Both the position numbers and the translations under genes were made by a program. DNA of 64,000 nt from Pedobacter aquae (GTDB lineage Bacteria; Bacteroidota; Bacteroidia; Sphingobacteriales; Sphingobacteriaceae), in assembly GCF_008195825.1 (NCBI RefSeq), contig NZ_CP043329.1, positions 496,001 to 560,000 on the forward strand. The letters run 5' to 3'. Positions 1 to 64,000 of the stretch are shown here, piece after piece. Under the pieces are notes generated by a model. It was not told where the DNA came from. It did not search any database and saw only the letters and a program-made list of their open reading frames with translations. Position 1 is the stretch's first letter. Each line of letters starts with the position of its first letter.

Positions 1-89
1 TTATCATCAGAGGTTTTAGGCTCTGTGGCAAACAACTGGAATGTAGCCATACTTAAACCAATGGCCATAGCGGTAATGCTCAATTTCAT
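1..89 (-). CDS. Exported protein, N-terminal fragment only
   Basis: The first codons of a gene that runs off the left edge of the window. It starts with ATG at 89-87 and reads about 29 residues: a short basic start, then a hydrophobic stretch (ITAMAIGLSMATFQLFA) followed by a charged segment (TEPKTSDD). This looks like a cleavable signal peptide, so the product is probably exported. It is divergent from valS. Nothing more can be said about its function from 29 residues. Confidence 0.6.
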   Translation of the reverse strand, partial: MKLSITAMAIGLSMATFQLFATEPKTSDD

Positions 90-404
90 ACTCTGTTAGT
101 TAATTAGTTATTTAAATTTACTTTACAAAAGATGAAATGTTTAAACATCTATAATTTTGTTACTAACGATTAAACCAGTTGTAAATAAATTTTATCCCTG
201 TCTTGGCTAAAATACTGTCAAGAATGTGGGTGTGCATCCTTATTTTCATGTTTTCAGGAGTTAATACATACATAACTCTAAATCCATAAAAATATTGTTA
301 CAGATAGGTTAATAGAGATAAAATTTTAGTGAAGCTTAGGCCGATGATATAAATCTCATAAGAAACCTTATTTTTGCGGTTTATAAAGATTTCCGTTAAC
401 ATAT
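90..404. other. Intergenic region between the divergent exported-protein gene and valS
   Basis: This 315-base AT-rich spacer should hold the promoters for both divergent genes. The only clear element is a TAnnTTTG box just upstream of valS. I see no small ORF, structured RNA or repeat that I can support. Confidence 0.5.
369..376 (+). promoter_or_regulatory. Putative valS promoter, -7 box TATTTTTG
   Basis: TATTTTTG matches the Bacteroidota -7 consensus TAnnTTTG and lies 28 bases before the valS start codon. No convincing -33 TTTG partner is visible at the usual distance, so the call rests on the -7 element and its position. Confidence 0.45.
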
Positions 405-3080
405 ATGAGCATTTCTAAAACCTATAACCCCAAAGAGGCAGAGGCAAAGTGGTACCAATATTGGCTAGATCATAAATTCTTTAAATCTGTTCCGGATGAA
501 AGAGAGCCTTACACCATTGTTATTCCTCCGCCAAATGTTACAGGGGTATTACACATGGGGCACATGCTTAACAATACTATCCAAGATGTATTGATTCGTA
601 GAGCCAGAATGAAAGGTAAGAATGCTTGTTGGGTACCTGGTACAGACCATGCCTCTATTGCTACCGAGGCCAAAGTTGTTGCCATGCTTAAAGAAAAGGG
701 CATCAACAAAAAAGATATTTCTAGAGAAGAATTTTTGAAATATGCTTACGAGTGGAAAGACAAATACGGAGGTATCATCCTAGAGCAATTAAAAAAACTA
801 GGTGCTTCTTGCGATTGGGATAGAACAGCTTTTACCATGGATCCTGCTTTGTCTGAAGCCGTGATAGATACTTTTATCCATCTACATAAAAAAGGACTTA
901 TTTATCGTGGTGTAAGAATGGTAAACTGGGACCCTAAAGGTTTAACAGCCGTTTCTGATGAGGAAGTCATCCGTAAAGAGGTAAACCAAAAGTTGTATTA
1001 TATTAGGTATTTCTTAAGTCCACAGTCAGCAGACGGCGGTCAGCAGACTACTGACTTACAATACTTAATAATAGCTACCACCCGTCCAGAAACTATCATG
1101 GCTGATGCCGCCATTTGTATCAACCCAAATGATGAACGTTACAGCCATTTAAAAGGTAAAAAAGTCTTTATTCCATTAATCAATAAAGAGATTTCGGTTA
1201 TAGCCGATGAATATGTGGATATGGAGTTTGGTACCGGATGTTTAAAAGTAACGCCAGCACATGATTTAAACGATTATGAATTGGGTATTAAACATCATTT
1301 AGAAGTTATTGATATTTTAAATGATGATGGTACTTTAAACGAAAAAGCACAAATTTTAGTAGGCGAGGATAGGTTTATCGCTCGTAAGAAAATAGCTATA
1401 TTACTAGAAGAAGCGGGGCATTTAGAAAAAGTTGAGGATTATAAATCTCAAATAGGTTTTTCTGAACGTACCGATGCCGCCATAGAACCTAAACTTTCTA
1501 TGCAGTGGTTCTGTAAAATGGCAGAAATGGCTGGCCCGGCCTTAGATTATGTAAATAATGGTGATGTTAAACTGATACCAGATAAATTCATTAATACCTA
1601 CCGCCATTGGATGGAGCATGTGAAAGATTGGTGTATTTCTCGTCAATTGTGGTGGGGACAGCAAATACCGGCTTGGTATGCGCCTAATGGAGAAGTTGTA
1701 GTTGCTAAAACAGCCGAAGAGGCTCTAGATCAGTTTAAAAATCTAAAATCTGAATTCGCAAATCTAAAATCGAGCGATTTACGCCAAGACGAAGACGTTG
1801 TAGATACTTGGTTTTCTTCATGGTTGTGGCCGATATCGGTTTTTGATCCAACGGTTTGTGGTCATCCAGAAGCTAAAGGAAATGCCGACGTAAATTATTA
1901 TTACCCAACTAATGATTTGGTGACTGCACCAGAAATTTTATTTTTCTGGGTAGCCCGTATGATTATGGCTGGTCACGAGTTTAGAGGCGAAGTACCTTTC
2001 AAGAACGTATACTTAACAGGTATTGTTAGAGATAAACTAGGCAGAAAAATGTCTAAATCTTTAGGTAACTCGCCAGATCCATTAGATTTAATAGCACAAT
2101 ACGGTGCCGATGGTGTACGTGTAGGAATGCTTTTATGTTCGCCTGCGGGTAATGATATCATGTTTGATGAATCATCTTGCGAACAAGGAAGAAACTTTGC
2201 TAATAAAGTATGGAATGCCTTTAGATTGGTTAAAGGTTGGGAAGTTGATGAAACTTTACCAAATGTAAATGAAACTACCATAGCTTGGTTTGATAATCGT
2301 TTTAACGAAGCTTTAGCAGAAATAGAAAGCAATTTTAACCAGTACCGCTTATCAGAAGCATTAATGGCTTCTTATAAATTGGTTTGGGATGATTTCTGTG
2401 CTTGGTACTTAGAAATGGTTAAACCAGCTTACCAGCAACCTATTGATGCTGCAACTTATAAAGCTACTGTTGCTTATTTTGAAAACATTTTAAAGCTATT
2501 GCATCCGTTTATGCCTTTCTTAACAGAAGAATTATGGCATGATGAGGTTTTTGGAGCAAGAGCAGCAACAGATTGTTGTATCATTGCTCAAATGCCAGAA
2601 AGTAAGGCTGTAAATGCACAGTTGTTGAAAGAAATTGAGGTGGTTAAACAAGTGGTATCAGAGATTAGAAATATCAGAAATACCAAGCAAATTTCACCTA
2701 AAGAAGCTTTAAACTTAGCCATAAAAGTAAGTTCAGATATTAATTTCGAATCTTATAAAGCTATTATCGCTAAGTTGGCAAACATCAGCGAAATGTCTTA
2801 TACGCCAGATAAATTAAGTGGCGCTGCTTCTTTCTTAGCTGGTAGAGATGAGTTTTTTGTCCCTTTAGCAGGAAATATTGATACCGAAGCAGAGAAAGAA
2901 AAAATCAATAAAGAAATTGCCTATTTAGAAGGCTTTTTAAAAGCTGTTGATGCTAAGTTAAGTAACGAGCGTTTTGTGCAAAATGCAAAACCAGAAGTCG
3001 TAGCTAACGAGCAAAACAAAAAAGCCGATGCTGAAGCAAAAATCAAAATATTAAAAGAAAGCTTAGCGGCTTTTTTATAG
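405..3080 (+). CDS. valS: Valine-tRNA ligase
   Basis: Class I aminoacyl-tRNA synthetase that charges tRNA-Val in the cytoplasm. The HIGH signature is HMGH at residues 50-53 and the KMSKS loop is at 548-552. ATTRPET of the editing (CP1) domain, the DTWFSSWLWP segment, the anticodon-binding domain and a C-terminal coiled coil are all present. At 891 residues it is of normal length for Bacteroidota. Two short segments look like in-frame insertions built from simple repeats: about residues 205-219 (direct repeat GTCAGCAGAC) and 445-457 (direct repeat AAATCTAAAATC). Both lie at probable surface loops. It is transcribed alone and is followed by a strong terminator. Confidence 0.97.
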   Translation: MSISKTYNPKEAEAKWYQYWLDHKFFKSVPDEREPYTIVIPPPNVTGVLHMGHMLNNTIQDVLIRRARMKGKNACWVPGTDHASIATEAKVVAMLKEKGINKKDISREEFLKYAYEWKDKYGGIILEQLKKLGASCDWDRTAFTMDPALSEAVIDTFIHLHKKGLIYRGVRMVNWDPKGLTAVSDEEVIRKEVNQKLYYIRYFLSPQSADGGQQTTDLQYLIIATTRPETIMADAAICINPNDERYSHLKGKKVFIPLINKEISVIADEYVDMEFGTGCLKVTPAHDLNDYELGIKHHLEVIDILNDDGTLNEKAQILVGEDRFIARKKIAILLEEAGHLEKVEDYKSQIGFSERTDAAIEPKLSMQWFCKMAEMAGPALDYVNNGDVKLIPDKFINTYRHWMEHVKDWCISRQLWWGQQIPAWYAPNGEVVVAKTAEEALDQFKNLKSEFANLKSSDLRQDEDVVDTWFSSWLWPISVFDPTVCGHPEAKGNADVNYYYPTNDLVTAPEILFFWVARMIMAGHEFRGEVPFKNVYLTGIVRDKLGRKMSKSLGNSPDPLDLIAQYGADGVRVGMLLCSPAGNDIMFDESSCEQGRNFANKVWNAFRLVKGWEVDETLPNVNETTIAWFDNRFNEALAEIESNFNQYRLSEALMASYKLVWDDFCAWYLEMVKPAYQQPIDAATYKATVAYFENILKLLHPFMPFLTEELWHDEVFGARAATDCCIIAQMPESKAVNAQLLKEIEVVKQVVSEIRNIRNTKQISPKEALNLAIKVSSDINFESYKAIIAKLANISEMSYTPDKLSGAASFLAGRDEFFVPLAGNIDTEAEKEKINKEIAYLEGFLKAVDAKLSNERFVQNAKPEVVANEQNKKADAEAKIKILKESLAAFL
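1024..1056 (+). repeat. Repeat-like insertion inside valS, site 1
   Basis: GTCAGCAGAC occurs twice (1025-1034 and 1039-1048), and the segment is bounded by the inverted pair AGTCAG (1024-1029) and CTGACT (1051-1056). It keeps the valS frame and encodes a polar loop rich in Ser, Gln, Thr and Asp just before the conserved ATTRPET motif. Confidence 0.55.
1739..1771 (+). repeat. Repeat-like insertion inside valS, site 2
   Basis: AAATCTAAAATC occurs twice, at 1739-1750 and 1760-1771. It encodes the NLKSEFANLKSSDL loop before the conserved RQDEDVVDTWFSS motif. The A-rich words resemble those in the repeat-filled spacers of this window. Confidence 0.5.
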
Positions 3081-3088
3081 TGATAGAG

Positions 3089-3138
3089 TTGAAAGTACAG
3101 AGTAGAAAGTAGAAAGTACAGAGTATAAAGTAGAAAGT
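3089..3138 (+). repeat. Imperfect tandem repeat after valS (GAAAGTA-based)
   Basis: Words GAAAGTACAGAGTA and GAAAGTAGAAAGTA alternate several times directly after the valS stop codon and run into the terminator stem. It is noncoding and of the kind of short-word repetition seen elsewhere in this window. Confidence 0.6.
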
Positions 3139-3179
3139 AAAAAGAAGCAATCCATATAAATGAGATTGCTTCTTTTTTT
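3139..3179 (+). terminator. Rho-independent terminator of valS
   Basis: A 14-base stem (AAAAAGAAGCAATC at 3139-3152 pairing with 3163-3176), a 10-base loop and a run of T residues. It lies 58 bases after the valS stop. Confidence 0.85.
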
Positions 3180-3204
3180 GTGAATTAGAAAATTAAAAAT
3201 TAAA

Positions 3205-3503
3205 AATTCAAAAGGAAAAATTCAAAAATCAAAAACCTTTAAAAACGTCCAAAATTTTCATCTAGAACTGGAAACAGGAAACTCAGAACTGGTAACTGAT
3301 TTAAATTCAAAAGGAAAAATTAAAAATTCAAAAACCTTTAATAACGCCCAAAATAGACATCCAGAACTGAAAACAGGAAACTCAGAACTGGTAACTGATT
3401 TAAAATTCAAAAGGAAAAATTCAAAAATCAAAAACCTTTAAAAACGCTTAAAATAGACATCCAGAACTGAAAACTCGCAACTGTCAACTGGCAACTGATT
3501 TAA
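3205..3503 (+). repeat. Three tandem copies of a ~100-base noncoding repeat
   Basis: Copies begin near 3205, 3304 and 3404 with period 99-100. Each holds an A-rich half (AATTCAAAAGGAAAAATT), then ACCTTTAA, AACG and CAAAAT words, then a half built from words such as AGAACTG, GAAACAGGAAACTC and GGTAACTGATTT. No frame is open through it. The reverse complement of a related unit lies at 28.9-29.2 kb, so this is a dispersed family. With the tandem arrays on either side it fills nearly all of the 577-base gap 3081-3657. Confidence 0.8.
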
Positions 3504-3577
3504 TAAAGAGATTGCTTCTTCGTTCCTCATCGCAACGACCTAATCACCTAATGAACCAATATCTAATGAACTACTCC

Positions 3578-3657
3578 CTAACCACCTAACAAACTAACCA
3601 CCTAACAAACTAACCACCTAACAAACTAACCACCTAACAAACTAACCACCTAACAAA
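3578..3657 (+). repeat. Five perfect tandem copies of a 16-mer
   Basis: CTAACCACCTAACAAA is repeated five times without a mismatch (3578-3657). It continues into a degenerate sixth unit that supplies the stop codon of the minus-strand gene at 3658. There are no unique spacers, so it is not a CRISPR array. A related TTGGTTAG word repeat lies after 28682. Confidence 0.9.
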
Positions 3658-4146
3658 CTAACCAACCAACAACCCATCTATATGGTTAGCAGGTTTTAGT
3701 TCTTCTATATGATTTCTTAAAAATTCTTTGATTTCCCAACGCTTCGTATCGCACCTCACATTGTCTAAACCAACGCGATAGGTTTCTCCGTTTTGATGGT
3801 GAAAAATAACGGCGTTAAAGCGGGTTTCAAATCCTTTTAAAGATGTAAAAGACAACTTCAAATCCTGTTGCTCGGTACCTGAGTTATCTTTGATCAGCAG
3901 AAATTCATCTGTAATAAGGATAAACTGGTTCTCCTCAATCTTGAAAATGTAATAGAGGTGAAACACCAATAAGGTAACAATAGGGCTGATGGTATACACC
4001 AAATAAGAGAATAAATCTTTTATCAGCACTTGGTTGAAAAATAATAAGCTGGTAATGATACCAATGTTGAGCGTCGTGAGATAGATTAAAATTTGATGCT
4101 TAGAAAGTTTAGTTTCCTTACATTTGATGTAAATTTTATCACTCAT
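3658..4146 (-). CDS. Small membrane protein of unknown function
   Basis: A 162-residue protein with two probable membrane helices (about residues 18-38 and 46-68), then a soluble C-terminal domain of beta-strand character. The layout recalls small PH-like membrane proteins, but I do not recognise a named family. The last residues (DGLLVG) and the stop codon are encoded by a degenerate unit of the adjacent 16-mer array, so the C-terminus may have been set by repeat expansion. It is followed on the minus strand only by repeats. Function unknown. Confidence 0.7.
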   Translation of the reverse strand: MSDKIYIKCKETKLSKHQILIYLTTLNIGIITSLLFFNQVLIKDLFSYLVYTISPIVTLLVFHLYYIFKIEENQFILITDEFLLIKDNSGTEQQDLKLSFTSLKGFETRFNAVIFHHQNGETYRVGLDNVRCDTKRWEIKEFLRNHIEELKPANHIDGLLVG

Positions 4147-4234
4147 GATTTATTGTTTAATTATACGTTTATACGGAGTGATTCTATAAAAGGTTATCAT
4201 CACCTATAAAAATCATTTCAAACGGAATAAATCA

Positions 4235-4693
4235 TTATTTATTTATGTATAAAGGCAGTTCTTCCAAAAACTGATAAGTCTGGTTCACGTAATCCATCCT
4301 ACAATAAGCATGTGTAATACCATTGGTAACCACCAAATAATTCACCTGATGAATCATGTTATATCTAGCAGCTTGGTCAAAAACATCCTGATTTATTTTT
4401 ACATGCGTAGCCTTACATTCTACCAAAACATCGGCTTTACCATCTTTATCAAAAACAACAATATCGGTACGTTTTTTTAGTTGATGTAAGTTTAAACCAC
4501 CTTCTAGTTTGATTAAGCCTTTTGGATATTTTTTTTGGATGATGAGATATTGCACAAAATGCTGCCTAACCCATTCTTCTGGTGTTAAAACCAATTGCTT
4601 TTTCCTCAGCTCATCATAAATAAAAAGCTGCTCTTCTTTTTGCGTAAGCTTAAAAGGGTAAGGCGGAAGGTTTAAAGGTACTGGTTTAAACAT
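4235..4693 (-). CDS. HsdR N-terminal-like (PD-(D/E)xK) protein
   Basis: A 152-residue stand-alone protein resembling the N-terminal nuclease domain of type I restriction subunit R. The PD-(D/E)xK elements are visible as RTDIVVFD (about residues 77-84) and LVECKA (about 90-95), followed by a helix and the strand YLVVTNG. No helicase part or hsdM/hsdS genes are nearby, so restriction activity is not implied. It is divergent from holA with 68 bases between starts. Homologues of this size are, to my knowledge, common in Bacteroidota next to holA, but their function is unclear. Confidence 0.75.
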   Translation of the reverse strand: MFKPVPLNLPPYPFKLTQKEEQLFIYDELRKKQLVLTPEEWVRQHFVQYLIIQKKYPKGLIKLEGGLNLHQLKKRTDIVVFDKDGKADVLVECKATHVKINQDVFDQAARYNMIHQVNYLVVTNGITHAYCRMDYVNQTYQFLEELPLYINK

Positions 4694-4761
4694 GCTGCTA
4701 AATTAGAACGAATTTTAAATATGCTGAATTATTTTGATGATTATAGCTAATTTCGTTCATC

Positions 4762-5766
4762 ATGACGGCAGAAGAAATCATCAAAGATATTAAGGCGAGA
4801 AAGCTAAAACCTATTTACTTGTTGCATGGCGAAGAAAGTTATTATATAGATTTAATTGCCGATGCGCTTGAACAGTATGTCTTGTCTGATGCCGAAAAAG
4901 GCTTTAACCAAACCATTTTATATGGTAAAGATACCGAAGCTATACAGGTGATAAATGCCGCGAAGCGTTACCCTATGATGAGCGATTACCAATTGGTGTT
5001 GGTGAAAGAAGCTCAAGAATTGAAATTGGATAAAGCTGCTGATCAGTTTCAGGCTTATTGCGAAAAACCGCTGACTAGTACCATTTTAGTGCTTTGTCAT
5101 AAATATGGGAAGTTTGATAAGCGTAAGAAAGTTTATAAAGTTTTAGAGAAAACAGGGCTAGTTTTTGAATCAAATACCATTTACGAGAATAAAGTTCCTG
5201 CATGGATAGAGGATTTCATCAAAACTAAAAAATATCATATTAACCCCAAAGCATCAGCACTTTTAGCAGAATATTTGGGTAACGATTTAAGTAAAATTGC
5301 CAATGAGCTAGAGAAATTGATGCTGAATGTGCCGCAAGGACAAGAAATCACCACCAAAGAAGTTCAGGATAATATTGGTATCAGTAAAGAATTTAATGTT
5401 TTTGAGCTGCAAAATGCTTTAGCCAGAAAAGATGCTTTAAAAGCCAATCAGATTATTAATTATTTTGAGGCTAATCCAAAATCGAACCCTATTGTATTGG
5501 TAATGGGTAATTTAAATACCTGGTTTACCAAGATATTGAAGTACCATTATGTTAAAGATAAATCACAATTGGCTAAAGAACTAGGTGTAAATCCTTACTT
5601 TGTAAAAGATTACGATTTAGCAGCCCGTAATTATAGTTTAGGAAAAACATTTCAGGTGATTTCTTTATTAAGAGAATACGATTTAAAATCTAAAGGGGTA
5701 GAATCTACTGGTAATACAGAACACGGCGATTTAATGCGAGAATTGGTGTGGAAGATATTGCATTGA
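4762..5766 (+). CDS. holA: DNA polymerase III subunit delta
   Basis: Clamp-loader delta subunit, which opens the sliding clamp during replication. The 334-residue length is typical. The N-terminus has the family start (PIYLLHGEESYYIDLIADAL), then the AAA+-like domain without a Walker A motif (KRYPMMSDYQLVLVKEA), the ELEKLMLNV segment and the C-terminal helical collar domain. It is divergent from the HsdR-N-like gene. Confidence 0.92.
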   Translation: MTAEEIIKDIKARKLKPIYLLHGEESYYIDLIADALEQYVLSDAEKGFNQTILYGKDTEAIQVINAAKRYPMMSDYQLVLVKEAQELKLDKAADQFQAYCEKPLTSTILVLCHKYGKFDKRKKVYKVLEKTGLVFESNTIYENKVPAWIEDFIKTKKYHINPKASALLAEYLGNDLSKIANELEKLMLNVPQGQEITTKEVQDNIGISKEFNVFELQNALARKDALKANQIINYFEANPKSNPIVLVMGNLNTWFTKILKYHYVKDKSQLAKELGVNPYFVKDYDLAARNYSLGKTFQVISLLREYDLKSKGVESTGNTEHGDLMRELVWKILH

Positions 5767-5844
5767 GATAGGGTTATTAAGTTTTAGTAATAAAATCCCT
5801 TTTATTAATTTCAATCTTGTTAATTAAGTATAAATACGTAAAAA

Positions 5845-6249
5845 ATGAATTATTGGTTAGTTAAATCAGAGCCATTTAAATACAGCTGGGAGCAGTTTAA
5901 TAAAGATGGTAGAACTTTTTGGGATGGTGTGCGTAATTACCAAGCCAGAAATAATCTAAAAGCCATGAAAGAAGGCGATTTAGTGATGTTTTATCATAGT
6001 AATGAAGGTAAACATGTGGTAGGTATTGCTAAGGTGGTAAAAGAATTTTATCAAGACCCTACAACTGAAGATACCAATTGGGTAGTGGTAGATTTAGCTC
6101 CGGTAGAAACCTTAAAAAATCCGGTTACACTAGAAACCATCAAAAACGATCTGTTTTTAAAAGATATTTCTTTAGTAAGACAAGGTAGATTGTCTGTAAT
6201 GCCACTCAAGCAAAATGAGTTTGATAGAATTATAGAATTAGGTTCTTAA
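5845..6249 (+). CDS. EVE domain protein
   Basis: A single EVE domain of 134 residues, a PUA-like fold believed to read modified bases in nucleic acids. The diagnostic start (MNYWLVKSEPFKYSWEQF), the motif GVRNYQARNNLKAMKEGD and YHSNEGKHVVGIAKVVKE are all present. The family is widespread and usually stands alone. It lies 78 bases after holA and may share its transcript. There are no adjacent modification or restriction genes apart from the HsdR-N-like domain on the other side of holA. Confidence 0.9.
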   Translation: MNYWLVKSEPFKYSWEQFNKDGRTFWDGVRNYQARNNLKAMKEGDLVMFYHSNEGKHVVGIAKVVKEFYQDPTTEDTNWVVVDLAPVETLKNPVTLETIKNDLFLKDISLVRQGRLSVMPLKQNEFDRIIELGS

Positions 6250-6340
6250 ATACTCATTAAAATAAGAAAACGTTAGAAATATAGGTGTAAATTATCCTGG
6301 ATTCAACAATTTTTTTTAGATTTAGTATAAATTATTAAAG

Positions 6341-6574
6341 ATGGATATTTCATTAAAATATAAAATAGTAGAGAAAATTATCACTAGTAATGATGAAGCT
6401 TTATTGAATGAGATACAATCTTTAATAGGTTTATCAGAGAGTGACTTTTGGAGTGAGATTCCTTCAGAAGTAAAAAAAGCAATTCATCAATCTCAATTAG
6501 AACATGATCATGGTAAGGGCATTCCTAGCCATCAAGTAATGGACGAACTGAAGAGTCGCTTTTTAAACAGATAA
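6341..6574 (+). CDS. Antitoxin of a RelE/ParE-type addiction module
   Basis: A 77-residue protein of the kind annotated as addiction-module antitoxin. It has an N-terminal helical part (IVEKIITSNDEALLNEIQSLI), then a region with SDFWSEIPSEVKKAIHQSQLEHDHGKGIPSHQVMDELK characteristics seen in short antitoxins that pair with RelE/ParE toxins. The toxin reading frame starts one base after its stop codon. The antitoxin frame is intact while the toxin frame is interrupted. Confidence 0.75.
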   Translation: MDISLKYKIVEKIITSNDEALLNEIQSLIGLSESDFWSEIPSEVKKAIHQSQLEHDHGKGIPSHQVMDELKSRFLNR

Positions 6575-6575
6575 T

Positions 6576-6872
6576 ATGGAATATTATCCAATCATTTGGT
6601 CTCCTGTTGCGAAAAGTAGTTATTATAATATTCTAGAATAATTAGAACATCATTGGACAATAAAGGAGATTGAAGCCTTTTTTAATCGTACAGAAGAAGT
6701 ATTAGAGCATATTTCAAGAAACCCTTTGCTTTTTCCTTATTCTAAAGAAGGGGGTATACATAAATGTGTGCTTGTGAAACAAGTAAGTTTATTTTATAGA
6801 ATTAAAGCAAATAATGTAGAACTTTTGGTGTTTTGGGATACACGCCAAGATCCAGCTAAATTAGTTTTATAG
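6576..6872 (+). pseudogene. RelE/ParE-type toxin with premature stop
   Basis: Reading from ATG at 6576 gives MEYYPIIWSPVAKSSYYNILE, then TAA as codon 22, then the same frame continues for the rest of a RelE/ParE-like toxin (HHWTIKEIEAFF, FPYSKEGGIHKCVLVKQ, LLVFWDTRQDP) to TAG at 6872. Total length is 99 codons, normal for the family. There is no frameshift: the only defect is one codon, possibly TAT to TAA because family members often have Tyr or another aromatic there. There is no good restart codon. The last bases overlap the convergent gene at 6867. Confidence 0.8.
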
Positions 6873-8201
6873 AGTTGTTTTTAATTTTTGCGTTTTTGAT
6901 AAACCCCAAACCTCATAAATCAAAAAAGCCATCAACAAACCATACTCTACCATCACTAAAACCATACTTTCTTGATAAGGTTGAGTGCTGTAAGTATAAT
7001 AGCTTAGGCAAATCAGAAAACTCCAAACTATACCAAAGCGCCATTTTATAAAAGGGCTCAACGCAACCAAAAATAAGATATACCAAGGATGTACAATAGC
7101 TCCAAAAATATTATAAATAAAAATGAGCCAGAAAATACCCTCAAATAAGTTTTTACTTTTAATATAAGTGATAATAAAGCCCGCCAAAGTAAGGGCAATA
7201 AGTAACTTACTGATTTTGGCAATGGGGTTATAGTTGTAAATTTCCCATCCTATAGTTCTAAATAATTGATAAAAGCTCCCATTAAACTCAAATTTTCCAT
7301 AATAAAGATTCAGACTCCCTTTAAAATTCATCAATAATTTTTCTGAATGTATAAAAGGCAAGAATAGTAGTAAACAAATAAAGCCTGTGATAAAGCTCAT
7401 GAAAACAGCTTTTTTAAAGCCTATATTTTTAATCAGCAAGGGTAAAAAGATGATGGGTAAAAGTTTACTGCAAACAGCAAGCGCTAAAGATACGGAAGCT
7501 AAAATCCATCTGTTTTTTAGAAGCATCCAAATAAATAAAAGGGTGAAAAATATCATAACTGCCTCAAAATGCAGGTTTCCGGTAAATTCTATAATCACTA
7601 AAGGGTTTAAGGCGTATAAGAAAACCAATCGTTCATCTTTTTGATAGTGTTTTAAAAGTTTTTTAATGAGGATAATATTTCCAATATCAAACAAGAGTAT
7701 AAAACTTCTTAAAATAATAACTGAGCTTAATAAATGCTCTTTGCCAGGTATCGCACTCAAATAAAAAGCTAGCTGATTTACGGGCGGATAAACCGAAAAA
7801 TAATCTGGAGAATTCATCTTGGTAAACAAGAATAGATCTACCCAAGGAGCAGGGTTTTCTATAAAATCAGAAGGTTTATTCCCAAACGGGTTAATGCCTT
7901 GATGTATTAATTGCCCATCCCAGATAAAACGGTAAACATCATCACTTAATATCGGGAAGCTAAAGAGTAACACGCCTCTTAATAAAATACTTAAAAAAAG
8001 GTTGTTCTTGTTATAGTTTGTGGATGTTTTATCATGAATGATTAATCCATAAAAAATAAAACAAGCGCCTAAACAAAGTATGAGAGGTGTAAAAGAAGTT
8101 CTATTAGGTATTAAATAAGCGATATAAGTAAGTGTAGAAATGTATAAACAAGCTAAAATCACATGATGAAAATTGTAAGAATGATTTTTGCCATTTAACA
8201 T
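6867..8201 (-). CDS. GT-C type mannosyltransferase-like membrane protein
   Basis: A polytopic membrane protein of 444 residues with about ten or more hydrophobic segments. The luminal-loop acidic motif (SDDVYRFIWDGQLIHQGINPF) typical of DUF2029/GT87-type, lipid-linked sugar-dependent transferases follows the second or third segment. It probably transfers a hexose from a polyprenyl phosphate donor in the cytoplasmic membrane; the acceptor is unknown. I chose ATG at 8201: the upstream ATG at 8258 would overlap the divergent gene, and its added residues look non-native. It ends within the toxin pseudogene. Confidence 0.8.
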   Translation of the reverse strand: MLNGKNHSYNFHHVILACLYISTLTYIAYLIPNRTSFTPLILCLGACFIFYGLIIHDKTSTNYNKNNLFLSILLRGVLLFSFPILSDDVYRFIWDGQLIHQGINPFGNKPSDFIENPAPWVDLFLFTKMNSPDYFSVYPPVNQLAFYLSAIPGKEHLLSSVIILRSFILLFDIGNIILIKKLLKHYQKDERLVFLYALNPLVIIEFTGNLHFEAVMIFFTLLFIWMLLKNRWILASVSLALAVCSKLLPIIFLPLLIKNIGFKKAVFMSFITGFICLLLFLPFIHSEKLLMNFKGSLNLYYGKFEFNGSFYQLFRTIGWEIYNYNPIAKISKLLIALTLAGFIITYIKSKNLFEGIFWLIFIYNIFGAIVHPWYILFLVALSPFIKWRFGIVWSFLICLSYYTYSTQPYQESMVLVMVEYGLLMAFLIYEVWGLSKTQKLKTTL

Positions 8202-8231
8202 GTTAAGAAGTTTAAATTTGTAAGTAAAAGT

Positions 8232-9026
8232 ATGCAAAACAAAACATTTACAGACCAATTAGGTAGAACAATTCATATAAATTATCCACCTCAAAGAATT
8301 ATTTCTTTAGTCCCATCACAAACAGAGTTGTTATTTGATTTAGGTTTGGATGAAGAAGTTGTTGGCATCACCAAGTTTTGTATTCATCCTAAAGAACAGT
8401 TCAAAAAGAAGGTTAAAATAGGAGGTACTAAAACCCTCAGCATAGATAAAATAAGAGCTTTAAATCCCGATTTAATCATCGCTAACAAGGAAGAAAATCA
8501 GCAAGAGCAAATAGAAGTGTTGGCTCAAGAATTCCCAGTTTGGATAAGCGATATCAATACCTTAACAGAGGCTTTAAAGATGATCAAGCAAGTAGGGGAG
8601 CTTGTCGCAATCAAAACCAAAGCAATTCAAATTGCTGATACTATCAAAGCTAATTTTGATAATTTAATACCTTCATCAAAACCATTAAAAGCAGCTTATT
8701 TTATCTGGAAAGAGCCCTTTATGTTAGCCGGAAAGCATACTTTTATTGATGATATGTTAACTTACTGCGGTTTTGAGAATGTATTGTCAGAAAGTCGATA
8801 CCCCGAAATAGATATAGAAACTTTACAGCAATTACAACCGCAAGTTATTTTGCTTTCTACAGAGCCTTATCCCTTTAAACAACAACATGTAGAAGCCTTA
8901 AAGCAACACTTTCCAAAAGCTTTTATTGCTTTGGCCGATGGTGAAATGTTCAGTTGGTATGGGAGTAGGTTGTTATTATCGGCAAATTATTTTAAAGCTT
9001 TACACAAGAGCATAAGCTTTATCTAG
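8232..9026 (+). CDS. BtuF-like helical-backbone metal/cobalamin-binding protein, no signal peptide
   Basis: A 264-residue protein of the class III substrate-binding fold (BtuF/FhuD type). Family features are the start FTDQLGRTIHINYPPQRIISLVPSQTELLFDLGL, LNPDLIIANKEEN, and the C-lobe segment FIDDMLTYCGFENV. Unlike true periplasmic BtuF it lacks a signal peptide or lipobox from the ATG at 8232. No transport permease or ATPase genes are adjacent. It may act in the cytoplasm or be an orphan binding protein. The 30-base gap to the divergent GT-C gene holds its promoter. Confidence 0.8.
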   Translation: MQNKTFTDQLGRTIHINYPPQRIISLVPSQTELLFDLGLDEEVVGITKFCIHPKEQFKKKVKIGGTKTLSIDKIRALNPDLIIANKEENQQEQIEVLAQEFPVWISDINTLTEALKMIKQVGELVAIKTKAIQIADTIKANFDNLIPSSKPLKAAYFIWKEPFMLAGKHTFIDDMLTYCGFENVLSESRYPEIDIETLQQLQPQVILLSTEPYPFKQQHVEALKQHFPKAFIALADGEMFSWYGSRLLLSANYFKALHKSISFI

Positions 9027-9045
9027 GTTAAAGTTTATATTTTTC

Positions 9046-9071
9046 TTGTATCATCAAAATAAATATCTTCG
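9046..9071 (+). promoter_or_regulatory. Possible promoter of the outer-membrane barrel gene
   Basis: TTG at 9046-9048 and TATCTTCG at 9064-9071 resemble the Bacteroidota -33 and -7 boxes (consensus TAnnTTTG), although the spacing (15) is short. It lies 28 bases upstream of the start codon chosen at 9100. Confidence 0.35.
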
Positions 9072-9099
9072 CATCCAAAAATTAATAAACATCATATTT

Positions 9100-9867
9100 A
9101 TGAAGAAAAATTTACTTATTGCAATGATTATTGCTAGTGCTACTATTTTAAAAGCACAAACAACAACAGGTTTATCACCTAAGCCACCTATGGCTAAAAC
9201 AACTGATAGTTTAAAGAAAGACAGTGTTGCAAAACCAGCTGCGCCAAGTTTTTCTAAATTTAGGTTAGGTGTAAGCGGAGGTTTAAGTTTTTTATTGGCT
9301 AAAATTAGCGAACAAGTACCCGCAGAATCTAAAGACTATGTAAGAGATCTTAAATCTGGAGCTCATTTTAGTGTAGATGCGAGTTACTTTTGGAAAGAGC
9401 AAATTGGTTTAGGCTTCAAATACATCAATTTTACCTCTAGTAATGAAGGTAGAATTTTCTATGATGATGGATCAGGTTTTGGACCTTCTCTTCAATACTT
9501 AGAAGATAATATTACTACACAATTTTTTGGTCCGGTACTTTATAGCCGATACTATTCTAAAAATAGAAAAACAGAGTTGGTAACAGGCTTTGGTTTGGGT
9601 TATTTAGATTATAGAGATAATGGTAACCTAAATAATACTGATGTAAACATAAAAGGAGGTACAATTGGTCTAAATGCCGATATAAGCGCAGATTTTTATC
9701 TTACAAAAAATCTTTCTTTGGGTTTAGGTATTGGATTAGTTGGCGGTACACTTAGAAAGTTAGAAAGGCAAGTAGGCAATATGACTCAAACTATTGAACT
9801 AGAAGAAGGTAATTACGAAAGCCTAACCAGACTAGATATTTTCACCGGCTTAAGATGGAAATTATAA
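9100..9867 (+). CDS. Outer-membrane beta-barrel protein of unknown role
   Basis: A 255-residue protein with a signal peptide (MKKNLLIAMIIASATILKAQ), a Pro/Lys/Thr-rich linker, then alternating strands (FRLGVSGGLSFLLAKI, SVDASYFWKEQIGLGFKYINF, TELVTGFGLGYLDYRDN, LSLGLGIGLVGGTLRKL) ending in FTGLRWKL. This is the pattern of an 8-stranded porin-type barrel family common in Bacteroidota. The start is ATG at 9100, which gives a clean signal peptide; an upstream ATG at 9046 would precede it with non-signal residues. Function unknown. Confidence 0.75.
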   Translation: MKKNLLIAMIIASATILKAQTTTGLSPKPPMAKTTDSLKKDSVAKPAAPSFSKFRLGVSGGLSFLLAKISEQVPAESKDYVRDLKSGAHFSVDASYFWKEQIGLGFKYINFTSSNEGRIFYDDGSGFGPSLQYLEDNITTQFFGPVLYSRYYSKNRKTELVTGFGLGYLDYRDNGNLNNTDVNIKGGTIGLNADISADFYLTKNLSLGLGIGLVGGTLRKLERQVGNMTQTIELEEGNYESLTRLDIFTGLRWKL

Positions 9868-9967
9868 ATCTTTAAAAGCTTAATGTTTTGCAACCTATTG
9901 ATGTAGAAACGTTTAACGGGTTAATCTCAGGCATATCGCTTAAAAATTAAAAAAAATTAGAAAAGCA

Positions 9968-9998
9968 TTTGATTTAAATAAGACAAATTATATCTTTG
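9968..9998 (+). promoter_or_regulatory. Promoter of tRNA-Leu(UAG)
   Basis: TTTG at 9968-9971, a 19-base spacer and TATCTTTG at 9991-9998. This is the textbook Bacteroidota sigma-ABfr promoter (TTTG-N19-TAnnTTTG). The mature tRNA starts 45 bases downstream. Confidence 0.75.
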
Positions 9999-10042
9999 CA
10001 GTCCCAAAACGTTAAAGCCTTTTGGAGAATAAAATCCTAAAT

Positions 10043-10124
10043 GCGGAAGTGGCGTAATTGGTAGCCGCACCAGACTTAGGATCTGGCGCTTCACGGCGTG
10101 GGGGTTCGAGTCCCTTCTTCCGCA
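10043..10124 (+). tRNA. tRNA-Leu (anticodon UAG)
   Basis: An 82-base class II tRNA. Acceptor stem GCGGAAG pairs with CTTCCGC (10117-10123). The anticodon stem CCAGA/TCTGG encloses loop CTTAGGA with anticodon UAG. A long variable arm and GGTTCGAGTCC T-arm are present. The discriminator base is A at 10124, and CCA is not encoded. Confidence 0.95.
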
Positions 10125-10131
10125 CAAACCA

Positions 10132-10161
10132 ATCCCTTTCAAGAAATTGAGAGGGATTTTT
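10132..10161 (+). terminator. Terminator after tRNA-Leu
   Basis: Stem ATCCCTTTC (10132-10140) pairs with GAGAGGGAT (10149-10157) with one G-U pair, followed by TTTTT. It separates the tRNA from tig. Confidence 0.8.
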
Positions 10162-10195
10162 GTATAGAGTCGTATCATTTAAAAAATACTCAGAA

Positions 10196-11539
10196 ATGAA
10201 CATTACACAGGAAAAGACCGGTGATCTTAATGCAGTGGTAACCGTAAAAATCAGTCCTGATGATTACCAGGAGAAAGTAAATAAAGCCATCAAAGAACAG
10301 GCTAAAAAAGCTAAAATTCCAGGATTTCGTCCAGGAATGGTTCCTCCTTCACATATCAAAAAAATGTATGGTAAAAGTATCTTAGTGGATGAAATCAATA
10401 ATTTGCTTTCTGATACTGTAAATAACTACCTACAACAAAATAACATCGAAATCTTAGGTCAGCCTCTTCCAAAAGAAGATGACAGCCAATTTAATTGGGA
10501 TTTTAACGATGAGTTTGTATTCAACTACGAACTAGGTTTAGCGCCAGAAATTACGGTTGAGTTTACTTCAAAAGACAAATTAACTCAATACGTTGTAAAA
10601 GCAGATCAAGAAACTTTAGATGCTCGTATCAAAAACATCAGAAGAAGTTATGGTAAAATGACTAATCCTGAAGTTGTAGAAGCAGGCGATGTTATTTTTG
10701 GCGAGTTTGTACAGTTAGACCAACATAACGAAATTTTAGAAGGTGGTATCAATGTTACTTCTTCTTTAAGATTAGAGATTGTAAGCGATGAAAAAGTTCA
10801 AAAGTCACTTATCGGCTTGAAAAATGGCGATGTTGTTGAAACTTTTGATTTGGTAAATGCAGTTAATGACAATACACAAATCGTTAAAATCTTAAAATTA
10901 GATGAGGAGAACCCAATCATCCCTCAAACTAAATTTAAATTAACGGTAAAAAACATCAACAGATTAGAAGAAGCCGATTTAAATCAGGAGTTTTTTGATA
11001 AATTATTTGGTGAGGGTACCGTAACCACGGAAGCAGAATTTGTAACGAAAATTACAGAAGAAATTGAAGCTATGATGGCTCAAGATGCAGACCGTAAGTT
11101 AGCAGCAGATTTATACCAATACGGCGCTTCTAAAGCAGATATGCAATTACCTGATGATTTCTTGAAAAGATGGTTAAAAATGACCAACAAAGAATTATCA
11201 GACGAAGAATTAGATAAAGGTTATGATGATTTCGCTAAAAACCTTAGATGGACTTTAGTAGAAAACAAAATCATCAAAGATAATAGCATCGAAATTAAAT
11301 ATGAGGATGTTTTAGAAACTGCAAAGCAACGTTTAGATGCGCAGTTTAGAATGTACAGCCCTCAAGCTTTAACAGAAGAACAATTAAGTCAATACGCAGT
11401 TCAGTTTTTACAAACCAAAGAAAATGCTAATCGTATTTTTGATGAAGTAAAAGCTCAAAAAGTATTTGATTTCTTAAAAACTGTTATCACTTTAGACAAA
11501 AAAGAAATTGACTACGTGAAATTTCAGGAATTAGCTTAA
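10196..11539 (+). CDS. tig: Trigger factor
   Basis: Ribosome-bound chaperone of 447 residues that meets nascent chains at the exit tunnel. The ribosome-binding signature GFRPGMVP is at about residues 43-50 in the N-terminal domain. The middle PPIase-type domain is divergent, as is usual in Bacteroidota, and the C-terminal helical arms are complete. Start ATG at 10196 fits the family start MNITQEKTGDLNAVVTVKI; an upstream ATG at 10160 lies in the terminator. Genes for ClpP and ClpX follow, a conserved neighbourhood. Confidence 0.93.
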   Translation: MNITQEKTGDLNAVVTVKISPDDYQEKVNKAIKEQAKKAKIPGFRPGMVPPSHIKKMYGKSILVDEINNLLSDTVNNYLQQNNIEILGQPLPKEDDSQFNWDFNDEFVFNYELGLAPEITVEFTSKDKLTQYVVKADQETLDARIKNIRRSYGKMTNPEVVEAGDVIFGEFVQLDQHNEILEGGINVTSSLRLEIVSDEKVQKSLIGLKNGDVVETFDLVNAVNDNTQIVKILKLDEENPIIPQTKFKLTVKNINRLEEADLNQEFFDKLFGEGTVTTEAEFVTKITEEIEAMMAQDADRKLAADLYQYGASKADMQLPDDFLKRWLKMTNKELSDEELDKGYDDFAKNLRWTLVENKIIKDNSIEIKYEDVLETAKQRLDAQFRMYSPQALTEEQLSQYAVQFLQTKENANRIFDEVKAQKVFDFLKTVITLDKKEIDYVKFQELA

Positions 11540-11556
11540 TTAAAAAGCTATCTCAT

Positions 11557-11589
11557 ACAAAAAGCAGCTTCAAAAGAGCTGCTTTTTGT
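11557..11589 (+). terminator. Terminator of tig
   Basis: A perfect 13-base stem (ACAAAAAGCAGCT, 11557-11569, with 11577-11589), loop TCAAAAG, and a T-rich 3' arm. It is located 17 bases after tig. Confidence 0.85.
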
Positions 11590-11816
11590 ATTTATAAAAA
11601 GACATGTATAGATAATAAACTTTCTTAGCTAAGAGTTGTTAGAGGTATAGTGTAAATTTCTAATACCTAAAGAAATTTTATTCTTTTACATTTAAATAAA
11701 TATTACATATAATTGATGCTGATATTCTTTTTCTTTTAGAAGTTTTAAATAACTTGTCGTAGTTTAAAATCCTTGAAAACGAATTAGAATTTCTTAAAAT
11801 CAAAAATAAATAGGTT

Positions 11817-12518
11817 ATGAGTATAGATAAAAACGAGTTCCGTAAATATGCCGTTAAGCACCACAGAATAGGTGGTATGCATGTAGATAAGTACATCAAT
11901 AATGTGGAAGGTATCATGATGCCAAAATCAATGACCCCTTATATCATAGAAGAGCGTCAGTTAAATGTAGCTCAGATGGATGTTTTTTCAAGATTAATGA
12001 TGGACCGTATCATTTTCTTGGGCGATGCCGTATATGACCAGAATGCAAATATCATTCAAGCACAGTTATTGTTTTTACAATCTACAGATGCTAAACGTGA
12101 TATCCAGATATATATCAACTCGCCAGGAGGCTCTGTATACGCTGGTTTGGGTATTTATGATACCATGCAGTTTATATCTCCAGATGTAGCAACCATTTGT
12201 ACCGGTATGGCGGCTTCTATGGGTGCGGTGTTAATGTGTGCTGGTGCAAAAGGTAAAAGAGCAGCTTTGCCACATGCCCGTATCATGATTCACCAACCAT
12301 CAGGCGGTGCACAAGGTGTTGCTTCAGATATGGAGATTAATTTAAGAGAAATGCTGAAGTTGAAAAAAGAACTTTATGATATCATTTCTAAACATTCTGG
12401 CCAATCTTATGAGTGGGTAGAGAAAGCATCAGACCGCGATTACTGGATGAAAGCAGATGAAGCTAAAGAATTTGGAATGATTGATGAGGTGTTAAGCGTA
12501 AATTCAAACAAACAATAA
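11817..12518 (+). CDS. clpP: ATP-dependent Clp protease proteolytic subunit
   Basis: Serine protease subunit that forms the degradation chamber with ClpX. The catalytic triad is visible as Ser134 (GMAASMG), His159 (RIMIHQPSGG) and Asp208 (DRDYWM). The 233-residue length includes an N-terminal extension of about 35 residues compared with E. coli, frequent in Bacteroidota. The stop codon overlaps the clpX start by one base (TAATG), indicating translational coupling. Confidence 0.96.
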   Translation: MSIDKNEFRKYAVKHHRIGGMHVDKYINNVEGIMMPKSMTPYIIEERQLNVAQMDVFSRLMMDRIIFLGDAVYDQNANIIQAQLLFLQSTDAKRDIQIYINSPGGSVYAGLGIYDTMQFISPDVATICTGMAASMGAVLMCAGAKGKRAALPHARIMIHQPSGGAQGVASDMEINLREMLKLKKELYDIISKHSGQSYEWVEKASDRDYWMKADEAKEFGMIDEVLSVNSNKQ

Positions 12519-13759
12519 TGAGTAAAAATCAAAAAGATATCAAATGCTCTTTCTGTGGCGCTGGTAAGCAAGATTCTTTAATGCTTATTGCCGGATTGGA
12601 TGCGCACATTTGCGATAAATGTGTAGCACAGGCTAATGATATTCTGGCAGAAGAATTTGCCTTAAGGAAAGGTAAAAATGCACATGCCACGCTTACTTTA
12701 TTAAAACCACAAGAAATAAAAAACCATATAGACCAATATGTAATAGGGCAAGATAGCGCTAAAAAAGTATTGGCCGTTGCGGTTTATAACCATTACAAAA
12801 GGCTAAACCAAAAGATTGGTAAAGATGAAATAGAGATTGAAAAATCAAACATCATGATGGTAGGCGAAACAGGTACAGGTAAAACCTTATTAGCTAAAAC
12901 CATCGCCAAAATTTTAAATGTACCTTTTTGTATTTGTGATGCTACTGTTTTAACCGAAGCAGGTTATGTTGGTGAAGATGTGGAAAGTATATTAACCCGT
13001 TTATTGCAAGCGGCAGATTATGATGTAGCTGCGGCAGAAAGAGGTATTGTATATATTGATGAGGTAGATAAAGTAGCTCGTAAAAGTGATAATCCATCTA
13101 TCACTAGAGATGTTTCTGGCGAGGGTGTACAACAAGCCCTATTAAAAATACTTGAAGGTACTATTGTAAACGTACCTCCACAAGGCGGACGTAAGCATCC
13201 AGATCAAAAAATGATTCCTGTAAATACCAATAACATCTTATTTATTTGCGGAGGCGCTTTTGATGGTATTGAAAAGAAAATAGCTAACCGTTTAAGAACA
13301 CAAACAGTAGGTTATAAAATTAAAGCTGAAGATGGTGAGGTAGATTTAGAAAATCTGTATAAATACATTACGCCGCAAGATTTAAAATCTTTCGGGATGA
13401 TACCAGAGTTAATTGGTCGTGTACCTGTATTAACTTACCTCAATCCTTTAGATAGAGAAACTTTATTAAACATCTTAACAGAGCCTAAAAATTCATTAGT
13501 TAAGCAGTATAAGAAGCTGTTTGAGTATGAAGATATCAGTTTAGAGTTCACTAAAGATGTTTGTGAATTTATTGTAGATAAAGCCCTAGAGTTTAAACTA
13601 GGAGCTCGCGGTTTAAGGTCTATTTGTGAAGCCATCATGATAGATGCGATGTTTGAGATACCATCGCAGAAGCAGAAGTCTAAAACTTTGCTGATAGATA
13701 TTGATTATGCCCGGGAGAAATTCGAAAAATCAGATCTCAAAAAATTAAAAGTTGCATAA
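12518..13759 (+). CDS. clpX: ATP-dependent Clp protease ATP-binding subunit ClpX
   Basis: AAA+ unfoldase that feeds substrates to ClpP. The N-terminal zinc finger uses Cys10, Cys13, Cys32 and Cys35 (KCSFCG, HICDKCV). Walker A is GETGTGKT, Walker B is VYIDEVDK, and the sensor segment is GARGLRSI. At 413 residues it is full length. It shares one base with the clpP stop and is followed by a strong terminator. Confidence 0.97.
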
Positions 13760-13762
13760 ATG

Positions 13763-13795
13763 AAACGCCCCGGATATAAATGACGGGGCGTTTTT
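13763..13795 (+). terminator. Terminator of clpP-clpX
   Basis: A GC-rich stem (AAACGCCCCG with CGGGGCGTTT), loop GATATAAATGA and TTTTT. It begins four bases after the clpX stop. Confidence 0.9.
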
Positions 13796-13830
13796 GTTAT
13801 CAACCATGGTTATACTTAAATAAGAAATTT

Positions 13831-14685
13831 ATGAATGAAGAGAAAGACGTAAAAAAGAAGACGGTAAAAGTACCTAAAAATGAAGTTAACAGTCCGGTAA
13901 AAGTTGGATTGAAATCTAAAGATGATATTGTAAAAAACTGGTTGCCACGCTATACAGGAAGAGCATTAGATGAATTTGGAGATTATATCATTTTAACCAA
14001 TTTCTCTAAATATGTGCAGCTATTTTCAGAATGGCATAATGGAGCGCCTATTTTTGGTTTAGATAAACCTATGCAAAGCGTCACCGCTGATGGTATTACC
14101 ATCATCAATTTCGGTATGGGCAGTGCATTAGCAGCTACCATGATGGATTTGTTAACAGCCATTAAACCTAAAGCCGTAGTTTTCTTAGGGAAATGCGGAG
14201 GATTAAAAAAGAAAAATCAAATTGGTGATTTAATACTCCCCATTGCAGCAATAAGAGGCGAGGGAACTTCTAATGATTATTTACCAGCAGAAGTACCGGC
14301 TTTACCTGCCTTCGCTTTACAAAAAGCTATATCAACTACCATAAGAGATCACTCAAGGGATTATTGGACAGGTACAGTTTATACCACCAACAGAAGAGTT
14401 TGGGAGCATGACAGGGAGTTTAAAAAATACCTTAAAAGCTTAAGGGCTATGGCTATAGATATGGAAACAGCAACTGTTTTTACAACAGGCTTTGCCAATA
14501 AAATTCCAACAGGTGCTATTTTGCTGGTATCAGACCAACCCATGATACCTGAGGGTGTTAAAACCGCAGAAGCAGATGCCTCACAAACTGCCGCCAAACA
14601 TGTAGAATCTCATTTAAAAATAGGTATAGATTCTTTAAAACAACTAAGTAATAACGGTTTAACTGTGAAGCATTTGAAGTTTTAA
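13831..14685 (+). CDS. amn: AMP nucleosidase
   Basis: A phosphorylase-superfamily enzyme that splits AMP into adenine and ribose 5-phosphate. Family motifs are ITIINFGMGSALAATMMD (phosphate/ribose pocket), FLGKCGGL, GEGTSNDYLP and AIDMETATVF, where the Met-Glu pair binds ribose. At 284 residues it is the short form lacking the N-terminal regulatory domain of the E. coli enzyme. The start is ATG at 13831; the open frame upstream reaches back into the clpX terminator. An alternative is another nucleoside phosphorylase, but the motifs fit AMP nucleosidase better. Confidence 0.82.
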   Translation: MNEEKDVKKKTVKVPKNEVNSPVKVGLKSKDDIVKNWLPRYTGRALDEFGDYIILTNFSKYVQLFSEWHNGAPIFGLDKPMQSVTADGITIINFGMGSALAATMMDLLTAIKPKAVVFLGKCGGLKKKNQIGDLILPIAAIRGEGTSNDYLPAEVPALPAFALQKAISTTIRDHSRDYWTGTVYTTNRRVWEHDREFKKYLKSLRAMAIDMETATVFTTGFANKIPTGAILLVSDQPMIPEGVKTAEADASQTAAKHVESHLKIGIDSLKQLSNNGLTVKHLKF

Positions 14686-14711
14686 AGATTAAGGACATAA
14701 CGATTTAAGGG

Positions 14712-14745
14712 AAACCCGTAAAAAACATGTTTTTTACGGGTTTTT
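14712..14745 (+). terminator. Terminator after AMP nucleosidase
   Basis: Stem AAACCCGTAAAAAA pairs with TTTTTTACGGGTTT, loop CATG, then T residues. It isolates the upstream gene from the susC unit. Confidence 0.85.
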
Positions 14746-14776
14746 GCGTTTTTTTTAAAAATATATTTATAAATAT

Positions 14777-14806
14777 TTGCGTTTTTATGCAATAATTAGC
14801 ATATTT
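14777..14806 (+). promoter_or_regulatory. Candidate operator/promoter element of the susC unit
   Basis: TTGCG-N6-TGCAA (14777-14792) is followed 6 bases later by GCATATTT (14799-14806). The same arrangement occurs upstream of the phosphoesterase gene (19910-19949) with a gap of 16 instead of 6, a difference of one DNA turn. It is probably a regulator site next to a -7-like box. Confidence 0.55.
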
Positions 14807-14873
14807 ATAAATAAACACCTGTAAAAGTCAGTATAATAACGCAAAACTAATGTTTCACTTAAATTAAATTGGT

Positions 14874-17800
14874 ATGAAAAAAAGCCTACTTACGTTTCTT
14901 ATTGGGCTTCTCTTTATGACGCAAAACATATTTGCTCAGGAGAGAACAATATCTGGAACGGTTACATCTTCAGAGGATAACTTAACTCTGCCAGGTGTTG
15001 CTGTTCAGGTTAAAAGCTCGGGGCAAGGAACACAAACAAATGCAGATGGAAAATTTACATTAAGAGTAAAAGCCAACGATGTGTTGGTTATTTCTTATTT
15101 AGGTTATGTAAGCCAAGAAATCGTTATCAACAACCAAGTAAGTATCAATATTAGTTTAAAGCAAGATAATAAGGCTTTAAGCGAAGTGGTAGTTACTGCT
15201 TTAGGCGTAAAGCAAAACAAAAGGTCTTTGGGGTATTCTGTACAAGAAATTAGTAGTCAGGATTTAACGTCTACCAATCAAGCAAACCCACTAAACGCTT
15301 TAAAAGGTAAATTGGTTGGTGTGCAGATAACCGGTTCTGGTGGTGCTGCTGGTGCAGGTACAAGGGTACAGGTAAGAGGTATAAACTCTTTAAGTCCATC
15401 AGCAGATAATCAGCCTTTGTTTGTGATTGACGGTATTCCTGTTTCTAATGCTACAGATAATTTTGGGGCAGATAATTTTCAAACTCCTAATCGTATGGCC
15501 GATATTAATCCGGATGATATTGAGTCGATGACGATATTGAAGGGGCCGGCTGCATCTGTTCTTTATGGATTAAGAGCTGCAAATGGTGCAATTGTTATCA
15601 CTACTAAATCTGGTAAAAGCGGGCGTACAGAAATAAGCTATAGAACTTCTTATAGTTTTGACGATGTTGCAAACACGCCACCTATTCAGACAAAATATGG
15701 TAATGGTAATAATGGTGCTTTAGCGAGTACAGTTAATACTTGGGGACCTCCAATAGCAGAGGGGACACCTGTTTACAATCCTTATGATTTATTCTTTAAA
15801 ACAGGGCATCAATTACAAAATTCACTTACCTTAAGTGGTGGAAATGATAAGGCTAATTATTATACTTCGTTTTCAAATTTTGATCAAACTGGGGTAACTC
15901 CAAATTCAGAATACGGCAGAACATCAGTAAAAATGGCTGGCACTTACAGAGCATCTAATAAACTGAAATTTGATGCCTCTGCAAATTATATCAATTCTGG
16001 CGGAACTAATCCAAGAACTGGTATAAGTTCTGGAGCTATATTTTACTTAATGCGTCATACCAATACCGTTAATCCGGCTGATTATTTAAATCCTGATGGC
16101 TCGCAAAAAGTTTTTAATAGTGCTATTGATAATCCTTTCTATTTTGCCGAGAATTCTTTTTTAACAGATAAAGTCAATAGGATTATCGGGAACACCGGGA
16201 TTGATTACTCTCCTAATAGTTGGTTAAATTTTAATTATAAAGTTGGGGTAGACCATTACTCTGATTTTAGAAAATCATATAATGAAGTTGGCTTATTGAT
16301 ATCTAGGTTAGGCTCTATGTCTGAACAAAGAATTGGGTATTCAGAAGTTAATTCTAACTTTTTAGCAAGAGCAACAAAGCAAATTAATAAAGATTTATCT
16401 GCAACATTTTTGCTTGGACATTCTTTTACAGCAATTAAACGCTCAAGTTTAAATACAAGCGGTTCACAAGCTGTGGTACCAGGTTTAGAAAGTATAAATA
16501 ATTATGTTGTTTATAATAGCAGTAGCTCAAACCCGCAAAGGAATATTATAGGGGTATTTGGAGATTTAAAATTGGCTTATAAGAATTACTTATTTTTAGA
16601 TTTAACAGCTAGAAACGATTGGTCTTCTACCTTACCTAAAGATAATCGCTCGTTCTTTTATCCTTCAGCTAGTTTAGCATTTGTATTTACGGACGCTTTA
16701 AAGATGAGTGATAATTCCTTTTTATCATTTGGTAAGTTAAGAGCTTCTTATGCTGAAGTAGGTAAAGATGCAGATCCATACCAGATAGGAATATACTATT
16801 CAACTTTGCAAGCTTTTAATGGTGTAAGTGGTATCAATAGGAATATTACTTTTGGTTCAGAAGGCTTACGTCCTGAAAGAACAAAAGGTTTAGAATTTGG
16901 TACCGAGTTAAGATTTTTTAAAGATAAAATAACCTTAGACGCCAATTACGCTATAACCAATAGTGTTGACCAAATTGTGCCTGTACCAGTAAGTTATGCA
17001 TCTGGATTTGATTTATATGTAACCAATGCTGGGGAGATAAGAAATAATTCTTTAGAGTTATTAGTGAGTGCAAATTTAGTAGCTACAAAAGATTTTAAAT
17101 GGTCATTAAATGCAAATTGGTCTAGAACAAGAGGTCGCGTTTTATCAATGCCAGAAGGTGTAAACGAAATCACTTTTAATCCTGAGAGCCCTTGGAATAA
17201 ACAAATCATTAAAACAGGAGGAAGACCAGGAGATTGGTATGGTTGGCCATATATGAGAGTTAAAGATGACCCTACCGGAGAAAATAATGGTAAATTATTA
17301 ATAGGGGCTAATGGCTTTCCTATTGTGCCTCAGCCTTTATCGGAAAACTATTTAATAGGTAATGCTTTTCCAGATTGGATAGGCGGCTTAGGCTCTTCTT
17401 TTAGCTATAAAAATTTTGATTTTTCTTTCTTGTTTAATTTTAGAAAAGGAGGTTTTGTAAACGATATTTCTAAATGGCAGAGGTACATAACAGGTATAGG
17501 TGCAGAAACAGATATCAGAAATACAGTTGTAGTTTTTAATGGTGTTAAAAATGTTGGAACAGTTACGGCACCACAATATGTAACTAATGATACACAAGTA
17601 ACCATAGATCAAAATTTTTATAACAATGCTTTCCAGTACAGGTTGGCGCCAGAAAATAATGGTTTTCAAGATGGTTCTTGGATAAGATTGCAAAATGTGT
17701 CCTTAGGATATCGTTTACCAAAGTCAGTTTTGCCAAATTCAGGCTTTGTTAAATCGGCGTCTTTATCAGTTACGGCTAATAACTTATGGGTCACCACACC

Positions 17801-17921
17801 GTTTGTCGGTTTTGATCCAGAGTCTAGTACATACGGTGCGGCATCAAATGCTGTGGGTTATGTAGGTACAGGAATTCCAACAACTAGAAATATTTATTTA
17901 GGATTAAATGTTACATTCTAA
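14874..17921 (+). CDS. SusC/RagA family TonB-dependent outer-membrane transporter
   Basis: A TonB-linked outer-membrane channel that takes up oligosaccharides or other large nutrients with its SusD partner. It has a signal peptide (ending IFAQ), a carboxypeptidase-regulatory-like domain (TISGTVTSSEDNLTLPGVAVQVK), the SusC linker (LSEVVVTALG), a plug domain (VRGINSL, FVIDGIPVSN, ILKGPAASVLYG) and a 22-strand barrel ending in LGLNVTF. Length is 1015 residues, normal. SusD starts 10 bases after its stop. The substrate cannot be read from the sequence; downstream genes suggest cell-wall sugars. Confidence 0.95.
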   Translation: MKKSLLTFLIGLLFMTQNIFAQERTISGTVTSSEDNLTLPGVAVQVKSSGQGTQTNADGKFTLRVKANDVLVISYLGYVSQEIVINNQVSINISLKQDNKALSEVVVTALGVKQNKRSLGYSVQEISSQDLTSTNQANPLNALKGKLVGVQITGSGGAAGAGTRVQVRGINSLSPSADNQPLFVIDGIPVSNATDNFGADNFQTPNRMADINPDDIESMTILKGPAASVLYGLRAANGAIVITTKSGKSGRTEISYRTSYSFDDVANTPPIQTKYGNGNNGALASTVNTWGPPIAEGTPVYNPYDLFFKTGHQLQNSLTLSGGNDKANYYTSFSNFDQTGVTPNSEYGRTSVKMAGTYRASNKLKFDASANYINSGGTNPRTGISSGAIFYLMRHTNTVNPADYLNPDGSQKVFNSAIDNPFYFAENSFLTDKVNRIIGNTGIDYSPNSWLNFNYKVGVDHYSDFRKSYNEVGLLISRLGSMSEQRIGYSEVNSNFLARATKQINKDLSATFLLGHSFTAIKRSSLNTSGSQAVVPGLESINNYVVYNSSSSNPQRNIIGVFGDLKLAYKNYLFLDLTARNDWSSTLPKDNRSFFYPSASLAFVFTDALKMSDNSFLSFGKLRASYAEVGKDADPYQIGIYYSTLQAFNGVSGINRNITFGSEGLRPERTKGLEFGTELRFFKDKITLDANYAITNSVDQIVPVPVSYASGFDLYVTNAGEIRNNSLELLVSANLVATKDFKWSLNANWSRTRGRVLSMPEGVNEITFNPESPWNKQIIKTGGRPGDWYGWPYMRVKDDPTGENNGKLLIGANGFPIVPQPLSENYLIGNAFPDWIGGLGSSFSYKNFDFSFLFNFRKGGFVNDISKWQRYITGIGAETDIRNTVVVFNGVKNVGTVTAPQYVTNDTQVTIDQNFYNNAFQYRLAPENNGFQDGSWIRLQNVSLGYRLPKSVLPNSGFVKSASLSVTANNLWVTTPFVGFDPESSTYGAASNAVGYVGTGIPTTRNIYLGLNVTF

Positions 17922-17931
17922 CTTCAGACAC

Positions 17932-19395
17932 ATGAAAAGTAATAAAATAAAAATATTGTTTTCTGCCATTTTTGGAGCACTTTTCTTAAGTGCTTGTGAA
18001 AAACAACTCGATATTAATAGAGATCCGGATAGGTTAACCAGCGAGCAAGTAACAGAAGCAGGATTGTTACCATCGGGTATACAATATACTGCAACTTCAT
18101 TCTGGAATGCTGGGCAGTATGGTAATTATTATGTCCATTACCTTGCCGGAAACGCTAATCAGGCAGCAAATATAGATTCATACAATCCGTATGGTTTTGA
18201 TAATATATGGGAATCAGCTTATTTAAGAGCGATACCAACACTTAGAGATTTAATTTCAAGAGCAGAACGTAATAATCTTCCACATTATGCTGGAATAGGC
18301 AAGCTATTAATTGCACTTAATTTAATGCAAAGCACCGATATTTGGGGCGATATACCTTACTCAGAAGCTTTTAATCCAACGGTAACCTTAAGCCCTAAAT
18401 ATGATAGTCAAGAAGATATCTATTATAATACTTTAAAAGGTTTATTAGATGCGGCTATAGCCGATTTATCTCAGCCAGCTCCAACCATTGCTACTTCAAG
18501 AGTAGGAACTACTGATTTAGTTTATAAAGGTGATATAGCTAAATGGTTAAGAGCAGCTTATACAGCAAGAGGTAGGTATTATTTACATTTATCTAAGAAA
18601 AATGTTGCCAATAATGCTTTAGCTGTTGCCGATATAGATAGAGGATTTTCAGATAATACAGGCGCTTCAGACTTACAACTCTTTTATTCTACAGAGCGCA
18701 ATAGCCCCTGGTATACTGCTCTTTCTGTGGCAACTCCTGCTGCCAGATATGCAAGACCTTCTAAATATTTTGTTGACCTTCTTAATGGAAATTTATCTGG
18801 TGTTTATCCTGGTTTATTTGATCCAAGATTACCTTTATTGGTTGATAACGGTGGCGCTGCAACCTACATAGGCAGGCCTGTTGGTACACAGGATAATGAG
18901 CAAGGTGCTAACTTAGCAAATACTGATATTACAGTAAATACTTTTTATGGCAAAACAACATCAGCAGTACCAATTTTAACTTATACTGAAGGGCAATTTA
19001 TTAAAGCCGAAGCCTTGTTTAACACAGATAAGTCTGCTGCTTACACAGCTTATTTAAATGGGATAAGAAGCAGTATGCAAAAATTTGGTGTAAGTACAGC
19101 AAATATTGATTTATATGTGAATAATCCTTTAATTTCTAAAGGTTTTGTAGCATTAACACTTTCTGATATCATGTTACAAAAGTATATAGCTTTGTTCTTG
19201 CAGCTAGAAACCTGGACAGATATGAGAAGATACCAGTACGATACTTCAATTTATAGAGGTTTAAATAAACCTTTCAGAAATTTACTGGAAACACAATGGA
19301 TACAAAGAGGTAATTATCCTGATAACGAGCCAGGAAGGAATCCTAACGTTCCTAAGGTGGCAAATCAAGCAGTTAAATTATGGTTGTTTCAATAA
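17932..19395 (+). CDS. SusD/RagB family surface lipoprotein
   Basis: A glycan-binding lipoprotein that caps the SusC channel. The signal peptide ends in a lipobox (LFLSACEKQ, lipidated Cys22). The TPR-like helical fold is indicated by segments such as FDNIWESAYLRAIPTLRDLI and by NLMQSTDIWGDIPYSEAF, a family hallmark. It has 487 residues from ATG at 17932, 10 bases after susC; the frame is open further upstream, but the internal ATG gives the proper signal sequence. Confidence 0.93.
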   Translation: MKSNKIKILFSAIFGALFLSACEKQLDINRDPDRLTSEQVTEAGLLPSGIQYTATSFWNAGQYGNYYVHYLAGNANQAANIDSYNPYGFDNIWESAYLRAIPTLRDLISRAERNNLPHYAGIGKLLIALNLMQSTDIWGDIPYSEAFNPTVTLSPKYDSQEDIYYNTLKGLLDAAIADLSQPAPTIATSRVGTTDLVYKGDIAKWLRAAYTARGRYYLHLSKKNVANNALAVADIDRGFSDNTGASDLQLFYSTERNSPWYTALSVATPAARYARPSKYFVDLLNGNLSGVYPGLFDPRLPLLVDNGGAATYIGRPVGTQDNEQGANLANTDITVNTFYGKTTSAVPILTYTEGQFIKAEALFNTDKSAAYTAYLNGIRSSMQKFGVSTANIDLYVNNPLISKGFVALTLSDIMLQKYIALFLQLETWTDMRRYQYDTSIYRGLNKPFRNLLETQWIQRGNYPDNEPGRNPNVPKVANQAVKLWLFQ

Positions 19396-19406
19396 AATAT
19401 AAAATC

Positions 19407-19853
19407 ATGAAATTATATAAGTTTAAATATTTAATGATACTTTTTGCATTACCTCTATGCTTTACTGCATGTGAGAAAGATGCAGACCAATGGTTAAAAG
19501 ATAACACTACCATTATTGGAAAGTTGCCTGTTATAACAAGTCTTAGGATAACGCCTACACAAGCTAATAATAATGTAACTGCTGGCCAAAATGTAAGGTT
19601 AGACTTAAGATTCTGGTCTGATGACCCTATAGACAAAATTGAGCTAAAAGCTGCGGTAGGTACCAATCCAAGTCAGGTTGTTTCTACCACGCTTTATCAA
19701 AAGGCATATTCAAATATTTCTAAAACTGATTCCTTATTACTTAATTATACTGTTCCTAATGTTAGTGCAGGTACAGATATTAATATGGAAGTAGTAGTGG
19801 TTAATAAAAATACGTTAACCAAAAATTCTACTTTAAAGCTTACGGTTAGGTAA
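19407..19853 (+). CDS. Lipoprotein encoded after susD, unknown function
   Basis: A 148-residue lipoprotein (lipobox CFTACEKD, Cys22) with a single Ig-like beta-rich domain (LRITPTQANNNVTAGQNVRLDLRFW and matching strands to the C-terminus LKLTVR). It starts 11 bases after susD. Third genes in susCD units often encode surface lipoproteins that bind the substrate, and this may be one. I do not recognise a named family. The start is ATG at 19407; the upstream open frame overlaps susD. Confidence 0.75.
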   Translation: MKLYKFKYLMILFALPLCFTACEKDADQWLKDNTTIIGKLPVITSLRITPTQANNNVTAGQNVRLDLRFWSDDPIDKIELKAAVGTNPSQVVSTTLYQKAYSNISKTDSLLLNYTVPNVSAGTDINMEVVVVNKNTLTKNSTLKLTVR

Positions 19854-19862
19854 ATTCATAGA

Positions 19863-19899
19863 AGCCGGGTATGTATTAAATTATATCCGGTTTTTTTTA
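19863..19899 (+). terminator. Terminator between the susCD unit and the catabolic unit
   Basis: CCGGGTAT pairs with ATATCCGG (one G-U pair) around an AT loop and is followed by eight T residues. The position, ten bases after the lipoprotein gene, splits the locus into two transcripts. Confidence 0.8.
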
Positions 19900-19909
19900 G
19901 TATTAAAAA

Positions 19910-19949
19910 TTGCGCTTTTTTGCAATATTATTTTAAATAATGCATATTT
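19910..19949 (+). promoter_or_regulatory. Candidate operator/promoter element of the catabolic unit
   Basis: TTGCG-N6-TGCAA (19910-19925) with GCATATTT at 19942-19949. It matches the site upstream of susC. It ends 12 bases before the start codon, so the transcript leader would be very short. Confidence 0.55.
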
Positions 19950-19961
19950 CAACAAATCCAG

Positions 19962-21812
19962 ATGAAATATTTTTTAGTTATTCTACTATTTTTAGGGATA
20001 TTTAAGACTTACGCCCAACCCTTCAAATTTGCTCATGTTACAGATACCCATATTGGTAATGTGACAGGTGCTGATGATTTACGTAGAACTGTTAAGGATA
20101 TCAACCTTAATCCTGAACTTAAATTTGTTATCGTATCAGGCGATGTTACCGAGTTTGGCTCTGATGAAGAGCTAAAATTGGCTAAACAAATTTTAGATAG
20201 CTTAAATAAACCTTATTATGTAACTCCGGGTAACCATGATACCAATTGGTCTGAAAGTGGCGGAAATTCATTTCTAACCACGTTTAAATCGGGTACTTTT
20301 ACGTTCACCTATAACAGATTTAGGTTTGTGGGCACTGGTTCTGGTCCCTATATGAGAATGGGGCCTGGTCAAATCCCTAGAGAGGACATTGTTTGGTTAG
20401 ACTCTGTTTTAAATACCGTAAAAGGGAGAGAACCTGTCATCTACATCAATCATTATCCGCAAGATTCTTCTTTAAACAATTGGTATAGCGCTATTGATAT
20501 TTTAAAGCAAAAGAATATCCAGTTGATGTTATGCGGGCATGGGCATCAAAATAAAAAGTACGAGTTTGAAGGTATTCCAAACGTCATGGGGCGTTCTAAT
20601 TTAAGAGCTAAAGATTCTGTTGGAGGTTATAACATCATCGCTATAGCCAATAACGAAGCTACTTTTACCACCAAAAAGCCTTTAACAGCTATAGAAGAAA
20701 CCTGGTTAAGTGTAACACTTAAAGACCATAGTTTTCATCTTCAGCAAAGCACTTATCCACGGCCAAATTTTGCCGTAAATAAGCTGTATCCTCAAGTAAA
20801 AGTAAAATGGGAGTTTCAGGATGATAGCGATTTGGGTGTTGGAATAGCTCAATTTAAGCATTTATTTATCAGTGCAAACACTAAGGGAGAAATTTACGCT
20901 TTAACAAAAGCGAAGGGTCATAAACAATGGAAATTTCAAACGCAGGGAAAAATATACAGTACACCTTATGTTTATAAAAACAATGTTTTTGTAGGTTCTA
21001 CAGATGGTTATTTGTACTGTTTAAACGCTAAAACCGGAAATTTAAATTGGAAATTTAAAATCTCTAAAGCTATTTTGGCTAGCCCTTTAGTAGCAGATGA
21101 TAAAGTTTATTTTGGCTCATCAGACGGGCATTTTAGAGCTTTATCTGTAGCCAATGGAACTTTACTGTGGGATTATCCGCAAGTTAAAGGCTTTGTAGTT
21201 ACCAAGCCACTTTTGTACCAAGGGAAACTCTACTTTGGTAGCTGGGGCAATTATTTTTATGCTTTGGATGCCCAAACAGGTGAAGAAGCTTGGAAATGGA
21301 CAAACGGTTCTGCAAATAGGATGTACTCGCCGGCCGCATGTTGGCCTGTTGCTTCAAATGGTAAAGTTTTTATTGTAGCACCAGATAGGTATATGACCGC
21401 TTTTGATGCGGAAACAGGGGAGGTTATCTGGCGAGAGACTTTACCCAATAACAGAGTAAGAGAGTCTATGGGTTTATCTGAAGATCAACAATTGGTTTAT
21501 GCCAAAACGATGGATGGTAAAATCATAGGCGTTTCTACATCTTCAGAAAAATTTGATATAGTCTGGGAATCACCATTACAACTGCCTTACGAGTTAAATC
21601 CGGCTGCAATCACAACATATAAAAATCAAGTTTTTATTCCAACTCACTCTGGTTTAGCGGTAGCTCTTAACCAGCAAGATGGGGCTATAGTATGGAAGTA
21701 TAAAACATCAAATTGTTTAATAAATACCATCAAACCCATCAGTAGCAAAGCGGTAATGGTAAGTACAATGGATGGCAAAATCAGCTATCTAAAATATAAG
21801 CAGCATGATTAA
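19962..21812 (+). CDS. Exported calcineurin-like phosphoesterase fused to a PQQ-type beta-propeller
   Basis: A two-domain protein of 616 residues with a signal peptide (KTYAQ). Residues about 22-235 form a metallophosphoesterase with the metal motifs DTH (28-30), SGD (59-61), GNHD, NHYP and GHGH. Residues about 265-616 are repeats of the PQQ/BamB propeller type (DGYLYCLNAKTGNLNWKF, DGHFRALSVANGTLLWDY, YFYALDAQTGEEAWKW). Its stop overlaps the NagZ-like gene by 8 bases. The phosphate ester it acts on is unknown. Presence at the head of a cell-wall sugar unit suggests a periplasmic substrate such as a phosphorylated glycan or muropeptide; that is inference. Confidence 0.88.
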   Translation: MKYFLVILLFLGIFKTYAQPFKFAHVTDTHIGNVTGADDLRRTVKDINLNPELKFVIVSGDVTEFGSDEELKLAKQILDSLNKPYYVTPGNHDTNWSESGGNSFLTTFKSGTFTFTYNRFRFVGTGSGPYMRMGPGQIPREDIVWLDSVLNTVKGREPVIYINHYPQDSSLNNWYSAIDILKQKNIQLMLCGHGHQNKKYEFEGIPNVMGRSNLRAKDSVGGYNIIAIANNEATFTTKKPLTAIEETWLSVTLKDHSFHLQQSTYPRPNFAVNKLYPQVKVKWEFQDDSDLGVGIAQFKHLFISANTKGEIYALTKAKGHKQWKFQTQGKIYSTPYVYKNNVFVGSTDGYLYCLNAKTGNLNWKFKISKAILASPLVADDKVYFGSSDGHFRALSVANGTLLWDYPQVKGFVVTKPLLYQGKLYFGSWGNYFYALDAQTGEEAWKWTNGSANRMYSPAACWPVASNGKVFIVAPDRYMTAFDAETGEVIWRETLPNNRVRESMGLSEDQQLVYAKTMDGKIIGVSTSSEKFDIVWESPLQLPYELNPAAITTYKNQVFIPTHSGLAVALNQQDGAIVWKYKTSNCLINTIKPISSKAVMVSTMDGKISYLKYKQHD

Positions 21813-23508
21813 AAAAATGATGATATTCATCCTGATTTTACTATCAGGTAGTATGCAGGCACAAGAGTTTTTACAGGTTTCTGAAGCTTCACAAAAATGG
21901 GCAGATAGCGTTTATAAAAAGCTGAACAGAAGAGAGAAAATTGCACAATTAATGGTGCTGAGGTTGTCAGAAAAAAGTGGCGATTCTGCCATTTTTTATA
22001 CCAAACAAATATCAAAGTACATCCAAAAATATAACATAGGGTCTATTTGTCTTTTTCAAGGGAAGGCCATTCAGCAAGCTATTACGGTTAACCAGTTGCA
22101 GAAACAAGCCCCTACACCTCTAATGGTTTGTATTGATGGCGAAACCGGTGTAGGCATGCGTTTTAATGACATAATGCCTTTCCCAAATCAGTTAACTTTA
22201 GGGGCTGTTGCCGATGTGAATTTAGCTTTTCAAATGGGGCAAGCGATGGGCGTACAATGTAAAAGAGCTGGTATACAGGTTAATTATGCTCCGGTTGTTG
22301 ATATCAATAATAATCCTGCTAATCCGGTTATTAATGTAAGATCTTTTGGAGAGAGTAAATATAAAGTAGCCAAATTTGGCGTAGCACTTACCCAAGGTAT
22401 GCAACAAGCCGGAGTGATGGCTTGCGCTAAACATTTTCCAGGTCATGGTGATGTAAGTGTTGATTCTCATTATGATTTACCGGTAATTCCGAAATCTAAA
22501 TTACAATTGGATTCTTTAGAGATTTATCCTTTTAAAGAGATGATAAAAGCAGGCGTTGGTAGCATGATGATGGGACATTTATACATCCCAGCTATTGATG
22601 CTACAGCAAACCAAGCTTCATCTTTATCTAAAACAAATGTGACCAATTTGGTAAGAGATGAGCTAGGCTTTAAAGGGATAAATTTTACCGATGCCTTAGA
22701 AATGAAAGGCGTTGCTAAGTTTTATCCGCAAGGACAAGCAGCCACACAATCTTTAATTGCCGGTAATGATATGCTATGCCTTCCTGGCGATATTAAAGGG
22801 AGCATCAAAAGGATTAGAAAAGTTATCCGAAAAAAAGATTTAAGTTGGGATGATATACACGCTAAAGTAAATCGTGTTTTAATTGCCAAATACAATTTAG
22901 GGCTTCATAAAACACCAATTATTGATACTACAAATTTAGTGGCAGAGCTAAATGAAGTGGTTGTTCCTTTAAAAAAAGAAATCTATAAACAAGCTATAAC
23001 AGTGCTTAAACAAACAGATTCTACTATAAATCAGCTCCATAAAAAGCAAAAAATAGCATTTGTAGGTGTTGGCCTAAAGGTAGAAAATCATTTTTCTGAG
23101 CTGCTTAAAAATACATATCAAGCTAATAGTTATTGTTTGGATTATCAGGCATCTGCACAAGAGGCCAATGTATTACTTCAACATCTAAAAGGAAATTACG
23201 ATGTCGTTATTGTAGGTGTTCATCAATACACTAAATATCCAGCTAATAATTTCGGAATAAGTTATACTGCAATTGATTTTATTAAGCAGGTAAATCTGCA
23301 AAATAAAGCTATTACTATTGCTTTTGGTACTCCTTATGCCATCAGTAATTTTACCAATTTAAGCAATTTAGTAGCTGCTTATGAAGATGATAAATTGATG
23401 CATGAAGCTGTATTGAGCTTTTTGAAGGGTGAAATAAAAGCCAATGGTACTTTACCTGTTAGTATAGGTAATAGTTTTCTATTTGGTTATGGAATTGCAA
23501 ATAAATAA
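21805..23508 (+). CDS. nagZ: Exported GH3 beta-N-acetylhexosaminidase, NagZ-like
   Basis: A glycoside hydrolase family 3 enzyme with the NagZ catalytic loop KHFPGHGDVSVDSH (residues 209-222; acid/base His-Asp dyad at 220/222) and the nucleophile region FTDALEM. It cleaves terminal GlcNAc from GlcNAc-MurNAc in its characterised relatives. Unlike the cytoplasmic E. coli NagZ it has a signal peptide (MIKKMMIFILILLSGSMQAQ) and an extra C-terminal domain of about 190 residues, as in secreted Bacillus NagZ. Length is 567. It overlaps the upstream gene by 8 bases and sits directly before murQ. Confidence 0.88.
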   Translation: MIKKMMIFILILLSGSMQAQEFLQVSEASQKWADSVYKKLNRREKIAQLMVLRLSEKSGDSAIFYTKQISKYIQKYNIGSICLFQGKAIQQAITVNQLQKQAPTPLMVCIDGETGVGMRFNDIMPFPNQLTLGAVADVNLAFQMGQAMGVQCKRAGIQVNYAPVVDINNNPANPVINVRSFGESKYKVAKFGVALTQGMQQAGVMACAKHFPGHGDVSVDSHYDLPVIPKSKLQLDSLEIYPFKEMIKAGVGSMMMGHLYIPAIDATANQASSLSKTNVTNLVRDELGFKGINFTDALEMKGVAKFYPQGQAATQSLIAGNDMLCLPGDIKGSIKRIRKVIRKKDLSWDDIHAKVNRVLIAKYNLGLHKTPIIDTTNLVAELNEVVVPLKKEIYKQAITVLKQTDSTINQLHKKQKIAFVGVGLKVENHFSELLKNTYQANSYCLDYQASAQEANVLLQHLKGNYDVVIVGVHQYTKYPANNFGISYTAIDFIKQVNLQNKAITIAFGTPYAISNFTNLSNLVAAYEDDKLMHEAVLSFLKGEIKANGTLPVSIGNSFLFGYGIANK

Positions 23509-23533
23509 GAAGAGAGCATATAAAAATAGAATA

Positions 23534-24346
23534 ATGGAAATTGTAACAGAGAAAGAATCTAACTACCACGACTTAGATAAAATGAGCGTTGGAGAAATTT
23601 TATATAATATCAATAAAGAAGACCAAACAGTTGCAGATGCTGTTGCTAAAGCTATTCCTCAACTAGAGCCACTAGCTAGCATCACGGCAGAGAAAATGAA
23701 AAAAGGCGGTCGCTTATTTTATATAGGTGCTGGTACTAGTGGCAGGTTAGGCGTGTTAGACGCATCAGAATGCCCACCTACTTTTGGTGTCCCATTTGAT
23801 TGGATTGTTGGTATTATAGCAGGTGGAGATACTGCCATACGCAAGGCCGTAGAGTTTGCAGAAGATGATACGGAGCAAGCCTGGAAAGACTTACAAGAAT
23901 TTGATATTACTGAAGACGATGTGGTGGTAGGTATTGCCGCTTCTGGTACCACGCCTTATGTTATAGGGGGCTTAAATACTGCAAATGCGCATGGTATTGT
24001 AACGGGTTGTGTAGTTTGTAATGTAGGTAGTCCGGTGGCAGCAGAAGCACAATACCCAGTAGAAGTAGTGGTTGGTCCCGAGTTTGTTTCTGGCTCTACC
24101 CGTATGAAATCTGGTACAGCACAAAAACTTATCCTCAATATGTTAAGTACTAGTGTGATGATTCAATTAGGCCGTGTTAAAGGCAATAAAATGGTGGATA
24201 TGCAATTAACTAATCATAAATTATTTAGCAGAGGCATTAACATGATTATGCAAGAAACAGGTAAAGACCACGATATTGCAACGCAATTGCTAGAGAAATA
24301 TGGTAGCGTAAGAAAAGCCATTGAAAGTGTTCTTATTAACCATTAA
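23534..24346 (+). CDS. murQ: N-acetylmuramic acid 6-phosphate etherase
   Basis: Cytoplasmic etherase that splits MurNAc-6-phosphate to GlcNAc-6-phosphate and D-lactate. SIS-domain motifs are GAGTSGRLGVLDASECPPTF (phosphosugar site with catalytic Glu), GIAASGTTPYVIGGL and GSTRMKSGTAQKLILNMLST. The 270-residue length from ATG at 23534 is usual; the frame is open upstream through the nagZ end, but the internal start fits the family. It is located 25 bases after nagZ and 14 before the symporter. The required MurNAc kinase is not seen here. Confidence 0.95.
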   Translation: MEIVTEKESNYHDLDKMSVGEILYNINKEDQTVADAVAKAIPQLEPLASITAEKMKKGGRLFYIGAGTSGRLGVLDASECPPTFGVPFDWIVGIIAGGDTAIRKAVEFAEDDTEQAWKDLQEFDITEDDVVVGIAASGTTPYVIGGLNTANAHGIVTGCVVCNVGSPVAAEAQYPVEVVVGPEFVSGSTRMKSGTAQKLILNMLSTSVMIQLGRVKGNKMVDMQLTNHKLFSRGINMIMQETGKDHDIATQLLEKYGSVRKAIESVLINH

Positions 24347-24360
24347 ATCTTAACATATAA

Positions 24361-25838
24361 ATGGAGCCCATTACGCTATTGTCTTTTTTAATCATCTACT
24401 TTTTGGTACTTATTGGGGTGTCTTATTTCACCTCCAAAGGTTCATCAGATAACGCTAGCTTTTTTATTGCTAATAGAAATTCTAAATGGTATTTTGTCGC
24501 GTTCGGGATGATTGGGACAGCACTTTCTGGTGTTACTTTCATTTCTGTTCCTGGCGCCGTAGATAAAAGCGCATTTGGCTATTTTCAATTTGTTTTGGGT
24601 AATGCTGTGGGCTTTGTTTTAATAGCTACGGTTCTCTTACCTTTGTACTATAGGTTAAATATCATCTCTATTTATTCTTATTTAGAGAGAAGGTTAGGCT
24701 TCTGGAGCTATAAATCTGGTGCTATGATTTTCCTAATTTCTCGTACCATAGGCTCTGCTTTTAGGTTGTATTTGGTAGCTATAGTATTACAGAAATTTAT
24801 TTTTGATGCCTGGAATGTCCCTTTTTGGATAACCATCATCATTTGTTTATTACTCATTTGGTCTTATACCTTTAAAGGCGGTTTAAAAACCATCATCATT
24901 ACAGATACTTTGCAAACGGTATTCTTGCTTTCGTCTGTAGTATTGTCTATCTATTTCATCGCTAAAAGTTTAAATCTTGATATTGCAGCCACTATAGAAA
25001 CGGTTAAAACCAGTACGTATTCGCAAATATTCTTTTGGGATGATTTCGTTGGCAACAAGAATCATTTCATCAAACAGTTTCTAGGTGGTTTATTTATCAC
25101 CATTGCCATGACAGGTTTAGACCAAGATTTGATGCAGAAAAACCTGAGCTGCAAAAACATAGGTGAAGCACAAAAGAATATGCTTACCTTTACAGGGATA
25201 TTTGTACTTATCAATATCTTTTTTTAAGCGTTGGTGCCTTACTTTATACTTTTGCTGCGGCAAAAGGTATTGATGTAAAAGCATTGGGCACTCCAGATCA
25301 TCTTTTTCCTGAAATCGCTTTAAATTATTTGGGTGTAGTACCTGCCATTGTTTTCATGCTGGGTTTAACAGCTGCTACATTTGCCACAACAGATTCTGCT
25401 TTAACAGCCCTTACCACTTCTTTTTGTGTAGACTTTTTAGGTTTTGATAAAAAGCAAGACCAAAACTCGTCTAAGCTGGTCAATATCAGACATTATGTTC
25501 ATATTGTATTTTCTGTATTGATTTTTCTTGTGGTGTTGATTTTTAAAATCATCAATGATGATTCTGTAGTAAACGCTATTTTTAAAGCTGCTGGATACAC
25601 TTACGGACCTCTGTTAGGATTATTTGCCTTCGGGATGTTAACTTATAGAAATGTAAAAGATAGTTTAGTTCCTTTTATTTGTATTTTATCCCCAATTTTG
25701 TCTTTTGTTATTGATGCTAATTCTTTAAGCTGGTTTAATTATTCTGTAGGTTTCGAGTTAATTATCATAAACGCAACCATAACTTTTTTATGCTTGTTAG
25801 CCATTAGTAATCAAAGAGATAAAGTGCTGAAATTTTAG
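24361..25838 (+). pseudogene. Sodium:solute symporter (SSS family), frameshifted
   Basis: A member of the SSS family with about 13 membrane helices, probable sodium-coupled importer of a sugar, sugar acid or peptide. The first part runs to TAA at 25227; the second part continues in another frame (LSVGALLYTFAAAKGIDVKALG...). The break is a T7 run at 25219-25225: adding one T restores a 492-residue protein with conserved junction IFFLSVGAL. The signature TGLDQDLMQKNLSCK precedes the break and TTDSALTALTTSFCVD follows it. The gene lies between murQ and the D-lactate oxidase, so MurNAc or a related cell-wall product is a likely cargo. Sequencing error and real inactivation are both possible. Confidence 0.82.
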
Positions 25839-25853
25839 ATTAAAAATATTTTT

Positions 25854-28682
25854 ATGCAACATATAGGTGAGTTACTACTGTCAGTTCTTCCAAAAGAAAG
25901 AATTAAAACCCGGCTGATAGATTTAGTAGCTTATGCTTCAGATGCAGGTTTTTACCATTTACAACCCAAAGCCGTTGTACAGCCTGTTTCTGTTGATGAG
26001 GTAATTACGCTTTTTCAGTTTTCCTTAAAATATCAAATTCCTTTAACTTTTAGAACTGGCGGTACCAGTTTATCTGGCCAATCTATTACAGATGGTATTC
26101 TGGTAGATTTAAGTCAGTATTGGGATAAGGTTGTTGTAGAAAATGAGGGAAAACAGGTAAGGGTTCAGCCAGGAGTAATTGGTGCTAAGGTTAATCATAC
26201 CTTACAAGGGTACGGTAAAAAAATGGGTCCTGATCCGTCAAGCATTAATTCTGCTATGATGGGAGGGATACTCTCTAACAACTCTAGCGGGATGTGTTGC
26301 GGGGTAAAACATAATTCTTACCATACCACTAAATACATACGTTTTGTGTTGCCAAATGGGCTAGTTTTCTCAACCGAGCATCAGCAAGATTATCCAAGGT
26401 TTAAAGAAGAGTGTCCGGCTATTTATCAGCAAATCATCGATTTAAAAGCGCAAATTACTGCTGATGAAACTATCCGTAATTTCATCAGAGCTAAATATCA
26501 AACCAAAAATACGGTGGGCTATTCTGTAAATGCTTTTATAGATTATGATGAACCTTTAGACATTTTAGCACATTTATTAATTGGTGCCGAAGGAACTTTA
26601 GGCTTTATAGCCGAAGCAGTTTTAGAAACTTTAGACGATTATAAAGAGAAATCAACCTCTTTACTTTACTTTCCAGATATTTATGAAGCCTGTAAGGCCA
26701 TTATCCCGTTAACGGTTTCTGGAGCAGAAGCGGTAGAACTGATGGATAGAGCTTCTTTACGTTCTATAGAACATATTAAGGGTGTGCCCGATATTTTAAA
26801 ATCTTTACCAGAAAGTGCATCGGCTTTATTGATAGAATATCAGGCAAATACGCAGGAAGATTTACAATTAAAAATCAACCAGTTTTTTGTGCTAGTGCCA
26901 GATTTAAAGCTTTTAAACAGTGCCGAGTTTACTAACGACCCTTACCAGCAAGACTTTTTATGGAAGTTACGTAAAGGTATGTTCCCATCTGTTGGTGCGG
27001 TAAGAGCTAGTGGTTCTACGGTTATTTTAGAAGATATTGCTGTCCCGGTAGTACATTTAGGCGATGCCATTTCTGATTTGCAAGTACTTTTCAAGCAATA
27101 TCAGTATGAAAACGCTATTATTTTTGGTCATGCTAAAGATGGTAATATCCATTTCGTGGTCACACAATCTTTTAATACACCAGAAGAAATAAAGCGTTAT
27201 GATAGCTTTTTAAAAGATGTTGTAAATCTAGTTATCCATAAATATCAAGGCACTTTAAAAGCAGAACATGGTACAGGTAGAAACATGGTTCCATTTGTAG
27301 CTACCGAGTGGGGAGAAGATATTTACCAAGTAATGAAGGCTTTAAAAGAGCTGATAGACCCGCAAAACTTATTAAATCCGGGTGTAATTATCAACGCTAA
27401 TAAACAAGCACATATACAGCATTTGAAAGATTTACCTTCTGTAGAAGAAGAGGTAGATAAATGTATGGAGTGCGGTTATTGCGAATACATTTGCCCGAGT
27501 AGAAATATTACTTTAACTCCTCGCCAACGTATTGTAGTAAGGCGTGAGCTGGTTAACTTACGTGATAAAAGAGAATATCAAAAGCATCAGGAATTATTGC
27601 AGCAGTTTCAATACGATGGTATGGATACCTGTGCTGTTGATGGTTTATGCGCTACTGCTTGCCCGGTAGAAATTAATACCGGCGATTTAATTAAACGACT
27701 GAGAAGAGAAAGTCATAACAGGTTTGCCAATAACACAGCACTGTGGGTAGCCAAAAACTTTGCTTTGGCAGAAACTTTTGCTGGTTTAGGGGTAAAAGTT
27801 GGTGAGGGTTTTAATGCCGCTTTTGGTAAAAGTAGTATGCGTAACTTTACCCAAGCTATAAAAAAGCAAATCCCGAGTTTTCCTTTATGGTCTAATCAAT
27901 TAAAATCTACTGGAAAAACTGCTATTTTTAAGCAAAAAGAGGATTTAAGCGGTGTAGTTTATGCACCTACTTGTATCTCCAGAACGATGGGAGGTAGCGT
28001 AGAAAAAGGTAAAAAGAATATCATCTCTACCATGGCTGCTATTTCAGAAAAAGCAGGTTTAAGTTTTATCATTCCTGAAGAGATTGATGGTTTATGTTGC
28101 GGACAAATTTTTTCTTCTAAAGGTTATCAGGATGCTTACCAATATACCAGTAATAAAACCATAGAAAAATTATGGGCAGCAACAGATGGTGGAAGATTAC
28201 CTGTAATGCTGGATATAAGTTCTTGTACTTATACTTTACAGGGATGTAGAAGAGTGCTCACAGAAGCTAATAAATTAAAATTCGATGCCCTCAAAATCAT
28301 TGATAGTATTGATTACATAGCCGATTATATTATCCCAAGGTTAAACAACATCAATAAGAAAAGAAATATTGTATTACACCCTGTTTGCTCTTTAAAGAAG
28401 ATGGGCTTACAGCAAAAGTTTATAAAAGTAGCGCAGTTTTTTGCCGATGAAGTAACCGTACCTTTTAGCGCAGGTTGTTGCGGTATGGCAGGCGATCGTG
28501 GTTTTCTTTTTCCAGAATTAACCGCATCTGCAACTTTACCAGAAGCCCAAGAAGTTAATGCTTGTGGTACTTTTGATGGTTACTATTCTAGCGGAAAAAC
28601 TTGCGAAATAGCCATTTCTGAAGCAGTAGGGCATAACTATGAATCTATTGTGTATTTGGTTGATGAGTGTTTGGGGGAGTAG
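25854..28682 (+). CDS. FAD-linked, Fe-S D-lactate dehydrogenase-type oxidoreductase
   Basis: A 942-residue fusion of an FAD-binding subunit (RTGGTSLSGQSITDGILVD; PDPSS; C-lobe motifs GHAKDGNIHF and AEHGTGRN) and an iron-sulfur subunit with two 4Fe-4S motifs (CMECGYCEYICP, CAVDGLCATACP) and CCG-type segments (CCGQIF, CCGMAGD). This architecture oxidises D-2-hydroxyacids such as D-lactate or glycolate and passes electrons to the membrane quinone pool or similar. Because MurQ produces D-lactate, D-lactate is the likely substrate here. It starts 15 bases after the symporter and ends the unit. Confidence 0.9.
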   Translation: MQHIGELLLSVLPKERIKTRLIDLVAYASDAGFYHLQPKAVVQPVSVDEVITLFQFSLKYQIPLTFRTGGTSLSGQSITDGILVDLSQYWDKVVVENEGKQVRVQPGVIGAKVNHTLQGYGKKMGPDPSSINSAMMGGILSNNSSGMCCGVKHNSYHTTKYIRFVLPNGLVFSTEHQQDYPRFKEECPAIYQQIIDLKAQITADETIRNFIRAKYQTKNTVGYSVNAFIDYDEPLDILAHLLIGAEGTLGFIAEAVLETLDDYKEKSTSLLYFPDIYEACKAIIPLTVSGAEAVELMDRASLRSIEHIKGVPDILKSLPESASALLIEYQANTQEDLQLKINQFFVLVPDLKLLNSAEFTNDPYQQDFLWKLRKGMFPSVGAVRASGSTVILEDIAVPVVHLGDAISDLQVLFKQYQYENAIIFGHAKDGNIHFVVTQSFNTPEEIKRYDSFLKDVVNLVIHKYQGTLKAEHGTGRNMVPFVATEWGEDIYQVMKALKELIDPQNLLNPGVIINANKQAHIQHLKDLPSVEEEVDKCMECGYCEYICPSRNITLTPRQRIVVRRELVNLRDKREYQKHQELLQQFQYDGMDTCAVDGLCATACPVEINTGDLIKRLRRESHNRFANNTALWVAKNFALAETFAGLGVKVGEGFNAAFGKSSMRNFTQAIKKQIPSFPLWSNQLKSTGKTAIFKQKEDLSGVVYAPTCISRTMGGSVEKGKKNIISTMAAISEKAGLSFIIPEEIDGLCCGQIFSSKGYQDAYQYTSNKTIEKLWAATDGGRLPVMLDISSCTYTLQGCRRVLTEANKLKFDALKIIDSIDYIADYIIPRLNNINKKRNIVLHPVCSLKKMGLQQKFIKVAQFFADEVTVPFSAGCCGMAGDRGFLFPELTASATLPEAQEVNACGTFDGYYSSGKTCEIAISEAVGHNYESIVYLVDECLGE

Positions 28683-28735
28683 TTGGTTAGGTTTTAGTTG
28701 GTTAGTTGGTTAGTTTTTAGTTGGTTAGTTCTAAA
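28683..28735 (+). repeat. TTGGTTAG word repeat
   Basis: AGTTGGTTAG is repeated with variable T-rich spacers directly after the oxidoreductase stop codon. It is the reverse complement of the CTAACCAACT words near 3.6 kb. Noncoding. Confidence 0.65.
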
Positions 28736-28775
28736 ATATGGGGACTTATCTTGTGCTCGTTTGCAACGAGTGCTT

Positions 28776-29227
28776 CATATGGTTTTACGATTTCATCGTT
28801 TTTAACGCCTAAGGTTTGATGTTTTTTAACCACAAAGTTCGCAAAGGACACGGAGTTGGGCGGTGAGTTTTATTGATTGATTTTTGTATGAGAGAATGAT
28901 TGATTTTGTATCAGTTGCTAGTTTTCGGTTTCCTGTTACCCGTTGTGTCTATTTTGGACGTTTTAAAGGTTTTTGAATTTTGAATTTTTCCTTTTGAATT
29001 TTTCTTTCATATGGTTTTACGATTTCATCGTTTTTAACGCCTAAGGTTTGATGTTTTTTAACCACAAAGTTCGCAAAGGACACGGAGTTGGGCGGTGAGT
29101 TTTATTGATTGATTTTTGTATGAGAGAATGATTGATTTTGTATCAGTTGCTAGTTTTCGGTTTCCTGTTACCCGTTGTGTCTATTTTGGACGTTTTAAAG
29201 GTTTTTGAATTTTGAATTTTTCCTTTT
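28776..29227 (+). repeat. Perfect 220-base direct duplication in a noncoding spacer
   Basis: 28776-28995 is repeated exactly at 29008-29227, and a third partial copy starts at 29281. The unit joins a CATATGGTTTTACGATTTC head, an ACCACAAAGTTCGCAAAGGA segment and a tail related, in reverse complement, to the 100-base repeats at 3205-3503. The segment TTGCAACGAGTGCTT precedes both the first and the third copies. It occupies most of the 704-base gap 28683-29386. I see no coding potential. Confidence 0.9.
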
Positions 29228-29330
29228 CTACTCTGAGCTCTCTGTGGTCATTATCTTGCGCTCCTTTGCAACGAGTGCTTCATATGGTTTTACGATTTCA
29301 TCGTTTTTAACCTCGCTGGTAAAAAATAAA

Positions 29331-29372
29331 ACAGTGTCTACCAAGAAGAATATAAATCTTGGCGAACACTGT
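29331..29372 (-). terminator. Terminator of the DUF4861 gene
   Basis: On the minus strand, ACAGTGT and CCAAGA pair with TCTTGG and ACACTGT around an AT loop, with a small internal bulge, then TTTATTTTTT. It is placed 14 bases after the stop codon of the gene at 29387. Confidence 0.75.
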
Positions 29373-29386
29373 GGTTTCAAAACAAA

Positions 29387-30763
29387 TTACTTCTTATTCT
29401 CTATTGTTGGTTTTAAAAACCTTACCGGGCTATTAAACTCTTTAGCGGTTTTTACCACATAATCCTGAAAAGATGATGCGGTATTTAAAACTGCTCCATC
29501 TTTCCATGCAGCAAATATGGCATACTCAAAACTATGCTCTTTTGGTACTTGAATTCTAAAAGTATGGTTTCCGCCGCGGTCTGCCGAGAATTGGTATTGT
29601 GGTTTGTAAACATCTTTCACAACAATGGCTTTTCCAATAAAATCCATCATGTACTCTGCTCTGTCATCAATTTTTTCAGGGTCTTTAATACCTTCTGGTC
29701 CAGAGGATATGATGATGCCATTTTGTTGAAATACATCTTCTTTACCCGGTTTTTTACGGATACCACATCCCATTAAAACATCTAAATTTTTAGGAAAAAA
29801 CTTGGTGTAGTTTACTTGGCAAGTGCTATAGTTTTGATGTGCATAAGCCGTATAAAGTTGTTCTAATTCATAAAAACCTTTGCCAGAATCCCAATTCATG
29901 GTTTTTATTTTGATGATAGAGCGTAAAGGCCCATTTACTACAACATCATAGGCATAACGAGTATCACTTATTTGTCCGCCATTCCACATACTTTTAGGTG
30001 CTAAGGCAGCTTTTGCAGGTGTAAAACGTGGTCTGCTAACAGAGTCTGGCTTTGCAGGATTTTCAAAAAGACAAATAGCGCCACCTCCAAAACTATCTCC
30101 TACACTTTGTATATCAGAACCTAAATCTCTAGAAATATTACTTACTCCGTAACCATCTAAATTTTCCATGTATAAGCGTTGCGCCATCAGTAAAGGTTTT
30201 CTTTTAGCAAAAACATCTACCGAGTTTGCAAACCATATTTTCCAACCAACATGTTCTGATTCCCAGAAAGGCATAATATGTCTGGTATAGCTACCAATAT
30301 TGGCATGTGTATAATGTTTATTCCAGCCTCTAATATTCTCGCCCATGTAAATGTATATGGTTTTACTTTCTTTAGGCTTTAAATTGGTCATGAAAAATAA
30401 TTCATCCCAAATGCCATCCTTATCCAAATCATCTAATTGATGAAAAATGGCATGCCCGTTGGTTTCTTTCCTCAGCTCATGTCCGCCTTGGTTTCTTAGT
30501 TGCTGTTCGCTAGGCTCTGGAGCAGGAGGTAAAGAAGGGTCTACCACGGTTACCCACATTTCGTGAATATCAGGAATGGGAAAATCTTTTCTTTTGATGA
30601 TGATAGGGCAGTTTTCTCTGCTGATATCAAGGTCATTTACCAAAGTATAAGCAATTCTTTGTGAAGGATAAAAATCACCTTGTGTATACCATGATTTGCT
30701 CTGTGCAGAAACATACAGACTACACAGCGTAAACAGAGCCGAGAGGATTGTTTTTGTGAACAT
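29387..30763 (-). CDS. DUF4861-type exported protein
   Basis: A 458-residue protein with a signal peptide (ILSALFTLCSLYVSAQ). The sequence reads as a beta-rich, secreted domain with a family-like pattern (LFFMTNLKPKESKTIYIYMG, ENLDGYGVSNISRDLGSD, IIKIKTMNWDSGKGFYELEQLYTAY) that I assign to DUF4861. Such proteins occur in polysaccharide-utilisation loci in Bacteroidota, but their reaction is not established. It lies downstream of the DeoR gene on the same strand, with paired palindromes in between, so that regulator may control it. Confidence 0.65.
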   Translation of the reverse strand: MFTKTILSALFTLCSLYVSAQSKSWYTQGDFYPSQRIAYTLVNDLDISRENCPIIIKRKDFPIPDIHEMWVTVVDPSLPPAPEPSEQQLRNQGGHELRKETNGHAIFHQLDDLDKDGIWDELFFMTNLKPKESKTIYIYMGENIRGWNKHYTHANIGSYTRHIMPFWESEHVGWKIWFANSVDVFAKRKPLLMAQRLYMENLDGYGVSNISRDLGSDIQSVGDSFGGGAICLFENPAKPDSVSRPRFTPAKAALAPKSMWNGGQISDTRYAYDVVVNGPLRSIIKIKTMNWDSGKGFYELEQLYTAYAHQNYSTCQVNYTKFFPKNLDVLMGCGIRKKPGKEDVFQQNGIIISSGPEGIKDPEKIDDRAEYMMDFIGKAIVVKDVYKPQYQFSADRGGNHTFRIQVPKEHSFEYAIFAAWKDGAVLNTASSFQDYVVKTAKEFNSPVRFLKPTIENKK

Positions 30764-30794
30764 GTTTTTAAAATATGATGTTAAAAAATTGGTT

Positions 30795-30816
30795 TATCGA
30801 TATGGAAATCGATTTC
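30795..30816 (-). promoter_or_regulatory. Paired ATCGAT palindromes upstream of the DUF4861 gene
   Basis: TATCGATA (30795-30802) and GAAATCGATTTC (30805-30816) are each perfect palindromes with the same core, centred 12 bases apart and 32-53 bases upstream of the DUF4861 start. A candidate operator, possibly of the adjacent DeoR-type protein. Confidence 0.5.
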
Positions 30817-30867
30817 AAATATAGCAATATTTTAAAAACATGTATTTAAGAAGGACAGATTTTAGCT

Positions 30868-31611
30868 TTAAATGACTTGTACGCTTTTTGCGTAATCTGT
30901 TAACAAGCTATCCTGAGCGTTTAAATCTGTAATAAGATAATCGATACTATTGAGGTTACAAACTTTAAGCTTTTGTATGGAGTTTAATTTCTCTGCAATA
31001 CTTACAATAGCGGTTTTTTGTGCCGATTTAATCATGGCTTTTTTTACTTGTACCACTTCCCAATCAGAATCTGTAATACCTTCTTCTAAAGAAACGCTAT
31101 TGGCACCTAATAAGCATAAATCAACTTTAATATCATTAAGCTCGCTCACAACTTTAGAACCTATGCTTATTTGTGCGTTTCTAGAAAGTTGTCCGCCTAA
31201 TAAAATAACTTGCAAATTTGGTTTTTCTGCTAGTTCTAATGCAACTAAAGGACTAATAGTGAAAAAGGTACAAGTTAAATGATCAGGAATCATCCTTACC
31301 AGTTCTATCATGGTGGTACCGCCGCTGGCTAATAAAGTCATGCCGTTTTGGATGAGCGATAATGCCTTCCTAGAAATCTCTTTTTTAGCATCTTTAGCAT
31401 AAGCATCTACCTGTTGGAAAGGGTAATGAAAAGATTTTGATAAAGCACCGCCATGTACTTTTAAAATCTTACCACTTTCTGCTAGTTCGTTTAAATCTCT
31501 TCTTATGGTATCTTCAGAAACTACCAATTGTTCGCTCAAATCAGACGATAAAACTTTGTTGTGTAAGTTTATTTGTTTGAGGATATAGGCATGGCGTTCT
31601 TCTTTTAACAT
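30868..31611 (-). CDS. DeoR/GlpR family transcriptional regulator
   Basis: A 247-residue regulator with an N-terminal winged helix (MLKEERHAYILKQINLH, LVVSEDTIRRDLNELAESGKILKVHGGAL) and a C-terminal DeoR sensor domain that resembles phosphosugar isomerases (TLLASGGTTMIELVRMIP, LLGGQLSRNAQISIGS, LLGANSVSLEEGITD). Such repressors respond to phosphorylated sugars. I chose ATG at 31611, the usual start of this family, over an ATG seven codons upstream. Confidence 0.9.
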   Translation of the reverse strand: MLKEERHAYILKQINLHNKVLSSDLSEQLVVSEDTIRRDLNELAESGKILKVHGGALSKSFHYPFQQVDAYAKDAKKEISRKALSLIQNGMTLLASGGTTMIELVRMIPDHLTCTFFTISPLVALELAEKPNLQVILLGGQLSRNAQISIGSKVVSELNDIKVDLCLLGANSVSLEEGITDSDWEVVQVKKAMIKSAQKTAIVSIAEKLNSIQKLKVCNLNSIDYLITDLNAQDSLLTDYAKSVQVI

Positions 31612-31667
31612 ATTTTTAGATTTAACAAACAAATGTATTTAAATGGGACTTAAAACTCAAATTGTAT

Positions 31668-32411
31668 TTATCGGTAATAGAAATTAAATCGTCTTTCAAA
31701 GCTATCTATACCTCCAAATAAGGTATTGAAAATTTGTTCTGTACCGATTCCTTTTTTCATCATATTGGCCATCTTACCAATTAGTAGCGGGTCTTGTTTA
31801 ATGATATAATAAACCATGCAGTAAGAAATGGTGTACATGTCTTGTACCTTGTTTTTGTCTTGCCAGCTGTTATGGCTGTTTAAGAAAGCGCTGATATTGG
31901 TAGGAGCATTTCTATTGTCGGCTTTCATTTTATCCAGGTAATGAAATTGCGCATTCACCTGAATTTTATAATTTTCTTCTTTTAGAGATTCTAAAAACTC
32001 TGCTAAACCTTCATTAAACCATCTGGGTGGGTTTCTAATGCTATGCCTGAGTAGGGCGTGGCTCATCTCATGTAAAATGATCTCTATATCTGCTATGCTT
32101 TGGTAAAGCACATAAGATTGGTTGGTCTTGGGCGAATAAAATCCAGATTCTGTTAACCCTTTTAAGCCAAATTCTTGTAAAAGAGCTCTAAAGTCTTTCC
32201 CTTTGTTGTATAGGTTAATGTAGATAGTTAAGCTGTCATTTTCTGCATCCTTAAATAAACCATTAAATATTTTGACTTCGTAAGTTGCTAAGCGTTCTAT
32301 TTTTGCTCTTTCTTCTGGTTTTAAGCTAAAACCGATTTCTTTGATAGCTAATTTCTGGCTGTAGCAGTAAAAACTACAAAGCAATAGCCATATGGTAATA
32401 TGTATTTTCAC
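31668..32411 (-). CDS. Exported HExxH metalloprotease-like protein
   Basis: A protein of about 247 residues with a signal peptide (WLLLCSFYCYSQ) and a gluzincin core: HEMSH (zinc ligands) followed about 18 residues later by NEGLAEF, whose Glu would be the third ligand. Function unknown; related proteins are annotated as peptidase MA-like. No ATG start is available: I placed the start at GTG 32411, which avoids overlap and gives a compact signal peptide; TTG at 32432 is an alternative and overlaps the upstream gene by 16 bases. Confidence 0.7.
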   Translation of the reverse strand: MKIHITIWLLLCSFYCYSQKLAIKEIGFSLKPEERAKIERLATYEVKIFNGLFKDAENDSLTIYINLYNKGKDFRALLQEFGLKGLTESGFYSPKTNQSYVLYQSIADIEIILHEMSHALLRHSIRNPPRWFNEGLAEFLESLKEENYKIQVNAQFHYLDKMKADNRNAPTNISAFLNSHNSWQDKNKVQDMYTISYCMVYYIIKQDPLLIGKMANMMKKGIGTEQIFNTLFGGIDSFERRFNFYYR

Positions 32412-32416
32412 GATGT

Positions 32417-33517
32417 TTAATTTTTCCACCAATTTATGGTTTTATCCATTTTAAAGAAGGATAAAGGTTCTCCTATGCGTGGTGTTTGTAAACTTAAATT
32501 TTGTGCTTTAGCAATATAAGTTAACTTATTAATAGGTTCTGTCCAGTTGTGTAAGGCCAGACTAAATTTAGCCCAATGAACGGGTAAAAGTTGTTTAGTT
32601 TTTAAATCAGCGGCAGCTTGCGCAACTTGCTCTGGAAACATGTGAATAAGCGGCCAGTTGATACCATATTGCCCACATTCTAGAATGGCTAAATCAAAAG
32701 GGCCATATTTATCGCCAATGGTTTTAAAATGGGTATCATAGCCAGAATCTCCGCCTAAATAAATATTCAATTTATCACTTTTAAAAACAAAAGAACTCCA
32801 TAAAGTATTGCCTCTGGTAAATTTTCGGCCAGAAAAATGCCTTGCCGGCGTAGCTGTTATTTTAAAATCTAAAAGCTGAGCTTCATCATACCAATCTAAA
32901 GATTTGATAGCCTCAGTTTTTGCTCCCCAATGTATTAAATGGGCTTCAACACCCAAAGGAACAATGAAGTTCTTTGTCTTCGGGATTAATTTTTGGATGG
33001 TTTGCTCATCTAAATGGTCATAATGATCATGTGTGATGATTAAAATATCAATTTCAGGGAAATCAGCAGCGCTATAATCATAGCTATACTTGAATGGTTT
33101 TCCAAAAAGTGGGATAGGAGAAGCTCTGTTAAAAACAGGGTCAACCAAAATGGTTTTTCCATCAATTAACATTAAATAAGAAGAATGCCCAAACCAAATG
33201 ATTAAGGGTTCATCAGATTTAAGGTTTTTTAAATCGGTTTTAACAACCTGAATTGGCTGCTTAGGCTCTGTTTCTTCTTTGTTAAAAATAAACTCTTGTA
33301 AAACTTTAAAAAAAGACGATTCTGGCAAGCTTACCGTGGTTGGCGAAAGGTTTTGGAAGCTTCCGTCTTTGTAATTGGGTGAAGCTTCTATTCTTTTAAC
33401 TTGTGTTTCATTTGGTGAACCACCAAAAACCGCCGACTGTAAAAATAAGTAAGTTACAATTGCTAGTACAGCAATAAAAACTAAGAAGTACAGCATCATT
33501 TTTTTAAATACCCGCAT
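32417..33517 (-). CDS. MBL-fold hydrolase (NAPE-PLD/UlaG-like), membrane anchored
   Basis: A 366-residue protein with one N-terminal membrane helix (MLYFLVFIAVLAIVTYLFL) and a metallo-beta-lactamase domain: IWFGHSSYLMLIDGKTILVDPVF, the metal motif THDHYDHLD, ATPARHFSGR, YLGGDSGYD and PVHWAKF. This pattern matches NAPE-phospholipase-D-like lactonase or hydrolase families acting on lipids or cyclic esters; the substrate is unknown. Its start overlaps the upstream dehydrogenase by 14 bases, so the genes are probably co-transcribed. Confidence 0.85.
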   Translation of the reverse strand: MRVFKKMMLYFLVFIAVLAIVTYLFLQSAVFGGSPNETQVKRIEASPNYKDGSFQNLSPTTVSLPESSFFKVLQEFIFNKEETEPKQPIQVVKTDLKNLKSDEPLIIWFGHSSYLMLIDGKTILVDPVFNRASPIPLFGKPFKYSYDYSAADFPEIDILIITHDHYDHLDEQTIQKLIPKTKNFIVPLGVEAHLIHWGAKTEAIKSLDWYDEAQLLDFKITATPARHFSGRKFTRGNTLWSSFVFKSDKLNIYLGGDSGYDTHFKTIGDKYGPFDLAILECGQYGINWPLIHMFPEQVAQAAADLKTKQLLPVHWAKFSLALHNWTEPINKLTYIAKAQNLSLQTPRIGEPLSFFKMDKTINWWKN

Positions 33518-34388
33518 CGTTAGAAACTCCTTTAGCTATACTTTCTGCCCAATCTTGCTCGCCCTTACCTTGCGCTATTGCGCTAAGTAAGCGGTTATAA
33601 ACCAAGTTAAGTAATGGGGCAGGCATTTCTGCATCTAATGCCATTTTTGAGGCTAAGCGGGCATCCTTAAAACCCAGTGTAGATTTAAAGCCAACCGGTT
33701 GGTAATTGTTGTTGGCAATTAAAGTTCCGTAGTTTTTATAAATAGGGGCATTAAAAACAGTATTTCCGAAGAAATCAGCTACCTGCTTACGGTCTAAACC
33801 ATTTTTTTCTGCTAGGGTAAATGCTTCCGCCATGGTTTCCATAGAAGCCATAATCATGAAATTGCCAGTAAGTTTAAGCACATTGGCTGCTTTAACATCT
33901 TCGCCAAAATCATAAACAGCTTGTCCAACTTGTTCTAATAAAGGCTTTGCCAATTGTTTAGCCTCATCTTGTCCTGATAAACAAATAAATAATTTTGCTT
34001 CTGCGGCAGCGGTTGGTCTGCCAAAAACAGGGCTACTTAAGTAAATAGAACCATTTTTATGGTGTATATCATTTAAGATGGCAGATGTTTCTGGCGCTAT
34101 GGTACTCATACTGATGTGTATAGCACCCTTTTTTAAGGCTAAGATAAAACCGTTTTCGCCTGTACAGATTTGGTTTAAAGCGTTATCATCTGCAAGCATG
34201 GTAAAAACAAAATCTTTATCAGCAACAGCTTCTGCGGGGCTGTTTGCTAGGAAGTAATTTCCTGTAAGTTGTTGTGCTTTTACGGCAGATCGGTTGTAGA
34301 TACTTACTTCATGCCCGGCATTGATGAGGTTTTGTGCTATGGGAATACCCATATTTCCTAAACCAAGGAAAGCTATTTTTTTTGTCAT
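33504..34388 (-). CDS. NAD(P)-dependent beta-hydroxyacid dehydrogenase
   Basis: A 294-residue enzyme of the 3-hydroxyisobutyrate dehydrogenase family. Cofactor motif IAFLGLGNMGIPIAQNL, substrate-binding motif near SSPVFGRPTAAAEAKLF (family consensus DAPVSGG is altered), and catalytic-Lys motif LKLTGNFMIMASMETMAEA. The substrate is uncertain; relatives include glyoxylate or succinic semialdehyde reductases. I chose ATG at 34388, which removes ten non-family residues and avoids overlap with the LapA-like gene. Confidence 0.85.
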   Translation of the reverse strand: MTKKIAFLGLGNMGIPIAQNLINAGHEVSIYNRSAVKAQQLTGNYFLANSPAEAVADKDFVFTMLADDNALNQICTGENGFILALKKGAIHISMSTIAPETSAILNDIHHKNGSIYLSSPVFGRPTAAAEAKLFICLSGQDEAKQLAKPLLEQVGQAVYDFGEDVKAANVLKLTGNFMIMASMETMAEAFTLAEKNGLDRKQVADFFGNTVFNAPIYKNYGTLIANNNYQPVGFKSTLGFKDARLASKMALDAEMPAPLLNLVYNRLLSAIAQGKGEQDWAESIAKGVSNDAGI

Positions 34389-34389
34389 T

Positions 34390-34701
34390 TTAACTGATAT
34401 AATCTCTGTCTTCATCACTTAAACCTTTTTTATCATGATGATTTAAGTAGTCTTCATTGGGGTTATTTACTTCAAATGGAATATCTTTTGCAATTTCTGT
34501 GGCTAAAGGTGCTTTCTTTTTTGGTCTGGCAATAATTAATCCCACAATAAAACCAAAAACAGTTACAATAAGCATCATGAGGAGTTTAGAAATATAAATT
34601 TCTTTCCAGAGGATGGTAAACAATACCTCATCGGTGTTTTGCATAAAAACAACGGTAATGAAGACCGATAGTATAATAATTGTTAATGTTTTGAAGCTCA
34701 T
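34390..34701 (-). CDS. LapA-domain small membrane protein
   Basis: A 103-residue inner-membrane protein with two helices (about residues 4-20 and 38-58) around a short loop (MQNTDEVLFTILWKEIYIS), the arrangement of LapA/DUF1049 proteins linked to envelope or lipopolysaccharide assembly in other bacteria, followed by an acidic polar tail. It is one base after the large protease gene on the minus strand. Confidence 0.7.
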   Translation of the reverse strand: MSFKTLTIIILSVFITVVFMQNTDEVLFTILWKEIYISKLLMMLIVTVFGFIVGLIIARPKKKAPLATEIAKDIPFEVNNPNEDYLNHHDKKGLSDEDRDYIS

Positions 34702-34702
34702 A

Positions 34703-37555
34703 TCAATAATTTAAAATCAAACCAAATTCGAATATCGGTTTTTTGTTGATGCTTTCTTCAGCAGGCATAATAATTTTTGTCCCGAAATCTACATTGGGCA
34801 GGTAAAATCTCAGGATATTCAAATCCGTTCTCAACTCTGCACCATAAGACCTCAGCCCATTTCCTTTTCCTATGTTTTCAAAATCAGTAAAAATACCACC
34901 TTTAAAACGTTTGATATAAGCAAGCGGTCCAACTTCCCAATCGGGGTAAGCAATAGGGAAACGGTAATCAAGCAAGAAAGAATTATGCAACCTGTCTAGT
35001 GCAGGTAAATTAAGAAAGCCGCTTGCTCTAGCAATATCAGTATTAAACCTATAAACACCGCTGTTGCTTTGCCAGTTAAAGTTAAGCTGTAAGCTGTGGT
35101 TGCTAAACAAGCCGGGTGTATTCACAAAAGTTTTTAAAATGAGGTTGCTGCCATCAAAATTACTGTCAAAGGGTAAATGCTCATACAAAATATTGAAGTT
35201 TAACAGCCAAGGCGTAGCTAAATCTCTCTCGCTTCTTAAAGTCCCTAAGCCCATAAAAAATTGGTATTTCATAGGGAAGCTTATTTGCATAGGGAAATTA
35301 TTGGGTTGTAAACTTAAATTGTATCTGCTGGTATAACCGCTACTGATGTTAAAGCCTGTAGAAAAACCTTTGTTTAGCCAATTGGTAGCAAAAGGAATAG
35401 TGATGCCAAAATTACTTACATGTTCTCTCCAGGTGAAAGGTACCACAGTTTCTCCGTTGGGTCTAATCAATCTTACAGAACTAAATCTTCCACGGTTTTC
35501 ATAATCGGCAGTAAAAATAGGGTAGTATTTTTTAAAGCTTACCGTAGCTCGGTATTCGCTGTTTCTTAATCCAAAATTATAAGCATATCCTACGGTTGAT
35601 GAAAAAGTATTGAGCTTGTTGTCTGATGCCAAATCAAAACCAATTACGTATTGATTGTCTATTTCGCTTTCTGTATTTGTAGGTCTTAAACTGTGGAAAT
35701 AAAACAAGTGAGCTGCTTCTTTATAGGGTTTAATTGGATATTCCTTTTCAGGGATGTCTTGAAAAACGTTACAAGTGTTTTCCTGCGATATAAGCGGTTT
35801 AAAATATTGAAGGAAGTTATCGGGCTCTTTGTCCCTTAAAGTTGATTTAGCGCTATTTAAATCAATGGATACGATGCGATGGCCGGTATGTTGGTAATCG
35901 CTAAAATATAATTTTTGATTTTTAGGGTCATAAGAAGGTTGGTAAGCACCAAATTGCGCATCGCTAATTCTGCTTATTGCTTTTGTGCTCAAATCAAAAC
36001 TGTAGATATTATCTGTACCGTTAAAGTGCGCTTTAAAAAGAATTTGCTGTTTGGCAAACGTAGGTCTAGATATTAATTGCCTTACCGGAGCAAATAATTT
36101 TTCTATAGCGCCATTTTCTAAATCATAAACCAATAAGGTTTTGCCATCTTGGTTTAAAGCTGTTACCACTACTTTTTTACCTGCATCATCATATTGTGGC
36201 GTTTGTAAAATATAGTTTTGGGGGTTTGGATAGCTTTTTAACTCTTCTCCATTTTGTGCACTTAGCTCAACCAAAGAAAATTGATTGTCATAACTCACCT
36301 TTACCACGATAATTTTTTTGCCATCGGCAGATAGGGCAGGAGAGAAGTATCTGCTCTTATGGGTTAACTGTTTAAAAGTTTTGTCTTTGAGGTTATAAAT
36401 ACAAATAACATTAAAAGATTGCTTGCCATATCTTTTATCCTGACGGTATTCATCCCAAACCAACAGATTAGCTGCATAATGCAAATTAGGCTCTAACTGA
36501 AAACCTATTCTTAAAAGTGTTTCTTCTTTTTTGTTTTTGATAAGCGTGATAGCAGGTGTTTCTGCATACGACTTTTTGATGCATACCAAATCGCCTTCTG
36601 CTGTTAGGTAAGGCAACTGATAAAAAGTAGGTATTTGAGCTTCTTCATGGTAAGCTGTTTGGTATAGGGTTTTACCCGATGAATCTGACTGCTTTGCCCA
36701 AAGCGAGTCTAGTTCTTGCATGGTGTTTTTGTAAAGCTGAGAAGTGCCTATGCCAGCATGCTTTTTTAAGGATGATGTGAAGTTATAAGGACGTATAGGA
36801 AAGCGAGCCATTCTGCTTAAAGTTTTATCTAAAATTTGCTCGCCAAAATCTCTTCTCATTTTGCTCGTGAGGAAGTATCCTAAGGTGTAATAATTGGGGA
36901 CTATATCCTTAAAAGAACCTAGGTAATTTTTAGAATAGGAGTAGTGTTTATTGCTACCTAAGTTAGTTCTTAAAGCAAGTTCAAAATAAGGTTGTCTGCC
37001 TCTTCCCCCTGGACTTAAAACTGTCTCCGTAACAACCGCATCTCCTTCAAAAAACCAAGGTGGTAAATTGATGCCGAAGAGCGCCAATTTTAACTCTTCA
37101 AAAATGGGAGCTCCTAAACTCGGTACCAATTTATCAAACTGCACAACGTGTCTTAGCTCATGCAAAGCTAGGCCATTTAACCAGTCTTGTGAATCAAATT
37201 CCTGAGATGGGATAGTGTAAAACTCTGACCTTCTTGGGGCCATTTGTACAAAGCCATTGGATACCACGCCACGGTTCTGTAAGATGATGGAAATAGGTTT
37301 GGGTTTACGACCTAAAGACTTGCTAACATCATTAATCATTTTCTCTAGCAAATTAGCCATTCGCTGCGCATCTTGTTCTAGTGGGGTAGGGTAGATGATT
37401 TGGAACTGTGGGGTGTTAATTTGGTTGAACTTTACACTTGGTGGGTTTTGTTCGCTACTAAAAAGCTGCCCAAAAACCATATATGAATTAAAAGTTAATA
37501 TAAATATACTTAATGTATTGATTATAAGTTTCTTATTGTATTTTAATGATTTCAT
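34703..37555 (-). CDS. Large exported protein: HExxH peptidase domain, TolB-like repeats and C-terminal barrel
   Basis: A 950-residue exported protein. After the signal peptide (FILTFNSYMVFGQ), a gluzincin-like domain holds HELRH (about residues 134-138) and a downstream FFEGDAVVTETVL, candidate zinc ligands. A middle part has TolB/PD40-like propeller blades (SADGKKIIVVKVSYDNQFSLVEL, YDPKNQKLYFSDYQH), and the last about 350 residues are amphipathic strands ending in EFGLILNY, typical of an outer-membrane barrel. It may be a surface or periplasmic protease tethered by its own barrel; function unknown. Confidence 0.75.
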   Translation of the reverse strand: MKSLKYNKKLIINTLSIFILTFNSYMVFGQLFSSEQNPPSVKFNQINTPQFQIIYPTPLEQDAQRMANLLEKMINDVSKSLGRKPKPISIILQNRGVVSNGFVQMAPRRSEFYTIPSQEFDSQDWLNGLALHELRHVVQFDKLVPSLGAPIFEELKLALFGINLPPWFFEGDAVVTETVLSPGGRGRQPYFELALRTNLGSNKHYSYSKNYLGSFKDIVPNYYTLGYFLTSKMRRDFGEQILDKTLSRMARFPIRPYNFTSSLKKHAGIGTSQLYKNTMQELDSLWAKQSDSSGKTLYQTAYHEEAQIPTFYQLPYLTAEGDLVCIKKSYAETPAITLIKNKKEETLLRIGFQLEPNLHYAANLLVWDEYRQDKRYGKQSFNVICIYNLKDKTFKQLTHKSRYFSPALSADGKKIIVVKVSYDNQFSLVELSAQNGEELKSYPNPQNYILQTPQYDDAGKKVVVTALNQDGKTLLVYDLENGAIEKLFAPVRQLISRPTFAKQQILFKAHFNGTDNIYSFDLSTKAISRISDAQFGAYQPSYDPKNQKLYFSDYQHTGHRIVSIDLNSAKSTLRDKEPDNFLQYFKPLISQENTCNVFQDIPEKEYPIKPYKEAAHLFYFHSLRPTNTESEIDNQYVIGFDLASDNKLNTFSSTVGYAYNFGLRNSEYRATVSFKKYYPIFTADYENRGRFSSVRLIRPNGETVVPFTWREHVSNFGITIPFATNWLNKGFSTGFNISSGYTSRYNLSLQPNNFPMQISFPMKYQFFMGLGTLRSERDLATPWLLNFNILYEHLPFDSNFDGSNLILKTFVNTPGLFSNHSLQLNFNWQSNSGVYRFNTDIARASGFLNLPALDRLHNSFLLDYRFPIAYPDWEVGPLAYIKRFKGGIFTDFENIGKGNGLRSYGAELRTDLNILRFYLPNVDFGTKIIMPAEESINKKPIFEFGLILNY

Positions 37556-38262
37556 TAAATCTTTATGCTAATTTTTTTAGTATTAAGGTTTTTTTAATTT
37601 TATATTTACTTGAATTTTATATTCATTTAAAATTTATAAGTATCTGATTTTAAATTTTATATATTTATTTATATAAAATCATACATAAGATGTTTTTCTG
37701 TTTTATAATGTCTATTTTTCATCAAAATAGGCCTCTTTTTATCTTTCCAATATAGGCTTTTTAAATCATTAAAAAATACACTAAGAAGAAGTTTTGATGT
37801 TCTTTTTCATCGCTTAAGGAAGCGCTAAAAATTCTCATTTTTCAAAAATTGTATACGAAATGGCAAAGCTATTTAGTTTAACGCCACGCTCCTGTACTCT
37901 TGTTTTTCGTTATTTTTCTTTTTGGATGAGCTAAAAAATAAGCTCAATTTGAAATTGCTATACTTGAATTTAATAAGCATTATTAGGAGTACTTAGTGTA
38001 TTTTGATTTTGTTTTTTTCATGACGAATTAAACAAGGTAAATATTCCAAAGAGCTTTATTATATCTTCCTAACTCGTGGTGTAAAAAGAAAAAAGGAACT
38101 TAGGAATTAGCTTCTCTAAAGCGGTAACACCAGTAGTCGTCTCACTTAATAGTGGCGTTAAGATTGTCTAAAATTAAGCTCATGAAAGAAGATACCTTAT
38201 GAGAAATAGAGGTCAAACTAAGTCATGAAACTGCGAAAGAAATAGGAGATCAATAGCCTTTT
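37556..38262. other. 707-base spacer with a 13-base inverted repeat and no recognised gene
   Basis: A long AT-rich gap between two minus-strand genes. It has no open frame of note. AAAATACACTAAG (37773-37785) and its exact reverse complement CTTAGTGTATTTT (37992-38004) bracket about 232 bases, which could be the relic of a small mobile element. Near 38181 a short + strand stretch reads like an eroded coding segment (EIEVKLSHETAKEIGDQ after one stop), but too little remains to assign. Confidence 0.5.
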
Positions 38263-39162
38263 TTAAGGATGTAAGTTCTTGCTTAATTGTCTTTTTTCGA
38301 GTTGGGTTTTTACAATGGGATATAAGAAGATGGTAGCTAAAATAATGCTTGCTCCGACGTAAAATCCGTTGGTCATTTGCTCGTCTTTACCGAAGATAAA
38401 CAAGGCTAAAATGATAGCATAAACAGGCTCTAAATTGGTGATTAAAGCTACCCTAAAAGCGCTCAATTCCTTCATCACCATTACCCCAGCTACATAAGCT
38501 ACAGAGGTACAAATGGTACCTAAAATCAGTAAATAAACGATGTCTGAAAGGTCTAAAATCATGGCTTTTGTATAGCCATTTGTAAGTAATAAATAGAAAG
38601 AAATCCAACAGAAAGCACCTATCAATTCGTAATAAGTAATAACTGTAGCTGCTCTATTTTTAACTTGTTTAGCGTTGATAATAGAAAAAATACTGGCACA
38701 AAAGGCACTAGAAATACCCATTATAATACCTGTTTCGTACTCGGTTTCGAACTTAAAAATCATGTAAATACCTACAATAATTAGAAATCCAACCAAAATT
38801 TCCAATTTGGAAACAGATTTGGAGCTAAATAAAGGCTCTAGAACGGCTGTAAATAATGTTAGGGATGAAAGGCACACCATAGCAACGGATACGGTAGAGG
38901 CTTTAATAGCGCCAAAAAACAAGATCCAGTGTAAACCAACTATTCCACCAGTTAAAAAAAGCTTGATAAATTGTTCCTTATTAACGCTAAAATTTATCTT
39001 TTTATACTTAAACCAAAGGTATAAAGAGCTAAAAGCTATCAATACCCTATACCATGTTAAATGGGTTTCATTAATAGAAATAAGGGCCCCTAAAATGGCC
39101 GTAAACCCCCACACAAATACGGTTAAGTGTAAGATTAAGACATTGCTTAGCTTAAATTTCAT
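38263..39162 (-). CDS. EamA/DMT family permease
   Basis: A 299-residue permease with ten hydrophobic segments in two EamA repeats (first about residues 8-130, second about 145-285, with ELIGAFCWISFYLL and NLEPVYAIILALFIFGKDE). Such drug/metabolite transporters export amino acids, nucleosides or other metabolites; the cargo is not predictable. Its start is two bases after the stop of the LptF/G-type gene, so it belongs to the tgt-permease operon. Confidence 0.88.
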   Translation of the reverse strand: MKFKLSNVLILHLTVFVWGFTAILGALISINETHLTWYRVLIAFSSLYLWFKYKKINFSVNKEQFIKLFLTGGIVGLHWILFFGAIKASTVSVAMVCLSSLTLFTAVLEPLFSSKSVSKLEILVGFLIIVGIYMIFKFETEYETGIIMGISSAFCASIFSIINAKQVKNRAATVITYYELIGAFCWISFYLLLTNGYTKAMILDLSDIVYLLILGTICTSVAYVAGVMVMKELSAFRVALITNLEPVYAIILALFIFGKDEQMTNGFYVGASIILATIFLYPIVKTQLEKRQLSKNLHP

Positions 39163-39164
39163 GA

Positions 39165-40259
39165 TTATTTTGGCGCTTTGATAGCTAAATATACACCTAA
39201 AAGCGCAAAAATTATATTAGGTATCAGCACAGCTACAATAGCAGGTAAGCCTCCTTTAAGGGCAAAAACGTTAGCAAATTGTATGAAAAGGATGTAAACA
39301 AAACTCAATAAAATACCTAAACCAAGGGGTAAACCTACACCGCCTCTTACTTTTCTTGATGATAAAGCTACACCAATTAAGGTTAAAACATAGGTAGAGA
39401 AAGGGTAGGTCCAGCGCTTATATTTCTCTAATTCTAGGTTCACCATAACACCTGTGCCTCTTATTTTTTCTTTTTCTATCTTATCATTAAGCTCCCAATA
39501 GTTCATGGCAGAGTATATGTTATCTCTGATATCAAAATCTATAGGTTTCATATCTAAGGTGGTATCTTTCTCTAAACCTTTTTCCATACGTTCTTTTAAG
39601 CCATCAACATGTCTGATGCTGTAGTTTTGGATTTTCCATTTTCTTGATACGGAGTCCCAGCTTATTCTATCGCTTATGAGCTTGGATTTTAGCTCTTTAT
39701 CTTTAAACTTTTCTAAAGAAAAACGATAACCCGTATTGCTTAGGTTATCAAAAGATTCCATATAGATATAAGTATTTTCATCTAGTTGTAGGTGTACGTT
39801 TTCTCTAGATGTATCTTTTATTTTAGTATAGGTATTTTCGAAATTTATCATCAACCTATTGGTTTCAGGGATGATAAATAAATTGAAAATCATGTTTACA
39901 ATGAAAATAACCGTAGCAGCAATGAAATAAGGGCGTAAAAATCGATTAAAACTTGCTCCACCGCTTAAAATAGGAACAATTTCTGTTTGGTCGGCCATTT
40001 TAGCCGTAAAGAAAATAACAGAAATGAAGTTGATTAAAGGCGATAAAAAGTTGAGATAGAAAGGAATAAATCCGCCATAATACTCAAAAACAATCTGGCT
40101 GATGGTTGCCTTGCTTTTTAAAAAATCATCAAGCTTTTCAGATATATCAAATACCACAGAGATGACAACAAAAATCCCTAAGGTAAAAACAAAAGTTCCT
40201 AGGTATTTCTTAATGATATACCAGTCTATCAGCTTGATGTAATTGTCTAAAAATTTCAT
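39165..40259 (-). CDS. LptF/LptG family permease
   Basis: A 364-residue YjgP/YjgQ-family protein, permease of the system that carries lipopolysaccharide to the outer membrane. The start DWYIIKKYLGTFVFTLGIFVVISVVFDISEKLDDF is typical, as are the early helices with the segment FFTAKMADQTEIVPILSGG, a long periplasmic beta-jellyroll domain, and the C-terminal three helices. Only one such gene is present here. Start codon immediately follows the tgt stop. Confidence 0.9.
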   Translation of the reverse strand: MKFLDNYIKLIDWYIIKKYLGTFVFTLGIFVVISVVFDISEKLDDFLKSKATISQIVFEYYGGFIPFYLNFLSPLINFISVIFFTAKMADQTEIVPILSGGASFNRFLRPYFIAATVIFIVNMIFNLFIIPETNRLMINFENTYTKIKDTSRENVHLQLDENTYIYMESFDNLSNTGYRFSLEKFKDKELKSKLISDRISWDSVSRKWKIQNYSIRHVDGLKERMEKGLEKDTTLDMKPIDFDIRDNIYSAMNYWELNDKIEKEKIRGTGVMVNLELEKYKRWTYPFSTYVLTLIGVALSSRKVRGGVGLPLGLGILLSFVYILFIQFANVFALKGGLPAIVAVLIPNIIFALLGVYLAIKAPK

Positions 40260-41390
40260 TTATAGTCTTTGAGCGAGCGCTTTAACCATTTTATTTTTCC
40301 AGTCGTAAAACTCTCCTGAAATAATTTTTTCTCGAGCTTCTTTTACCAACCAAAGGTAAAAATGTAAGTTATGCAAAGTAGCAATTTGTGCGCCTAATAT
40401 CTCTTTAGAATGGATTAAATGCCTTAAATAAGCTTTAGTATAAAATTGGTCAGAAAATAAATCGCTATCGGGGTCAATAGGAGAGAAATCATCCTTCCAT
40501 TTCTCATTTTTGATATTGATGAAACCATGCCTGGTAAATAACATGCCGTTTCTAGCATTTCTGGTAGGCATTACACAGTCAAACATATCAATACCTAAAG
40601 CAATATTTTCCAATATATTAATAGGTGTACCCACACCCATCAGGTAACGTGGTTTGTCTTGAGGAAGTATTTCGCATACCACCTCTGTCATTCCATACAT
40701 TTCCTCGGCTGGTTCACCAACAGAAAGTCCGCCAATAGCGTTTCCTTCGCGGTTTTGTTCGGCTATAAATTCAGCAGATTTTCTCCTTAAATCTTTATAA
40801 ACAGAGCCTTGTACAATAGGGAATAAGGTTTGCGAATAGCCGTATTTAGGTTCTGTAGTATCAAATCTATCAATACAACGTTTCAACCAACGATGCGTCA
40901 TATCTACAGATTTTCTGGCATAAGTATAATCACAAGGATATGGTGTACACTCATCAAAAGCCATAATGATATCTGCACCGATGGTTCTTTGAATATCCAT
41001 CACATTTTCTGGCGTAAACAAGTGCTTAGAGCCATCAATATGCGATTTAAAAGTAACGCCTTCTTCTCTTATCTTTCTTACCTCTGTTAAAGAATACACT
41101 TGGTAGCCACCGCTATCGGTTAAAATAGGTAAATCCCAACCGTTAAATTTGTGTATACCTCCAGCTTTTTCTATTACATCTAAACCTGGTCTTAAGTAAA
41201 GGTGATAGGTGTTTCCTAAGATAATTTGGGCTTTAATATCATCTTTTAGCTCACGCTGATGCACCGCTTTTACCGTACCAGCAGTACCAACAGGCATAAA
41301 AATTGGTGTTTGAATAGTTCCGTGGTCTGTTGTTATTTCTCCTGCTCTGGCTTTTGATAAAGGATCTTGCGCTGCTAATTTAAACTTCAT
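40260..41390 (-). CDS. tgt: tRNA-guanine (queuine-type) transglycosylase, zinc cysteines absent
   Basis: Inserts a queuosine precursor at the wobble guanine of tRNAs for Asn, Asp, His and Tyr. The catalytic Asp92 (TDSGGYQVYSL) and Asp271 (MFDCVMPTRNARNG) are present, with GGLSVGEP and MGVGTP motifs; length is 376. The usual CxCxxC zinc-binding motif is replaced: aligned positions read Ser309, Leu311 and Asp314 (PIDPDSDLFSD), while the fourth ligand, His340, is kept. This suggests a version that does not bind structural zinc in the usual way. It is the first gene of an operon with the LptF/G-type and EamA permeases. Confidence 0.93.
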   Translation of the reverse strand: MKFKLAAQDPLSKARAGEITTDHGTIQTPIFMPVGTAGTVKAVHQRELKDDIKAQIILGNTYHLYLRPGLDVIEKAGGIHKFNGWDLPILTDSGGYQVYSLTEVRKIREEGVTFKSHIDGSKHLFTPENVMDIQRTIGADIIMAFDECTPYPCDYTYARKSVDMTHRWLKRCIDRFDTTEPKYGYSQTLFPIVQGSVYKDLRRKSAEFIAEQNREGNAIGGLSVGEPAEEMYGMTEVVCEILPQDKPRYLMGVGTPINILENIALGIDMFDCVMPTRNARNGMLFTRHGFINIKNEKWKDDFSPIDPDSDLFSDQFYTKAYLRHLIHSKEILGAQIATLHNLHFYLWLVKEAREKIISGEFYDWKNKMVKALAQRL

Positions 41391-41577
41391 TAATGGTGTT
41401 GATGATAAAATACCTGCAAAAGTAACAAAAAATAAAGCATTTTAGGATAAGCAAAGGGCAGGTGTAAGTCAATTTTAATTTAGAAGAGACCATAAATAAA
41501 TTTTAATTTCGCTTACGATGATGTTCATTTTTATGAAACAAAATATCAGGATGTTAAACAAAAGTTTGATTTTTAGC

Positions 41578-41585
41578 TAAATTTG
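41578..41585 (+). promoter_or_regulatory. Putative promoter of the glycosyltransferase operon, -7 box TAAATTTG
   Basis: TAAATTTG matches the TAnnTTTG consensus and ends 28 bases upstream of the TTG start at 41614. No good -33 box is visible. Confidence 0.45.
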
Positions 41586-41613
41586 AGAACTTTGCAAATC
41601 TTATTCAATTATA

Positions 41614-42735
41614 TTGGAAGCTTATTTATATTATACTTTATTAATTCTGCTGCAAGTTGCCTTTATCATCCAATTATATTATTTATGGATTGTTCAGCAT
41701 AAATTTATAGCCTATACCATTCCAGAAGTAGTAAATAGCAGCAATCAAAAAGTTTCTGTTATCATTTGCGCTAGAAACGAAGCTCAAAATTTGAAAGAAA
41801 ATTTACCCCTTATCTTTCAACAAAAGGGATTAGATTATGAAGTCGTGGTTGTAAATGATTGCTCATCAGACCAAAGTGATGAGGTTTTAAGAGTATTACA
41901 GGCTCAATATCCAAACTTAAAAGTAGTTGTAAAAGAAGAACATCCACGTTTTAAAACCGGTAAAAAGTTTGCTGCTACTTTAGGTATTAAGGCGGCAAGT
42001 AACGAAATATTAGTTTTTACTGATGCAGATTGTAAACCCACTTCTGATTATTGGTTGGTTAATGTATGCCAGCATTATGATAAACCTCAAACAGAAATTG
42101 TATTGGGTTTCTCTCCTTATGAAAAGAAAAGCGGCTTTTTAAATAAGCTTATCAGGTATGAAACCTTCCAAACAGCGCTTAATTATTTCTCTTTTTCCCT
42201 TTCGGGAGATGCTTATATGGGCGTAGGCAGGAATTTATCTTATAAAAAGTCGTTGTTTTTTAAAGGAAAAGGTTTTGCCGCACACATGCATATTCCCTCT
42301 GGTGATGATGATTTATTTGTAAACCAAAACGCTACATCTTCTAATACCACGATAGAAATAAGACCAGAAACACACCTATTAAGCGAACCTAAGCTTACAT
42401 GGAAAGCCTACTGGAATCAAAAAATGAGACATTTAGGTGCGGGGAAGTTTTATAAGGCATCGCATCAAAAGAAATTAAGCATTCAAGTTATTTCTGCAAT
42501 TTCTTTTTATATCCTTTTGATAGCTTGTTATGCGCTTCAAATAGAGGTTGTATTGATAAGTGTTTTATTGTTTTTGAGACTATTAGCTCAAATTTTTATC
42601 TTTTATAAAGCTATGCTTAGGTTAAAAAGTAAAGATTTAATATATTGGGTACTCATTTTAGACTTATTCTATTACATATACCTTAGCATTTTAAGCATAA
42701 GAGGCTTGTTTAGAAAGAAAATTGTATGGAAATAA
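41614..42735 (+). CDS. Family 2 glycosyltransferase, membrane bound
   Basis: A 373-residue GT2 enzyme with an N-terminal membrane helix (YYTLLILLQVAFIIQLYYLWIV), a GT-A core (VSVIICARNEAQNLKENLP, VVVNDCSSDQSDE, the DxD motif at FTDADCKP, GDDDLFVNQ) and C-terminal helices. The sugar and acceptor are unknown. The start is TTG at 41614; no ATG in frame is better placed. It overlaps the sigma factor gene by 10 bases and so heads an operon with rsmG. Confidence 0.87.
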   Translation: MEAYLYYTLLILLQVAFIIQLYYLWIVQHKFIAYTIPEVVNSSNQKVSVIICARNEAQNLKENLPLIFQQKGLDYEVVVVNDCSSDQSDEVLRVLQAQYPNLKVVVKEEHPRFKTGKKFAATLGIKAASNEILVFTDADCKPTSDYWLVNVCQHYDKPQTEIVLGFSPYEKKSGFLNKLIRYETFQTALNYFSFSLSGDAYMGVGRNLSYKKSLFFKGKGFAAHMHIPSGDDDLFVNQNATSSNTTIEIRPETHLLSEPKLTWKAYWNQKMRHLGAGKFYKASHQKKLSIQVISAISFYILLIACYALQIEVVLISVLLFLRLLAQIFIFYKAMLRLKSKDLIYWVLILDLFYYIYLSILSIRGLFRKKIVWK

Positions 42736-43340
42736 ATCCAAACTTTTCAGAAAATGCCAGAAACGACTATCATCTGGTCATAAGCGCTAAAACAGGCAGC
42801 CAAAAGGCCTATGCAGAGCTCATGCATCGTTATAAAGATTCTATCTACTTTATGGTGTTAAAGATGGTTAATAATAAGGATGATGCAATGGATTTAACCG
42901 TTTCTACCTTTGCTAAAGCTTTTGAAAATCTTGAAAAATATAAACCAGATTTTGCTTTTAGTACCTGGTTATTTAGAATAGCTACCAATAGTAGTATAGA
43001 TTTTATTAGGAAAAAGCGTTTGCAAACAACTTCTTTAGATAGTTTTTCTAATGAAGATGGTGAAGAAAGGATTTTTGAAATCAAAAGTGATGTTTTAAAC
43101 CCCGAAGAGTCATCTATAAAAAAGCAACAAACAGAGCAATTAAAAGAAATTGTAGATAAGCTTCCAATACGCTATAAAACATTAATCATATTGCGTTATT
43201 TTGATGAACTATCTTACGAGGAAATTTCTGTACAATTAGATTTACCTTTGGGGACGGTAAAAGCTCAGCTCTTTAGAGCCAGAGATTTATTATCAAACAT
43301 ATTAAATAAAAGAAAAAAAGACCCTGGTAGTGACTTCTAG
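42726..43340 (+). CDS. ECF-type RNA polymerase sigma factor
   Basis: A 204-residue sigma-70 family regulator with region 2 (YAELMHRYKDSIYFMVLKMVNNKDDAMDLTVSTFAKAF, STWLFRIATNSSIDFIRKKR) and region 4 (LKEIVDKLPIRYKTLIILRYFDELSYEEISVQLDLPLGTVKAQLFRARDLL). No anti-sigma factor gene is adjacent. It overlaps both the upstream GT gene (10 bases) and rsmG (11 bases), an unusual tight arrangement. Confidence 0.92.
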   Translation: MEINPNFSENARNDYHLVISAKTGSQKAYAELMHRYKDSIYFMVLKMVNNKDDAMDLTVSTFAKAFENLEKYKPDFAFSTWLFRIATNSSIDFIRKKRLQTTSLDSFSNEDGEERIFEIKSDVLNPEESSIKKQQTEQLKEIVDKLPIRYKTLIILRYFDELSYEEISVQLDLPLGTVKAQLFRARDLLSNILNKRKKDPGSDF

Positions 43341-43962
43341 TATTATATCTCAATATTTTCCGGATTTATCCGATATCCAAAAGCAACAATTTGATCAGTT
43401 GTTTGAGTTGTATTCTTTTTGGAATGCCCAAATAAATGTTATTAGCCGTAAGGATATAGATTTATTGTATGAGCGTCACATCTTACACTCATTAGGTATC
43501 GCTAAGGTTTATGCTTTTAAACCTGGTCAACATGTATTAGATGTGGGTACAGGAGGAGGTTTTCCGGGCGTACCCTTAGCTATTTTATTTCCTGAAACCG
43601 AGTTTTTATTGGTTGATTCTATAGGAAAGAAAATAAAAGTAGTGAATGAGGTAGCGCAAGGTATTGGCTTAAAAAATTTAAAAGCTGTACATAGCAGGGC
43701 CGAGCAAATTAACCAAAAGTTTGATTTCATTGTTTCCAGAGCGGTAACACAGCTTAAAGATTTTTATCCTTGGATACGAGGTAAGTTTAAAAAGCAAAAT
43801 ACCGAGGGTTTAAAAAATGGAGTTCTTTATTTAAAGGGTGGCGATTTAACTCAAGAACTTCAAGAATCTGGACTTAAACAAATCAAACTTTATCCCTTAC
43901 AAGATTATTTTAAAGAAGAGTTTTTTGAAACCAAATATGTAGTTTATTTGCCAGCACAATAA
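43330..43962 (+). CDS. rsmG: 16S rRNA (guanine527-N7)-methyltransferase
   Basis: Methylates G527 of 16S rRNA. The SAM-binding motif HVLDVGTGGGFPGVPLAI and the family region YERHILHSLGIAKV are present, with SRAVTQLKDFYPWI. Length is 210. The start is GTG at 43330, overlapping the sigma factor gene by 11 bases; no in-frame ATG upstream is better. Confidence 0.93.
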   Translation: MTSSIISQYFPDLSDIQKQQFDQLFELYSFWNAQINVISRKDIDLLYERHILHSLGIAKVYAFKPGQHVLDVGTGGGFPGVPLAILFPETEFLLVDSIGKKIKVVNEVAQGIGLKNLKAVHSRAEQINQKFDFIVSRAVTQLKDFYPWIRGKFKKQNTEGLKNGVLYLKGGDLTQELQESGLKQIKLYPLQDYFKEEFFETKYVVYLPAQ

Positions 43963-43988
43963 TTTTTTACCTAAATCTATTTTAAAAC

Positions 43989-45077
43989 ATGCTCTACGAA
44001 ATTGGCCTAACCTTAATAAAAGGTATAGGAGATGCTACTATCAAAACTTTATTAAGCTACTGCGGTAGTCCAGAAGAAATATTTAAAACCAGTAAGCAGC
44101 ACTTAGAGAAAATACCCGGTATAGGTTCTAAAACTGCCGATTTAATTATCCATCATACCTCTTTTGATAGGGCAGAAAAAGAGCTAAAATTTATCGAAAA
44201 ATATAAAATACAACCTATTTTCATACAGTCTGCTGATTATCCAAAAAGATTAAAAAGCTGTTATGATGCCCCTGCCATGTTGTATTTTAAAGGTAATGTA
44301 AAGCTTAATCAACAAAAAGTTATAGCTATTGTAGGTACTAGAAATGCCACAGCCTATGGCAAACAGTTTTGTGATAAATTAATCAGTAGTTTAAAACATC
44401 ATCAAATTTTAATAGTAAGTGGTTTGGCTTACGGGATAGACATTGCCGCACATAAAGCCTCATTAGAAAACGAAACCAATACCATTGGCGTGTTAGGGCA
44501 TGGTTTAGATAGGATTTATCCGGCTTTACACCGCCCCATTGCAGAAAAAATGATCCATCAAGGAGGTTTATTAACCGAGTTTAGATCAGAAACTAATCCA
44601 GACCGACCAAATTTTCCTAAGCGAAATCGTATTATAGCCGGTATGGCTGATGCCACTTTGGTGGTAGAAGCTACCAAAACAGGCGGTGCACTCATCACTG
44701 CGGAGATTGCCAATTCTTATAACCGAGATGTTTTTGCTGTACCTGGTCGTGTAGATGATGAACTTTCTGAAGGCTGTAATTTCTTGATTAAAACCAACAG
44801 AGCACATTTACTAGACCGCGTAGAAGATTTAGAATACATCATGGGATGGGATAAAGATGAAGTGCAACCTGTAAAGCAACTTCAAATTTTACCTCATTTG
44901 AATAAAGATGAAGAGAAAATTGTAGCTATTATAAAAGACTGTAATGCTATAGCTATAGATGATTTACAAGTTAAATTAGATATGCCACAAAGTAAGTTGG
45001 CTATGCTGTTGTTAAATTTAGAGATGCAATCCGTTATTATATCTTTACCCGGTAAGGTGTATAAAATGAATCATTAA
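43989..45077 (+). CDS. dprA: DNA-processing protein DprA
   Basis: Binds incoming single-stranded DNA and loads RecA during natural transformation. It has an N-terminal helix-hairpin-helix (KIPGIGSKTADLIIHH), a Rossmann-like core (IAIVGTRNATAYG, VSGLAYGIDIAAHKASL, GGLLTEF, PNFPKRNRIIAGMADATLVVEA) and a C-terminal winged helix. Length 362. It ends base-to-base with the convergent sixA. No other competence genes are visible nearby. Confidence 0.93.
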   Translation: MLYEIGLTLIKGIGDATIKTLLSYCGSPEEIFKTSKQHLEKIPGIGSKTADLIIHHTSFDRAEKELKFIEKYKIQPIFIQSADYPKRLKSCYDAPAMLYFKGNVKLNQQKVIAIVGTRNATAYGKQFCDKLISSLKHHQILIVSGLAYGIDIAAHKASLENETNTIGVLGHGLDRIYPALHRPIAEKMIHQGGLLTEFRSETNPDRPNFPKRNRIIAGMADATLVVEATKTGGALITAEIANSYNRDVFAVPGRVDDELSEGCNFLIKTNRAHLLDRVEDLEYIMGWDKDEVQPVKQLQILPHLNKDEEKIVAIIKDCNAIAIDDLQVKLDMPQSKLAMLLLNLEMQSVIISLPGKVYKMNH

Positions 45078-45581
45078 TTACACTTCAAAAGGGTTTTTAG
45101 GATAATCAAAAAGGAGCATATTACCGGTGCTTTTACTCACCATTTTCCAACTATCTAAAGGAAATTCTATCAGAACCATACCACAGGTGGGTATATTGTA
45201 AAGGTCTGCATTGCTGAGGTATACAGCTAAATCAGTAATGCCATTGTTGTGACCAAAAAGTGCTATAAAATCATGCTCATCATTAAATTGATTCACAATT
45301 TTTAGTAATGTTTGATGATTGGCTTCGTAAATTCTAGGCTCTTGTTTAATTTCCGTTTCCGGATATTGAATTTCTTTAGCTATAAGTTTACAGGTGGTGA
45401 TGGCTCTTAAAGCCGGACTAGAGACCAATTGCTGAGGGATCAATGTTCTAGAAACAAGTCTTTTACCCATTTCTGGAGCGTTTAAAAAACCTCGGTTATT
45501 TAACGGACGATCAAAATCTTTTGTATTTGCTGCACCCCAATCAGATTTGGCATGTCTTACAATGAGGAGCTTTTTAGACAT
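45078..45581 (-). CDS. sixA: Phosphohistidine phosphatase SixA-like
   Basis: A 167-residue histidine-phosphatase-superfamily enzyme. The catalytic motif is LLIVRHAKSDWG, and the second histidine is in LFGHNNGITDLA. This SixA subtype removes phosphate from phosphohistidine in relay proteins of other bacteria; an Hpt protein is encoded at 52965. It overlaps the GT9 gene by eight bases on the same strand. Confidence 0.85.
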   Translation of the reverse strand: MSKKLLIVRHAKSDWGAANTKDFDRPLNNRGFLNAPEMGKRLVSRTLIPQQLVSSPALRAITTCKLIAKEIQYPETEIKQEPRIYEANHQTLLKIVNQFNDEHDFIALFGHNNGITDLAVYLSNADLYNIPTCGMVLIEFPLDSWKMVSKSTGNMLLFDYPKNPFEV

Positions 45582-46607
45582 TGTTTAATGTTTTTATAGT
45601 TTTAGCAATGATTACTGCTGGTTCAATACCATTTAAACAGGCTAAATCGCCTCTGAAACAAGGTTTATTTCCATAAACTGAGCATGGCCTACAATATAAT
45701 TCTTGTTGTATACAATTTTCTTCTGTTTGCCCAAAACCTAAAAAGCCTGCGTATGGATGCGTTGCTCCCCAAATTGAAATTACCTTAACACCTTTTAAGG
45801 AGGCTAAATGCATGCCAGAAGAATCCATGCTTATCATGATATCTAAATTTGAAATGAGTTTTAGCTCATCTTCAATTTTAATTTTACCAATGGTAGAAAT
45901 GGTGTTTAAATATTTTTTTCCCATTTTTCTGCTACTTCTTTTTCCTTTTCTCCGCCACCAAATACAAAAATCTTATAATCTTTAGAAGTTAAGCCTGCAA
46001 TTACGGCTTCCATTTTTTCTAGGGGATAAATTTTTTGTTGATGTTGTGCAAAAGGAGAGATACCTATCCATTTTGTGTTTTCTTTTTCTCCAGAAACATC
46101 TAAAATACCTTTATGAAGCAATTCTTTGGTGTTAGATAACTCATTAGAAATAGCTGATTTTAATGATAGTAGCTTAAAAACCTCTGTGTATCTTTCCCAC
46201 ATAGGTTGTAAAGGCTTCAATTTTTTATCTATTTGGCTTGTTAAATCTGCTTTTTCTTTTCTTCCCTTGTCTAGATGTACGATTTTTATACCTGAAAATC
46301 TAAAAAATAGACAAATTATTCTTGATCTTAAATTGAAATGAAGATCTGCAATATCTGTAATTCCTAATGCTTTAAGTTCTCTAAAAAGTTTAAATAAGCC
46401 AATTATACCTTTATAATTGTTAGGCTTAAAAGGATAAAATTCAAAATTGATGATACCATGAAAGAAAGGCTCAAACAATGGTTTTGAGAGATAAATAAAA
46501 TAAGTTTCTTGGTTTTGTAAAGCTATTTGCTTAACAATTGGAGCTGTCATAGCAACATCTCCCATTGCTGATAGGCGAATAATAAGGATTTTTCTCCTTT
46601 TACCCAT
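45574..46607 (-). pseudogene. Family 9 glycosyltransferase (heptosyltransferase-like), frameshifted
   Basis: Two adjacent minus-strand frames make one GT9 enzyme. The first (from ATG 46607) has the start ILIIRLSAMGDVAMTAPIVKQIA and ends at KWEKNI; the second continues from KKYLNTISTIGKIKIEDELKLISNLDIMISMDSSGMHLASLKGV with the nucleotide-sugar-binding motif. The break is a run of seven A (T7 on the plus strand at 45913-45919); one extra A restores 344 residues. The enzyme probably adds heptose or another sugar to lipopolysaccharide core. The ATG overlaps the upstream DUF4254 stop (TAATG). Confidence 0.85.
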
Positions 46608-47214
46608 TATTTAGAATTAAGATTATAAAGAACAGGATTTAAAGAAGGGTCATTATACATTTTAAGTTGTTTGTAAACTTTCATGTACTTGTCACCATTT
46701 TCAATATCTACGATAAGCTCATCAATAGATTGAGATAAATCTATTCTTTGTTGAAGCAATACATCAAGCTTTTTTGGCAATTTTCACGATGCTCAGCAGA
46801 TGCATCTTGTCTTTCAGCTTCTTCCTGCATGTGGTAAATTTTTAAAGCTAAAATAGACAACCTATCTATAGCCCAAGCGGGGCTTTCTGTATTTATTTTT
46901 GCTGAAGATTTTGGCCTTACTTCTTTAAATTTTTCTAAAAAATAGCTATCTATAAATTCTACTAAATCTGTTCTAATTTGGTTTTGTGCGTCAATTCTGC
47001 GTTTCCAGTTTAAACCGTCTAGAGGGGCAATATTTGGATTACGAACAACATCTTCCATATGCCATTGTGCAGTATCAATCCAATTTTTGGTATACAATAA
47101 ATTTTCAATGGTATGCGCTGGATATGGATTTGCTTGGTTAAAGTCTATCTCATCATGAACATGATAATCGTTAATAGATTGCTGAAATATTTTATTACAC
47201 AAATTACTAATCAT
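46607..47214 (-). pseudogene. DUF4254 protein, frameshifted
   Basis: A DUF4254-type protein (202 residues when corrected), function unknown. The first part from ATG 47214 contains ENLLYTKNWIDTAQWHMED and IDAQNQIRTDLVEFID; it ends early at 46741. The true C-terminus (KLDVLLQQRIDLSQSIDELI, then IENGDKYMKVYKQLKMYNDP) is readable in another frame after one added A in a run of six (46770-46775 on the plus strand). The corrected stop codon overlaps the GT9 start, which supports the reconstruction. The pair DUF4254-GT9 is conserved in Bacteroidota to my knowledge. Confidence 0.8.
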
Positions 47215-47224
47215 TACTATAATT

Positions 47225-48912
47225 TTATTGTTTTAATGATGGGATATTAGACTTCTTAAAATAACTATCTATAGCTGCTAAATTAAAAGAATTTAAGCAC
47301 ATTTCTTTGGTTAAACCACCTTTTCTGGCTACATATACACCATAATGCATATCATAAAAACCTTCATTGCGGTGGGCATCAGGGTTAATAGCTAACAAAA
47401 CTCCTTTTTCTAAAGCATATTGATGCCATCTCCAATCTAAATCTAAACGTAAAGGATTTGCATTAATTTCTATTGCTACTTGGTTTGCAGCACAAGCATC
47501 AATAATTTTTTTAAAATCTAAAGGGTAACCGCTTCTGCTTAATAATAAACGGCCTGTAGGGTGACCTAAAATAGTGGTATATGGGTTTTCTATAGCTTTT
47601 ATTAAACGTTGAGTAGCTTTTTCTTCATCCATTTTTAGATTTGAGTGTACAGAAGCTACAACAAAATCAAATTTGGCTAATATTTCATCAGGATAATCTA
47701 AACCGCCGTCTGATAAGATATCTGATTCTATGCCTTTGAAAATTTTAAAAGGAGCTAATTTTTGATTTAGCTTTTCTATTTCTTCGTGTTGCTGTAAAAC
47801 ACGCTCTATACTTAATCCATTAGCATAAACAGCTGTTTTTGAGTGGTCGCACAAACCTAGATACTCAAGTTTTAGTGTGTCTCTGCAATAAAGTGCCATT
47901 TCTTCAATACTATGTACCCCATCACTCCAGGTACTATGGTTATGCAAAGTGCCTTTTAAATCAGCATAAGTAATTAAAGAAGGTAATTGTTTAGTTTGCG
48001 CTAAAGCTATTTCGTTTAAATCTTCTCTTAATTCTGGTTCTATATAAGCTAAGCCAGCAGCTTCATAAACAGCAGTTTCTGTAGGGTATTGATTTTGGTT
48101 AGCAGGTAAAAGCGCTTTAACTTTTTCTACATGAGCATTAACTCCGGTAGTTTCAAATAAACAATAAGCTAAAGTGGTTTCATCTGCTTCAAAGCATTTT
48201 ATAGTTAGGCTGTTCTCGTCTTTAAATCTGATGCTCTTAGGTGTAATTTCAAGATTAGAGATGCCTTCTAATTGTTGAATTTTATCCGTGAAAAGTTTAA
48301 AATCCGCATTAACAATGATAAATGAAAGCTCGTCTATAATTTCACACTTTCTTCTAAACTCTCCGGTAATTAATATTTCAGTAGCATTGCTGAGTTTAAC
48401 CAATAAATCTTGGTATTGCGCAACGATAGGTTCTAAACGGGCATATAAAAACGGCCGTTACTAGCCATTTTAAATTCAATAGCTTTTTTAATTTCCTCTT
48501 GCGTTTTTAGACCAAATCCTTTTGCCTCTATTAAACGGTTTTCGTTACAAGCGTAATATAATTCGCCTACGTTTTCAATACCTAAGGTTTTCCAGATGAT
48601 GATGATTTTTTTTGGACCTAAACCTTTAATGCTCAGCATATCTAAAATCCCGATAGGGGTGATAGCAACCAAATCATTTAATTCTTTTAAGCCTCCAGTA
48701 TTAAAAAGTTCAATAACTTTAGTAGCTATACTTTTTCCTATACCGTCAATTTTATCTAGCTCATCATGTGCTTTATCTTTTAATTTAAATGGAAGTTTAT
48801 CAACCTTAAAAGAAGCATTGGCAACAGATTTTATTTTAAATGGATTTTCTTCATGAAGCTCCATCAATTGTGCTAATAACTTTAAGGTTCTAGATATTTC
48901 TTTATTTTCCAT
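47225..48912 (-). pseudogene. polX: Family X DNA polymerase/PHP protein, frameshifted
   Basis: Two frames form one PolX. The first (from ATG 48912) has helix-hairpin-helix motifs (IDGIGKSIATKVIEL, IKGLGPKKIIIIWKTLG). The second carries the palm-like part and a C-terminal PHP nuclease domain (GTLHNHSTWSDG, CDHS, HPTGRLLL, NPDAHR). Adding one base to the run of five A at 48447-48451 (plus strand) joins them into 562 residues. The palm normally has a GDIDxL acid pair; here the segment reads GEFRRKCEIIDELSFIIV, so polymerase activity is doubtful, whereas the PHP metal ligands look intact. Confidence 0.83.
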
Positions 48913-49006
48913 GTTTATTTAAAAAGATACCAAAGGTAAGATAATGGAGCAAAACAATAGAAAATAATGTGCTGCATTTTGAAACACCAAACTTTTATAT
49001 TTGAGT

Positions 49007-49171
49007 ATGGTAACGATTATTAACAAAGGAACTCCTCTAGAGGAGATTAAAAAGCAGATAAATACTGTTGTTGCGAAGAAAAAAAATAACATCAAGAAAT
49101 TTGCTGGAACAGTGAAGTTAGATGTAGATCCTATGGAGTGGCAAAATAAATTAAGAGATGAGTGGAGATAA
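49007..49171 (+). CDS. VapB-type antitoxin (short)
   Basis: A 54-residue protein (start MVTIINKGTPLEEIKKQIN, end MEWQNKLRDEWR) with the length and C-terminal WQxxLRDEWR-type motif of short antitoxins that pair with PIN toxins. The PIN gene starts inside it, 14 bases before its end. Too short for standard ORF cutoffs. Confidence 0.7.
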   Translation: MVTIINKGTPLEEIKKQINTVVAKKKNNIKKFAGTVKLDVDPMEWQNKLRDEWR

Positions 49172-49530
49172 GCTTTTTATCGACTCTAATATCTTGTTGT
49201 ATTTTCTTAGAGGAGAAAAGGAGATTGTAGAAATTATATCTGAAAAGGAATTGGTGATTTCTTTTATAACGGAGTTAGAGCTGCTTTCTTTTTCTAGTTT
49301 ATCTACTTCCGATGAGAAAAATATCAAGGGACTCTTAAAAAATTGCCAAATCATCAATCTTAATGAAGAAATTAAAGATTTAACAATAGAGCTTAAAAGA
49401 AAATACAAGTTGAAACTTCCTGATGCAATTATTGCAGCTACTGCTTATTTATTTTAATTTACCTATTATAACCGCTGATAAACAATTTAAACAAGTTGAA
49501 GAATTAGAAGTAATTATCTATCAATTTTAA
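49158..49530 (+). pseudogene. PIN-domain (VapC-type) toxin, frameshifted near the C-terminus
   Basis: A PIN-domain ribonuclease toxin with the acidic residues in FIDSNILLYFL, ITELELLSF and LKLPDAIIAATA. The frame ends at TAA 49457 (99 residues). Removing one T from TTTT at 49452-49455 restores a further 24 residues (NLPIITADKQFKQVEELEVIIYQ...), which include the TAD motif with the fourth acidic residue, ending at 49530 for a 123-residue protein of family length. The antitoxin gene is intact and overlaps it. Confidence 0.75.
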
Positions 49531-49542
49531 ATTTCATTAAAA

Positions 49543-50540
49543 TTATTTCCTTATCACTTTAAAAACTTCAGGTTCTTTATTAACATACTCAACTTGAAGT
49601 ATATATAAACCTGGGGCTTCATCTATATAAAAATCTGCTTGTTGTTGCCCAACTTCAAAAAGTTTACTATGCTTTTGTAAAACCGCCCCATTTAAGTTTG
49701 TGATGGTAAATTTTACAATTCCTTTTTCTGGGTTGTAAAAGCTTAATTTAAAGTCGCTCTTAAAAGGATTAGGAAAAACTATAGCATGCTGAGTAGTACT
49801 AAGCATATTTTCTTTCTTGATTATTGAAACATCTTGAGATGAAGCCGTTTTGACGCTATCAAGATTAGGTTTTAGACTAGCCAATTGTTTTTCATTTCCG
49901 AGCTGTTTAATAATCAAATCATCTATTTCCCATACCGATTTTAAGCATTGCTGTATACCAACATGAGAACCTTTGACGGGATTAATTTTATGTGTTAAAA
50001 CTGTAGTATTATTTATTTTGACGGTTAAAAGCTCGTTTTCTTGTTGAATTTCATAAGTGTTGCTCTTGGTTTTATCAAAATTTTGATTTCTCAGAATATG
50101 GGATATATCTTTATAAACCATATAATTCCAAGCATTATTAAAGAAAGCTAACCTGATTTTACCTTTAAAATCAAAATCAACTTGAAATATTTCTCGGCTG
50201 TTTCCTTTTTCTTGGGTAATGGCATTTCCCCATTGGAAATCTATCATATCTGTATGGTCTCCACCACTGATAAAGTTAGCTTTAAAGAAAATAGAAAAGT
50301 TTTTATCAGCATTAAATCCTTTAATGTTCTGCGTTTGCCACTGACAACCCCGGTTGGTAAAGTTGATAAACTTCTTTTCAAGTTTAAGCTTTCCGTTGAG
50401 GATGGATACTTTAAAATCTTTATTGTCTTTAATTTTCCATTGGTTAGTATTATCCTTAAAACTTTCTTTAAAGATGATTTTTCTTGAGCAACAGCTTTGT
50501 TAAAAAAGAAAATGAAGAGGATAGGTAAAAATGTTTTCAT
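49543..50540 (-). pseudogene. Secreted protein with type IX sorting tail, frameshifted
   Basis: One gene read in two frames: a signal peptide part (MKTFLPILFIFFFNKAVAQEK) and, after one added A in a run of five (50478-50482 on the plus strand), a continuation IIFKESFKDNTNQWKIKD leading into the longer frame. Corrected length is 332 residues. The middle resembles a lectin/laminin-G-like domain (concanavalin-type jellyroll), and the last about 75 residues form a Por-secretion tail (IVFPNPFKSDFKLSFYNP, GLYILQVEY, FKVIRK), so it is likely exported by the type IX system. Function otherwise unknown. Confidence 0.78.
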
Positions 50541-50570
50541 AGGTTTATTGAGTTCTATAGGGTGTTAAAA

Positions 50571-50604
50571 TAAAAAATCCCCTTAATAAAATCATTAAGG
50601 GGAT
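50571..50604 (-). terminator. Terminator of sppA
   Basis: On the minus strand, ATCCCCTTAAT pairs with ATTAAGGGGAT around GATTTT and is followed by TTTTTA. It lies 22 bases beyond the sppA stop. Confidence 0.85.
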
Positions 50605-50625
50605 GATGGAAATTTGTAATTTTCT

Positions 50626-52386
50626 TTATTCAACCACCAAATTATAAGGCATTTTTGCTTGTATACCTCTCATTTGGGTAATTTCTTTGATGTTTTTATA
50701 GTGAATATAGCTGTCGCCTAATTCTTGTTTAACAAAATAGGTTTTGATGTTCTCTCCAGATTTATCTAAGAAACCTAAAAGACCTTCTTTTTTCTCTGGA
50801 TAGTTTACAATTCTATACTCTTTAATTTTAGCTTTTTTAGCAGCAGCTTTAATAGCATCTTCAATATGTCCTATACGGTCTACCAAACCTAATTTTACGG
50901 CTTGTTCGCCTGTCCAAACGCGACCTTGCCCAATGCTATCTACATATTGCTGAGAAATTTTTCTGCCATCGGCAACTCTTTTGGTGAAATCGTTATAAGT
51001 ACGGTTTACTTCTTTCTGTAAAAGCATTTTTTCTGCTCCAGTTAAAGGCCTTGAAATATTACCTAAATCTGCATATTCACTGGTTTTTACACCATCAAAA
51101 GTTACCCCAAGTTTCTCATTAAAGAAACCTTTCATGTTAGGTAAAATCGCAAATACACCTATAGATCCTGTAATGGTATTGGGTTCTGCAAAGATAGAAT
51201 CAGCAGCACAAGCAATATAATAACCGCCAGATGCAGCATAATCTCCCATGGTAACCATAATAGGTTTAACTTTTTTAGTCAATACCACTTCTCTCCAAAT
51301 AACATCAGATGCTAAAGCACTACCACCTGGGCTGTTTACTCTTAAAACAACAGCTTTAATTTTGTCATCTTCACGGGCTTTTCTTAATGCTCTTGATACA
51401 GTTTCAGAACCAATGGTGTTTTCGTCGCCCTCGCCACCCATAATATCTCCGTTAGCATAAACTACTGCAATTCTGTCTTTTGCAGTGCTGGTATTTTTGA
51501 TAGATGAAACATAGTCTGATAAGCCAATGGTGGTTAAATCATCTTTTAAATCTGTTTTGGTTAGTTTTTTTAATTCTGCCAATACTTCATCTTTATACTT
51601 TAAGGCATCAACCAATTTAAGTTTAACGGCATCCTCAGGAGAACGAGATTGTAATTGATTAGCAATTGCATATACGCTATCTTGTGGTATTTTTCTGCTA
51701 GTGGCTATTCCTTTAGTGAAATTTTCAAATAAAGAACCTAGCAAAGCAGTCATTTGTTGCTTATTAGCATCGCTCATACTTTCTAAAATAAAAGGCTCAA
51801 CAGCACTTTTATAGGTTCCTACTTTAATAATTTGTGGTTCAATAGCTAGTTTTTCTAAAGCACCTTTAAAGAAGCTAATTTGAGAACTAAAACCTTTAAG
51901 CTCTAAAATACCTTGTGGGTTTAAATAAACTTTATTGGCTACTGATGCTAAATAATAAGAACCTTGACTGTAAACTTCACTATAAGCAATGATGAATTTA
52001 CCAGATTTTTTGAAGTTTATCAGCTCATTTCTGATTTCTTCCATGGTAGCCATACCCGTTGAAACATAGCTTACATCCAGATAAATGCCTTTTATTTTAT
52101 CATCGTCTTTAGCATTTTTGATGCTTTTCAGGATATCATTTAAACCTAATACTTTTTCACTTTTTAAAGGGCCAAAATCTACATCCTCAAAAGGATTAGC
52201 TTCTGAACGTTCTGTGATAGGAAAGTTGAGGTTTACATAAAGAATGCTATTTTCTTTTACTTCAGCTGTTTTCTCTGTACTACTTACCAATGCGGTAATC
52301 CCTCCAATAACGATAACAGTAAATATGAGTAATGTTAGGAAGAAACCTAACATAGATGCGAAAACAAATTTGAAGAATTGTTTCAT
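50626..52386 (-). CDS. sppA: Signal peptide peptidase SppA, 67K type
   Basis: Membrane-bound serine protease that clears residual signal peptides. Long form (586 residues) with an N-terminal membrane helix and two tandem ClpP-like domains: the catalytic Lys in VGTYKSAVEPF of the first and the catalytic Ser in MGDYAASGGYYIACAAD of the second. It is divergent from folK with 79 bases between starts. Confidence 0.93.
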   Translation of the reverse strand: MKQFFKFVFASMLGFFLTLLIFTVIVIGGITALVSSTEKTAEVKENSILYVNLNFPITERSEANPFEDVDFGPLKSEKVLGLNDILKSIKNAKDDDKIKGIYLDVSYVSTGMATMEEIRNELINFKKSGKFIIAYSEVYSQGSYYLASVANKVYLNPQGILELKGFSSQISFFKGALEKLAIEPQIIKVGTYKSAVEPFILESMSDANKQQMTALLGSLFENFTKGIATSRKIPQDSVYAIANQLQSRSPEDAVKLKLVDALKYKDEVLAELKKLTKTDLKDDLTTIGLSDYVSSIKNTSTAKDRIAVVYANGDIMGGEGDENTIGSETVSRALRKAREDDKIKAVVLRVNSPGGSALASDVIWREVVLTKKVKPIMVTMGDYAASGGYYIACAADSIFAEPNTITGSIGVFAILPNMKGFFNEKLGVTFDGVKTSEYADLGNISRPLTGAEKMLLQKEVNRTYNDFTKRVADGRKISQQYVDSIGQGRVWTGEQAVKLGLVDRIGHIEDAIKAAAKKAKIKEYRIVNYPEKKEGLLGFLDKSGENIKTYFVKQELGDSYIHYKNIKEITQMRGIQAKMPYNLVVE

Positions 52387-52465
52387 AAAAAGAATTATTG
52401 TTTTAACTATGCAAAATACAAATATAAGTTTTAGACAAGCAAGGTTTTCATTTGTTACAACATTT

Positions 52466-52972
52466 ATGTGTCAGGTTTACTTGGGTTTAGGTACAAATTT
52501 AGGAGATAGGTTAAAAAACTTAGAAATAGCTATTACTTCTATTGCAGAAAAAGTTGGGGAACCTTATGCTTACTCTTCAATTTATCAAACAGCGGCTTGG
52601 GGCAATACCAATCAGCCAGATTTTTTAAATATGGTTATTGGTGTTAAAACAAATCTTAAGCCTGAAACTTTACTGGAAACTACCCAACAAATAGAATTAC
52701 AAATGGGTAGGGAGCGTAAAGAGCATTGGGGAGAACGTATTATAGATATTGATATATTGTTTTATGAAGAAATAGTTTTACTTTCAAGTAACCTTTCTAT
52801 TCCTCATCCGTATATTGCTGATAGAAAATTTGTTTTAGCGCCTTTAATAGAGCTGATTTCGGATTTTAAACATCCCATTTTAAAACAAACAGTAGCAGAA
52901 TTGTATTTAAACTGTAAGGATAGGATGGAGGTAGAAAAAACAAGCTTTAAAATAAATTATTTACATGGATAA
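52466..52972 (+). CDS. folK: 2-amino-4-hydroxy-6-hydroxymethyldihydropteridine diphosphokinase
   Basis: HPPK of folate synthesis; transfers diphosphate from ATP to 6-hydroxymethyl-dihydropterin. Motifs YLGLGTNLGDR, YSSIYQTAAWGNTNQPDFLNMV, GRERKEHWGERIIDIDILFY (metal-binding Asp pair) and IPHPYIADRKFVLAPL are complete. The start at 52466 gives 168 residues; the open frame extends 74 codons upstream through the divergent sppA start and is not used. It overlaps the Hpt gene by eight bases. Confidence 0.93.
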   Translation: MCQVYLGLGTNLGDRLKNLEIAITSIAEKVGEPYAYSSIYQTAAWGNTNQPDFLNMVIGVKTNLKPETLLETTQQIELQMGRERKEHWGERIIDIDILFYEEIVLLSSNLSIPHPYIADRKFVLAPLIELISDFKHPILKQTVAELYLNCKDRMEVEKTSFKINYLHG

Positions 52973-53336
52973 TAATCAAATTATTATTGACCTTTCATAT
53001 TTAAGAGAAGTGGCTAGTGAAAATACAGAATTTATGGTGGAGATGATTGATATATTTCTCGACCAAACGCCAGGTTATTTAAGTAGTCTGAACGATGCTA
53101 TTGAAAGTAAAAATTGGCAGAAAATCGCTGAATCAGCGCATAAAATAAAACCAACATTGGGCTTTATGGGGATAGAATCTGCCAGAGAAACTATGGCAGA
53201 AATAGAGTTGAATGCCAGTAAACAAGAGGATTTTGAAAATATAGTTTTAAAGTACAACCAAATGCAAGAAGTCTTTAAAACTATATTTATTAAATTGGAA
53301 GAGAAGAAGCAAGAGCTTCTTGCTCAGGATAATTAA
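52965..53336 (+). CDS. Histidine phosphotransfer (Hpt) protein
   Basis: A single Hpt domain of 123 residues, a four-helix phosphorelay carrier. The phosphorylated His lies in SAHKIKPTLGFMGIE. No histidine kinase or response regulator is near; partners are likely encoded elsewhere. A SixA-type phosphatase, which can act on Hpt proteins, is encoded 7 kb upstream. It overlaps the end of folK and the end of the convergent purS. Confidence 0.88.
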   Translation: MDNNQIIIDLSYLREVASENTEFMVEMIDIFLDQTPGYLSSLNDAIESKNWQKIAESAHKIKPTLGFMGIESARETMAEIELNASKQEDFENIVLKYNQMQEVFKTIFIKLEEKKQELLAQDN

Positions 53337-53587
53337 ATTTCTTTAATATCGAAATTATAGCTTTCCATAATAAGGTTAGCTAAAAGTTTTTTACAAGCTG
53401 TTTCTACTTTTTCAGAAGCAGCTTCTTTGTTTTCTGCCTCTACTTCTAAAGTAATATGTCTGCCAATTCTTACATTGCTAATTTCTGGAAGACCCAAATT
53501 TTTCATGCTTCCGGTTACTGCTTTACCTTGAGGGTCAAGAATCTCTTTAAGAGGCATTACATCAATCTCTGCTAAAAACTTTTTCAT
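53333..53587 (-). CDS. purS: Phosphoribosylformylglycinamidine synthase subunit PurS
   Basis: Small bridging subunit of the PurLQS complex in purine synthesis. The 84-residue sequence fits the family: KFLAEIDVMPLKEILDPQGKAV, then MKNLGLPEISNVRIGRHITLEVEA and a C-terminal helix plus ESYNFDI strand. Start ATG at 53587; an upstream ATG at 53626 adds 13 non-family residues. purL and purQ are not in this window. Confidence 0.88.
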   Translation of the reverse strand: MKKFLAEIDVMPLKEILDPQGKAVTGSMKNLGLPEISNVRIGRHITLEVEAENKEAASEKVETACKKLLANLIMESYNFDIKEI

Positions 53588-53639
53588 CTTATTGTTTAAG
53601 GGTAATATTTGATTTAAGCTCTTCACTTAACCAAAGAAT

Positions 53640-54314
53640 TTAATTTTTTAAATTACTAAAATGTACTTGTGATAATATGATATACCAAACCAAAATAAGC
53701 GGTATGGCGGCAAATTTAAGAAAAGCAAGGCATACAATTGAAATAATCAGGAAAATGAATTTGTATTGATTTTCTTTCCATCGTAAGTTGCTGATTTTCA
53801 TCGAGAATAATCTTATCTCGCTAACCAAAAGCCAGCTCAGGATAAGCGTTAAACCTAGTAAAAACCAAGGGTTGCTTACAAAAGCAAAGCTATCTGCCAA
53901 ATAAGGTAAAGATATAACTAGAAAAGTATTCATAGGTGTATTTAAGCCTATAAAATCTTCTGTTTGGCGTTCATCTACATTAAATTTAGCTAATCTTAAA
54001 GCAGAGAAAACGGTTATTAAGAAACCAACATAGGGTAAATAAGGGATAGATGCACCTTGCAACATCTGATAAATAATAACACCTGGTAAGAAACCAAAGC
54101 TAATCACATCGGCAAGAGAATCTAGCTCTTTACCTATTTCTGATTTTACATGAAGCAAACGAGCTGCAAAACCATCAAAAAAATCAAAGATTCCTGAAAG
54201 AATAACAAAAAAGGCAACCGTTTTAAGGTCGCCATTAAATGCATAAATGATTCCTATACAACCAGAAAAAAGGTTGGCACAGGTTAACATATTAGGAATG
54301 TGTTTTTTTATCAT
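53640..54314 (-). CDS. pssA: CDP-diacylglycerol-serine O-phosphatidyltransferase
   Basis: A 224-residue membrane enzyme that makes phosphatidylserine, precursor of phosphatidylethanolamine. The CDP-alcohol phosphotransferase motif D-G-x2-A-R-x8-G-x3-D-x3-D is seen as FFDGFAARLL and SEIGKELDSLADVISFG. About seven hydrophobic segments follow the pattern of the family. It lies downstream of rho on the same strand, 88 bases after its stop. Confidence 0.92.
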   Translation of the reverse strand: MIKKHIPNMLTCANLFSGCIGIIYAFNGDLKTVAFFVILSGIFDFFDGFAARLLHVKSEIGKELDSLADVISFGFLPGVIIYQMLQGASIPYLPYVGFLITVFSALRLAKFNVDERQTEDFIGLNTPMNTFLVISLPYLADSFAFVSNPWFLLGLTLILSWLLVSEIRLFSMKISNLRWKENQYKFIFLIISIVCLAFLKFAAIPLILVWYIILSQVHFSNLKN

Positions 54315-54402
54315 TTTTTAGAGGATAAAGGAGTAAGGAATAAAGATAAAAGACTTATGGTCCTTATTCCTCGTTCCTTGTTCTTTAATCTTTTTTCTCT
54401 AT

Positions 54403-55992
54403 TTAGCTATTCATGGATACTAAAAACTCTTCATTAGATTTTGTACCTCTAACCTGAGTAAGCAAGAATTCCATCGCTTCCTGAGAGTTCATATCTGCCA
54501 AGTGGTTTCTTAAAATCCACACTCTTTGTAGCGTTTCTTTATCTAATAATAAATCGTCTCTTCTGGTGCTTGATGCTGTAAGATCAATAGCAGGGAACAC
54601 ACGTTTGTTAGATAGTTTTCTGTCTAATTGAAGCTCCATGTTACCCGTTCCTTTGAATTCTTCAAAGATAACTTCATCCATTTTAGAACCTGTATCTGTT
54701 AATGCAGTTGCTAAAATAGTTAAAGAACCACCGTCTTCTATATTTCTTGCTGCTCCAAAGAATCTTTTTGGTTTGTGTAAAGCGTTAGCATCAACACCAC
54801 CAGAAAGTATTTTACCCGAAGCTGGGGCTACCGTATTGTAAGCTCTTGCTAAACGCGTGATAGAATCTAGTAGGATAACTACATCGTGGCCACACTCTAC
54901 CATTCTTTTTGCTTTCTCTAAGACGATGTTGGCAATTTTAACGTGTCTTTCAGCAGGCTCATCAAAGGTTGATGAAACAACTTCTGCTCTTACGTTTCTT
55001 GCCATATCCGTAACCTCTTCTGGACGCTCATCAATCAACAAAATAATTAAATAAACTTCTGGATGGTTAGCCGCAATAGCATTGGCAACTTCTTTAAGCA
55101 AGTTTGTTTTACCTGTTTTAGGTTGTGCTACAATTAAACCACGTTGGCCTTTTCCTATGGGTGTAAACAAATCCATAATTCTGGTAGAGTAATCTCCAGG
55201 TTTGGTGAATAAGTTTAGTCTTTCTGAAGGGAAAAGTGGTGTTAAGTAATCAAAAGGAACACGGTCTCTTACCTCTGCAGGTACTCTTCCGTTGATAGAT
55301 TCTACCCTTACCAATGGGAAATATTTTTCGCCTTCTTTAGGGGGTCTTATACTTCCTCTAACGGTATCTCCTGTTTTTAAACCAAAAAGTTTAATTTGAG
55401 ATTGTGATACATAAATATCATCAGGAGAAGTTAAATAGTTATAGTCAGAAGATCTTAAGAAACCATAACCATCAGGCATAATTTCTAATACACCTTCATT
55501 GGTGATGACATTATCAAAGTCAAAAGCAGATTCTTGTGCTCTTTGTCTGCCATTATGAGTTGGTGTTCTGTCTTTTTGATTTTTCTGATCAATTTTAGCT
55601 TCTTGAGGAATAGCTTCTGTATTTTCTGCTACAGCTACTTCTGCCACAACTTCTTCTTTAGGAGCTTTTTCTGCCACAACTTTTTCGACTTTAACAGGCT
55701 CTTGATGATCAAATAAAGAAACCTCTTGAGCTGGACTTAAATCTTTCTTAGATTTTAATTCTACAGCACCAGCTTTAACGGTACGAGCTCTTTTTTTAGG
55801 TTTTTCTTCTGTAACAACGGCATCTTCTACCAAACCTGCAGATTTTGCAGCAGTAATTAATTCGTGTTGTTCTTTGATTTTGGTAATCAATTCTGCTTTA
55901 CGCAATTCTTCGGTATTGTCTACTCCAAAGCTTTTTGCGATTTCACGTAGCTCTGAAACAAGCTTGTCGTTCAATTCGTTTATATCAAACAT
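54403..55992 (-). CDS. rho: Transcription termination factor Rho
   Basis: Hexameric RNA helicase for factor-dependent termination. It has an N-terminal helical domain ([19 protein letters not shown]), an insert of about 100 Lys/Glu/Ala-rich residues typical of Bacteroidota, an OB-fold RNA-binding domain ([15 protein letters not shown]), Walker A ([11 protein letters not shown]), Walker B and R-loop segments ([34 protein letters not shown]). Length is 529 residues. An upstream leader of about 200 bases may allow autoregulation, but I see no clear site. Confidence 0.96.
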
Positions 55993-56226
55993 TCAAAATG
56001 AATTATGTTCAAGGATTTTTATTGTTAGAATTTACCCCTTAAGCTTTTGTTAAGATTTCTAAGATTTGATATTAGAAAAACTAATTAAAAAATCCGTAGA
56101 CGAGGATAAATCGAGATTTCTTTGCAATTGTAGATATTTATTTTTTAAGTTCAAATTTTTTTCCAATTATTTTTTAAAATACTCAGCTTATTTTTAACAA
56201 ATTTGCAGCCAAAACCAAAAGAGGTC

Positions 56227-57057
56227 ATGAATAAAGCAGCAATTATAAAAGCAATTAAAGAAAAAAAATCTTTTTTAAGTATTGGCCTCGATACAGATAT
56301 CACTAAAATTCCTAAACATTTACTTAGCTACGATAATCCTGTTTTAGAATTTAACAAGCAAATTATTGATGCAACTGCAGACCTTTGTATTTCTTACAAG
56401 ATTAATACTGCTTTTTACGAGTGTAATGGTTTAAAAGGCTGGGAATCTTTAATTAAAACCTACCAATACCTACCTAAAAATACATTTTCTATAGCCGATG
56501 CTAAAAGAGGCGATATAGGAAATACATCTTCTATGTATGCTAAAGCCTTTTTTGATGAAAGTGCCTCTGAAATGAGTTTTGACTCTGTAACGGTTGCGCC
56601 TTATATGGGAAAAGATTCTGTGAGTCCGTTTTTAGCTTTTAAAGACAAATGGGTTATTCTATTGGCTTTAACTTCTAATGAAGGTAGCCATGATTTTCAG
56701 CGTTTAAAAGACCATGATGCCATGTTGTTTGAGCATGTCATCAAAAAATCCCAAGAATGGGCAACAGATGAAAATATGATGTATGTGGTTGGTGCTACCA
56801 GGGGAGAGGCATTTTTAGAAATCAGAAAACATGCGCCTCATCATTTTCTTTTGGTACCAGGTGTTGGTGCACAAGGAGGTTCTTTAGCAGATGTATGCAA
56901 ATACGGGATGACCACAGACTGCGGTTTGATTGTTAATTCTTCCAGAGCTATCATTTACGCATCAAACGGAGAAGATTTTGCAGAAGCAGCAAGAGAGCAA
57001 GCCTTATTGGTACAACAAGAAATGGCTGCCGAACTTCAAAAAATAGGCATCAGCTAA
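56227..57057 (+). CDS. pyrF: Orotidine 5'-phosphate decarboxylase
   Basis: Last step of UMP synthesis, decarboxylating OMP. The long type (276 residues) of this family is indicated by [14 protein letters not shown], the active-site motif [35 protein letters not shown] and [22 protein letters not shown] placed the start at ATG 56227, preceded by GAGG; the upstream TTG at 56203 is less likely. Confidence 0.92.
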
Positions 57058-57129
57058 ACAAATAAAATTTTCTTTATTAGAAATTGGGAACGTTATTTTA
57101 TTTAAAAAATAATAATCTTAATTTTAACT

Positions 57130-58410
57130 ATGCTTCACTATGAAAAAATACTTCATTATATATGGAGGTTCAGGTTATTTAATTTCCATGATTTAAGTAC
57201 ATCTAAAGGAGATTTAGTAGAAATTATTCATCCAGGTAATGCTAATGTTGATGCTGGTCCGGATTTTTATGATGCCAAAATAAAAATAGGCGATACGCTG
57301 TGGGCAGGAACAGTAGAGATACATTTATCCTCATCAGACTGGTTAAAGCATCAACACCAACATGATAAAGCTTATGATAATGTTATTTTACATGTAGTTT
57401 GGGATGATGATATTGCCATACAACGTACTGATGGAACTTTTATCCCAACTTTAGCTTTGAAAAATAGGGTTGAAGAAGCAACCATCCAGAAAATAGAAGG
57501 GTTAGCTTTTAGTAATCAGCCCATTCCGTGTGCCCAGCAGCTTAAACTGGTTGATGAATTTTATATCAAGCAATGGCTAGATAGGATGTTGGTAGAAAGG
57601 TTGGAAGAGAAATCTGCTTATTTTGAAGCGCTTCATAAGCAAGTAAAAGGAAGTTGGGAAGATACTTTTTATATAGGATTAGCAAGAAGTTTTGGTTTTA
57701 AAGTAAACAGTTTGCCTTTTGAGTTATTAGCCAAAAATCTGCCTCAGCAAATATTAGCCAAGCATAAACAAAATAGCTTACAGATAGAGGCTTTAATTTT
57801 TGGAATGTCTGGTTTATTGCATGAGCGTTACCAAGATGAATATCCGAAGAAGCTGAAAATAGAATTTGATTTTCTTCGTCAGAAGTATCAGTTAAATCCT
57901 TTAGAGCCATCGGTTTGGAAATTTTCCAAAACAAGGCCCGATAATTTTCCAACCATAAGATTGGCACAGTTCGCGGCTTTAATTAATCAATCTCAGCATT
58001 TATTTTCTAAAGTAACAGAAACCTCAGGTATTAAAGCTTTAAAAGCTTTGTTTAGTCATTTAAATGTACATCCTTATTGGTTAAATCATTATTTGTTTGA
58101 TGAAGAAGCTGTAAAAGCATCAAGAAATATTGGTGATTCTTCGGTTAACCATATCCTTATCAATACCATTGCTCCTTTATTATTTTATTATGGAAAGCAA
58201 ATATCAAATCCTAAATTTGCTGATAGCGCAGCTACATTACTTGAAAACATTAAGGCCGAAAAAAATGTTATCGTAAATAATTTTACCCATGTAGGCCTGA
58301 AAATTGCAAGTGCTTCTGAATCACAAGCAGTTATACAATTAAAAAAATACTATTGTGATGAAAAAAAATGCTTAAATTGTGGCATTGGAATTAAAATTTT
58401 AAAAGTGTAA
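57130..58410 (+). CDS. DUF2851 family protein
   Basis: A 426-residue Bacteroidota-specific conserved protein without signal peptide or membrane segments. Recognisable are the start YIWRFRLFNFHDLSTSKGDLVEIIHPGNANVDAGPDFYDAKI, GTVEIHLSSSDWLKHQHQHDKAYDNVILHVVWDDD and a C-terminal double Cys pair (YYCDEKKCLNCGIGIKIL) that might bind metal. The first part recalls a metal-dependent nuclease fold, but function is unknown. PspC-type gene follows after four bases. Confidence 0.82.
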   Translation: MLHYEKILHYIWRFRLFNFHDLSTSKGDLVEIIHPGNANVDAGPDFYDAKIKIGDTLWAGTVEIHLSSSDWLKHQHQHDKAYDNVILHVVWDDDIAIQRTDGTFIPTLALKNRVEEATIQKIEGLAFSNQPIPCAQQLKLVDEFYIKQWLDRMLVERLEEKSAYFEALHKQVKGSWEDTFYIGLARSFGFKVNSLPFELLAKNLPQQILAKHKQNSLQIEALIFGMSGLLHERYQDEYPKKLKIEFDFLRQKYQLNPLEPSVWKFSKTRPDNFPTIRLAQFAALINQSQHLFSKVTETSGIKALKALFSHLNVHPYWLNHYLFDEEAVKASRNIGDSSVNHILINTIAPLLFYYGKQISNPKFADSAATLLENIKAEKNVIVNNFTHVGLKIASASESQAVIQLKKYYCDEKKCLNCGIGIKILKV

Positions 58411-58414
58411 AAAC

Positions 58415-58636
58415 ATGTTTCAACGTATTATTACTTTTTTTGAAAGGCATTCTTTTGGGGTTTGTACCTATTTGGGTGAGCGATTCCACATTTCGATTGC
58501 CAAAATCAGACTGTTTTTCATTTACAGTTCATTTTTAGCCGTAGGTTTTCCTATTATTTTTTACTTCTTAGCTGCCTTTACTTTAGATATCCGCGGCTAT
58601 GTAAGAAAAATAAGGTTAAAATATTGGGATATTTAA
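58415..58636 (+). CDS. PspC-domain small membrane protein
   Basis: A 73-residue protein with a PspC-like domain: a short N-terminal amphipathic part with GVCTYLGERFHISIAKIRLFFIYSS, then one membrane helix (FPIIFYFLAAFTL) and a basic tail. Related to the phage-shock PspC family, and co-transcribed with the DUF2851 gene. Its last four bases overlap the convergent ankyrin gene. Confidence 0.75.
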   Translation: MFQRIITFFERHSFGVCTYLGERFHISIAKIRLFFIYSSFLAVGFPIIFYFLAAFTLDIRGYVRKIRLKYWDI

Positions 58637-59283
58637 ACTTCTAATATTTCTGCTATTTCTGAGAAACCTTTTTCCTTGGCAAGGTCGGCTGGTAATTTAC
58701 CGCCTTCCATTCTCACGTCAACAATAGCACCTTTTTCTAACAACATAATAATAAGCTCTATATTGCCATTTTGTGCCGCAGAGTGTAAAGGTGTGATGCC
58801 AGATTGTTGCACAACATTTACTGCTGCACCATTTTCTATCAGCATTCGGCAAATATTGGTAAAGTTGCCAGCTGTAGCAGAGTGTAGTGGGAATACTTTA
58901 AAAGGATTATTAGCGGGTAAATTTACATCTGCACCTTTTAAAACTAAATAGCGGGCAATTTCTTCGTTACCAAAATAGCAGGCCAAGCCTAAAGCTGTAA
59001 AACCATCTTCGGAAAAATCATTAACAACATGAGGATTTTGAAATATTTTATGGGCTACGGTATCAAACTTATCGGCCGAGCAGGCTTCAAAAAAACTAAT
59101 ATCTTCAGAAAATTCAAGAAACAATTTGATGATGTTATTTTTTTTATAGTAGCAGGCAAGCATGAGTGGGGATACGCCAAGGCTGGTTTCTTCTTTTAAA
59201 GCATGTGGGCTTTGCTGTAAATATGCTTTAATTTCTTCTACGTTACCTTTAACTATTAAATCTTCTAAGCTATAATGCTGCAT
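58633..59283 (-). CDS. Ankyrin repeat protein
   Basis: A 216-residue protein built of about five to six ankyrin repeats (SLGVSPLMLACYYKKNNIIKLFL, DGFTALGLACYFGNEEIARYLVLKGADVN, SGITPLHSAAQNGNIELIIMLLEKGA). No signal peptide, so probably cytoplasmic. Binding partner unknown. Stand-alone on the minus strand. Confidence 0.88.
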   Translation of the reverse strand: MQHYSLEDLIVKGNVEEIKAYLQQSPHALKEETSLGVSPLMLACYYKKNNIIKLFLEFSEDISFFEACSADKFDTVAHKIFQNPHVVNDFSEDGFTALGLACYFGNEEIARYLVLKGADVNLPANNPFKVFPLHSATAGNFTNICRMLIENGAAVNVVQQSGITPLHSAAQNGNIELIIMLLEKGAIVDVRMEGGKLPADLAKEKGFSEIAEILEV

Positions 59284-59415
59284 GTTTCTATCTAATAAAG
59301 AATAATATTAGTGCATAATTTTTTAACTTCCAACAAATAGTTGGATAATTAAATTTAGAGGATGATATTTTCTAAATAAAAAGCTGATAATTTTATAAAA
59401 GCTTTCGCTTTAAAT

Positions 59416-59423
59416 TATATTTG
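59416..59423 (+). promoter_or_regulatory. Putative ftsK promoter, -7 box TATATTTG
   Basis: TATATTTG is an exact match to the TAnnTTTG consensus, 22 bases upstream of the ftsK start. A T-rich stretch at 59391-59394 may act as the -33 element. Confidence 0.5.
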
Positions 59424-59445
59424 TTCCTGAGTAAAACTTACAAGA

Positions 59446-62043
59446 ATGCCCATTAGAGGAAATCAGTTTAAAACCAATACGTTTAGAGAAGAGAGAAAAC
59501 CAGCTGCTGATGCGGAAGGTGGCTCGCCTTATAAAAAAGAAAAGAAGGAATATTTTCCGGCTATAAGTTTTAATAACGACCGTTTTATAAAGATTATAGG
59601 CTTGTTTTTACTGTTGCTAGCCGTATATTTTGCTGTGGCTTTTAGTTCTTATTTAGTTACTTGGAAAGAAGACCAGAGTTATGTGAGTGATGCTAATGGT
59701 GGCTGGGCAAACTTGTTTAGAACGGCAGAAGAACTTGCATCAAATGGAGTTCTAAACCCCGATATACAAAACTGGGCGGGCAAATTAGGTGCTTTATTAG
59801 CCAATCAGTTTATCTATAAATGGTTTGGTATTGCTTCTTTCTTATTCATCTTCATTTTTGTTGTTTTAGGATACAGACTGTTATTTAAAGTAGTACTTTT
59901 CCCTGTATCAAGAGTGTTTGGATATAGTTTCTTCTTATTAATTTACAGCTCTTTATTTATCGCTTATTTTCATCATTTCCTAGCAGAATACCCTCATTTT
60001 TTAGAAGGAGAATTTGGTTTTTATCTCAATCAAATATTGGTAGCGCAAATAGGTTCTGCTGGTGTAGGTGGCTTATTGGCATTTGCTGGTTTAAGTACTT
60101 TGGTTATTGCTTATAATATTGATTTTAGTTTACCCGAGAAAAAAGCTAAAGCTCATCAAGAAATAGAAGAGGAGGAGGAAGAGGAAGGAGATATAGCAAA
60201 TATCCGACTTGGAAAGCCAGAAATTGAAGAAGAATATCCATCAGAGCCTGTAGAGTTTCCTTTAAATACCAAAAAGCAACAACAGGAAGTCATCATCCCA
60301 ACTAAAGCCCCTATAGAAATAGAAGAGCCAGAAGAAGATACGATGGTTCAAGAGTTTGAAACGCCTATTAATCAATTATTAAAAGAGCAACCGGTAAGAA
60401 GTACTCCTAATTTAGATTTAGAAACCATCATCCCAAGGGTAGAAGATACAGAACCAGAGGAAGAAGTAGAACTGATGGTAGAAAAATCGGCAGAGGAAGC
60501 TAAAGCAGAAGAATTGGTAGAACAATTTGGTGCTTTTGACCCTACTTTAGACCTTTCTTCTTATAAATACCCTGTTTTAGATTTATTAGAGCAATACGGT
60601 AGCAATAAAATTTCTGTTGATGCAGAGGAGTTAGAATCAAACAAAAATAAAATTGTTGAGACCCTTAATAATTATAACATCGAGATAGAAAAAATTAAGG
60701 CTACTATTGGTCCAACGGTTACTTTATATGAAATTATACCAGCACCTGGGGTACGTATCTCTAAAATTAAAAACTTAGAAGATGATATTGCATTAAGTTT
60801 AGCGGCTTTAGGTATCAGGATTATTGCTCCAATGCCAGGAAAAGGAACTATTGGTATAGAGGTTCCTAACCAGAATCCAGAAATGGTTTCTATGCGCTCT
60901 ATCATCGCTACAGAAAAATTCCAGAATACCACTATGGATTTGCCTATTGCCTTAGGTAAAACCATATCTAACGAAGTTTTTATTGCCGATTTAGCCAAAA
61001 TGCCACACATGTTGGTAGCAGGGGCAACCGGGCAAGGTAAATCTGTTGGTATCAATACCATATTGGTTTCTCTACTCTATAAAAAGCATCCATCACAACT
61101 AAAATTTGTTTTGGTAGACCCTAAAAAGGTAGAGTTAAGTTTGTTTAGAAAGATAGAAAGACATTTCTTAGCTAAGCTTCCAGGGGAAGAAGACTCTATC
61201 ATTACGGATACTAAAAAAGTTATCCATACTTTAAATTCTTTGTGTGTAGAGATGGATCAACGATATGATTTATTGAAAGATGCGGGCGTAAGGAATTTAA
61301 AAGAATATAACGAGAAATTTATCAAGCGTAAGCTAAACCCTAACAATGGACACCGTTTTTTACCGTTTATTGTTTTGGTGATAGATGAGTTTGCAGATTT
61401 AATGATGACTGCCGGAAAAGAAGTAGAAACACCAATTGCCAGGTTAGCACAATTGGCCAGAGCTATTGGTATTCACTTGGTTTTAGCTACACAAAGACCA
61501 TCAGTAAATATCATTACAGGTACTATTAAAGCCAATTTCCCAGCAAGGCTGGCCTTTAGGGTTACCTCTAAAATAGACTCGAGAACCATTTTAGATTCTG
61601 GAGGTGCAGACCAACTGATAGGAAAAGGAGATATGTTATTGTCTACCGGTAGCGATTTAATTCGTTTACAATGTGCTTTTGTAGATACGCCCGAGGTGGA
61701 TAGGGTAACCGAGTTTATCGGAAATCAAAGAGGTTATTCATCTGCTTATTTACTTCCAGAATATGTAGGTGATGATAGCGACCCTGGTAGTGTGAAAGAT
61801 TTTGACCCCTCAGATCGCGACCCTCTGTTTGAAGATGCTGCTCGTTTAATTGTTATGCATCAGCAAGGTTCTACGTCTTTAATTCAGCGTAAGCTTAAAT
61901 TAGGATATAATAGAGCCGGCAGAATTATAGACCAATTAGAAGCCGCAGGGGTTGTAGGACCTTTTGAAGGAAGTAAAGCAAGAGAGGTTTTGATTCCTGA
62001 TGACTATGCTTTGGAACAGTTCTTGGATAATATGAACAAATAA
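59446..62043 (+). CDS. ftsK: DNA translocase FtsK/SpoIIIE
   Basis: Septal DNA pump that clears and resolves chromosomes at division. About four membrane helices at residues 48-230, an acidic linker (IEEEEEEEGD and Glu/Pro-rich repeats, 235-370), then the motor with Walker A (VAGATGQGKSVGIN), Walker B (VLVIDEFADLMM) and the C-terminal gamma winged-helix domain (FEDAARLIVMHQQGSTSLIQRKLKLGYNRAGRIIDQLE) that reads polar DNA motifs. Length is 865. It heads an operon with the LolA-like gene six bases downstream. Confidence 0.96.
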   Translation: MPIRGNQFKTNTFREERKPAADAEGGSPYKKEKKEYFPAISFNNDRFIKIIGLFLLLLAVYFAVAFSSYLVTWKEDQSYVSDANGGWANLFRTAEELASNGVLNPDIQNWAGKLGALLANQFIYKWFGIASFLFIFIFVVLGYRLLFKVVLFPVSRVFGYSFFLLIYSSLFIAYFHHFLAEYPHFLEGEFGFYLNQILVAQIGSAGVGGLLAFAGLSTLVIAYNIDFSLPEKKAKAHQEIEEEEEEEGDIANIRLGKPEIEEEYPSEPVEFPLNTKKQQQEVIIPTKAPIEIEEPEEDTMVQEFETPINQLLKEQPVRSTPNLDLETIIPRVEDTEPEEEVELMVEKSAEEAKAEELVEQFGAFDPTLDLSSYKYPVLDLLEQYGSNKISVDAEELESNKNKIVETLNNYNIEIEKIKATIGPTVTLYEIIPAPGVRISKIKNLEDDIALSLAALGIRIIAPMPGKGTIGIEVPNQNPEMVSMRSIIATEKFQNTTMDLPIALGKTISNEVFIADLAKMPHMLVAGATGQGKSVGINTILVSLLYKKHPSQLKFVLVDPKKVELSLFRKIERHFLAKLPGEEDSIITDTKKVIHTLNSLCVEMDQRYDLLKDAGVRNLKEYNEKFIKRKLNPNNGHRFLPFIVLVIDEFADLMMTAGKEVETPIARLAQLARAIGIHLVLATQRPSVNIITGTIKANFPARLAFRVTSKIDSRTILDSGGADQLIGKGDMLLSTGSDLIRLQCAFVDTPEVDRVTEFIGNQRGYSSAYLLPEYVGDDSDPGSVKDFDPSDRDPLFEDAARLIVMHQQGSTSLIQRKLKLGYNRAGRIIDQLEAAGVVGPFEGSKAREVLIPDDYALEQFLDNMNK

Positions 62044-62049
62044 AATTTT

Positions 62050-62703
62050 ATGTTGAAATTAAAGATAAGCTTATTAAGTGCTGTTTTATTATTGGTTTTT
62101 CTGGATACTTTTGCCCAGCCAGATGCAAAAGCAAAAGCTATTTTGGCCGATGTAAGTAAGAAATTTAGAAGTTATAATGTGGTGAAAGCAGATTTTACTT
62201 ATTCTTATTTAAATAGGCAAAGTAATACCCGGGATAACCAGAAGGGAACCTTATATATACAATCTAAAACCAATAAATTTAAAGCTATTTTACCATCGCA
62301 AGAGCTTATTTCTGATGGTAAAGTACAATGGACATACCTGAAAGAGGATAAAGAAGTACAGCTTAGTGAGATTGATAACAGTCCTGATGCTTTAAATCCA
62401 GCGCAAATTTTCACCATTTATGAAAAGGGCTTTAAATATGTATATACCGGCGACGTAAAGGCAGGTACTAAAACCTTGCACAATATAGAGCTTGCTCCAC
62501 TTAGCAATAGGTCTTTTTCTAAAATAAAGTTGCAGATAGATAAGCAAAGCAAACAGTTATATTCTTTCTCTGTTTTTGATAAGAATGGTAATATTTACGC
62601 TTATACCATCCAGTCTTTTGTTCCTAATGTGAAAGTATCACCCAGCTTATTTACATTTGAAGCAGCAAAATATCCAGGCGTTGAAGTAGTTGATTTAAGA
62701 TAA
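62050..62703 (+). CDS. LolA-like outer-membrane lipoprotein carrier
   Basis: A 217-residue periplasmic protein with a signal peptide (LLSAVLLLVFLDTFAQ) and the LolA fold: FRSYNVVKADFTYSYLNRQS, GTLYIQSKTNKFKAIL, ELISDGKVQWTYLKEDKEVQLSEI and FSFVPNV-type terminal strands. Members of this family in Bacteroidota are placed next to ftsK, as here. It may carry lipoproteins to the outer membrane. Confidence 0.88.
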   Translation: MLKLKISLLSAVLLLVFLDTFAQPDAKAKAILADVSKKFRSYNVVKADFTYSYLNRQSNTRDNQKGTLYIQSKTNKFKAILPSQELISDGKVQWTYLKEDKEVQLSEIDNSPDALNPAQIFTIYEKGFKYVYTGDVKAGTKTLHNIELAPLSNRSFSKIKLQIDKQSKQLYSFSVFDKNGNIYAYTIQSFVPNVKVSPSLFTFEAAKYPGVEVVDLR

Positions 62704-62706
62704 ATT

Positions 62707-62982
62707 ATGTCTTTAAGCATCACCCAGCATACATTAGAAAAATTAGAGAATCTTTTAAAAGATTTTGGCTATAAGGTAAGGTACGAGAAGGGTAATTTTA
62801 AAACTGGCTTTTGTATTATAGAAACCAGTAAAATGGTAGTTATAAATAAGTTCTCTAATTTAGAAAGTAAGATAAATGCTTTGGCAGAATTAATTAAAGG
62901 CTTAGAGCTAGAAGATAGCCATTTAAGCGATAAGCAGAAACAATTTTATTATTCTTTAAAACAAACCAAATTACAGTTTTGA
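62707..62982 (+). CDS. Small conserved protein of unknown function
   Basis: A 91-residue cytoplasmic protein with a mixed helix-strand pattern (LEKLENLLKDFGYKVRYEKGNFKTGFCIIETSKMVVINKFSN, then two helices). I do not recognise a named family; similar proteins next to ftsK-lolA appear in related genomes to my knowledge. It starts three bases after the lolA-like gene and overlaps the next gene by four bases (TTGA). Confidence 0.75.
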   Translation: MSLSITQHTLEKLENLLKDFGYKVRYEKGNFKTGFCIIETSKMVVINKFSNLESKINALAELIKGLELEDSHLSDKQKQFYYSLKQTKLQF

Positions 62983-63740
62983 AAGTAACGTTTTTAGGCA
63001 CAGGTACGTCACAAGGAGTTCCTGTAATTGCTTGCGATTGCGAAGTTTGTACTTCTTTAAGTGCTTATGATAAACGTTTGCGTAGTAGTATTTTGGTAAG
63101 TTCTGATGGAACTACTTTGGTGATAGACTCGGGTCCGGATTTTAGGTATCAAATGTTGCGTCATCAAATTCAACACTTAGATGCGGTAGTTTTTACACAC
63201 GAGCATAAAGACCATATTGCTGGTATGGATGATATTAGAGCTTTTAATTACAAGCAGCAATCTGCCATGGAGGTTTATGCAACAGAACAAGTTCAGCATG
63301 CACTTAAACGCGAGTTTTATTATGTTTTTTCTGATTTTAAATATCCGGGAGTTCCACTGGTGAACTTAAATACCATTCATGATGAGGCTTTTATGGTAGG
63401 AGATATAGAACTTTTACCCATAGAGGTGATGCATTACAAGCTCCCTGTAAAAGGTTTCAGAATTAAGGATTTTACTTACCTAACAGATGCGAAAACAGTG
63501 TCAGAAGAGGAGATAACCAAAATTAAGGGAAGCAAAATCTTGGTGATAAATGCCTTGCAGAAAGAAAGGCATATATCGCATTTTACTTTGGATGAAGCTA
63601 TTGCTTTTGCCGAGTTGATTGGTGCTGAGGAAACTTATTTTACACACATCAGTCATAAATTAGGTTTGCATGATGAGGTAAGTTTAGGATTACCAAAAGG
63701 CATTAAACTGGCTTACGATGGCTTAAGCATAAATATTTAA
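62979..63740 (+). CDS. PhnP-like MBL-fold hydrolase
   Basis: A 253-residue metallo-beta-lactamase-fold enzyme of the PhnP/RNase Z-like group. Features are TFLGTGTSQGVPVIACDCEVCTS (cysteines that bind structural zinc in PhnP), LVIDSGPDFRYQ, the metal motif FTHEHKDHIAG and TDAKTVS, FTHISHKLGLHDE. PhnP itself is a cyclic phosphodiesterase; substrate here unknown. Start is TTG at 62979, overlapping the upstream stop. Confidence 0.88.
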   Translation: MKVTFLGTGTSQGVPVIACDCEVCTSLSAYDKRLRSSILVSSDGTTLVIDSGPDFRYQMLRHQIQHLDAVVFTHEHKDHIAGMDDIRAFNYKQQSAMEVYATEQVQHALKREFYYVFSDFKYPGVPLVNLNTIHDEAFMVGDIELLPIEVMHYKLPVKGFRIKDFTYLTDAKTVSEEEITKIKGSKILVINALQKERHISHFTLDEAIAFAELIGAEETYFTHISHKLGLHDEVSLGLPKGIKLAYDGLSINI

Positions 63741-63767
63741 AGCTTATCTGATTTTTAAATAAAAAAT

Positions 63768-63775
63768 TATATTTG
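63768..63775 (+). promoter_or_regulatory. Promoter -7 box of tRNA-Leu(GAG)
   Basis: TATATTTG matches TAnnTTTG and ends eight bases upstream of the tRNA 5' end. TCTG at 63747-63750, 17 bases upstream, may be a weak -33 box. Confidence 0.6.
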
Positions 63776-63783
63776 CAATGTAT

Positions 63784-63866
63784 ACCCAGGTGGCGAAATT
63801 GGTAGACGCACCATCTTGAGGGGGTGGCGCCTTATGGGCGTGGCAGTTCGAATCTGCTCCTGGGTA
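63784..63866 (+). tRNA. tRNA-Leu (anticodon GAG)
   Basis: An 83-base class II tRNA. Acceptor ACCCAGG pairs with CCTGGGT (63859-63865). Anticodon stem CCATC/GGTGG encloses TTGAGGG with anticodon GAG. A long variable arm and GTTCGAATC T-arm are present. Discriminator is A at 63866; CCA is not encoded. Confidence 0.95.
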
Positions 63867-64000
63867 CAAATTAGCAGTTCAGCTCAATTATTATCGAGCT
63901 AGTAGCTATCTAATCCATAACTATCATTTCTCTTTTTTGATAAATACATCAAATACGACTACTGTATATGTTTTACATTCTAAAATCTTAAATCATCGTT

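Follow-up and report, generated by a model that had tools for sequence, protein, structure and literature searches.

A run of co-directional genes in a 64,000-nucleotide stretch of Pedobacter aquae DNA (contig NZ_CP043329.1, positions 496,001–560,000; the window) is likely a PUL-type locus for the utilization of peptidoglycan (MurNAc/GlcNAc), as judged from its sequence and from related genomes. The original prediction that it serves the use of peptidoglycan fragments is supported by linkage to wall-related genes in relatives, by the co-occurrence of its SusD subfamily with the other locus genes, and by the pocket of its oxidase. All eight genes predicted to lie tightly spaced on one strand were found by ORF calling and HMM matches in the run at 14874–28682 (Table 1). 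The successive gaps are −14, −16, 108, −8, 19, 14, 56 (inside a broken symporter gene) and 15 bp, and a hairpin sets the run apart from the upstream AMP nucleosidase and clpXP genes.

Table 1 Features of the locus and its flanks (positions in the window).
Feature	Position	Strand	Evidence and remarks
Intrinsic-terminator-like hairpin	14710–14745	+	16 pairs; 1 found vs 0.1 expected
SusC/RagA TonB-dependent outer-membrane transporter	14874–17921	+	TIGR04056, 634.8 bits (cut-off 368)
SusD-like surface lipoprotein	17908–19395	+	PF12771, 7.9e-51
157-aa lipoprotein-like ORF	19380–19853	+	No Pfam/NCBIfam match
Exported metallophosphoesterase fused to BamB-like PQQ-type propeller	19962–21812	+	PF00149, 2e-18; PF13570, 5.7e-61
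Exported GH3 N-acetylglucosaminidase, NagZ kind	21805–23508	+	PF00933, 1.7e-76; catalytic blocks align with 3bmx
MurQ, N-acetylmuramic acid 6-phosphate etherase	about 23528–24346	+	Above curated cut-offs: TIGR00274, 319.1 bits (302); NF003915, 380 bits (168)
SSS symporter, N-terminal piece	24361–25227	+	PF00474/TIGR00813; frame broken
SSS symporter, C-terminal piece, different frame	25284–25838	+	PF00474/TIGR00813
FAD/Fe-S oxidoreductase, predicted D-lactate (D-2-hydroxyacid) dehydrogenase	25854–28682	+	PF01565, PF02913, Fe-S dicluster
DeoR-family regulator	30868–31632	−	Outside the predicted span; likely the phospho-sugar-responsive regulator of the locus

The central genes keep the same relative arrangement elsewhere. 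MurQ and symporter genes within 3 kb of each other share a strand in 58/58 labelled loci (median gap 30 bp), as do symporter and oxidase genes in 26/26, counts in which some named loci duplicate loci of the numbered genome set; the gene arrangement is thus not a matter of chance. The contiguous MurQ–symporter–oxidase order, with short gaps, was found in 15 of 151 genomes of the family, belonging to five genera, and it recurs in seven loci of Pontibacter, a member of another family (Hymenobacteraceae). The claim that a PUL with a D-lactate oxidase is uncommon therefore holds for its share of family genomes, but not in the sense of an isolated occurrence.

Neighboring genes in relatives point to wall material as the substrate. 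Of 80 named symporter loci, 38 have MurQ adjoining the symporter; another gene of wall type (NamZ, NlpC/P60, epimerase-type or GHL10) is present in 26 of these 38 compared with 1 of the 42 MurQ-less loci, the markers being blastp labels, some at only 27–41% identity. The single MurQ-less locus with a wall marker, L069, has the other locus genes, with no MurQ called. The co-occurrence with NamZ for which related genomes were to be searched was indeed seen: NamZ lies beside the MurQ–symporter pair in relatives, as do an NlpC/P60 endopeptidase, an enolase-superfamily protein that we take to be of the L-Ala-D/L-Glu epimerase type, GH3–beta-lactamase fusions and GHL10 proteins (a family to which DigH presumably belongs), often together with the oxidase. 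In Arcticibacter eurypsychrophilus (L060; L159 is apparently the same record), the order is NlpC/P60, epimerase type, class A beta-lactamase-like, NamZ, MurQ, symporter, oxidase, DeoR. The closest relative with the same SusD, G018, carries a longer version, of about 27 kb, in the same location, and this encodes two GHL10 proteins as well as a GH18. The GHL10 of C. difficile Cwp19 is a peptidoglycan lytic transglycosylase, according to the cited part of PMC6016235. As to the linked CAZyme of a PUL, the P. aquae run contains the GH3, and the G018 version GH18 and GHL10.

Some of these relatives also carry labels compatible with chitin- or chitosan-like glycans, namely GH9, polysaccharide deacetylase, GH18 and GH20 in 17, 17, 5 and 1 of the 38 MurQ-linked loci, which counts against the peptidoglycan reading. 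GH3 N-acetylglucosaminidases such as RmNag3 act on chitooligosaccharides, as stated in the cited part of PMC6987092, so that the locus might serve chitin- or GlcNAc-polymer sugars, with MurQ and the oxidase as incidental neighbors or used for self-recycling only. We regard this as most unlikely: it leaves no evident role for the NamZ, NlpC/P60, epimerase-type and GHL10 genes, and MurQ has an established action on MurNAc-6-phosphate and is an extra copy in 10 of the 15 genomes with the contiguous order.

The SusC–SusD adjacency that marks PULs is present (TIGR04056 and PF12771, overlapping by 14 bp). SusC is 90% identical to its counterpart in G018 and 73% identical, over 442 residues compared, to that in G046, and a lipoprotein-like ORF resembling that of 157 aa adjoins this SusCD in both (80% and 49%, respectively). 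Of the 151 family genomes, 7 contain the SusD subfamily of the locus, and in every one of them the MurQ, symporter and oxidase genes are contiguous; excluding the P. aquae genome, this amounts to 6 of 6 falling within 14 of 150 (a probability of 2e-7 if genomes were independent). In G097, where MurQ is 98% identical and the same core occupies the same site, SusCD is different, and this SusCD is therefore exchangeable.

The MurQ of the locus has a second copy in the genome (G000:2555968, 69% identity), and a further MurQ match lies elsewhere in the same 10 of 15 genomes, making the locus copy an extra one there. In a MurQ tree that included 5 unlinked rows, no clean split of linked and unlinked copies was seen. 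These copies bear on the alternative, very unlikely in our estimate, that the locus recovers fragments of the bacterium's own envelope turnover rather than food. In B. subtilis, S. aureus and E. coli, MurQ pathways serve to recycle the cell's own wall (cited part of PMC5061867), and in 5 of the 15 genomes (G066, G076, G041, G020 and G055) the search gave a single MurQ, so that the locus copy there must serve recycling too. Nevertheless, the P. aquae genome has another MurQ; the exported enzymes, the TonB-dependent SusCD and the type IX-tailed GHL10 proteins of G018 point outwards; and the locus is patchy, MurQ at a level of at least 77% being found in 5 of 18 genus genomes, each time beside a symporter.

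The oxidase, predicted to be of the D-lactate type, was borne out as such at the sequence level. Its residues R373, H426, H433, E471 and H472 correspond to the five catalytic/metal residues of LDHD and are present in 44/44 alignment rows, and the hydrophobic subsite B (F377, V390, L392 and V435) is found in 25/25 MurQ-linked rows; these equivalences were read from a pairwise alignment that is weak and gapped near V390/L392, and do not extend to Val101. The residues favor D-lactate over glycolate or D-2-hydroxyglutarate as the predicted substrate. The main reading also draws support from G046, where a lactate permease gene adjoins an oxidase paralogue that is in two ORFs. Other identities were rejected. 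For a YdiJ-type D-2-hydroxyglutarate enzyme, the NF049975 score is 206.1 bits against a cut-off of 1350, with the best stretch in the N-terminal half; the positions of D2HGDH Asn443 and Thr390 are occupied by Val and Phe, and that of GlcD Tyr351 by Val, all by weak-alignment mapping; and the NCBIfam cut-off for a GlcD-type glycolate enzyme was missed.

Whether the oxidase is dedicated to the locus, as originally proposed, is a question with a divided answer: it is associated with MurQ, 15 of 49 near-full-length copies lying beside it, but is not exclusive to it, as 34 of 49 were not seen beside MurQ. It occurs in just 10 of the 38 MurQ-linked named loci. The oxidase could accordingly be a resident general D-2-hydroxyacid dehydrogenase outside the pathway, beside which the PUL came to lie by accident. 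Consistent with this, pocket residues are identical in the solo copies, and G084 (AMP nucleosidase 98% identical) retains the oxidase and a DUF4861 gene while missing the SusC-to-symporter segment (window 14693–25838) and DeoR. We nonetheless consider an accidental neighborhood unlikely, given the contiguous order in five genera and in Pontibacter and the fact that D-lactate is a by-product of MurQ. Moreover, the linked label requires 7 changes on the tree vs 14.4 in shuffles (0/500 as low), although near-copies and related rows favor such clustering.

The absence of a MurNAc kinase, noted in the original prediction, is confirmed for the locus but does not extend to the genome, where MurK-type kinase, NamZ, NagA, NagB-type and GHL10 genes occur unlinked to the locus, one MurK-type kinase at about 1327.3–1328.2 kb of G000 and NamZ about 25 kb away. 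The reading of a missing kinase was rejected on the basis of three BadF/MurK-type matches, all under the Pfam cut-off. Of these, phmmer places the best, L001, close to MurK; where MurK has the small residues S133/P134/L135 and T94, the alignment gives D133/S134/L135 and S94, along with S69, so that there is no bulky Glu/His at 134 but an acidic residue at 133; the second (L167, 5872–6729) has His at the T94 position; and the third is split between frames. The Asp at the MurK S133 position counts against the main reading. The GH3 can be aligned with B. subtilis NagZ/YbbD (3bmx) over both the KHFPGHGD...DSH block and the region of the TDAL nucleophile, giving the Asp-His dyad of an exported NagZ; the signal-peptide-like start was read by eye.

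The metallophosphoesterase has the binuclear metal ligands D-x-H, GD, GNHD, H and GHxH, identical in 26/26 rows, in the GNHD motif and metal-ligand pattern of class III phosphodiesterases. A fold search with the whole protein was topped by propellers, mostly BamB (among the best 50), and the phosphoesterase domain was then modelled alone; the model is closest to GpdQ (3d03; E 3.4e-14, TM 0.69, 20% identity, rmsd 5.6), and the domain sequence matches GpdQ and Rv0805 class III phosphodiesterases at 1e-8 over part of the domain. The model thus suggests a phosphodiesterase. The fusion protein occurs in 27 of the 38 MurQ-linked symporter loci.

The predicted symporter was found as a member of the SSS family but a frameshift in the T run around 25219–25226 splits it over two frames; in close relatives it is intact. 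Symporter identity was rejected as proof of MurNAc uptake on account of the 42 of 80 symporter loci without MurQ. In 40 of the 80, similar symporters (64–82% identity) lie at a MurQ-less site with a next gene of 230–258 aa; in L104, the next genes encode RecR and a LOG-type protein. The broken frame raises the possibility, which we hold to be somewhat unlikely, that the locus is decaying in this strain, having lost symporter function and the left half that is present in G018; the locus at this site is longer in G018 and G097, and G084 has the oxidase alone there. However, each symporter piece still shares 98% identity with its 492-aa counterpart in G018, which is intact, the other predicted frames are open, an intact paralogue (65%) is encoded at G000:1391597, and an assembly error in the T run would have the same appearance.

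The DeoR regulator probably belongs to the locus despite lying outside the predicted span. Of the 38 MurQ–symporter loci, 11 have a DeoR gene no more than 10 kb away, and in G084 it is missing together with the SusC-to-symporter genes; in G108, the locus is present with no DeoR gene within 4.7 kb beyond the oxidase. The intervening DUF4861 gene (29387–30763) was rejected as part of the system, being present in the PUL-less G084 and in 0/38 MurQ-linked named loci, and is taken as flank.

In the peptidoglycan-utilization pathway that we propose, SusC, SusD and the small lipoprotein would carry wall glycan fragments into the periplasm, where the GpdQ-like phosphodiesterase-propeller may take off a phosphodiester substituent and the NagZ-type GH3 would take off GlcNAc. 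NamZ, an exo-muramidase, could free MurNAc, which the SSS symporter may import and the unlinked MurK-type kinase convert to MurNAc-6-phosphate. MurQ, which splits MurNAc-6-phosphate into GlcNAc-6-phosphate and D-lactate, would supply the unlinked NagA/NagB-type enzymes, the predicted route to fructose-6-phosphate, while the oxidase would convert D-lactate to pyruvate and hand the electrons on towards the respiratory chain. The DeoR protein probably keeps the locus repressed until phospho-sugar forms. A tentative extension, to which we give little weight, is that the PUL targets Gram-positive walls of other bacteria: the phosphodiesterase-propeller would strip teichoic-acid-type phosphodiesters from MurNAc to let NagZ and NamZ proceed, the symporter would be a MurNAc transporter of a new class, and through the oxidase the lactyl side chain would become a fuel dedicated to respiration.

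Many habitats offer dead bacteria as a source of carbon and nitrogen. If correct, our reading provides genes for testing wall-material feeding in Bacteroidota. It would make the SSS symporter a candidate transporter of MurNAc and the oxidase a candidate enzyme for using the lactyl half of MurNAc as D-lactate, and would add a phosphodiesterase-propeller that recurs in such loci. The use of MurNAc including its lactate side chain is an idea known from other bacteria; in engineered C. glutamicum growing on MurNAc, lactate accumulated, according to the cited part of PMC6165865. We found no description, in the open-licence literature, of a SusCD peptidoglycan locus or of such a form with its own D-lactate oxidase.

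Among known systems, the B. subtilis murQ-murR-murP-amiE-nagZ-ybbC cluster resembles the loci of the relatives in its NamZ and beta-lactamase-fold proteins, assuming that ybbC is namZ and that AmiE has the beta-lactamase fold. With the P. aquae locus it shares MurQ and an exported NagZ (cited part of PMC5061867). The P. aquae locus differs in having SusCD and an SSS symporter instead of the PTS MurP, DeoR instead of MurR and a separate, unlinked kinase, and in adding the D-lactate oxidase and the phosphodiesterase-propeller; no PTS MurP or RpiR-type MurR was found among the ten proteins scanned at the locus. The MurTKQ pathway of Tannerella forsythia, likewise a member of Bacteroidota, combines PTS-free uptake with a MurK-type kinase and MurQ, but its operon, as described in the cited parts of PMC10465942 and PMC5790795, contains neither SusCD nor a D-lactate oxidase; its kinase is linked, and Tf_MurT is a major-facilitator transporter (cited part of PMC5790795) rather than an SSS one. 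With SusCD PULs the locus has in common the SusC–SusD pair, an exported glycosidase, co-directional genes and a nearby regulator; unlike in other such PULs, the run also covers steps at the inner membrane and in the cytosol that handle MurNAc and its lactyl group, the regulator is of the DeoR type and the predicted target is peptidoglycan. The oxidase matches Arg347, His398, His405, Glu442 and His443 of mouse LDHD and has a similar hydrophobic subsite B, yet overall similarity is weak (E 4e-19), and, unlike LDHD, the 942-aa protein is fused to a GlpC/GlcF-like Fe-S region, making a respiratory-chain acceptor likely. Finally, the phosphoesterase finds its closest solved fold and sequence in the class III phosphodiesterases GpdQ and Rv0805, with the full set of metal ligands, but unlike GpdQ it is an exported protein that continues into a BamB-like propeller.

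All eight genes of the P. aquae locus, from susC to the oxidase, are present in one tightly spaced run on a single strand, as originally predicted, with intergenic gaps of -16 to 108 bp and a terminator-like hairpin upstream. The genome (G000; C1) is one contig of 3.85 Mb, in which the window occupies 496001-560000. Signal peptides and lipoboxes of the locus proteins were read by eye.

Features of the locus and its downstream flank (window coordinates)
Feature	Position	Strand	Basis or detail
SusC, SusD, 157-aa lipoprotein-like ORF, exported metallophosphoesterase-propeller, exported GH3, MurQ, SSS symporter, FAD/Fe-S oxidase	14874-28682	+ (one strand)	ORFs and family matches
T run at symporter frame break	near 25219-25226		
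Repeats between oxidase and DUF4861 gene	28774-29227		232-bp tandem repeat, two copies, 100% matches, and TAGTTGGT-type repeats
DUF4861 gene	29387-30763		
DeoR gene	30868-31632	-	

The predicted SSS symporter is in the run, but as two ORFs in different frames. Because both pieces are 98% identical to the intact 492-aa protein of the related genome G018, the break would be either an assembly error or a recent event; close relatives hold intact copies. An intact paralogue lies elsewhere in G000 at 1391597 (65% identity to the G018 protein). This paralogue (stretch L165, 7571-9088; G000:1391570-1393088) adjoins RecR-like and LOG-type genes.

Other parts of the route are encoded at a distance. A MurNAc kinase is absent from the locus, as had been noted, but the genome does encode an unlinked MurK-type kinase matching T. 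forsythia MurK chains 8oqw/8ow9 at 1e-67, along with two further BadF-type matches, one of them split between frames. At the positions described in PMC10465942 as making room for the lactyl group, the best kinase has D133/S134/L135, S94 and S69, residue 134 being not bulky and 133 acidic. The split match, a third MurK-type kinase (stretch L167, about 8586-9442), is like the symporter interrupted close to a T run. Also unlinked to the locus are NamZ, encoded some 25 kb upstream, NagA (above its cut-off) with an adjoining NagB-type gene, and one GHL10 protein. A second MurQ lies at 2555968 (69% identity), a third match is also reported, and there is one other FAD-oxidase_C protein (464 aa).

For the comparison with relatives, genome contigs were searched with an alignment of 15 symporters, the best 80 named loci of more were taken, and ORFs within 10 kb on either side, as far as sequence reached, were given labels from blastp matches to seed proteins. 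MurQ adjoins the symporter in 38 of these 80 loci. The 38 contain the phosphoesterase-propeller (27), SusC homologue (23), GH9 and polysaccharide deacetylase (17 each), GH3 (12), DeoR (11), oxidase (10), GHL10 (10, plus 9 by a second seed), the epimerase type (5) and NlpC/P60 (4); NamZ, whose co-occurrence the original prediction had proposed checking, is found in 9, and SusD in 10. Wall markers (NamZ, NlpC/P60, epimerase type or GHL10) occur in 26 of 38 loci with MurQ versus 1 of 42 without, by labels that are partly weak (27-41% identity) and seeds drawn from such loci, all 80 being scanned alike. The sole MurQ-less exception, L069, has the other locus genes and no MurQ called. In 40 of the 42 MurQ-less loci the next gene is 230-258 aa long, a pattern that belongs to a different conserved site (in L104, with a LOG-type protein and RecR). 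The next-gene length at the L165 paralogue recurs in 40 of the 80 loci, with neighbours identified by Pfam in L104 only.

Several versions are informative. Arcticibacter eurypsychrophilus (L060 and L159, apparently one and the same record) has the order NlpC/P60, enolase-type epimerase, class A beta-lactamase-like, NamZ, MurQ, SSS, oxidase and divergent DeoR. In G066 the order is propeller, NlpC/P60, epimerase type, GH3 fused to beta-lactamase, beta-lactamase-like, MurQ, SSS and oxidase; such a fusion, RmNag3, is tied to peptidoglycan turnover in PMC6987092, yet was assayed on chitooligosaccharides. G018 holds a version of about 27 kb at the same site beside AMP nucleosidase, with GHL10 bearing a type IX tail, a type IX-tailed protein, SusC, SusD, a 254-aa ORF, a PKD protein, GH18 and GHL10 preceding the orthologues of the window genes. 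DigH is a GHL10 member. Denuded wall glycans are degraded by DigH (PMC12288456), and GHL10 takes in the peptidoglycanase Cwp19 (PMC6016235). G097 shares core and site with the window, with a different SusCD and no window-type SusD. Its extended locus is separated from AMP nucleosidase by a 187-aa ORF present twice in tandem (L198, 1418-2875); G018 has one copy.

Other neighbours were seen in further loci. In Sphingobacterium/Parapedobacter (L084-L108) the genes after many MurQ-SSS runs are, in place of the oxidase, ORFs of about 271 and 660-690 aa; in L088 these encode a nucleoside-phosphorylase-type and a Porin_10 protein. In Pontibacter (L063, L064, L069-L072) and Cesiribacter (L074), an ORF of about 390 aa, in L064 an HGSNAT-type transmembrane acetyltransferase (PF07786), and a second GH3-beta-lactamase fusion adjoin the DeoR gene.

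Of 151 genomes sampled from the family, 7 carry the SusD subfamily of the window (E at most 1e-80). It lies inside the run in G000, G018 and G046, shares contig and strand with MurQ at a distance of 16-19 kb in G058, G076 and G108, and is on a separate contig in G006. By hand comparison, all seven fall among the 15 genomes with contiguous MurQ-SSS-oxidase, and the remaining eight do not have this subfamily; its presence therefore implies the core, and not the reverse (6 of 6 within 14 of 150 without the own genome, 2e-7 assuming independent genomes, which they are not).

G084, with 89-94% DNA identity to the window around the site, is missing 14693-25838, together with a segment that holds DeoR (about 30849-31662), and retains the oxidase and DUF4861 gene. 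The joint absence of two separate segments ties DeoR to the SusC-SSS block, and the retained oxidase can evidently stand alone. A loss in G084 is the simpler explanation, since G108 carries the locus at this site and falls outside the G000/G084 group in the tree of oxidases. No such locus genes were found in the approximately 7 kb beyond AMP nucleosidase in four genomes of the genus (G091, G113, G103, G065); the comparison leaves out G054 and G040, where sequence ends there.

At 1e-60 the oxidase profile has matches in 57 of the 151 genomes, 49 of the matches being near full length (1376 bits or more). Fifteen of these, in five genera, directly adjoin SSS and MurQ by hand comparison and inspected gene order; ten of the 15 genomes have more than one MurQ match and five a single one. 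The equivalents (R373/H426/H433/E471/H472) of the mouse LDHD metal/carboxylate residues R347/H398/H405/E442/H443, taken from PMC10589216, are present in 44 of 44 rows, consistent with the predicted D-lactate type. Subsite B (F377/V390/L392/V435) is hydrophobic as in LDHD, by a weak alignment gapped near V390, and unlike D2HGDH (Thr390, Asn443, Lys401) or GlcD, whose Tyr351 is missing; this mapping leaves out Val101 and Lys401. The oxidase is not exclusive to such loci: 34 of the 49 copies have no adjoining MurQ (counting the ambiguous G085, whose MurQ-SSS sits on a short separate contig). Apart from two single exceptions, solo oxidases carry the same pocket residues, which therefore do not distinguish the linked copies. 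On the 44-row tree, which includes identical rows and scores L069 as solo, the linked/solo label needs 7 changes versus 14.4 in shuffles. In G046 a lactate permease gene adjoins a 43% oxidase paralogue, itself in two ORFs.

All 26 of 26 aligned rows share the metal ligands of the phosphoesterase. Modelled at full length (pLDDT 84.0), the protein resembles BamB and other propellers; the domain modelled alone (pLDDT 85.4) is closest to the glycerophosphodiesterase GpdQ (3d03, E 3.4e-14), followed by Rv0805 and purple acid phosphatases, the latter monoesterases. Its place in a wall-sugar locus would fit, as a guess, a phosphodiesterase that removes teichoic-acid-type links to MurNAc.

In the open-licence literature we found no MurNAc locus of SusCD type described that includes an SSS symporter and a D-lactate oxidase, and contiguous MurQ-SSS-oxidase in 15 of 151 genomes agrees with the expectation that such a system is uncommon. 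Known systems include, in B. subtilis, the MurQ/NagZ cluster and, in T. forsythia, MurTKQ, whose Tf_MurT is named a major-facilitator transporter (PMC5790795). The comparisons thus support well the reading of the P. aquae genes as a putative peptidoglycan-sugar locus that is a variant on these MurNAc pathways.
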